DNA from: a virus
IMG/VR virus record: IMGVR_UViG_3300047470_000526
Span: 1-28,524 of that record
Reading direction: 5' to 3' (one strand)
DNA: 28,524 nucleotides
Below, piece by piece: positions 1 to 28,524 of this stretch. Within the stretch, counting starts at the first letter, position 1, and the number at the start of each line of letters is the position of its first letter. The notes beneath the pieces are model-generated. The model was not told where the DNA came from. It made no database searches and was given only the letters and a program-made list of their open reading frames with translations. Both the position numbers and the translations under genes were made by a program.

Positions 1-204
1 TTACACCACCTGTTTTTTGACGCCACGGCGCAGGTTTTGTTGCCATTGCGCGAGCTCTTCCGCGTCCCAGGCTACGGCGCGAGCGCCGATCTGGATTGGC
101 GGCGGGAACGTGCCGGCCTTGACCCGCTCATAGATGACCGTGCGTTTAATGCCGACCAGATCGATGACGGCTGGGAGACGCAGGAACCGTTTGGGGGTAT
201 TCAT
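1..204 (-). CDS. AlpA-family excisionase-like DNA-binding protein
   Basis: A 67-residue protein of the AlpA/MerR-like winged-helix type. Residues 7-35 (RLPAVIDLVGIKRTVIYERV) form the HTH, followed by the family's FPPPIQIG turn and a W-D-ExE-LxxW segment. AlpA proteins activate or act as directionality factors for P4-type integrases, and an integrase of that type lies at the other end of the window, so a role in excision is a reasonable inference. The ATG at 204 has AAGAGG upstream. The gene overlaps the end of the preceding HTH gene by 59 bases in another frame. It is the last visible gene of the leftward operon; its stop codon is exactly at base 1. Confidence 0.8.
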   Translation of the reverse strand: MNTPKRFLRLPAVIDLVGIKRTVIYERVKAGTFPPPIQIGARAVAWDAEELAQWQQNLRRGVKKQVV

Positions 205-550
205 TCATTACCTCTTTAAATTTCGATATCAATTTTCGCAGTGTTGCGACTTCTTGTTCAAGCGCGGCAACTCTGTTTTCGAGATTGACGTCAAGCTCAC
301 GTTTGGGCGCAGGAGTCGGTGCCTTGACCTTTCCCTGTTGCCTGGCTGGGGGCGGCACTACCTCCGCATCAGGTGCCCATGACGGGTTCTGAGTGCTGAT
401 CATCTTGTTGATGCTGGCGCTGGTAATGCACGTTGATCTTCCGATTTTCACCACCTCGAGCTCGCCGCGGCTGATCATGCGGTAGATCGTAGAGTGACTT
501 ATGCCCAACATCTGCATAGCACTCCTAACCCTGTACAGTGCCTGCTCCAT
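146..550 (-). CDS. Helix-turn-helix protein with C-terminal coiled coil
   Basis: A 134-residue protein if started at the ATG at 550; the longer frame to 640 has a less convincing N-terminus. Residues about 5-45 (MLGISHSTIYRMISRGELEV, then VKIGRSTCI) match the excisionase/MerR-like HTH that reads a target and ends in a short wing. A Pro/Ala/Lys linker follows, then a predicted coiled coil (LENRVAALEQEVATLRKLIS). It probably binds DNA as a dimer. It sits in the leftward operon just before the AlpA-like gene, with overlapping ends. Its targets are unknown. Confidence 0.7.
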   Translation of the reverse strand: MEQALYRVRSAMQMLGISHSTIYRMISRGELEVVKIGRSTCITSASINKMISTQNPSWAPDAEVVPPPARQQGKVKAPTPAPKRELDVNLENRVAALEQEVATLRKLISKFKEVMNEYPQTVPASPSRHRSGRH

Positions 551-684
551 ATCGTTCTCTATTCGCTCATCAATCGCCTGGCCTTCAGCGCGAAGGCACG
601 TGAATCGACAATTATCCGGCGCCTTGGCTCTCCGGCGCATTTGCCTTGGCGGTGTTTTGGTAACAGCCGAGGCTACAGCGGCCT

Positions 685-1221
685 CTACTGTTCGTGACCA
701 GCATAGAGGCGCCGTACCGCGCGGGCGCGCATGCTGGCATCAACTGTGTCGTGATCTGTGCCAGGGTAGGCGCCGAAGTCGAGATAAAAGGCATGTTGGC
801 GATCGAGCCATTCGCTAGACCAATAGGCATCTGCTCCCGAGAATTGCTCGCGCAGGTTCTGAAGCAGGGCGTCGAAGTCCCCCAGGTTGGGCAGTTCACC
901 GCCAACAGCTGCGGCAAACGTTCTCGCCTGTTGCCATGTGACGCCGCACGCCTCCGCCGGCAGTAGGATCAGATGGCGCGCGATCCCACCCGCTTGGACG
1001 ATGCCGGCGTAAAGCTCGCCCTGCTGAAGCTCCGACGCATCAAACTTGAACTCCGCAGAAGGCGCCAACGGGGGCGTTCCTGCTTTAGCGGGGACGGTCG
1101 ACGTGCCGCCTTGGCGCAGGAAGCCCGCGCGGGCCGCAGCGTCGGCCGCCTCGCGCGTCACGGTAAGTTCGTGTTGGGCATGGGCCCGGCTCTCGCCCGG
1201 GCGCAATTCATTATTATTCAT
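685..1221 (-). CDS. DUF1566 (Lcl C-terminal domain) phage protein
   Basis: A 178-residue protein. Residues 1-60 look disordered (Ala/Gly/Pro rich). Residues 70-172 carry the phage form of the DUF1566 domain: YAGIV, then HLILLP, WQQARTFAAAVGGELPN, the hallmark YWSSE near 133-137, and a closing RARAVRRL. Members are common in prophages and often sit among accessory or early genes; their function is not established. The ATG at 1221 has a GGAG site five bases upstream. It lies in the leftward operon between the small helical genes and the HTH gene. Confidence 0.75.
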   Translation of the reverse strand: MNNNELRPGESRAHAQHELTVTREAADAAARAGFLRQGGTSTVPAKAGTPPLAPSAEFKFDASELQQGELYAGIVQAGGIARHLILLPAEACGVTWQQARTFAAAVGGELPNLGDFDALLQNLREQFSGADAYWSSEWLDRQHAFYLDFGAYPGTDHDTVDASMRARAVRRLYAGHEQ

Positions 1222-1265
1222 CTCGACTCCTTTTCAGTGATTTCGCGTTGCTAGAGGGGGCGCGC

Positions 1266-1499
1266 TTAGTGCGCTACTAACGTCAAGTGCACGCGCACGG
1301 CTGGCAAAGTGCGCCTGTACTCGCTGGAGAGGTCTACCAGCATCTCTTTAGCGCAGGACTTCATTGCTCTGAAGTTGTTGATCAGCTGGCGCTCTTCGTC
1401 CGTCAGCTGCAGTGCGGCATTCACGACTTTGGCAACCAGCGGAGCGGCACAGTGGCGCTGGCGGGTCGGCTCTACCGAGGCGTGTTCGTCCTTGTTCAT
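1266..1499 (-). CDS. Small helical protein, unknown function
   Basis: A 77-residue protein started at the ATG at 1499. Its start overlaps the stop of the upstream gene as ATGA, which implies translational coupling and argues against the longer frame reaching 1691. The core reads LTDEERQLINNFRAMKSCAK, a short helical motif found twice in the upstream neighbour. That motif resembles the acidic helix (EExxLLxxFRxM) often found at the end of phage regulators. No family is recognised. It is part of the leftward operon behind the PL-like promoter. Confidence 0.6.
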   Translation of the reverse strand: MNKDEHASVEPTRQRHCAAPLVAKVVNAALQLTDEERQLINNFRAMKSCAKEMLVDLSSEYRRTLPAVRVHLTLVAH

Positions 1500-1915
1500 G
1501 CTCGACCTCCAACGATCAGACGCAGCGTTGGCCGCGGGTCCTTCCACGGGTTCTGCCTCGCGATTGCTGCGACCATGCAAGACACGTCGTGCCGCGCGTC
1601 CATGTCCATCGAAAGGAAATCGCTCAACAGCGCTTGTTCTTCGGCCCACAAGGCGGTGACGCGAGGTCCGGGCTGCGTCGCCGCCGGCCACTCTTCAGCC
1701 TTCCGGATTGCGCACCGAAGAGTGATGCGGCGCGCTCGGTCATCCATCGTGCGATAGGCCGCGAGCAGGGCCTGCTCGTCCGCCGGCAACTCGGCCAGCG
1801 GGACGACCTGCAGCTCCGGCTTGCCGGCCGAGCCACTTTTGCTTCCCGCCCTTCGCTTGGCAGCACCCCCGGTTGTACTAACTGCTGCTTTCGTGTGATC
1901 ATTGTGGCTCGCCAT
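1496..1915 (-). CDS. Unknown protein with two EQALL helical repeats
   Basis: A 139-residue protein and first substantial gene of the leftward operon. I chose the ATG at 1915 because GGAGA lies six bases upstream; an in-frame ATG at 1951 lacks a good site. Residues 1-40 are polar and basic, likely disordered. Two helical repeats follow: DEQALLAAYRTMDDRARRIT and EEQALLSDFLSMDMDARHDV. A related copy occurs in the next gene. The family is not recognised; a role as a small regulator or host-modifying early protein would fit the position only, not direct evidence. Confidence 0.65.
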   Translation of the reverse strand: MASHNDHTKAAVSTTGGAAKRRAGSKSGSAGKPELQVVPLAELPADEQALLAAYRTMDDRARRITLRCAIRKAEEWPAATQPGPRVTALWAEEQALLSDFLSMDMDARHDVSCMVAAIARQNPWKDPRPTLRLIVGGRA

Positions 1916-1946
1916 TCTCTTCTCCAAAAAGGTTAGGGCGTAAGGG

Positions 1947-1987
1947 GCCATCCGACGTGTGCAAGACGTCGGGTGGCTTTGTTGTTT
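1947..1987 (+). terminator. Strong hairpin with T-rich tail in the leftward operon leader
   Basis: A 12-bp stem (1947-1958 with 1966-1977, one G-T pair) around a 7-base loop is followed on the + strand by TTTGTTGTTT. In that orientation it looks like an intrinsic terminator, although no + strand gene ends here. On the - strand the same hairpin lies in the leader of the leftward operon, 32 bases before the first gene's start. It may stop antisense transcription or act as a leader structure. Confidence 0.45.
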
Positions 1988-2007
1988 ATGAGTGGCGCTG
2001 GGTTACT

Positions 2008-2103
2008 TCAGTCGGCTTTGGCTTGGCCTGGGTGAGGGCCACAATGCGACATAGGCAGCGATCGCTGGCGGTAGGAGGTGTACTGCGTGCTGTGTGCGCT
2101 CAT
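2008..2103 (-). CDS. Possible leader micro-ORF
   Basis: An open frame of 31 codons starts just downstream of the predicted start of the PL-like transcript. The second of two adjacent ATGs (2101-2103) has GAGG five bases upstream. The peptide (MSAHSTQYTSYRQRSLPM..., basic, no recognisable domain) has no known relatives to me. It could be a leader peptide or chance. Confidence 0.25.
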   Translation of the reverse strand: MSAHSTQYTSYRQRSLPMSHCGPHPGQAKAD

Positions 2104-2105
2104 CA

Positions 2106-2132
2106 TTGCCTCAACTTAAGTAAGTGAGGCAA
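2106..2132. promoter_or_regulatory. Inverted repeat at the PL start site
   Basis: TTGCCTCA (2106-2113) and TGAGGCAA (2125-2132) form a perfect 8-bp inverted repeat with an 11-base spacer. The right arm covers the predicted transcription start of the leftward promoter. It differs in sequence from the AGAnnTTTCT operators, so it may be the site of a second regulator or form a hairpin at the very 5' end of the transcript. Confidence 0.4.
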
Positions 2133-2161
2133 GTATAGAAATATCTAAACCATCGTGTCAA
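2132..2161 (-). promoter_or_regulatory. PL-like promoter for the leftward operon
   Basis: On the - strand TTGACA (2161-2156) is followed after 18 bases by TATACT (2137-2132), close to the sigma-70 consensus. The start should be near 2125. From the -35 region to the -10 the sequence almost duplicates the rightward promoter at 2950-2979, with an identical 18-base TTAGATATTTCTATACTT. It should drive the genes from 1915 down to 1. Confidence 0.7.
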
Positions 2162-2170
2162 GAAATTTCT
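2137..2170. promoter_or_regulatory. Two OL-like operators
   Basis: Two 10-base sites of the form AGAwwTTTCT overlap the PL-like promoter. They are AGAAATATCT at 2137-2146 (AGATATTTCT on the - strand) and the perfect palindrome AGAAATTTCT at 2161-2170. Their starts are 24 bases apart, the same spacing as the corresponding pair at the rightward promoter. The second overlaps the repressor gene's stop codon. They are most likely bound by the adjacent repressor and Cro-like protein (inference). Confidence 0.5.
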
Positions 2171-2907
2171 TACGCCTCTTCAGCGTGGGTCTTAGCAAAG
2201 CGATTGAAGATGGCAATTATGACTCCCATTGCCTCGATCGCCTCATCTTTGACTGTCAATGAAAGGGCGCCGTCGATTATCGATCCGAACGCATGCTCAC
2301 CTTCACGTTCATAAAGGAACTGCAGAACTGCCCGGCTTTGGTCTTTGAAAAGAACGAACACTTCGTCTCCAGGCTGGGCCCAAGACCCGTCCTCTGCGAC
2401 AAAGAAATCACCATTTTTGATCCTTGGGCGTAACCCAGTACCCTTGATCTGGACAGCAAAAAGGTTCTGCGCCGAGTAGTAGTCCAAATAGCGTTGGTTC
2501 CAGGGCTTCGTCGGCTCATAGACTTCAACAAGGCCCGAAGCATCAGTCATTACTTCAGCTATGACCGGTATGCGAGCTAAGTACGGGGCGGAAGGAGACG
2601 AATCGATTGGCTGCGTTCTGTCCGTCGCTACTCGAAGCTCCGCCGTGCTGAATGGCAAGCTAAGGACCTTCTCCTCTTGCTTGCTGAGCTCTAGATCTAG
2701 CCAGCCTGGTGGGTTTCCCACTCGTTCGTCGATTGTGCGGGCTGCTCGCTCACCAATACTCCTTCCGCCGTTATATGTCTCAGACAGAAATTGAGAAACT
2801 TGCGATCTCGAATAGTCGTATTTTCGTGCAAATTCCGCAATGTTGCCTTGACTCATCTTCTCAACTAAGAGGGCTAGACGAGCCCGGCGGCGGGCATAGA
2901 TATCCAT
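2170..2907 (-). CDS. Phage repressor, HTH plus S24-fold domain without catalytic dyad
   Basis: A 245-residue CI-like repressor. Residues 5-60 form a XRE-type HTH (GNIAEFARKYDYSRSQVSQF). Residues about 112-240 carry the LexA/S24 fold (IPVIAEV, then IKGTGLRPRIKNGD, then DEVFVLF). Family members cut themselves with RecA help using a Ser in G-x-S-M and a Lys about 40 residues on. Here the Ser position is Gly158, and the region AVLQFLYERE has no Lys at the expected place, so self-cleavage looks impossible. It probably shuts both early promoters and its own gene: an operator lies at 2920-2929, just upstream of its start. AAAGGA precedes the ATG at 2907. Induction may need an antirepressor instead of the SOS route. 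Confidence 0.87.
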   Translation of the reverse strand: MDIYARRRARLALLVEKMSQGNIAEFARKYDYSRSQVSQFLSETYNGGRSIGERAARTIDERVGNPPGWLDLELSKQEEKVLSLPFSTAELRVATDRTQPIDSSPSAPYLARIPVIAEVMTDASGLVEVYEPTKPWNQRYLDYYSAQNLFAVQIKGTGLRPRIKNGDFFVAEDGSWAQPGDEVFVLFKDQSRAVLQFLYEREGEHAFGSIIDGALSLTVKDEAIEAMGVIIAIFNRFAKTHAEEA

Positions 2908-2919
2908 GGTTGTCCTTTT

Positions 2920-2974
2920 AGAAGTTTCTTATCTTACGGTAGATTTTTCTTGACGAAAAGAGTTAGATATTTCT
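2920..2974. promoter_or_regulatory. Three OR-like operators
   Basis: Three 10-base sites share the pattern AGAnnTTTCT. They are AGAAGTTTCT (2920-2929), AGATTTTTCT (2941-2950) and AGATATTTCT (2965-2974), with starts 21 and 24 bases apart. The last two flank the -35 and touch the -10 of the rightward promoter; the first lies 13 bases from the repressor ATG. This is the three-site arrangement of a lambda-type right operator. Binding by the repressor and Cro-like protein is inferred from position. Confidence 0.55.
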
Positions 2975-2979
2975 ATACT
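2950..2979 (+). promoter_or_regulatory. PR-like promoter for the rightward operon
   Basis: TTGACG (2950-2955), 18-base spacer, TATACT (2974-2979). The predicted start, seven bases after the -10, is base 2986, which is the A of the ATG of the Cro-like gene. The transcript would therefore be leaderless. It should drive the Cro-like gene and the replication genes. Confidence 0.75.
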
Positions 2980-2985
2980 TTGTTC

Positions 2986-3270
2986 ATGGACTTCTATACC
3001 TATCTCAAATCAGTGCCGAATAACCAGCGCAGTTCGTTTGCGGCCGCATGCGGTACGACGTATGCGCGCTTGCGGCAGGTTGCATATGGGAATGAGCCAG
3101 CTAGCCCTGAGCTCTGTGTCGCGATCGACCGAGAGTCAAAAGGAGTCGTCTCCTATTCGGCTGTGAACGACAAGTGGCTTAGTCGTAACGGCCCTTCCGA
3201 CGGACGTAAGCGTATCCCGATGGACTGGGGCTATGTCGAAGCCCGAGTGAAGGGCAGCATTCCTAGCTAA
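2986..3270 (+). CDS. Cro/YdaS-like regulator
   Basis: A 94-residue protein in the cro position, divergent from the repressor. The start is the ATG at 2986; the in-frame TTG at 2950 is part of the -35 box and cannot be transcribed from this promoter. Residues 1-55 (MDFYTYLKSVPNNQRSSFAA, then TTYARLRQVAYGNEPASPEL and CVAIDRES) fit the YdaS/Cro HTH layout, where a 'region of residues SxELCxxIDRxS' closes the domain. The C-terminal half (VNDKW, then a basic stretch) is variable. There is no Shine-Dalgarno because the message probably begins at the ATG itself. It likely competes with the repressor for the AGAnnTTTCT operators (inference). Confidence 0.72.
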   Translation: MDFYTYLKSVPNNQRSSFAAACGTTYARLRQVAYGNEPASPELCVAIDRESKGVVSYSAVNDKWLSRNGPSDGRKRIPMDWGYVEARVKGSIPS

Positions 3271-3369
3271 TCGAAGTCAACTTGAAGCCTACGAGGATCG
3301 CCACCGCTAACCCGGCTGGCGCAGGCCTTTGCACGTCCAAATTTTGACGCGACACCACGAGACTTAACT

Positions 3370-4089
3370 ATGGCAACTATTGCAGACACCACCTGCCTGG
3401 CGGCTCGCATCGAGGCAGCGATGAACAGCGGCGCCTACGACCCCTATAGGCCATCGAGTGCGCTTACCGAGTTCGTGGTCGTGCGCCATTTTGTGCGCGC
3501 GAATTTCGATCGCCATCACCGTGTTCGGGCGGAGCTGGCGCGTGTCAGGCGGCTCGCGGATAGGCTGGGTGGGTCGCCGTTCAACAAACACCGCCTCGAA
3601 CAAGTGAACGACTACGTCACCACCCTGAAGGAACTTTTGATCATGGTCCGGAAGGCCGAGGAGAGGCTAGGGCGTATTGTTATCGATATGGCGCCCCGCA
3701 TTGATGCGGAAACCACGATGGCGCAGCGCTTGGAGATCCTGAACTGCAATCTCGCGGACAGGAGTAAGTTGGATGAGTCCGACATCGGCCTGGTCGACCT
3801 GATCGGCGTCTACTGCGTCGAGGACTCGGCAGCGCACCGCGGCGACGAGTTCAACGACCGGCCGCTGCATGGCGCCGTGAACGCGGAAATTATTCGTGTG
3901 ATGTTCCGTACACCCGAGGGGCGCGCAGCATCGAAACCGATCTTCGACGCTGCGTTTGAGCCTGGCGGCATCCTGCATGGCGTGTCGACCTATTACCGGC
4001 AGCCTGATGGGACGATGAAGCGCAAGGCGCCATCGCTCGTTCTGCATGATGCAGCTGGCTCCCGCGTGATCGAGCGGACTCCAGCATGA
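3370..4089 (+). CDS. Unknown early phage protein
   Basis: A 239-residue protein between the Cro-like gene and the replication genes, where lambdoid phages carry cII-type or replication accessory genes. I do not recognise the family. Residues 1-110 are largely helical and basic (VRHFVRANFDRHHRVRAELA, then a leucine-rich VTTLKELLIMVRKAEERLGR). Residues 130-239 are more mixed, with ESDIGLVDLIGVYCVEDSAA. No membrane segment or clear HTH is visible. The start at 3370 has no strong ribosome site. Its stop overlaps the start of a 23-codon ORF as ATGA. Confidence 0.72.
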   Translation: MATIADTTCLAARIEAAMNSGAYDPYRPSSALTEFVVVRHFVRANFDRHHRVRAELARVRRLADRLGGSPFNKHRLEQVNDYVTTLKELLIMVRKAEERLGRIVIDMAPRIDAETTMAQRLEILNCNLADRSKLDESDIGLVDLIGVYCVEDSAAHRGDEFNDRPLHGAVNAEIIRVMFRTPEGRAASKPIFDAAFEPGGILHGVSTYYRQPDGTMKRKAPSLVLHDAAGSRVIERTPA

Positions 4090-4157
4090 GCGGCATGCGG
4101 CGCCGACCACAGGCGTTGTGCGCTAAGCCAGCAGGGGAAGGGGCGATCAGCGCATGA
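4086..4157 (+). CDS. 23-codon micro-ORF coupled at both ends
   Basis: A short open frame coding MSGMRRRPQALCAKPAGEGA plus ISA. Its start forms ATGA with the stop of the upstream gene (4086-4089), and its stop forms ATGA with the start of the O-like gene (4154-4157). Such exact double coupling suggests it is translated, at least to pass ribosomes along to the replication gene. The peptide is basic and not recognised. It is too short for routine gene callers. Confidence 0.5.
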   Translation: MSGMRRRPQALCAKPAGEGAISA

Positions 4158-5215
4158 GCACGGCCCAATTCGAGGGCGGCTTTGTCCGAATTGCGAATGA
4201 ACTCCTTGAAGCCATGTTGCGGGGCGGGTTCTCGCAACGCGAGTTGCTCGTGCTGCTCACGATCATGCGGAAGACGGACGGCTTCCGGAAGGCGGAAGAC
4301 GACATCTCTGCTTCGCAGATCGGCGCCATCTGCAACCTGGCGCGCACGCACGTCACCGCTACCTTGAATCAGCTGGCGCTGCACAACGTCATCACCAAGC
4401 GCCCAGGACGGTTCGGTTCTATCGTGGGCATTCAGAGGGATTATCGGAAGTGGAAGGCATCCGGGCAAACACCACAGGCTCAGGCTAGTACCGAATCGGT
4501 ACAGGGTAGTACTGATTCGGTACATGTACCAGATCAGTACGCGAGTAGTACCGCATCGGTACAGGTCGATAGTACCGATGCGGTACACACAAAAGACAAC
4601 CTTCCAAGAGACAACCACCAAAAGAAAAGATCTTGCGCTCCGCAAGCGGACCGCGACCAAGTCGCCGAAACCCCAGCAGGCCAAAAAGGCCGGGCCAAGA
4701 CGGGACTCGCTGCCGACCTGCAGGACCGCTTCGAGCGCTTCTATGCCGCCTATCCGCTGAAGAAGTCGCGCGGCACCGCCGAGAAGGCGTTCGCCAAGAT
4801 ACGCCCCGACGAGGAGCTGCTGGGCCAGATGCTGGGCGGCCTGGAGAAGCGCCGGGCCTCTGGCACGTGGCTTGACCCGAAATTCGTCCCTTATCCGGCC
4901 ACCTGGCTGAAAGCGCAGGGCTGGTTGGACGCGCTCGAGGTCGAGTACTCAGTCGAGGCCTGCGCCGTGATCGATGCATTCAACGAGCTGCTCGGCCCGC
5001 AGTTGGGCGAGGTGTCGGCGGCGATCTTCGTGCCGGCCCGCGCGGCGCTAATCGGAGATTTCCTGAGGTTCTCGACTAAAGGCGACCTAGCGCGGCGCTA
5101 CTTCACGTGGCTGCGTGATGACAACGATCTGCCACCGAAGATCGGCTTCGACCGCCTTGTTGGTCGGCAGGGCTACGCCGACGCGATCGGTGGAAAATTC
5201 GCGAGGAAAGCATGA
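4154..5215 (+). CDS. O: Replication initiator, phage O-like
   Basis: A 353-residue protein. Residues 5-100 match the phage replication protein O N-terminal domain: FVRIANELLEAMLRGGFSQR, ELLVLLTIMRKTDGFRK, the HTH region ISASQIGAICNLARTHVTAT and a wing. Residues 110-190 are a low-complexity linker whose DNA holds the origin iterons. Residues 195-260 have the common phage C-terminal motif (FYAAYPLKKSRGTAEKAFAK, then PYPATWLKAQGWLDAL), likely the contact with helicase. Family knowledge says O binds iterons and loads helicase. The start is coupled to a micro-ORF, and the stop overlaps the DnaB gene start as ATGA. Confidence 0.87.
   Translation: MSTAQFEGGFVRIANELLEAMLRGGFSQRELLVLLTIMRKTDGFRKAEDDISASQIGAICNLARTHVTATLNQLALHNVITKRPGRFGSIVGIQRDYRKWKASGQTPQAQASTESVQGSTDSVHVPDQYASSTASVQVDSTDAVHTKDNLPRDNHQKKRSCAPQADRDQVAETPAGQKGRAKTGLAADLQDRFERFYAAYPLKKSRGTAEKAFAKIRPDEELLGQMLGGLEKRRASGTWLDPKFVPYPATWLKAQGWLDALEVEYSVEACAVIDAFNELLGPQLGEVSAAIFVPARAALIGDFLRFSTKGDLARRYFTWLRDDNDLPPKIGFDRLVGRQGYADAIGGKFARKA
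4487..4587. repeat. ori: Iteron array, probable replication origin inside the O-like gene
   Basis: Four 17-base repeats of consensus AGTACCGnwTCGGTACA lie at 4487-4503, 4508-4524, 4547-4563 and 4571-4587. A fifth, degenerate copy (TGTACCAGATCAGTAC, reverse orientation) is at 4525-4540. Each is a near-perfect palindrome (GTACCGA/TCGGTAC). Starts are 17-24 bases apart, about two helix turns. The following 50 bases (4588-4640) are poor in G+C and rich in A, like an unwinding element. Lambda has the same plan: four O-binding iterons plus an AT-rich stretch within gene O. Confidence 0.82.
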
Positions 5216-6597
5216 CGAAGCACTACGGCGCCGACAGTGCCGCACCGCATTCAATTGAGGCCGAGCAGGCCGTCCTGGGAACGCTTCTGCGCTTCAACGA
5301 CGGCTTCGACCGAATCGGCGATCTGGCGACGAAGCACTTCTACCGGGAGGACCACCGTCTCATCTTTGCCGAGATCGTGCGCATGATCGCGCGCGGCGAG
5401 CCGGCGGATACGGTGACGGTATGGGCCGCACTGGAGGGCCGGGGCGGCGCGATCGGCGACGACATTGGCTCGTACCTCAACCAGCTGGCACAGACGGCAC
5501 CGAGCGCGGCCGGCATCGATCGCCACGCCGCCATCGTGATCGAGCGCGCGCTTCTCCGCGCTGCGATGTACGTTGCGGACTCAATCAACGGCTTGGCGGC
5601 GAACCCGAAGGGCAAGAGCGCCGACGAGGTGCTTGATGCCATGCAGTCGATGGTTACCGCGCTTGCCGAGCGCCGCGTGCGCAACGAGCCGAGAATGATC
5701 CGTGACGTCCTGGTCGACTTCATTGACGGCGTCGCGAAGCGCGCGGAAGGGAACGATAACGCCATCCCGACCGGCATCTCCGGCATCGACCGCCTTTTGA
5801 CTGGCGGCGGCTTGCGGCCTGGCCAACTGATCATCGTGGCTGGCCGACCGTCGATGGGCAAGTCCGCGTTGACTAGCGATGTGGGCCTCAACATGGCTGC
5901 AGACCACAGTGTGCTCGATTTCAGCATGGAGATGGAAAGCCAGGAGATCGCCGGCCGTGCGCTGGCCAACCGCGGCCGCGTGTCGCTCTCGAAGGTAATG
6001 GGTAGCATTGCAGACGATGACCGCGCCACTTGGGATGGTGTGACAGCAGGCTGCGTCAAGCTCGATACGCTAAGGTTTGCGATCGATGACACGCCGGCGA
6101 TCTCGCTGCTCGAGCTCCGGATGAAGGCCAAAGCCTGGAAGCGCAAGCACGGCCTGCACGTGATCATTGTCGACTACCTGGGCTTGATGTCGGGTGGAGA
6201 GGGCGAGAAGCGCCACGAGCAGATCGGCTCCTATTCACGCGGCCTGAAGGCACTGGCAAAGGAACTGGGAGTCGCCGTGATCGCGCTGGCCCAGTTGAAC
6301 CGCAAGGTCGAGGAGCGCCCGGACCGACGCCCGGTGCTCTCTGACCTGCGCGACTCCGGCGAGATCGAGCAGGATGCGGATATCGTGATGCTGGTGCATC
6401 GGCCTGAGATGTATGAGCCAGAAAATGCAGATTTGCGCGGCTATGCAGAGGTGTTGCTCCGAAAGCAGCGCGGGGGCCCACTTGGTGACATCTCACTGAT
6501 GTTCGACGGTCCCACCTGCAGCTTCTCCGATTGGTCTGGCCCGCCGCCTGGGCTGGCCGCAAACAAAGGGCGCGGCCCGGCAAGGTTCACAGGATGA
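5212..6597 (+). CDS. dnaB: DnaB-family replicative helicase
   Basis: A 461-residue hexameric 5'-3' helicase. Residues 10-110 are the N-terminal DnaB domain (HSIEAEQAVLGTLL). The RecA-like core has Walker A GRPSMGKS at 211-218, SMEM at 238-241, Walker B VIIVDYLGLM at 317-326, QLNR at 361-364, DLRDSGEIEQDAD at 378-390 and the KQRGGPLG arginine-finger region at 418-425. All key residues are present and the length is normal. Phages such as P22 carry their own DnaB in place of a lambda P loader; here it is coupled to the O-like gene by ATGA. It should unwind the element's own origin. Confidence 0.95.
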   Translation: MTKHYGADSAAPHSIEAEQAVLGTLLRFNDGFDRIGDLATKHFYREDHRLIFAEIVRMIARGEPADTVTVWAALEGRGGAIGDDIGSYLNQLAQTAPSAAGIDRHAAIVIERALLRAAMYVADSINGLAANPKGKSADEVLDAMQSMVTALAERRVRNEPRMIRDVLVDFIDGVAKRAEGNDNAIPTGISGIDRLLTGGGLRPGQLIIVAGRPSMGKSALTSDVGLNMAADHSVLDFSMEMESQEIAGRALANRGRVSLSKVMGSIADDDRATWDGVTAGCVKLDTLRFAIDDTPAISLLELRMKAKAWKRKHGLHVIIVDYLGLMSGGEGEKRHEQIGSYSRGLKALAKELGVAVIALAQLNRKVEERPDRRPVLSDLRDSGEIEQDADIVMLVHRPEMYEPENADLRGYAEVLLRKQRGGPLGDISLMFDGPTCSFSDWSGPPPGLAANKGRGPARFTG

Positions 6598-6650
6598 GCG
6601 ATATGTCGAGATACGATTGGCTGCCCACCAATGGTGGATGGGGCACATAA
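6594..6650 (+). CDS. 18-codon micro-ORF coupled to dnaB
   Basis: An open frame coding MSDMSRYDWLPTNGGWGT starts as ATGA over the dnaB stop. It repeats the coupling seen before the O-like gene. It may be a real micropeptide or the shortened remnant of a longer gene; the peptide is not recognised. Confidence 0.35.
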   Translation: MSDMSRYDWLPTNGGWGT

Positions 6651-6893
6651 ACGATCGGGCTGAGGAAGTGGACTGACCTCTGCGCCAGCGTCGGCTCCAT
6701 CCGCGTCAATTTGAGGGGCGGCCTTAAGTTCGACCGCCAGCGTGATCTCGGCGGCTGCCGCTTTTAGGTAGTGGAGGGTTTTTAGTTCTGGCGAACCACA
6801 AAATAATCGAGGGCAGCGGGTCGCTTTTGTAACCACGTCACGCTCAAAACTGGAAGATAGGAAGGAGGCAACAACACAGACCAGGAGACGACG

Positions 6894-7088
6894 ATGCAGC
6901 TGCAAACACGTACACGCCACCGGGGTGCTAACCGGTCAAGCTCCCTCATGGGGGCGCGAAGTGGGGCGGGCTTCGCCCCCGGCAGGGCGAACAACTTCCA
7001 CAGGAAGTGTAGTGAGTACACCGGTCCCGCCCGGTGGTGGTGGCTTCAGCTGGCGCTGGCGCTCGCACTCGCACAGAGGCTCCCATGA
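6894..7088 (+). CDS. Possible small protein ahead of the relaxase
   Basis: A 64-codon frame with AGGAG seven bases before its ATG and a stop that overlaps the relaxase start as ATGA (7085-7088). The product is basic at the start (MQLQTRTRHRGANRSSSLMG) and hydrophobic near the end (RWWWLQLALALALAQ). The DNA also contains the oriT candidate, so coding may be secondary. No family is recognised. The 240 bases before it (6651-6893) hold no gene I can support. Confidence 0.35.
   Translation: MQLQTRTRHRGANRSSSLMGARSGAGFAPGRANNFHRKCSEYTGPARWWWLQLALALALAQRLP
6994..7021 (+). other. oriT: Candidate oriT for the MobV relaxase
   Basis: ACTTCC/GGAAGT (6994-6999, 7003-7008) forms a small hairpin. It runs into a second one, GTGTA-GTGAG-TACAC (7007-7021), with 5-bp stem and 5-base loop. 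The pMV158 MobM site, as I recall it, has the same plan: AAGTATAGTGTG, nick, TTATAC. Here AAGTGTAGTGAG is followed by TACAC, so the nick is predicted between 7016 and 7017. It lies 64 bases before the relaxase gene on the same strand, as in MobV plasmids. Confidence 0.6.
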
Positions 7089-8155
7089 CCCAACCCCACT
7101 ACTGCATACTCCGCGCCAAGAAGCTGAAGTCGTTTGGCTCCATCGCTGGCTCGGCAAAGCACACGTTCCGCGAGATCCCGACCCCGAACGCGGACCCAGA
7201 CCGGACCCGCCTCAACAAGACCATAGGGGCGCAAGACTCGGCGGCCGTGTGTGCGGCGATCGAGGCCCGCCTGCCGGCGAAGCGGCGCAACGATGCCGTG
7301 CTGTGCATCGAGTACCTGATAACGGCGTCCCCGGAATGGTTCAAGACGGCTCCAACCGAGCAGCAAAACGGCTACTTTAAGGAGGCGGTGGCCTGGCTGC
7401 GACAGCGCCACGGCGCCGAGAACGTGGTTTGCCTGAACATGCAGCACGATGAGAAGTCGCCCCATCTGGTGGCCTACGTTGTCCCGCTGACCAAGGACGG
7501 CCGGCTGTCGGCGAAAGACTTCCTCGGCGGACGCCAAAAGCTCACAGCGATGCAAACGGAGTTCGCCAAGGTGGTGGGCGCACCCGCCGGCCTGCAGCGT
7601 GGCGTAGAGGGCTCGAAGGCGGTTCACACGACAGCGAAGCAGTACGCCGCAGCGATGCAGGAAAATCCGGCCTTAGCCCCGCCTGCGCCCCTTCCTGCGC
7701 CATCGATCGCGGACCGGCTCAGCGGGCGCTGGGCTGAAAAGCAAGCGCAACACCATCAGGAGCAGGTTGAGCACGCAGCCCTTGTCGAGAAGGCCCGGAA
7801 TGAGGCGCGGGTGGGCAGGCAGAACCGGCAGCGCCAGGCCGCGGCCCTGGAGAGGATGCGCGCTGAGATCGAGGAGGCGAAGCGCCACGCGGCAGAGGCG
7901 ACCCAGCTGCGAGGGGAGAAAGCGCGCCTAGAGCGGGAGCTGAGGGAGCAGCGCACGTACTTCCAGCGCCAGATCGACACCGTCAAGGCGGCACTAGCCA
8001 AGGCGCTGGACCAAGTAGAAGGACTGTTGCGGAGGAATCGGCTCTTGGAGGCAAGGGTGGCAAGCGCCGAGGCCGAGGCGGACGAATTGCGAGCAATATT
8101 GGCCCCGGACGAATCTCGGCCAGACCTTGTGCCGAGTGGCGCTCAGTGCATTTAA
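7085..8155 (+). CDS. mobV: MobV-type relaxase (Mob/Pre)
   Basis: A 356-residue DNA relaxase that would nick oriT and lead one strand during conjugative mobilisation. The ATG at 7085 fits the family start (MTQPHYCILRAKKLKSFGSI). Residues 19-29 (SIAGSAKHTFR) align with the MobM segment holding its nucleophilic His, here His25. DAVLCIEYLIT (70-80) and the metal region QHDEKSPHLVAYVVPL (120-135) follow. The usual HxDExxPHxH is altered: the first His is shifted by one and the last is Val. Residues 230-345 are a long charged coiled coil. No coupling protein or mating-pair genes are present, so transfer would need a helper. Confidence 0.85.
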   Translation: MTQPHYCILRAKKLKSFGSIAGSAKHTFREIPTPNADPDRTRLNKTIGAQDSAAVCAAIEARLPAKRRNDAVLCIEYLITASPEWFKTAPTEQQNGYFKEAVAWLRQRHGAENVVCLNMQHDEKSPHLVAYVVPLTKDGRLSAKDFLGGRQKLTAMQTEFAKVVGAPAGLQRGVEGSKAVHTTAKQYAAAMQENPALAPPAPLPAPSIADRLSGRWAEKQAQHHQEQVEHAALVEKARNEARVGRQNRQRQAAALERMRAEIEEAKRHAAEATQLRGEKARLERELREQRTYFQRQIDTVKAALAKALDQVEGLLRRNRLLEARVASAEAEADELRAILAPDESRPDLVPSGAQCI

Positions 8156-8216
8156 AAGGCTCCGAGTGCACTTAAGAGACATTTATTGCATGCCACTGCA
8201 CAAACATACAGTAGTT

Positions 8217-8225
8217 TGGTATAGT
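8217..8225 (+). promoter_or_regulatory. Extended -10 promoter before the RNA repeats
   Basis: TGGTATAGT is an extended -10 element; no good -35 is present. Start would be near 8232, before the three repeated RNA units. Just upstream, two direct repeats AGTGCA(T/C)TTAA(A/G)AG at the end of and after the relaxase gene may be binding sites. Confidence 0.4.
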
Positions 8226-8260
8226 TGGGCCATGGGGGTGCTTCGCTCGCCCAGAGAAAA

Positions 8261-8634
8261 GTAAGTACAGTCCCTCGGAAAAATGTAATGCGCGCTACGG
8301 CGCCACCATCACCCGAGGCAGTCGCAGCGCCCGCCACCCAGAGTGTCACTGCGCTCGCGCTGAAAGAGCAACACCACATTCCCTGGGCACTCCGCAGAGG
8401 ATCGCCGATAGCCTGGGCAGTAAAGACAGTCCCTCTTATTTCCGTAATGCGCGCGAAAGCGCCACCGCAGATAAAAGGCAGTCGAGCACCTCGCCCGCAA
8501 GACAGCCGGCGCTCGCCTGTGAAAAGTAGCATTTACAGTTCCCTCTTCGCTGCGTAAATGACGTGAGAGCGTCGCCGTAGGTTAGAGGCAGTCGAGCACC
8601 CGGCCTGCGTAGACCGCCGGCGCTCGACCAGAAA
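8261..8634 (+). repeat. Three-copy repeat, ~105 bases each
   Basis: Unit 1 is 8261-8364, unit 2 is 8420-8524 and unit 3 is 8526-8634. Shared blocks in order: GTAA..ACAGTCCCTC, about nine variable bases, GTAATGCGCGC, GCGCCACC, GGCAGTCG, GCGCTCG and GAAA. Units 2 and 3 are back to back; 55 bases separate units 1 and 2. Hairpin II in units 2 and 3 pairs CGAGC-ACC with GGC-GCTCG; in unit 1 CGCAGCGC pairs with GCGCTCGCG with one bulge. Confidence 0.7.
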
Positions 8635-8641
8635 AATACAA

Positions 8642-8665
8642 GCCGCCCTCCAGCGGCTTTTTTTT
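8642..8665 (+). terminator. Intrinsic terminator 1
   Basis: GCCGC (8642-8646) and GCGGC (8653-8657) followed by eight T. It closes the relaxase and RNA-repeat transcription unit. Confidence 0.8.
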
Positions 8666-8721
8666 ACGTCCGCGCACCCTTGCGGATGAGCAAACCAAAG
8701 CTATCCTTAAAGAAGCACCAG

Positions 8722-8744
8722 GCCGCCGAGAGCGGCTTTTTTTT
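8722..8744 (+). terminator. Intrinsic terminator 2
   Basis: GCCGC (8722-8726) and GCGGC (8732-8736) followed by eight T. The stem has the same sequence as terminator 1, which suggests duplication. Confidence 0.75.
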
Positions 8745-8769
8745 CGCATACACATTTTGAATTGAACGA

Positions 8770-8803
8770 GGGTCGATCCGCTTAGCGTGGGTCGGCCCTT
8801 TTT
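8770..8803 (+). terminator. Intrinsic terminator 3
   Basis: GGGTCG (8770-8775) pairs with CGGCCC (8793-8798), including one G-T pair, followed by five T. Weaker than its neighbours. Confidence 0.5.
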
Positions 8804-8812
8804 CGTTAACCA

Positions 8813-8850
8813 GCCCGCTTCGCGCCCCGCGCTTGGCGGGCTTTCTTTTT
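8813..8850 (+). terminator. Intrinsic terminator 4
   Basis: GCCCGC (8813-8818) pairs with GCGGGC (8836-8841), with TTTCTTTTT after it. It ends right at the GGAG ribosome site of the next gene. Any promoter for that operon must lie within or before the stack, so read-through or antitermination may matter. Confidence 0.65.
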
Positions 8851-8863
8851 GGAGAAATCCTCA

Positions 8864-9070
8864 ATGAACATCCTCACCATTGACCAAGTCGCCGAGAAAA
8901 CCACCCTCTGCCGCCGGACGATTTACAACTACGAGAAGGCTGGGCGTTTTCCGGAAAAGGTAAAGCTCGGCGAGCGTTGCGTGGGCTGGGTCGCGAGCGA
9001 AGTGGATGCCTGGCTGCGTGCGCGCGCCGGCGAACGCATCAGCGTCCAGCGCGAGGGGGTGCATGCATGA
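8864..9070 (+). CDS. AlpA-family HTH protein
   Basis: A 68-residue AlpA-like protein (MNILTIDQVAEKTTLCRRTI, then YNYEKAGRFPEKVKLGERCV and W..SEVDAWLRAR). The layout is the standard HTH, FPxxVKLG turn and ExDxWL helix. The ATG at 8864 has GGAG nine bases upstream. It is the first gene of a tight four-gene operon; its stop overlaps the next start as ATGA. It differs clearly from the AlpA-like protein at 1-204, so the element has two. It probably regulates the operon or integrase. Confidence 0.8.
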   Translation: MNILTIDQVAEKTTLCRRTIYNYEKAGRFPEKVKLGERCVGWVASEVDAWLRARAGERISVQREGVHA

Positions 9071-9474
9071 AGCGCCAGACCACAAAAGCGAACGCCCCGA
9101 GGGTGCGGGGCGTCAGGGTCGATCGGGCTGGGGGGCTCGGGTCGGCAAAGGAAGAGGCGGCTAACGCTGAGAAGTTTACCACCGAGGATGCCGCCCTGTC
9201 GGATAAATCCACCTCGACTGAGGCTCAGCTGCGTAAGCTGCTCGCACTGTTGCGTCAAGGGCCCAAAACCACGGTCGACCTGCGCCAGCACGCGATCATG
9301 ATGCCGGCAGCGCGCGTGTTCCAGCTGCGCCACGAACAGAACTTCGTCATCCACACTGAACTGGTGGCGCTGCACGACCCCGAGGGCGTATGGCACCGCA
9401 AGGTCGCCCGCTACCACCTGATCGAAATGAAGCCGGCACAGGCCGCCCTTGACTTCGGCGGAGGTGCGCGATGA
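9067..9474 (+). CDS. Winged-helix domain protein
   Basis: A 135-residue protein. Residues 1-55 are polar and basic, likely disordered. Residues 55-125 resemble the small phage/island winged-helix domain (QLRKLLALLRQGPKTTVDLR, then MMPAARVFQLRHEQNFVIHT and HRKVARYHLI). In that family a resolvase-like HTH precedes a beta wing ending in VARYHL. DNA binding is likely, target unknown. Both ends are coupled by ATGA to its neighbours, so it is certainly part of the operon. Confidence 0.68.
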   Translation: MKRQTTKANAPRVRGVRVDRAGGLGSAKEEAANAEKFTTEDAALSDKSTSTEAQLRKLLALLRQGPKTTVDLRQHAIMMPAARVFQLRHEQNFVIHTELVALHDPEGVWHRKVARYHLIEMKPAQAALDFGGGAR

Positions 9475-9731
9475 GCCAGGCTGTTATCGATGCAGCGATG
9501 CGCGCCTGCGCCACGCTCGACAGCGTGATTGAGTCCCTGTTTGAGGACGATGGCCACGCTGGCGCTGGCACCATGCCGGAGATCCGCGCCGACCTGTGCG
9601 AGGCCTACAACAGCCTCACAGATGCGCTATCGGCCGAGCTGGGACTCGACACCCGCCAGTTGCTGCGCGACGTCGCCGCGGCCGATATCGAGACCTGGCG
9701 TGCAATCCTTCGCGCAAAGGGGATCATGTGA
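9471..9731 (+). CDS. Small helical protein, unknown function
   Basis: An 86-residue acidic, mostly helical protein (MSQAVIDAAMRACATLDSVI, ADLCEAYNSLTDALSAELGL, TRQLLRDVAAADIETWRAIL). No family is recognised. It starts over the stop of the previous gene (ATGA) and ends over the GTG start of the DUF1376 gene. Conservation of this tight coupling suggests it works with its neighbours. Confidence 0.65.
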   Translation: MSQAVIDAAMRACATLDSVIESLFEDDGHAGAGTMPEIRADLCEAYNSLTDALSAELGLDTRQLLRDVAAADIETWRAILRAKGIM

Positions 9732-10186
9732 ACTTCTACAAACACTTCCTGGGCGACTACGCCCGCGCAACAGGCCACCTCTCCATGGTCGAGCATGGCG
9801 CCTACCGGCAGATGCTGGACCACTTCTACGGCGCCGGTCGCCCACTCCCCGCCAACAGGAAAGCCTTGTACCGCCTCCTTCGAGCCGAAACCGAGCTCGA
9901 GCGGCGTGCTGTCGACGAGGTGGCGCTGCGCTTCTGGCGCGCATTGCCACCCGACGTCGAACCACTGTATGAACTGCTGGACCTGCGCACCGAGGTTGAG
10001 CGCCGCGCGCTGTTGACCACGGTCTTTGAGTGGACCGAGGTTGGCGGCCTGATCAACATGCGCGCCCTGGGCGAGATCGTCAAGGCCAGGATCATCGCCG
10101 AGAAGAACAAACAGATCGCCATCGACAGGGAGCGGAAGAAGCGCACCACGCAGGGCCTGCAGGTCTACGCTGGAGGGCGATCCTGA
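9728..10186 (+). CDS. DUF1376 (YdaU-like) protein
   Basis: A 152-residue protein. The GTG at 9728 places the family hallmark at the very N-terminus (VNFYKHFLGDYARATGHLSM, then EHGAYRQMLDHFYGAGRPLP). A GTG start overlapping the stop of the preceding gene fits the operon style. DUF1376 proteins such as YdaU of the Rac prophage sit in phage replication regions and are often longer; here the C-terminal replication-type extension is missing after a basic tail (AIDRERKKRTTQ). It may act in replication, but this is inferred from family context only. Confidence 0.82.
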   Translation: MNFYKHFLGDYARATGHLSMVEHGAYRQMLDHFYGAGRPLPANRKALYRLLRAETELERRAVDEVALRFWRALPPDVEPLYELLDLRTEVERRALLTTVFEWTEVGGLINMRALGEIVKARIIAEKNKQIAIDRERKKRTTQGLQVYAGGRS

Positions 10187-10281
10187 TGCTCTGGACGGGG
10201 TTTCAAAGGACACGACTGGAGCACGCTCCGTGCTCGCTTCGTGCGCCATTCGTTCACGTATCCATAGCCATAGCCAGATAA
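10186..10281 (+). CDS. Possible 31-codon ORF coupled to the DUF1376 gene
   Basis: A frame starting within TGATG over the DUF1376 stop (MLWTGFQRTRLEHAPCSLRA...). It has no recognisable domain. The coupling is suggestive, but the sequence overlaps a G+C-rich hairpin, so it may be chance. Confidence 0.28.
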   Translation: MLWTGFQRTRLEHAPCSLRAPFVHVSIAIAR

Positions 10282-10721
10282 GTACTTAAGGCCACAGGCC
10301 TCAACGAGGTTACAGGGCTGCATGCCCTCACACAAGACCGGCTAACAACCAGACTCGCAGACCTTCGGCGGGCTACGCCTGCCCTGCGGGCACGCCTACC
10401 GGCGCGGGGCTACCGCCTCACCCTGGCTGCGCCAGGGCTTCGGGCACCTGCTCCCCGGGATCGGCGGTCGAAACCCCGCGCGCTCTCGCGACGCGGCGCC
10501 CACCTCGTTACCACTGACCACCAGCCCAAGAGAGGCATCCAGAGACGAGATGAGTACCGGTTAGCATGCTGGTTAGCACGGAAAGAGCGGCTGCTGAGGC
10601 TCGTTTTCCACCCCCTGCCGAGCCTTCCTCATAGGGCCGCCTCCCATCTTCCCGACTTTAAGGGCCTAGACCGTCAGCATAGTGATTTTCCCATTTCCGC
10701 AATTGAGACTTTCAGACCACC
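10282..10721. other. Structured non-coding stretch
   Basis: I see no gene here. The stretch 10360-10500 is very G+C rich and full of possible stems; the clearest is CCCTGGC (10421-10427) with GCCAGGG (10431-10437). A direct repeat GGTTAGCA occurs twice near 10560-10580. It could be a structured leader or replication/packaging site, but nothing proves this. Confidence 0.4.
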
Positions 10722-11036
10722 ATGAAACTAACCACCCTCAAGCCCCGCCTGCAGGAAGTAGGCAACCGACTCCCCACTCTCAAGGTCAGCGCCGGCACCG
10801 TAGAGCGCAAGCGCGGCTCTGCTGGCGTAAAGGACCGTGAACGCATCCGGGCCCGAGATTACGGCCTGTGCCAGGCATGCCGACGAGAGGACAAGATCAG
10901 CATCGGCGTCGACGTCGACCACATTGTTGCGCTTGCAGATAGCGGCTCCGATCACGACGACAACAAGGAATTGTTGTGCGAGGAGCATCACCGGGCAAAG
11001 AGTACGGCCGAAGCGGCGCGCCGGGCTGCTGGCTAG
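10722..11036 (+). CDS. HNH endonuclease
   Basis: A 104-residue HNH nuclease. CQAC (residues about 48-51) and a later C-x2-H-H (LLCEEHHRAKS) give the zinc ligands, and DVDHIVAL contains the catalytic His; DDNKELLC completes the beta-beta-alpha-metal motif. Phage HNH proteins of this size usually lie next to the terminase genes and help cut packaging sites. Here no terminase follows; the next gene on that strand is the tape measure. The gene's last bases overlap the end of the convergent lipoprotein gene by four bases. It could be active but orphaned. Confidence 0.82.
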   Translation: MKLTTLKPRLQEVGNRLPTLKVSAGTVERKRGSAGVKDRERIRARDYGLCQACRREDKISIGVDVDHIVALADSGSDHDDNKELLCEEHHRAKSTAEAARRAAG

Positions 11037-11374
11037 TGCTTGTCGTGCCCTCGCTCGACCTGCTCGGCGATCTGTAGCGCCCGGGCGCAGTTGGCCTCAT
11101 CGCCAAAGTAGATAACCGCATCCTTCTCGCGGATGGACTGCGCGGCCGTGAAGGGCTTAGCCCCGGCGTAACCGCCGAACGAGTTCTTTGCATTGACCAT
11201 TCCGCACAGCACTGAGATCGAGCCATCGGTCGTTTTCTTCAGATCGAGCTGACTGAACTCGGCGGAGCTCGGGTCTTTCAACTCCTGTCGAACCTTGGTC
11301 AGGATCTCCTTCTCGGTCGAGTTGCACCCCGCGAGCATGGCAGCAAGGGCGAGAACTGCGGCAGTCATACGCAT
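11033..11374 (-). CDS. Small lipoprotein
   Basis: A 113-residue exported lipoprotein. The ATG at 11374 (GGAGG four to eight bases upstream) gives a clean signal peptide MRMTAAVLALAAMLAGCNS with lipobox LAGC; the longer frame to 11494 has no such signal. The mature part (ILTKVRQELKDPSSAEFSQL, then CGMVNAKNSFGGYAGAKPF) matches a widespread small periplasmic family of unknown function often encoded on mobile elements. It is transcribed against the surrounding phage genes and so may be a lysogenic-conversion type gene expressed from its own promoter. Confidence 0.78.
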   Translation of the reverse strand: MRMTAAVLALAAMLAGCNSTEKEILTKVRQELKDPSSAEFSQLDLKKTTDGSISVLCGMVNAKNSFGGYAGAKPFTAAQSIREKDAVIYFGDEANCARALQIAEQVERGHDKH

Positions 11375-11571
11375 GTTTCCTCCGGGTAAAGATTCGATTA
11401 TGCATGAGCCTGCCCGGCCTGCGGCAAGGCGAAGAGGGGAGGGGGGATGATTCTCCACAGCAATAGAAAAGTTGGACACCCCTTGTACTGCCATGCGTAT
11501 AAAAAATCGCCCCTGGAGAAAATGTTAATCAAATGGCCGAGCTATTAACCGACCACTCTTCATAGGAGAAC

Positions 11572-11594
11572 ATGTGAAAAACCGAACCATTTGA
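11572..11594 (+). other. ATG-TGA start-stop / six-codon leader
   Basis: A good ribosome site (TAGGAGAAC) leads to ATGTGA, a start codon followed at once by a stop. The overlapping GTG opens a six-codon frame (VKNRTI) ending at 11594. It lies just before a terminator. It may be a leader peptide site or the scar of a deleted tail gene. Confidence 0.3.
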
Positions 11595-11620
11595 AAGCGC
11601 AAAGCTGTTAAAGCACGTTA

Positions 11621-11653
11621 AAGCCGACTTCCTTAACAGGGGTCGGCTTTTTT
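11621..11653 (+). terminator. Intrinsic terminator upstream of the tape measure gene
   Basis: AAGCCGAC (11621-11628) pairs with GTCGGCTT (11642-11649), followed by TTTT. It sits between the ATG-TGA leader and the tape measure start, so tape measure expression must come from read-through or a promoter in the 65 bases after it. Confidence 0.78.
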
Positions 11654-11716
11654 ATTGGGAAATTCCCCAAAAAGGGGCTCTCGGCATGCCGGGAGTGAAC
11701 GAAAGAGAGGGCGACG

Positions 11717-14700
11717 ATGACTGATCGCCAAATTGGAATTGAGGTCACGGTCGACGCCAGCAATGCGCGGACCGGGATCAACCAGATCCGCCAGGAGGCT
11801 AACAACCTGGCGCGAGATGTTACCCAGGCCAGTGAACGAAGCGGGCGGAGCCTGGAAAACCTCGGCGGCGGTGCCCCGGCGGCCGCGCGCAACATCGACG
11901 GTGCCACGCGTTCAATCGTGCAATCGATTCAAAGGACGACAGCGGCAATGGAGGCTGGTGGGCGCCAGACGTCGACCTACTTCGAGCTGCTGGCCCGGCA
12001 GCGCGGCGCCGACGGCAATACGATCGCGCCGTACGTGGCGCAGTTGCGCGCGCTCGAGCAGCAGCAGGGGCGCGTAGGGATCTCGGCCGCCCAGACTGCA
12101 AACGCGATGCGCCAGCTGCCGGCACAACTAACCGACGTGATTGTCGGCTTGCAGGGGGGCCAAGCGCCCCTCACGGTGTTCCTGCAGCAGGGCGGGCAAA
12201 TCCGCGACGTCTTCGGCAGCGCTAGCGGCGCCCTTCGGGGTGTCGCCTCCTCGCTGGTCAATATGGTCAATCCGTACAGTATCGCGGCGGTCGCGGCGGC
12301 AGGCCTCGCGTATGCATATAACGAAGGGTCGAAAGAGGCAGACGCGTACAACCGCGCGCTGATCATGACCGGCAACGCCGCCGGCACCAGCGCCGGGCAA
12401 TTGGCCGACTACGCCCGCGAGATCGCCAGGGGGATCGGCACCCAATCGGCGGCCGCAGGCGCACTCGCGGCGCTGGCCGGTACTGGCGAAGTCTCGGCCA
12501 AAAACATGCAGCAGTTCGGCGCCGTCACTGTGGCGGCAAACAAGTACATCGGAATCAGCGTTCAGGACATGGCGAAGGACTTCGCCGACCTGGGCCGCAC
12601 GCCAGTCTCATCGCTCCTGAAGCTAGACGAGAGCTACCGATTCTTGACCAGCAGCGTCTATGAACAGGTGAAGGCGCTGCAGGACCAGGGCAAGAACGAC
12701 GAGGCCGCCGAGGTGGCGCAGAAGGCCTATGCATCGGCCTTTGCTGACCGTGCTGACCAAATGAAGGGCCAGCTCGGCACCATCGAGCGAGCCTGGATAG
12801 GCGCCAAGGATAGCGCTGCCTTGGCGTGGGACGCGTTCCTCGGCGTCGGACGAAAAGAAACCGCGAAGCAGGCGCTCGCCAAGATCCAAGAGCAGATCAA
12901 GCTCGCATCAGCGCCAGCACCTACCAGGGGAGGGGAGCGCGGGGACAATGCCGCAATGCGTCAGGCCGCGGCGGCGTCGAACCTGCCGGAGCTCTTGAAG
13001 CAGGAGAGGGAGGCGAAGTACCAAGTTGAAAAGGAGGAGTGGGATAACCAGCAGGCCGCGATCGCCGAAAGCCTGCGCCGCTCCAGCCTGGAGTGGGACA
13101 AGGTCATGGAAGGAACCATGTCCAAGGCCGCTCGGCTTAAGGCTGCGATCACCAGGGTGCAGAACCAAGGCGAGGCCGCCGGCGCGTCCGATGACGCCAT
13201 CAAGAAGGCGATCGCCAAGGTGCAACAGGACTTCGCCTCTCTCGATAATCCGCTGCTGGCCAAGCTCGAGGGGAATCGCACCGTTCAGCGCGAGGTGCTG
13301 GCGGGCCAATTGGCGGATCTGGAAACCTCCTACAAGCTGCAATTGGTCAGCCTGGGGACATACATCACCAGAAAGCGCGACCTACAGACCCAAGAGCTGG
13401 ATCTGGAAATCGACATCATCAGGCAGCGCGCCGCGGTCGACAAGGGCAAGGAAGATCAGTCGGCCTACCAGAAGGATGAGGCCGACCTGCGGGCGGCGAT
13501 GCAGCGCCGCGCGAACATCATCAGTGGCGCCAATAACGCCCTCAGCGAGGAGATTTTCGCGTCCAACAAACGGGCCTGGGAAGGGGCTGACGGCTACGCC
13601 AAGATCATGAAGGACTACGCCGACGCCCAGCAGAAGACGATCGATGCCGCGATCAAGGAGGTGGAGGCGAATGAGCGGCTCGCCCAAACCTACGGGATGA
13701 CCCGGAAGGCGCTTGCCGAGTTTGAGATCGCCCGCCTCGAGGCGCAGCTCGCGCAACATGGAGCGGGGGCGTTCTACCTCGATGAGATTGAAAGCCTCGA
13801 AAAACTGATCGCTGCGAAGAAGAAAGGCGCGGCGGCTCTGGGCCGGCTGGATGATCTAGACGCCGGCAAGAAGGCCACGGAGGAGCTCGATCGGCTTTTG
13901 GACCCTACCAGGGCGCAGTCGTTTGGCGACGCCTTGCGAACCGCCTTTGGGTCTGCTGGGGACTCGATCGCCAAGCTGACCGGATCGCTCCAGCAGTTTG
14001 GCATTAAGCAGGGTGAAATCGCCAAGGCCCGTGCTCTTGCCGACACCGAGCTCAAGGCCAGCGGCAATTACGAGAAGTACCTGGACCGTATCAGCAAGCT
14101 CAACGAGCGCAACACGAAGGAGCAGCTTGGGGGCTATGGCGACATGGCCGCCGCCGCGTCGTCGTTCTTCGGCGAGCACAGCCGCGGCTACCAAAGCCTG
14201 ATGGCGGTGTCGCAGGTGTTCCACGCTGCGGAGCTGGCGATGACAACCGCCGAGCTCGTGCCAAAGGCGATCAGTGCGGTGCTGACCCAAGGCGAGGGCG
14301 ATCCATACAGCGCGTTCGGCCGTATGGCAGCGATGGGCGCGCTTGTCGCAGGCCTGGGCGTGGCGATTGGTGGCATAGGTGGCGGAGGCAGCACGCTTGC
14401 CGCCGATAGGCAGAAGGCGGCCGGCGCCGGCTCTGTTTTCGGCGACAGTGACGCAAAGTCGGAATCGATCAAGCGCGCGCTCGAGGCGGTGGAGAGGAAC
14501 ACCTATCAGGATCTGGCGATCAACAGCAGCATGCTCATCGCCCTGCGTAGCATCGACACCAACATCAGCAGTTTTGCGAGCCAGCTGGTGGGCAGCACCG
14601 ACATTACCAACCCGAAGTTCTCTCTGAACACCAACAACGGCTTCGCCTCCACGGTTGGCACGCTGGGCCTGACCGCTGGCGGCGCTGCTCTGGGCGGCAT

Positions 14701-17026
14701 GGCGGGCGCTGGGCTCAGTGCATTCACCTCTCTTGGCGCGGTGGGTGGTCCTATCGGTATGGTTGCCGGCGCCATCGCGGGGGCCGTCCTCGGGAAGATC
14801 CCCGCTGTCGCAAACCTGATGACCTCGATCTTTGGCGGCAAGCAGAGCGTCGAAGATTCGGGCTTCGGGATGGATGCTGCAAGCCTGGCGTCGATCCTGG
14901 GCAGCGGAGCGCACGCCTACCAGTACGCGGACATCAAGACCTCTGGCGGGTGGTTTGGCAGCGCCAACCGCGACGAGAAGACCACCGCTCTGAGCGATTC
15001 TGCCAACCAGCAGTTCACGGCGATCATCACTTCGCTGGCGGACAGCGTGAAGACGGCGGGCAGCATGCTGGGACTCTCGGGCGACGATTTCACCAACAAG
15101 CTGAACGGCTTTGTTGTCGATATTGGGCATGTGAGCCTGAAAGACCTCAAGGGCGAGGAGCTGCAGAAGGCGCTGGAATCGGTGTTCTCGCGTCTGGGTG
15201 ATGAGATGGCACAGTCTGCTGTTGGCGGCCTGGCGCAGTTTGAGCAGGTTGGCGAGGGCTACCTTGAAACCCTGTCTCGAATCGCGGGCGAATATCAAAC
15301 CGTCGACGTCGTCTTCCAGTCCTTCGGCAAGACGTTCGGGGAGATGGGCCTTGCCTCGATCGGTGCGCGCGACCGGCTCATTCAAATGGTCGGCGGCCTG
15401 GACAAGTTCACCAGCCAGGGCGAGTTCTTCCTGCAGAACTTTTTCACCGAAAAGGAGCAGGCTGCGGCGCTCAAGGCCCGCATCGACCCAACCCTGGCGC
15501 AGTACGGCTTGTCGAGTGCAGGGGCGAACGCGGACAAGATGTTCCGTGACTTCATCGTCGGCCTCGATACCACAACCGAGGCTGGCGCTACGGCCTATAC
15601 CGTCCTGATGGGAATCGCGCCGGCGCTCAAGTCGGTGTTCGATGCCGGGAAGGATGCGCTGGACGAGCGGAAGGGCCTGCAGGACCAGCTCGACGAGCTG
15701 ACGATGTCTTCGACCCAGCTTCTGGCCAAGCAGCGTGACGCGCTCGATGAGAGCAACCGCGCGCTGTTCGACCAGGTGCAGGCCGTGAAGTCGCAGGCCG
15801 CCGCGATTGAGGCGATCAAGACCAGCGCCAGCACGCTTCTCAGCGGAGTAGATAGCGCTTACTCGGCGCTTCAAAAGGTGGTGGGCCGCGAAAGGACGGC
15901 AACCCAAAGCATCATCGACACCCATACCGAGGTGTTTAGCCGGCTGCAGTCTATGTCCCAGGCACTGCACAGCACCCTCGACAGCCTCAAGTCGCCCGAG
16001 CAAAAGCTGTACGAGCGAGCGGCGGCCCAGGCGGAGATCCGGGCCGATCTGGCGATCACCAAGGCCGGCGGCAAGCTGTCGGATGCGCAAGCCGAGTCGC
16101 TGAAAAAGGCGCTGGGCGTGGTGACGCAGGACGCATCCAGCCAGTTCAGCAGCTACACCGACTACATGCGCGACCTGTACCAGACGCAGGCCGACGTCGC
16201 TGGGCTGGCAGACATTACCGATGATTCGCTGTCGGTAGAGCAGGCGATTCTCGACCAGGCTAAGGAGCAGCTCAAGTCGCTCGACAACGTGCTGACCAGC
16301 GCGCAGACCCAAATTGACATCCTGAAGGGGATCGACACCAACGGGCTGACGCTGATTCAGGCAATGCAGGGCCTGAGCTCTGCAATCGTGGGCGCCCAGG
16401 GCAACCCCATTGTGGGGGCAACCAGCGCCATCAACAGTGCCTACCAGTCGGCCTTGGGGCGCGTGCCTGATGCCGGCGGCTTGGAGTATTGGCAGAACGT
16501 CGCCGCCGGCGGTACCTCGATCTCCGACATCATCTCCGGCATCAAGGGCTCGACCGAAGCCAGCCTCAACAGCCTGTATCAGAGCGTGCTGCACCGAGCC
16601 CCGGATGCCGCGGGCCTCCAATTCTGGGTGAACGCCTTCGGCCCAACGATGGACGAAAACGAAAAGGCGGACTGGCTCAAGGCGGCGCAAGCCGAGTTGA
16701 CCGGCAAGCTGCATCCGTTCGCGATCGGTACGAACTTCATCCCGCAGGACATGCCGGCGATGGTGCACAAGGGTGAGCGGATCATCCCGGCGGCTGACAA
16801 CCGGCTGCTGATGGCGACATTGGCGCGCGCCAGTTCTGGCAGCGGTGTCGACGTTAGCGAGTTGGTGGCGGAGGTCCGTGAGCTGCGGAGGGAGAACGCC
16901 GAGATGCGGCGCCAGCAGGAGGCCTACCTCTTGGCGATCACGAAGAACACCATGAACACCCATGACGTTCTCGACCAGCTTAGCGAAGGCGGGGCCGCAA
17001 TGCGGGTGAAGATGGAAACCGAGTAA
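11717..17026 (+). CDS. Tail tape measure protein with DUF4214 repeats
   Basis: A 1769-residue tail-length tape measure protein, by far the largest gene. The N-terminus has the lambda-H-like signature (MRQLPAQLTDVIVGLQGGQA, then PLTVFLQQGGQIRDVFG at about residues 137-167). Hydrophobic segments occur at about 177-202, 870-890 and 983-1028, and long charged coiled coils at 400-720 and 1330-1540. Residues about 1571-1640 hold two DUF4214 repeats (AYQSALGRVPDAGGLEYW, LYQSVLHRAPDAAGLQFW). Such proteins set tail length and exit with the DNA during injection. Size implies a long non-contractile or contractile tail. GAGAGGG precedes the ATG. No tail chaperone genes lie upstream. Confidence 0.93.
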   Translation: MTDRQIGIEVTVDASNARTGINQIRQEANNLARDVTQASERSGRSLENLGGGAPAAARNIDGATRSIVQSIQRTTAAMEAGGRQTSTYFELLARQRGADGNTIAPYVAQLRALEQQQGRVGISAAQTANAMRQLPAQLTDVIVGLQGGQAPLTVFLQQGGQIRDVFGSASGALRGVASSLVNMVNPYSIAAVAAAGLAYAYNEGSKEADAYNRALIMTGNAAGTSAGQLADYAREIARGIGTQSAAAGALAALAGTGEVSAKNMQQFGAVTVAANKYIGISVQDMAKDFADLGRTPVSSLLKLDESYRFLTSSVYEQVKALQDQGKNDEAAEVAQKAYASAFADRADQMKGQLGTIERAWIGAKDSAALAWDAFLGVGRKETAKQALAKIQEQIKLASAPAPTRGGERGDNAAMRQAAAASNLPELLKQEREAKYQVEKEEWDNQQAAIAESLRRSSLEWDKVMEGTMSKAARLKAAITRVQNQGEAAGASDDAIKKAIAKVQQDFASLDNPLLAKLEGNRTVQREVLAGQLADLETSYKLQLVSLGTYITRKRDLQTQELDLEIDIIRQRAAVDKGKEDQSAYQKDEADLRAAMQRRANIISGANNALSEEIFASNKRAWEGADGYAKIMKDYADAQQKTIDAAIKEVEANERLAQTYGMTRKALAEFEIARLEAQLAQHGAGAFYLDEIESLEKLIAAKKKGAAALGRLDDLDAGKKATEELDRLLDPTRAQSFGDALRTAFGSAGDSIAKLTGSLQQFGIKQGEIAKARALADTELKASGNYEKYLDRISKLNERNTKEQLGGYGDMAAAASSFFGEHSRGYQSLMAVSQVFHAAELAMTTAELVPKAISAVLTQGEGDPYSAFGRMAAMGALVAGLGVAIGGIGGGGSTLAADRQKAAGAGSVFGDSDAKSESIKRALEAVERNTYQDLAINSSMLIALRSIDTNISSFASQLVGSTDITNPKFSLNTNNGFASTVGTLGLTAGGAALGGMAGAGLSAFTSLGAVGGPIGMVAGAIAGAVLGKIPAVANLMTSIFGGKQSVEDSGFGMDAASLASILGSGAHAYQYADIKTSGGWFGSANRDEKTTALSDSANQQFTAIITSLADSVKTAGSMLGLSGDDFTNKLNGFVVDIGHVSLKDLKGEELQKALESVFSRLGDEMAQSAVGGLAQFEQVGEGYLETLSRIAGEYQTVDVVFQSFGKTFGEMGLASIGARDRLIQMVGGLDKFTSQGEFFLQNFFTEKEQAAALKARIDPTLAQYGLSSAGANADKMFRDFIVGLDTTTEAGATAYTVLMGIAPALKSVFDAGKDALDERKGLQDQLDELTMSSTQLLAKQRDALDESNRALFDQVQAVKSQAAAIEAIKTSASTLLSGVDSAYSALQKVVGRERTATQSIIDTHTEVFSRLQSMSQALHSTLDSLKSPEQKLYERAAAQAEIRADLAITKAGGKLSDAQAESLKKALGVVTQDASSQFSSYTDYMRDLYQTQADVAGLADITDDSLSVEQAILDQAKEQLKSLDNVLTSAQTQIDILKGIDTNGLTLIQAMQGLSSAIVGAQGNPIVGATSAINSAYQSALGRVPDAGGLEYWQNVAAGGTSISDIISGIKGSTEASLNSLYQSVLHRAPDAAGLQFWVNAFGPTMDENEKADWLKAAQAELTGKLHPFAIGTNFIPQDMPAMVHKGERIIPAADNRLLMATLARASSGSGVDVSELVAEVRELRRENAEMRRQQEAYLLAITKNTMNTHDVLDQLSEGGAAMRVKMETE

Positions 17027-17053
17027 GGGCCTGTAGCCCATCACTGAAACACG

Positions 17054-17089
17054 AAACGCCTCTGGAGCCTCACCGCCCAGGGGCGTTTT
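17054..17089 (+). terminator. Hairpin after the tape measure gene
   Basis: AAACGCC (17054-17060) and GGCGTTT (17082-17088) pair, with further pairing CTGG/CCCAG inside, then TTTTG. It is a probable attenuating terminator between the tape measure and next tail gene. Confidence 0.62.
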
Positions 17090-17107
17090 GCATATGGAGA
17101 TTCATAA

Positions 17108-18028
17108 ATGACAGCATCCCTAAGCGTCCTGAAGCCGACGACGATTACCAGCGCCACCCTGAGCAGCAGCACGGTCGCCGAGAACGACTACCCAGCGTGG
17201 TCCAGCGCCACCGCTTACGCCAAGGACGATTTTTGTATTAGCCAGGTGACGCACCGGATTTACCAGTGCATGGCCCCAAACACCGGCAAAGACCCTACCA
17301 GCATCAACAATCAGGCCGGCACTGTCGCCTATTGGCTCGACGTCGGGCCGACCAACCGCTGGGCCATGTTCGATGGGGAGGTGAACACCCAAACGATCGC
17401 TCCCTTGTCGCTGACCGTCGTTCTGCAGCCTGGGCCAATTGACGCAATCTACCTTACGGGGCTGGAAGCCAGCCACATCGAAATAGTGGTGAAATCTGCC
17501 CCCGGCGGCGACGTCATCTATAGCCAGTCGGCCGAGCTCGAGGCGTCGGCGCCAGATGACTATTGGGAGTATTTCTTTGATCCCTTCAAGCCGTTGACAG
17601 ACTTCCTTGTCAGCGACCTTGCGCCCTGGGGCGGCGCTGAGGTGACGGTGACGCTGTCGGCACTGGGCGGGGACGTGAAGTGCGGCGCGCTCGCGGTAGG
17701 GCAGCTGCACCCGCTCGGCAGGACGCAGCGAGGCGCAGCGGCCAAGCCCAAGACCTACAGCTACATCAAGACGGACGATTTCGGCCGAACCGAGATTAAG
17801 CGGCGTAAGTCGACCACCGATATGACGGCCTCCGCATATATCGACATCGCCGAGGCCAGCGCCGTCACGGAGCTACTACAAAGCCTGCTCGACGTCCCTA
17901 CCGTGTGGATTGGCTCCAGCCAGCCCGAGTACCGGGCGCTTCGAGTCTTCGGGCTGGGAAGTGGTGACGTCGTGTTTAACGGCCCGAGCGGCGCCGAGCT
18001 CTCGCTGACGGTGCAGGGCCTGATCTAA
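17108..18028 (+). CDS. Phage tail protein with CBM-like N-terminus
   Basis: A 306-residue protein directly behind the tape measure, the place for distal tail or baseplate proteins. Residues 28-65 (YPAWSSATAYAKDDFCISQV and RIYQCMAPNTGKDP) resemble the short carbohydrate-binding type segment (W..G..Y..GD....G..Y.C....N) found in many tail and tip proteins. The rest is beta-rich with no recognised domain, ending LSLTVQGLI. GGAG precedes the ATG. A role in tail tip assembly or surface contact is inferred from position and fold style. Confidence 0.75.
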   Translation: MTASLSVLKPTTITSATLSSSTVAENDYPAWSSATAYAKDDFCISQVTHRIYQCMAPNTGKDPTSINNQAGTVAYWLDVGPTNRWAMFDGEVNTQTIAPLSLTVVLQPGPIDAIYLTGLEASHIEIVVKSAPGGDVIYSQSAELEASAPDDYWEYFFDPFKPLTDFLVSDLAPWGGAEVTVTLSALGGDVKCGALAVGQLHPLGRTQRGAAAKPKTYSYIKTDDFGRTEIKRRKSTTDMTASAYIDIAEASAVTELLQSLLDVPTVWIGSSQPEYRALRVFGLGSGDVVFNGPSGAELSLTVQGLI

Positions 18029-18091
18029 CCAGCGACAGGCCGGACGATTATCCGATTCGTAATAGCAAATACAAATTAAAGGACGCAAACA

Positions 18092-18526
18092 ATGGAACTG
18101 CACGATTTGAACAGCCCAATCCGGTACATCTACTGTCTGGTCGACACTGAGAACAAGCGCTTTAAGCTGGGCTCGACCCTGCACGCGCACTACGCGCCAG
18201 CGCTTGCGACGGCGTACTGCCCCTTCGATTCCTTTCAAGTGGGATACGTCGAGGAGCTTGCGCTGATCGGCGAGCGGGTGCTGCGCGAGCAGCATGCGGA
18301 CGAGATCCTGGCGGCCGAGGGCGAGCAAGTCGATGACGGCGTATGGATGCGTATGGCCGCCTTCGACGTCGTGCGCGCCACCCTCTGCCATATGCAGCAC
18401 ATCGTCCCTCCTTCAGTCCTCTGCCTAACCTCCGACGCGGCCGCGCTGACGATGCTGGATCACCAACTGGAGAAGCAGCGTCTTGAGCTGTGCGACAAGC
18501 TGGACGAGCTGCTGGGGCTCAAATGA
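18092..18526 (+). CDS. Unknown protein, weakly GIY-YIG-like N-terminus
   Basis: A 144-residue protein. The first 25 residues (RYIYCLVDTENKRFKLGST) resemble the first two strands of GIY-YIG/T5orf172 domains, but the catalytic Arg expected shortly after is not evident, so nuclease activity is doubtful. The C-terminal third is a coiled coil (LDHQLEKQRLELCDKLDELL). AAAGGACG precedes the ATG. The stop overlaps the start of the gp10-like gene as ATGA, so the two are made together. It may be a tail assembly helper; the family is not recognised. Confidence 0.65.
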   Translation: MELHDLNSPIRYIYCLVDTENKRFKLGSTLHAHYAPALATAYCPFDSFQVGYVEELALIGERVLREQHADEILAAEGEQVDDGVWMRMAAFDVVRATLCHMQHIVPPSVLCLTSDAAALTMLDHQLEKQRLELCDKLDELLGLK

Positions 18527-19032
18527 GAATCGACGTTTCCGACTTGGTCAGCGCTCTAGGCGACGTCGAGGAGCAGGTGCTGAGCAGCATTGATGAACAG
18601 AGCCTGCGTGCGATTGGGTTCGCCGGCGCCGAGGTCATAATGGATGAGGCAAAGCGTAATGCATCAAGGCACGTTCGGACCGGCACACTCGCGAAAAACA
18701 TCATCACAAAGCGCTTGGAAGAGAAATCAGACGGCGACCGGCACCAGACCTATCTCATCACAGTAAGGAAGGGGCGATACGGCATAGACGGTGATGCGTA
18801 CTACGCTGGATGGGTCGAAAACGGGCACAAAATCGTCCCAAGGAAGCCTGAGGGAGTTAGCTGGAGGGCGCACCGCACGGCCGCAGAATGGGAGTACGGT
18901 GGTGCCACTGTGCCCGCCTATCCATTCCTCCGGCCAGCCTGTAGTAAGCAAGAGTCCGCTATTGACGCCATGTCGCAAAAACTAGCCGATCAGCTCCAGC
19001 GGAACGCTACCCGGGGCGGACGGCAGCGCTGA
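18523..19032 (+). CDS. HK97 gp10-like tail completion/connector protein
   Basis: A 169-residue protein of the HK97-gp10-like family. The pattern fits: an early helix, a central EAKRNASRHVRTGTLAKNI segment in which R-TG-L-xx-I is the hallmark, then YAGWVENGH and PAYPFLRPA near the end. The ATG at 18523 is coupled to the upstream gene. In siphophages this connector is encoded between the head and major tail genes, before the tape measure; here it follows it, so the module is rearranged. Confidence 0.82.
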   Translation: MRIDVSDLVSALGDVEEQVLSSIDEQSLRAIGFAGAEVIMDEAKRNASRHVRTGTLAKNIITKRLEEKSDGDRHQTYLITVRKGRYGIDGDAYYAGWVENGHKIVPRKPEGVSWRAHRTAAEWEYGGATVPAYPFLRPACSKQESAIDAMSQKLADQLQRNATRGGRQR

Positions 19033-19078
19033 GTCGGCGGTCGGAAAAAAAGTTCCAATTCGCGGCTGAGTGCAGAGA

Positions 19079-19181
19079 GAGATGCTATCGGTCCCTGCGG
19101 CGGGTTCGCTGACGATTTGAGGTACCCCCCGAGGGAGGGACAAACCGTGGCCGAACGGATAGCAAGGACCGATAGCTTCTC
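19079..19181. repeat. 16-bp inverted repeat enclosing 71 bases
   Basis: 19079-19094 and 19166-19181 are inverted copies (GCTATCGGTCC / GGACCGATAGC perfect, 15 of 16 overall). The spacer can fold further (GTACCCCCC with GGGAGGGAC at seven of nine). It lies just after the last tail gene. It could be a large RNA hairpin or the trace of a small mobile insertion. Confidence 0.5.
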
Positions 19182-19261
19182 GTTCCATCTATAAACGTGG
19201 ACAAAAAAGACAAAAAGGGAAATGTGTCCGACCCATCGTGCCGGTTTTGCAGCGCCAGCTG

Positions 19262-19279
19262 GTTCTCATTTATGAGAAC
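19262..19279. promoter_or_regulatory. Palindrome GTTCTCAT-TT-ATGAGAAC, copy 1
   Basis: A perfect 8-bp palindrome with a 2-base centre. A near copy with one change occurs at 25913-25930. The two copies bracket the cargo region. They look like binding sites of one dimeric regulator. Confidence 0.45.
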
Positions 19280-19345
19280 GACACCTGCTGCGGCCAAAGC
19301 CGGTCAGAGTAGCTGTGGGATACTCAGCGATCTCCTGCGGGTAGC

Positions 19346-20110
19346 GCGCTCCTAAAAACTTAGGAGCGCCAGCAAGACCCGCGTTCAAACGCGACGCCGG
19401 ATATTTCGGAAAATCCCGAAAAGGGGGTGCTGGATCTGCACCCCCTTGGGGTTTTCCGGTGGTTTCTGGAAAAGGGAGCGGCAAAGCACCGCCCCCCTTG
19501 TAGTCGGCGACGTCCAGCAGCTGGACGCCATGGATACGCACAATCTGCGTGCCCTTGTGCCGACGAATTTCGTACGAAAAAACAGGCCACCCACTGACCG
19601 GACTATTTCGGTGAGCCGTTACTGCGGACGATATTCGTCCGAAGTCGCAAGGGTATTAATCGGATTAGCGCCCTGCAGGATGGGGTAGCCCATCGCGACC
19701 CCGCCGGCGGTGGTTTCCACAGATTGTGGCACCCCTCCCGTCGCGGCCTTTGTTCCCCGGAATGGGGGAGCAGCGCCAGCGCCGCCACGGTTCATAAACC
19801 TACGGCTCGTCGGTTTTGACCTGCTGAGTTTCCAGCAGCACCCATCGCGATCTGAGATCCGGATGGGCGTGCATTCGCCTAAATTTTTAGGTGAGCAGGT
19901 GAGGCGCCGCCCCATCGGCTAAATTTTCAGCCGATTGAAGGGGTCAGATCCGATCTAACCCGAATGGACGGGCCACATCCGATGTGACCCTTTCGCCCTG
20001 GAGGAGGCACAGGGCGAGACGCCGGAAAAATTTCCGGCATCTGGCTGATCCACCAACGGTGGACGGCCCAAATCCTCGGGCGGTCAAAGGGCCAGATCCG
20101 AAATCGACCC
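19346..20110. repeat. Hairpin-dense non-coding block
   Basis: Within 765 bases without a convincing gene I count more than a dozen perfect or near-perfect small hairpins. Examples: 19346-19369 (10 bp), 19380-19393, 19404-19421, 19421-19447 (10 bp), 19511-19527 (8 bp, one-base loop), 19568-19579, 19625-19641, 19875-19894, 19914-19935, 19941-19961, 19970-19990, 19993-20017, 20021-20038 and 20049-20063. Loops are mostly one to four bases. No T tracts follow, so they are not terminators. The density points to a structural role, but function is unknown. Confidence 0.55.
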
Positions 20111-20126
20111 CTTGCGCTGGCGGCGC

Positions 20127-20288
20127 CTAGGCTAGCACCAGCTGGGCGCGGGAGAGCGCTAGCGCCACGCCCGGGGCGATGATGACCAGGATGAACATCA
20201 AGGCACCGAACTTGTGGCGGTCCAGCGCTTTGACGAAGTTGGCCAGCTCCTTGATGGTGGCGGCGGTGAGTTTGATGAAGAAAGGCAT
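20127..20288 (-). CDS. 53-residue single-pass membrane protein
   Basis: A very small protein with a charged helix (MPFFIKLTAATIKELANFVK ALDRHK) followed by one membrane segment (ALMFILVIIAPGVALALS). The ATG at 20288 has GGAG seven bases upstream. The predicted topology is N-in or N-out with one span. Size and form fit a holin-like or toxin-like peptide, but I do not recognise a family. It shares an upstream repeat with the next small gene, suggesting joint regulation. Confidence 0.6.
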   Translation of the reverse strand: MPFFIKLTAATIKELANFVKALDRHKFGALMFILVIIAPGVALALSRAQLVLA

Positions 20289-20371
20289 TACAGACTCCAG
20301 TGAGGTTGGGAAACACGGTATAGGGAACAGGGATTTATTCCCTATGTGTCCGTATGGTGCTGTCACGACTC

Positions 20372-20440
20372 GGCGGTATGCACACCCCCGAAGTGTTTCA
20401 TTCGCTGGACGGCTATTCCTCTGGTGGTTTTTCCAGATCG
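20372..20440 (-). repeat. Shared upstream element, copy 1
   Basis: Read on the - strand it contains TGGAAAAACCACCAGAGG, AATAGCCG and CATACCGCC, ending 84 bases before the 53-residue gene. Copy 2 is at 20956-21014. Shared blocks are GGAAAAACCAC-AGAGG-ATAGCCG and CATACCGsC. It probably holds the promoter or control site of each small gene. Confidence 0.5.
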
Positions 20441-20608
20441 CTGTTCGATTGCGCCATTGAGGGACTTTATGTTGATGGCCGCAGGCTATGCTTACTGGGG
20501 AAGTTTCTACCTTCAAAGGAGGTGGTTCGCTGGAAACTTTCCATGTGACAGTCATACCGCGGTGAGTCCTTTGCCAGGGAAGGAGCGCGGGAGGGGAGGG
20601 GGCGGAGC

Positions 20609-20634
20609 TCCGGCTGCAATTTCTCGCAGCCGGA
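20609..20634. other. 9-bp hairpin after the 62-residue gene
   Basis: TCCGGCTGC (20609-20617) pairs with GCAGCCGGA (20626-20634). It lies 14 bases past the stop of the upstream small gene on the - strand, without a T tract; a possible weak terminator or RNA processing site. Confidence 0.5.
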
Positions 20635-20647
20635 CGCCTAGTCGAGA

Positions 20648-20836
20648 TTACGACCCTTTCTTCCAATAGGCGAAGGCGGCGCAGATGAGAACGAAGCAGC
20701 CGGCGCCGAACGGGTTTGCCTGCATTGTCTCGATGAGCGAGTTGAGGAACGTCGCTGTCCTCTCGACCTTAGCCGTGTCGACGTTGGTCAGGTTGAGGGC
20801 AGTAGCGGTTTGCACCGCAGTGGTGATGATGGTCAT
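20648..20836 (-). CDS. 62-residue single-pass membrane protein
   Basis: A small protein with a polar N-terminus (MTIITTAVQTATALNLTNVD TAKVER), an amphipathic helix and one membrane segment near the end (PFGAGCFVLICAAFAYW) followed by KKGS, so the C-terminus is probably cytoplasmic. The ATG at 20836 has GGAG nine bases upstream; an in-frame TTG at 20851 lies within that site. No family is recognised. It could form a pair with the 53-residue protein, like a holin-antiholin set or a two-peptide toxin; this is conjecture from size and placement. Confidence 0.6.
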   Translation of the reverse strand: MTIITTAVQTATALNLTNVDTAKVERTATFLNSLIETMQANPFGAGCFVLICAAFAYWKKGS

Positions 20837-20955
20837 ATTGGTAATCTCCAAGTTGGTGAAAGAATGCAGTCGCGCGCCCGTGAGTGGTCGTGCTTAAGGC
20901 GTTTAGCTAGTAGCACCTGATTTTTTTATGCTTTCCGCAAATTTTTTTTTCAGGT

Positions 20956-21014
20956 ACCGCCGGTATGGTGCGCGCGAGATGGGCGGCTATCCTCTTGTGG
21001 TTTTTCCACGCTCG
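20956..21014 (-). repeat. Shared upstream element, copy 2
   Basis: Matches the block at 20372-20440 (GTGGAAAAACCACAAGAGG, ATAGCCG, CATACCGGC on the - strand). It ends 120 bases before the 62-residue gene. Confidence 0.5.
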
Positions 21015-21476
21015 GATGGCCTTACCATCATTAATTGAACGGGTTCGCGTTTTCGCACTCACCGGCGTGCAACTGCGTACTCGAATGTCTTGTCACGACT
21101 TCGTGTCTGCCAAGTTCATTCACCCCTTACAGGGTTTCACGTCCGTATAACGCTGGTGTTTAGGCATGATCAGTTCACTACTTCAGTGGAGTCTCTGTTA
21201 TATGTGACTCTAATTTGCTGTCACGACTGCAGTGTCTGCACCACAGGGGAGCTCAAGCTCAACGTCAAGAGAGTCTTATTGGCTTTTCTAGGACGTCGAA
21301 ACCAGCGCCTGGGCTGTCGCCAAGATGCAGAAAGCGGGGCTAGGGGATGTTGGTATTGCCGCCAGGTTCGGGGCGCGTTACCGGGAGCGCTCAGAAGGAA
21401 CTGAAACGCAATGCAAAGAGGGTTGAAAAAAAGTAAACAAACGCCCTTGAATTGCCAAGTAAACACACCATCTGCC
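21015..21476. other. Non-coding stretch with TGTCACGACT motifs
   Basis: No gene is convincing. The motif TGTCACGACT with GTGTCTGC five bases later occurs at 21091 and 21219; a related copy is at 20361. Near 21300-21424 one frame (SAWAVAKMQKAGLGDVGIAA RFGARYRER) looks like the tail of a lost gene, but a TAG lies just before it. Two AAGTAAACAmAC repeats lie near 21432 and 21459. Confidence 0.4.
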
Positions 21477-21504
21477 TTGCGCGTAGGAATTGTCTTACGC
21501 GCAA
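21477..21504. promoter_or_regulatory. 9-bp inverted repeat before the YjzC-like gene
   Basis: TTGCGCGTA (21477-21485) and TACGCGCAA (21496-21504) are perfect inverted copies, spacer 10 bases, ending three bases before the AGGGAGG ribosome site. It could be an operator or a leader hairpin that controls translation. Confidence 0.5.
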
Positions 21505-21517
21505 CTAGGGAGGCATC

Positions 21518-21697
21518 ATGGCATTGAAACCGGGCCAGAACTCTGGCAAAGACGGCGGCATCTATCAGGAGCAGGGCCCGCGCGGCGGCAAGAAGGACAA
21601 TTTCGCCACCATCGCGGACAACAAGAAGGCACCGCCAACGCAGAACTCGAACTCCACCTGGGTTCCAACGAAGCGTACTCCTGACAGCAAGCGGTAA
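21518..21697 (+). CDS. YjzC-like small protein
   Basis: A 59-residue basic protein (MALKPGQNSGKDGGIYQEQG, then KDNFATIADNKKAPPTQN and WVPTKRTPDSKR). The start KPGQxxGxxGIY, a conserved turn and a late W-x-P recall the YjzC family of small proteins, whose function is unknown. The ribosome site AGGGAGG is near perfect. It is too short for a 60-residue cutoff, so it is easily missed. It is convergent with the type VI cargo operon, with a GGCGCG/CGCGCC stem (21705-21726) between. Confidence 0.7.
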   Translation: MALKPGQNSGKDGGIYQEQGPRGGKKDNFATIADNKKAPPTQNSNSTWVPTKRTPDSKR

Positions 21698-21731
21698 GCA
21701 GTACGGCGCGCACGCGAGGGCGCGCCATTCC

Positions 21732-22226
21732 CTACTTCAGCGGCCAGAACCATACTTTCCGAGACGACCAGTAGCAGCCGGTCGCAGTACCATCAATCTC
21801 ATGTCCACAGCGGATGTATTTCCCCCATCGGTCCATTGAGACGATGGCGATGTGCCCTTGGGGGTTATTGTCCCCATAGATGCTGAAAAAGGACACGATC
21901 CCATGCCGGGCCTCGATCGCCTTCTCAGCCTCAAGCCCGCTCTTATACTCCTCGGGCTTGCCGATGTGGCGGACCAACCAGTTGCTCAGCCGGCGCTGCC
22001 CGGTTTCGATCATGCGGCCCTTGTACTTCCCGGCCTTGATGGGATAGGTGCCGGGGTTTGGGAAGCCGGCGCCGAGCAGCGCAAGGCTCATGCGGATCGC
22101 GCATGTGTTATAGAAGCCCGGGTCTGAGATGTTTTCAGGATGCCCGATCCACTGATATAACTCGTCACGATCGACGCTGTCTGGGTCGGGGAAGTGCATC
22201 CTGAGGGTCGCATACGGGGCCTTCAT
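21732..22226 (-). CDS. tae4: Tae4-family type VI amidase effector
   Basis: A 164-residue peptidoglycan amidase of the Tae4 type. Catalytic Cys42 lies in FYNTCAIRMSLALLGAG, the typical N-terminal active-site helix, and His125 in PQGHIAIVS. Tae4 enzymes cut the peptide bond between D-Glu and mDAP in the periplasm of rival cells after injection. The ATG at 22226 (GGAGG upstream) overlaps the stop of the immunity gene by four bases. Unlike most pairs, the effector is the last gene, after its immunity gene. Length and catalytic residues look intact. Confidence 0.88.
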   Translation of the reverse strand: MKAPYATLRMHFPDPDSVDRDELYQWIGHPENISDPGFYNTCAIRMSLALLGAGFPNPGTYPIKAGKYKGRMIETGQRRLSNWLVRHIGKPEEYKSGLEAEKAIEARHGIVSFFSIYGDNNPQGHIAIVSMDRWGKYIRCGHEIDGTATGCYWSSRKVWFWPLK

Positions 22227-22645
22227 CGCGACCTCCGCTGAACAGCCGCGCACGGCCATTTCGCCCGCCAGACTTCAACGATGAGGTCGGCTGCGTTCCG
22301 CTTGAGCTGGGCGTCAGACATCCGCTGCAGCGAGTGCCGCGCGTCGGCCACTAGCTCGTCCGCCAGGGGCTTGTACTGTTTGCTCCAGCACCAATCCTTA
22401 CCCTCTGTCGCGTCGTGCACGCCCTGAATGAAACCATGGACGAGCTCCCCATTCGACATGTCAATGTATTCAGCTGCGATGGCGCGGGTGCGAAAAGGGC
22501 CGTCCGGCGCCCACCTCACGGTAGACGGGTCGGTATTCCCCATTAGCTTGACCAGACGCTCGCCGGTCATCCAGGGGGTAGTGGCAGCCGGCTGTGCGAG
22601 GCATGGCGCGCCGAGCACCAGGCCTAGCAGAATAAGGGTGCGCAT
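22223..22645 (-). CDS. tai4: Rap1a/Tai-family immunity protein
   Basis: A 140-residue periplasmic protein. Residues 1-18 are a signal peptide (MRTLILLGLVLGAPCLAQPA). The Rap1a/Tai fold shows as AAEYIDMSNGELVHGFIQGV, Cys86 and Cys132 (a likely disulfide) and PLADELVADARHSLQRMS. Such proteins bind and block Tae4 in the cell's own periplasm. The start at 22645 is the last base of the hcp stop region, so hcp, immunity and effector are translated in one run. Cell protection from the adjacent effector is the obvious role. Confidence 0.83.
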   Translation of the reverse strand: MRTLILLGLVLGAPCLAQPAATTPWMTGERLVKLMGNTDPSTVRWAPDGPFRTRAIAAEYIDMSNGELVHGFIQGVHDATEGKDWCWSKQYKPLADELVADARHSLQRMSDAQLKRNAADLIVEVWRAKWPCAAVQRRSR

Positions 22646-23136
22646 TATGCGAGCCTGTTCGTGGCCAAATCCCACCCGCCAGTCGTGTTGCCACTGCTGC
22701 CGCCGCCAATCTTCTGCTGGGTGTATTTCCACCTCACCTTGGAGAATTTCAGGCCCAAGTGCTCACCAGGAATGTCCCCGCCTGCGAAGCTGGGCGCCAC
22801 CTGTGCGATCAGGACATTCTCGAGTTCGACTTCAAAGTACTTGATCGGCTCGCCGTTACCGTCGGCGCGCATCATTTCCAGCTTGGCCTTTGGGATGGTC
22901 TTGCCGCAAGCGCAGAGTTGGGCCAGCATGGGCGAGGACATGTCAACCAGCTTGCTAACGCTGATCTCGCTGAGCTCGGCGCGCTCGGCAGTGTGGCCAC
23001 CGCCGGTCGAGGCCGTCGCGCTTTTAGGTTGATGTATGTTCCAACTGATCGACGTGCACTCGATCCAGCCGGTGTGGCGCGAGTCCGCTGATTCGCCCTT
23101 GATGCCGTCCAGTTGCAGGTAATAGTCCGCTGCCAT
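22645..23136 (-). CDS. hcp: Hcp, type VI secretion tube protein
   Basis: A 163-residue Hcp1-family protein. Hallmarks: MAADYYLQLDGIKGESADS, W.ECTSISWNI, the TASTGGGHTAERAELSEISV loop with SKLVDMSSPMLAQLCACG, and a late KFSKVRWKY strand. Hcp forms the hexameric inner tube and carries small effectors inside. GGAGAG precedes the ATG. No other type VI structural gene is in the window, so it must rely on a host machine and probably chaperones the Tae4 effector encoded downstream. There is no C-terminal toxin extension. Confidence 0.94.
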   Translation of the reverse strand: MAADYYLQLDGIKGESADSRHTGWIECTSISWNIHQPKSATASTGGGHTAERAELSEISVSKLVDMSSPMLAQLCACGKTIPKAKLEMMRADGNGEPIKYFEVELENVLIAQVAPSFAGGDIPGEHLGLKFSKVRWKYTQQKIGGGSSGNTTGGWDLATNRLA

Positions 23137-23188
23137 GATCTCTCCTCGTGGTGATGAGGGATCGTCGCAGACTTGGGTTTACGGCAAT

Positions 23189-23419
23189 TTATCGATGATC
23201 AACGGGTGGCGGGCTGCAGGTCAACGGTGCGTGCGCGCGGAGCCCAGGCTCCGTGAGCACACGGCAGATGAGCGCGAATGTCGCGTGGCGCCCTTCCAAG
23301 AAACGAGCAGCAGCCTGCTTGTCTTCCTGATCGAGCATCGCTAAGGCCTGATCGACGGCAGCGGCGAGATCAATGTTTGGGCGGTCGGCGCCTCCACGGC
23401 GCGTGATTGAGGTGTCCAT
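23189..23419 (-). CDS. Small hypothetical protein
   Basis: A 76-residue frame (MDTSITRRGGADRPNIDLAA, then AVDQALAMLDQEDKQAAARF and ATFALICRVLTEP). The middle is a plausible helical core, while the tail is Pro rich. A GTAGGA site sits right against the ATG, which is poor spacing. It lies upstream of hcp on the same strand and might be cotranscribed. No family recognised; it may be spurious. Confidence 0.42.
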   Translation of the reverse strand: MDTSITRRGGADRPNIDLAAAVDQALAMLDQEDKQAAARFLEGRHATFALICRVLTEPGLRAHAPLTCSPPPVDHR

Positions 23420-23598
23420 TCCTACACGGTAGCCGGTCCGGGTGTCGACCAGGTGAGCCTGCTCAACAGTGCCGCACCCTAAATCGATTGCTGCTGGTGG
23501 TCCGATGTGGTCAGGCTTCCGTGGGCGCCGCTCAAGGGGCGTAGCGGTACAGAGGGTAAAATTCCCGAGATCTTACGACTGATGCCCTGGAGCCGCCG

Positions 23599-24558
23599 AT
23601 GAAAGCAAGTCAGCGAGACGATGCCTGGCTCCAGGCTAGGCTCGCCTTCGAGGACGAACCGCGGAATGCTGTTGTGGTACCAGCCGAGCTGGTGGCGCCG
23701 CATCGCTTAGTCGCTGCTGCTGCCAAAGACGTGCAGGCTCAGCGTGCGGCGCTAGAACGATCGCGCGAGCGGCAGGCGCACCCGCGTCGGCTAAAGCCAG
23801 GCGAGCGATGGGAGCTCGATTTAGAAGCACTTGCTGGCCCGAGCTGGGGGGAATATGAGCGGCGCGGCAGGATCATGGATCTGGGCCCAAATATTCTTCC
23901 GTTACGTGTGTCGTTAGAGTCGGCCGACCGTTCGTTACGCATCTGGGACGCAATGCTCAAGGCTTGTGAAACCCGCGGGATCAAAGCCTCGCTTAAGAAG
24001 CGCATAGTCGAGCTCTCTATTGGCGATGATACGGTCGGCCTTCGTTTGTCTGAAAAGGTAGATCGGATTGAACGTAAGAAGGTTGGGCCGGCAGAAGACA
24101 GGTTCACGAGACTACCAACAGGCAAACTTCGGTTTTTCGTGGTGCACCACGCAGAGGCAAGATTCGAGGACACCGCCGAACGACCGATTGAATCTCAGTT
24201 GAACGACATCCTGCGACGGATCTACCGTGCGATTGCTGCATGGCGCGCTCAAGAGCCAGTTCGGGAAAAAGCAGCGGAGGCGGCTCGCCTGCAAGTGGAA
24301 GAGATTCGCCGGCAGCAACAGGAACGAGCCGCGGCCGCGGTGGCCAAGGAGCGTGAAGTCGAGCGCGAGCGCCAGCTGGTGGATGAGGCCACAGCTTGGA
24401 GAGAAGCCCAGGCCATTCGGGATTACGTGCTGCACCTCGAGGCCGCTGCCGTGGCCGGCCGTATTCCAATTGGTCCCGATCTTCAGGAATGGTTGGCTTG
24501 GGCAGCTTCGATATCGGAGAAACTGGACCCAACATTGAGGCGGCTAAGGGCTGTATAG
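23599..24558 (+). CDS. Coiled-coil protein, family usually with N-terminal HTH
   Basis: A 319-residue protein. The body matches a widespread family I know by pattern: SLESADRSLRIWDAMLKACE, LRLSEKVDRIERKK, PTGKLRFFV, a long basic coiled coil (about 215-275) and a final LQEWLAWAASISEKLDP. Relatives usually begin with a YDREELYELVW / ISDVALAKICR helix-turn-helix, absent here; an in-frame stop lies just before the ATG. GGAG precedes the start, so the shortened form can be made. Function is unknown, with DNA binding probably lost. Confidence 0.78.
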   Translation: MKASQRDDAWLQARLAFEDEPRNAVVVPAELVAPHRLVAAAAKDVQAQRAALERSRERQAHPRRLKPGERWELDLEALAGPSWGEYERRGRIMDLGPNILPLRVSLESADRSLRIWDAMLKACETRGIKASLKKRIVELSIGDDTVGLRLSEKVDRIERKKVGPAEDRFTRLPTGKLRFFVVHHAEARFEDTAERPIESQLNDILRRIYRAIAAWRAQEPVREKAAEAARLQVEEIRRQQQERAAAAVAKEREVERERQLVDEATAWREAQAIRDYVLHLEAAAVAGRIPIGPDLQEWLAWAASISEKLDPTLRRLRAV

Positions 24559-24635
24559 GACAACTGCCGCGCTGGTGGCTTCATTGAGGCCCATTACAAA
24601 GTCTCAGCAGATCGCGTTCCGGTGTAGGTCTGTGA

Positions 24636-24664
24636 GGCCAAGCGCCCACCGTGGCCGCTTGGCC
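24636..24664. terminator. 9-bp hairpin after the coiled-coil gene
   Basis: GGCCAAGCG (24636-24644) pairs with CGCTTGGCC (24656-24664), 78 bases beyond the stop. Without a T tract it is a possible rather than clear terminator. Confidence 0.4.
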
Positions 24665-24699
24665 CAGTGTTACCGATCACACAACTCAGCACTGGACGT

Positions 24700-24724
24700 A
24701 AAAAAGCCCGCTTGGGGCGGGCTT
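24700..24724 (-). terminator. Intrinsic terminator of the DUF2335 operon
   Basis: On the - strand AAGCCCGC pairs with GCGGGCTT (24717-24724 and 24704-24711), followed by TTTTT. It lies five bases after the stop of the DUF2335 gene. Confidence 0.82.
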
Positions 24725-24729
24725 GGGCA

Positions 24730-25200
24730 CTAAGAGCCATTTTGAGGAAGCTTCTTTGGTTTGGATGCTCTTGGCTTTCTCGCTGGAGGAGTTGGGTTCG
24801 TCTTTACCACCTGCTGCGTCTGGTTATTCTGGCGATTTACGAAAAGCGCCACAATAGAAACTAGTCCCGCTCCACAGATTGAAACCCCAGCCACGTCGTG
24901 ACCACGAAGTATCAAGTACCCACCAAGGCCAAAAACAAAAAACGCCAAGAGCGCTCCGACAACTACACCTATTAACTTTTCAGAAAAGATAAAAGTATTT
25001 ATTCGTGACTCTTGCTTCCTACGATGCGCGGCTTCCTTCTCTGTCTCCTCGACCACGAATGTTACGAGTTTTGGATCGAGGTCATACAGCTGGGCTAGAT
25101 TCGCCGCAGGGAGGATTGGGCTATCAGTCGACGTATGCTGGACGTGAAATGTGCCGCCATCCGAATTAATTGCTTTAACGTTTGTTTGATTGTTTGCCAT
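24730..25200 (-). CDS. DUF2335-like membrane protein
   Basis: A 156-residue protein. The N-terminal half is soluble with LAQLYDLDPKLVTFVVEETE, then EKEAAHRRKQESRIN, the polar helix typical of DUF2335. Two membrane segments follow (IGVVVGALLAFFVFGLGGYL and VSICGAGLVSIVALFV), and a basic Pro-rich tail. The ATG at 25200 is preferred to 25212 because it matches the family start (MANNQTN). The function of DUF2335 is not known; members are frequent on prophages and islands. It overlaps its upstream partner by 26 bases. Confidence 0.77.
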   Translation of the reverse strand: MANNQTNVKAINSDGGTFHVQHTSTDSPILPAANLAQLYDLDPKLVTFVVEETEKEAAHRRKQESRINTFIFSEKLIGVVVGALLAFFVFGLGGYLILRGHDVAGVSICGAGLVSIVALFVNRQNNQTQQVVKTNPTPPARKPRASKPKKLPQNGS

Positions 25201-25375
25201 TCTGGGCTGCAATGACGGTCTTCATACCTTGACCAACACGTCGCACATCGCCTCGAAGCTTTGCTTGATCCCTTTGAAATCCAGACCGACTTGGATAAAC
25301 ATAGCTTCGTGGCTGCACGTACGCATCTGCGATGGTAGTGAAGCCAGTTGTAATTATATTAAGAAACTTATTCAT
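25175..25375 (-). CDS. Small partner of the DUF2335 protein
   Basis: A 66-residue basic protein (MNKFLNIITTGFTTIADAYV QPRSYVYPSRSGFQRDQAKL...). I recall similar small proteins (IADAYAQPRSY, GFxRD, GMKxxxxE) encoded directly before DUF2335 genes in phages, which supports reality. AGGAG lies six bases before the ATG. No membrane segment; the first 18 residues could be an amphipathic helix. Role unknown, probably acting with the membrane protein. Confidence 0.7.
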   Translation of the reverse strand: MNKFLNIITTGFTTIADAYVQPRSYVYPSRSGFQRDQAKLRGDVRRVGQGMKTVIAAQNGKQSNKR

Positions 25376-25552
25376 TTTGTGCTCCTAAACAGCTGATGAG
25401 TTCAGTCTTGTTTTCTTTGCACATGAGGTGCTATGAGGCGAAGAAAATAGCGACGGTTGTGTCGCTGTAGGTAACTTCGGCACGTTGACAATGTTCCCTC
25501 GATGCCCCTCTCAATGAGCTGGGACCAAAAACAGGACTCCAGTGTGACATGT
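25376..25552. other. Leader region of the DUF2335 operon
   Basis: No gene. One small hairpin AGCGAC/GTCGCT (25449-25454, 25461-25466). It should contain the operon's promoter, but I cannot pick one with confidence. Confidence 0.35.
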
Positions 25553-25572
25553 TGTTGACGCGACCGTCAACA
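25553..25572. promoter_or_regulatory. 20-base palindrome TGTTGACG-CGAC-CGTCAACA
   Basis: A perfect 8-bp inverted repeat with a 4-base centre, typical of a dimeric regulator's operator. It is directly followed by the 10-base repeats at 25581. Confidence 0.55.
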
Positions 25573-25580
25573 GAAACGAC

Positions 25581-25610
25581 GTCACTACACATCACTACAC
25601 ATCACTACAT
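25581..25610. repeat. Three tandem 10-base repeats
   Basis: (G/A)TCACTACA(C/T) three times without gaps, then GTCAC of a fourth. The 10-base period keeps all copies on one face of the helix, as expected for cooperative protein binding. Confidence 0.6.
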
Positions 25611-25797
25611 GTCACGCTTCCTACCTACTTGGGGGCATATCGTGCATTCACAATAGGAACTTGGACCTTGTAGACAAGGTACGGCAGCGGCAAGAGGTCG
25701 CCTTGCGGAGCCCCAAGCCCGCTGCGCTTGTTGCGGGGGAGGGGGTAAGTAGCACAAGCTAGAGGATCCGTTGCATAGAAGGCACATGTGTCCTACA

Positions 25798-25845
25798 TTG
25801 CAATTGATTGCAGAGCTCCTACGCTGGCAGTGCAATCAATTGCAA
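25798..25845. repeat. 15-bp perfect inverted repeat
   Basis: TTGCAATTGATTGCA (25798-25812) and TGCAATCAATTGCAA (25831-25845) enclose 18 bases. Each arm is itself partly palindromic (TGCAATTGATTGCA). The surrounding stretch 25611-25912 holds no gene I can support. Possible recombination or regulator site, or a strong hairpin. Confidence 0.55.
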
Positions 25846-25912
25846 AGGCTTAGCTTGCCTCATCCCAACGTTAGGATACGTAGCGCTTCCTAGGTCTGGC
25901 TGGTCTTAGATT

Positions 25913-25930
25913 GTTCTCATTTATGAGAGC
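25913..25930. promoter_or_regulatory. Palindrome GTTCTCAT-TT-ATGAGAGC, copy 2
   Basis: Identical to the palindrome at 19262-19279 but for one base. See that entry. Confidence 0.45.
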
Positions 25931-25951
25931 ATCTGCTAGCTACGTTACTAC

Positions 25952-26304
25952 CTACAACCAACTAATTACGCCACCATGATGCGAACACGTCCCACGGCGA
26001 TGCTGGCTAAAGCTATATGTCCCATCCCGACACTGCGCCCTGGCGCTTGATGGGGCTTGGCCGTTCTTCGATTTCGCTGGCGAGTGGACTTCATGCCCGT
26101 CCTTGGCTCTGTAGTGGCGGTGCGTCTGCAGCTCAGTTTCGTTGGGCTCGGCGCCGAGGAGTCTGCGCATTTCCTCGGGCCTTGGCTTCTCGGCTGGCGC
26201 TGCCAGCTCATGCCGCCGTAGCGGGCCGGGTCTGGTGCGCGCTGGGCGTGGGCGAGCGATGCAGCGAAAAGGGTTGCGAGTACGATGAGCGATCACATGT
26301 TCAT
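25952..26304 (-). pseudogene. DUF3761 secreted protein, decayed
   Basis: The C-terminal half in one frame is clear DUF3761: HEVHSPAKSKNGQAPSSARA, then QCRDGTYSFSQHRRGTCSHHGG and VISWL. The matching signal peptide (SLIVLATLFAASLAHAQRAP) lies upstream in another frame, behind ATG AAC ATG TGA at 26304. So the gene has one in-frame stop at codon 4 and one frameshift near 26200-26240. Family members are small exported proteins of unknown function. It lies four bases after the stop of another damaged gene, so the two were an operon. Confidence 0.75.
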
Positions 26305-26308
26305 CCCA

Positions 26309-26617
26309 TCAGCAAGAGATGCCCAAGTGTTGCTTCGCAGCGGTGCAATTCATGGCGAGCTCGATCGTTCGACCTTCTTTCGGATTGAATACCGTGAAGA
26401 CCAAGAACTGTAAGCCGCCGCAGTTCGCTGCAATCGAACCGTCAGGACGTCACTTGCCACCACTTACTTGTTTGCAGGCCGGGTGGTTCTCTTTAATGAT
26501 CCTATTGGCAACCCTTGCCGCATCGCCGGTAGGGGCCGCCCCGACGCTGATCGACTGCGCGGATGCCGTTGCCGATCTTCGCTCAGCTCGAGAGGCCCCG
26601 CTTTGTATCGTGATTAC
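26309..26617 (-). pseudogene. Small secreted protein family, decayed
   Basis: One frame reads VGAAPTGDAARVANRIIKEN, HPACKQVSGGK, a TGA stop at 26450-26452, then RPDGSIAANCGGLQFLVF, TVFNPKEGRTIELAMNCTAA and KQHLGISC before the true stop. The reading continues in the same frame and the Cys pattern is kept on both sides, so the TGA is a nonsense change. The N-terminus ends in a signal-peptide-like SATASAQS but lacks a start, as a TAG lies upstream. Function unknown; a periplasmic protein by its remains. Confidence 0.65.
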
Positions 26618-26973
26618 AACAGACTAAAAAAATCATAAAAACCAATAAATAGACACGCACGACTGGAATAGACAAAGAATGGTTTAGGCGTTATATGCCA
26701 CGCGATCCTAAATAATCCTAAGTTATAAAGAGCTAACTCAATGCGTTAAATTTGATCTGATGTGACCAAAATGATGGCAAAAGCGTGCTCGAAGCAGTGG
26801 ATTACTGCGAACTGATCATTATTTGCGAGACTGGATGAGCTTTTGGTATTCTGGTCGCAGCTGCAGAACGCAGCAAGAGAAAGGCCCCGACAGACTTCTC
26901 AGGGACGGTCGGGGCCTAGATCTGCCCAATTGGAATAGTGCTGATTGAATCAGCAAAAATTAGGAGATTTGGT
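26618..26973. other. AT-rich intergenic region with a 10-bp hairpin
   Basis: No gene. Bases 26625-26760 are unusually AT rich for this window and may hold promoters. AGGCCCCGAC (26882-26891) and GTCGGGGCCT (26908-26917) form a perfect 10-bp stem 57 bases before the next gene; on the - strand TTTCTC follows, so it may end leftward transcription. Confidence 0.45.
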
Positions 26974-27285
26974 ATGGACTATAGTCGGGAGTCATCAACA
27001 GGTCAACAAAACGACATCATTACTGTAGCACCAGAATCGCATTTGGCGCTCATACGCGAGTACATGCAGTTCCTCAGCGACCAGTGGGATTATCTAGCTG
27101 AAGTAATGGTGCGGGTTGACCAAGCCGCTGTAACGAAAGCGCTTGAGCTGATCGTTGATGCGGTAATCACGCTTCGGCGTTTGGCCCGACACTTGGGCAT
27201 GGAACTTTCGGACAAAGCCGGGCAGGGCTGGCTCGAATGTTCGCGCCTCGACATCACTCGATCCCTCCTGAGCGAAGTCGGCTAA
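26974..27285 (+). CDS. Small unknown protein
   Basis: A 103-residue helical protein (HLALIREYMQFLSDQWDYLA, ALELIVDAVITLRRLARHLG). The ATG at 26974 has AGGAG eight bases upstream; the longer frame to 26938 does not. No domain, signal peptide or membrane segment is evident. It points toward the integrase and shares a terminator hairpin with it. Not recognised. Confidence 0.68.
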   Translation: MDYSRESSTGQQNDIITVAPESHLALIREYMQFLSDQWDYLAEVMVRVDQAAVTKALELIVDAVITLRRLARHLGMELSDKAGQGWLECSRLDITRSLLSEVG

Positions 27286-27293
27286 TGTCTAAG

Positions 27294-27328
27294 GGCGTAG
27301 GGCCTGACTCAAAATCGTGTCCTACGCC
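27294..27328. terminator. Shared hairpin between convergent genes
   Basis: GGCGTAGG (27294-27301) pairs perfectly with CCTACGCC (27321-27328); the right arm includes the integrase stop codon. It probably ends transcription from both sides. Confidence 0.5.
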
Positions 27329-28524
27329 GCAAACGCATCCCGGAGCGGCGCCACGTTGGCGCTTGCCGGCTGCTTGCCGCAATAGTCGGCCCACACCTGC
27401 ATGAGCAGCTTCCGTTTTTCGATCAGGTCACCACGTCGGTAGGCCGCTTCCACTTTATCCGGCAGACTATGTGCGAGCGCGTGCTCACAGACCTCGCGCG
27501 GGAAGGAATTGCCGACTGACTCAGCGCACCAGTCACGGAACGTCGACCGGAAACCGTGGACGGTGATGTCGTCCCGCCCCATTCGGCGCAGTACGGCAGT
27601 CAGGCTCATATCCGACAGCATCGCGCCACTACGCTTACCGGGGAATACATAGTCGCCAAGGTCAGGCATGGACTTCAAAAGCGCCAGCGCGGCGGTCGAT
27701 AGCGGCACCCGATGCTCGCGTCCGGCCTTCATGCGCTCTGCGGGCACTGTCCAGATCGCAGAGTCCAGGTCGATCTCGTCCCAGCGTGCACCGCGGATCT
27801 CGCCCGACCTAGCTGCCGTCAAGATGCCAAACTCGACAGCGCGCGCGGCGGTGCCCTCGCGCTGGCGCAGTTCGGCCACGAAGTTGCCAATCTGTTGCCA
27901 GGGAAGAGCGGGGTGGTGCGCGACACGCGCTACCTTTTCCGGCGCCGCTAGCAGCTTGTCAAGGTGGCCGCGCCAGCGCGCAGGGTTCTCGCCTTTCCGA
28001 AAATGGCTTACCGTGGCCCAGTCCAGGATGTTCTCCATGCGGCTACGCAGCCTGGTGGCTGTCTCCGTCTTTTCAATCCAAATTGGCTGCAGCACCTGCA
28101 CGATCAAAGCAGTGTCGATGGCCGCCACGGGCAAGCTGCCGATGATTGGGCTGGCATAGGTCGCGATCGTACTTTCCCATTGCGCGGCATGCTTCGCGTT
28201 TTTCCAGCTGCCGCGGTGCGCAGCAATATACTGTTCAGCACAGTGGTCGAAGGTGACTGTCTTGGCGCGCTCGAGCTCGGCCTCGAGCTTGGTTGCGTTG
28301 CGTTCCTCCAGCGGGTCGCGGCCGGCGAGCAATGAAGCGCGGCAGGCCTTAGCAAGCTCGCGCGCCTGGGCCAGCGTCACTGTGTGCAGCGGACCGAGGC
28401 CCATCTCGCGCCGCCTCTTAGCGATGGTGTACTGAAAGATCCAGTTCTTTGTACCGGTCTTCGACACTTGCAGGTACAAGCCAGCGCCATCAAGGTAATA
28501 GCCGGGTTCCTTCGCGCGCGACAC
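27322..28524 (-). CDS. int: P4-type tyrosine integrase, 5' end outside the window
   Basis: At least 400 residues. The N-terminal DUF4102 arm domain is almost whole (SRAKEPGYYLDGAGLYLQVS, then MGLGPLHTVTLAQARELAKA), followed by a SAM-like core-binding domain (about 95-180) and the catalytic domain. Active residues: Arg239 (TAARSGEIR), His323 and Arg326 (HGFRSTFRD), His352 (ALAHS) and Tyr362 (AAYRRGD). The family normally has about ten more residues before VSRAKEPG, so the GTG at the window edge is probably not the start. It inserts circular DNA into tRNA-type sites. AlpA-like proteins in this window may control excision. Confidence 0.94.
   Translation of the reverse strand: MSRAKEPGYYLDGAGLYLQVSKTGTKNWIFQYTIAKRRREMGLGPLHTVTLAQARELAKACRASLLAGRDPLEERNATKLEAELERAKTVTFDHCAEQYIAAHRGSWKNAKHAAQWESTIATYASPIIGSLPVAAIDTALIVQVLQPIWIEKTETATRLRSRMENILDWATVSHFRKGENPARWRGHLDKLLAAPEKVARVAHHPALPWQQIGNFVAELRQREGTAARAVEFGILTAARSGEIRGARWDEIDLDSAIWTVPAERMKAGREHRVPLSTAALALLKSMPDLGDYVFPGKRSGAMLSDMSLTAVLRRMGRDDITVHGFRSTFRDWCAESVGNSFPREVCEHALAHSLPDKVEAAYRRGDLIEKRKLLMQVWADYCGKQPASANVAPLRDAFAA

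Follow-up and report, generated by a model that had tools for sequence, protein, structure and literature searches.

In phage lambda, the outward-facing promoters PL and PR flank the repressor gene, multiple operators overlap both promoters, and the promoter-proximal pair of operators is spaced by 24 bp. Lambda has three left operators, the rexAB genes, and a left operon whose far end holds xis and int; OR2 is located about 42 bp from the start of PRM, which is a feature of lambda but not a defining one for lambdoid immunity regions in general. The known system closest to the one described here is the PaaR2/YdaS immunity region of CP-933P from E. coli O157:H7, where experiments have shown that the -35 and -10 elements of PL are identical to those of PR, that PaaR2 and YdaS each repress both promoters and have overlapping footprints, and that the repressor lacks a peptidase motif (PMC8630535). 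In PY54, a leaderless cro mRNA has been measured (PMC4488713).

Here, we report the analysis of an IMG/VR virus record of 28,524 bases (IMGVR_UViG_3300047470_000526; hereafter, the window), which very probably contains a lambda-style immunity region with a repressor, a Cro protein, operators shared between OL and OR, and an alternative mode of release. The evidence comes from the anatomy of the sequence, its conservation, the co-occurrence of the operators with the helix-turn-helix (HTH) domain of the repressor, and the loss of catalytic residues.

The first-pass annotation had described two mirrored promoters facing outwards across a repressor gene, an 18-base element common to both, and a set of two left and three right operators, and all of these were confirmed. 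PL (2132-2161, minus strand) combines TTGACA (2161-2156) with TATACT (2137-2132), and PR (2950-2979, plus strand) combines TTGACG (2950-2955) with TATACT (2974-2979), both with an 18 bp spacer; the predicted start sites are near 2125 and at 2986, respectively. These were the only promoter-like matches in a consensus scan of positions 1400-3400, and the interval between them holds the repressor gene (2170-2907, minus strand) alone. Flanking of the repressor gene by two outward promoters is conserved in the relatives described below. The shared 18-mer, TTAGATATTTCTATACTT, is found at 2963-2980 on the plus strand and at 2148-2131 on the minus strand, and consists for the most part of the promoter-proximal operator and the -10 box.

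The operator motif AGAnnTTTCT, with the consensus TTTAGAAATTTCTAAA, overlaps both promoters, starting at 2137, 2161, 2920, 2941, and 2965, and occurs nowhere else in the 28,524 bases. The OL1 (2137-2146) and OR1 (2965-2974) cores lie between the -35 and -10 elements of PL and PR, respectively, the OR2 core (2941-2950) abuts the PR -35, and the OR3 core (2920-2929) is proximal to cI. The OL2 core (2161-2170, AGAAATTTCT), a perfect palindrome, merges with the PL -35 and the stop codon of cI (TAA, 2172-2170) into a single 17-mer, TAAGAAATTTCTTGACA, that is conserved in two relatives, L003 and L024. The spacing of 24 bp originally proposed for both promoter-proximal operator pairs holds as well, and OR3 and OR2 are 21 bp apart. 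In 100 first-order simulations with the same dinucleotide make-up, the motif was expected 0.44 times per window, with a maximum of 3, and 20,000 shuffles of the two AT-rich intergenic stretches gave at most two places and never five. The five-operator pattern is not a product of chance.

Searches of viral and genome collections with the single repressor sequence yielded no relatives; these were recovered by a 17-mer scan, a Cro search, and HTH alignment and profile. The repressors of L003 and L024 are 54% and 58% identical to that of the window, their Cro proteins are 87% and 82% identical, respectively, and both loci have the same 2+3 operator set with spacings of 24, 24, and 21 bp. The HTH profile added the lineages L005/L057, L050/L055/L056 (L050 being from Bordetella trematum), L054, and L058. 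An operator matrix trained on the window, L003, and L024 only finds matches at OR and an OL pair 22-24 bp apart in L005, L050, L054, and L058; in all four, OL also has a TTGAC -35, and the promoter there faces outwards. Other sequence or genes separate the repressor from OL in these four loci, whereas nothing does so in the subfamily of the window. Two left and three right operators can be counted clearly in the window, L003, L024, and L058; L050 has a degenerate OR3, and in L054 and L057 no OR3 is evident. In the Bordetella trematum prophage, the gene located between the cleavable-type repressor and OL encodes a ParA-like ATPase (L050 5250-6290, plus strand). Several matches to the operator-pair pattern were set aside, namely L044 and L046-L049, which represent one unrelated sequence with no related repressor or Cro, and L045, with a single AT-rich match and likewise no related repressor or Cro.

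The outgroup, in which we sought the operator at the repressor start, consisted of L059-L064 and of more distant loci in further genomes from the same order. The operator is present in all 7 lineages with related HTHs and in 0 of the 22 outgroup loci with more divergent HTHs, two of which are near-identical to each other (Fisher p=6e-7, for lineages that are not fully independent). The operators thus follow the repressor HTH.

The cI-like repressor, a protein of 245 amino acids, combines an N-terminal HTH with a degenerate S24/LexA-like C-terminal domain. Its Pfam matches to HTH_28 and Peptidase_S24 are each slightly under the cut-off, its PHROG annotation is transcriptional repressor, and its profile matches are the CP-933P CI HTH (nearest solved structures 7nkv and 8c3k) and a LexA chain. 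Alignment shows that the S24 serine is replaced by glycine and the lysine by glutamine, and that the scissile glycine is absent, in the repressors of the window, L003, and L024; the repressors of mEp043, LPPA56, and an IPK phage retain the Ser/Lys dyad and the scissile glycine in the same alignment. The window, L003, and L024 repressors therefore lack the hallmarks of self-cleaving CI/LexA (S24) proteins, that is, the dyad and the scissile Ala/Leu-Gly. Because these residues have been lost, RecA cleavage is unlikely, and release probably occurs by a route other than RecA-stimulated self-cleavage. In the family at large, the L050 repressor has an S24 domain above the cut-off. An AlphaFold model of the window repressor, built from three sequences, had a mean pLDDT of 50 and was too poor for use.

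The cI gene is preceded by a Shine-Dalgarno sequence, AAAAGGA (2913-2919, minus strand), that has a counterpart in L003 and L024, and sequence comparison points to a candidate PRM -10, TAAGAT (2931-2936, minus strand; TAAGAT in L003 and TATGAT in L024). The distance from the OR2 centre to the cI AUG is 38.5 bp in the window and 37.5-38.5 bp across the window, L003, and L024. The window thus departs from lambda, in which OR2 precedes the PRM start by some 42 bp, and at this short distance lambda-style activation from OR2 is impossible at the Shine-Dalgarno-led cI starts of the three loci. The candidate -10 places OR2 in the promoter spacer, and repression of PRM by OR2 is therefore predicted, given this -10. 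In L050, L054, L057, and L058, the cI start has the form TNNAAT-6 nt-ATG and looks leaderless, and the OR2 centre is 42.5 bp from the AUG, matching the lambda geometry.

The cro gene (2986-3270, plus strand) encodes a 94 amino acid YdaS-like HTH protein that matches PHROG_35 (transcriptional repressor). Its nearest solved chains, 8co2 and 8c7k (E about 0.01), are both named Cro; the match to the PDB Cro of the YdaS family has E=0.012, and that to Pfam YdaS is below the cut-off (E=0.027). In 7 of 7 lineages, 6 nt separate the PR -10 from the cro ATG. Because this distance places a normal start on the AUG itself (the predicted PR start, 2986, coincides with the A of this AUG), the cro mRNA is predicted to be leaderless. 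Downstream of cro are O-like and DnaB replication genes, so that, as in lambda-type regions, a small, divergently transcribed HTH gene comes first on PR and is followed by replication functions. A Mob_Pre (plasmid mobilisation/recombination) relaxase gene (7034-8155, plus strand) is located downstream of the DnaB gene.

On the left, small genes run leftward from PL to an AlpA-type excisionase/regulator gene at the far end (1-204, minus strand; Pfam Phage_AlpA, E=3e-17). In L024, the first PL gene encodes a Bro-N/KilAC antirepressor (Bro-N and ANT domains). This gene is absent at the same place in the window and L003, the short reading frame that follows PL in these two is not conserved at the protein level, and no recognizable antirepressor was found among the window genes scanned. 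LexA boxes in the window were not above chance. RNA folding suggests a hairpin, GCCTCA..TGAGGC (2108-2130, minus strand), over the Shine-Dalgarno sequence belonging to the first reading frame after PL (GAGG, 2112-2109), with its 5' arm upstream of the predicted PL start. In read-through RNA, the hairpin has energies of -12.8, -8.7, and -13.6 kcal/mol in the three sequences folded (z about -2 to -2.7), a set too small for proof, and it is lost in all three when the RNA begins at the predicted PL start and hence without the 5' arm. Because OL2 and the cI stop codon are fused, no terminator separates cI from PL, and transcripts made in the lysogen would run on into the left operon; in this read-through RNA only, the first PL ribosome site may be concealed by the hairpin. 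That it thereby keeps the first PL gene (the antirepressor in L024) silent in the lysogen, with translation only after PL fires, is a conjecture that we consider rather doubtful. At the start of the leftward genes, there is also a strong, rightward-pointing terminator-like hairpin (1944-1980, plus strand), conserved in L003 and L024, yet no rightward gene precedes it.

A tyrosine integrase gene, identified by Pfam, lies at the opposite end of the record (27322-28524, minus strand). On a circular map, the two ends of the record are probably adjacent, given that alpA sits directly upstream of int in four relatives (L096, L102, L106, and L108). In both the window and L090 (1 and 16176), the alpA stop codon marks the beginning of the record and the start of the integrase gene its end; int therefore probably closes the left operon on the circular map, as in lambda. 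The shared ends suggest a circular form that was opened at an identical position in both, with approximately 260 bases missing compared to the relatives. Near its integrase gene, L090, which has a dead S24 repressor, encodes an IrrE/ImmA-like metallopeptidase (13714-14307, minus strand; Peptidase_M78, HEIGH motif) that could provide another route of repressor removal; no counterpart was found in the window.

From this arrangement, we infer how the proteins bind and repress, where transcription starts, which protein occupies which site, and how release comes about. The region would serve a temperate, lambdoid-type element as its immunity region, in which the repressor would bind OL1-OL2 and OR1-OR3 within the -35/-10 regions and shut off PL and PR. 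PR would drive the leaderless cro and then the replication genes, and PL would drive the leftward operon ending with alpA and probably int. The YdaS-like Cro would oppose the repressor, probably via overlapping sites, and through the cI-adjacent OR3, the repressor would probably limit its own synthesis. Release would probably involve another factor, such as the antirepressor encoded first on PL in L024.

The identical 18-mer on both sides could also be taken to mean that one promoter is a recent duplicate of the other and that the repeats are duplication footprints, not operators. However, the left and right sides have in common the operator, -35, and -10 only, the inter-operator spacer differs between left and right in each phage, whereas the right sides are alike across phages, and the arrangement is kept in six other lineages; a duplication of this kind is extremely improbable. 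The operators might, alternatively, serve chiefly Cro/YdaS or another DNA-binding protein, for example, AlpA, instead of the repressor, a reading that accords with the overlap of the PaaR2 and YdaS footprints in CP-933P (PMC8630535) and to which we assign little probability: the operators track the repressor HTH, and L005, L050, and L054 retain them despite a Cro sequence type different from that of the window and L058. For the immunity switch that we favor, the differences in Cro among the lineages likewise weaken the case for an operator shared by Cro.

There is, finally, a small chance that the element is decayed and that the region is what remains of a switch, as a non-working relic. The stretch from the HNH gene to the tape measure gene (10722-19032) yielded no terminase, portal, or capsid gene, and this may be a defective element or a satellite; the window and L003 also lack the antirepressor gene of L024. 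The immunity region itself is nevertheless undegraded: the reading frames of the repressor and cro are uninterrupted, and every operator and promoter is intact. Elsewhere in the window, an HK97-gp10/Neck1-like gene comes after that for the tape measure protein, which is an unusual order, and a type VI secretion set comprising Hcp, a Tae4-type amidase, and a Rap1a-type immunity protein (21732-23136, minus strand) is placed between the tail genes and the integrase of this virus record. Rfam and tRNA scans of the window produced no matches.

The functional immunity switch that we favor shares with lambda the outward flanking promoters, the overlapping operators, the 24 bp proximal spacing, and the xis/int-type end of the left operon. 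The initial reading of the locus as a copy of the lambda OL/OR logic is supported: six other lineages share the operators, the mirrored promoters, and the spacings. The details depart from lambda, with two left operators instead of three, no rexAB, a repressor without the Ser/Lys dyad, a Shine-Dalgarno-led cI with OR2, at 38.5 bp, too close for the PRM geometry, and a cro predicted to be leaderless. By the tests made, the window would be classified as a bipartite lambda-type immunity region that falls outside the self-cleaving repressors.

The likeness to CP-933P extends to the mirrored PL and PR, the operators on both sides, the CI-like repressor without a peptidase motif, and probably the use of a YdaS-type Cro (PMC8630535). 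Unlike the window, CP-933P has an 18-bp palindromic operator with the consensus GTTTAGTAA, carries toxin-antitoxin genes between the repressor and PL, where the window has the repressor alone with OL2 fused to its stop codon, and is reported to have a leaderless paaR2, not ydaS (PMC8630535), whereas it is cro that is predicted to be leaderless in the window. A leaderless cro is also seen in PY54, but there both cI and cro are leaderless, and Cro binds a single operator (PMC4488713). By analogy with Gifsy-type repressors, which are released without cleavage, an antirepressor route is plausible, although Gifsy antirepressors are small, LexA-controlled, and encoded outside the immunity region (PMC3121763), in contrast to the Bro-N/KilAC candidate under PL in L024.

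The mirrored layout is of a kind already known from CP-933P and lambda. What does appear to be undescribed is the operator sequence, together with the fused, compact OL; a text search found no paper describing this operator, a weak indication given that sequences are poorly indexed. The locus thus represents an operator class and a repressor family that are apparently undescribed and are common to several prophages, including that of Bordetella trematum. Because operator and HTH move together, immunity groups would be predictable from sequence. Across the family, one DNA-binding module is paired with an S24 domain above the cut-off, a catalytically dead one, or none, and this variation would make the relationship between induction route and switch layout testable inside a single family.
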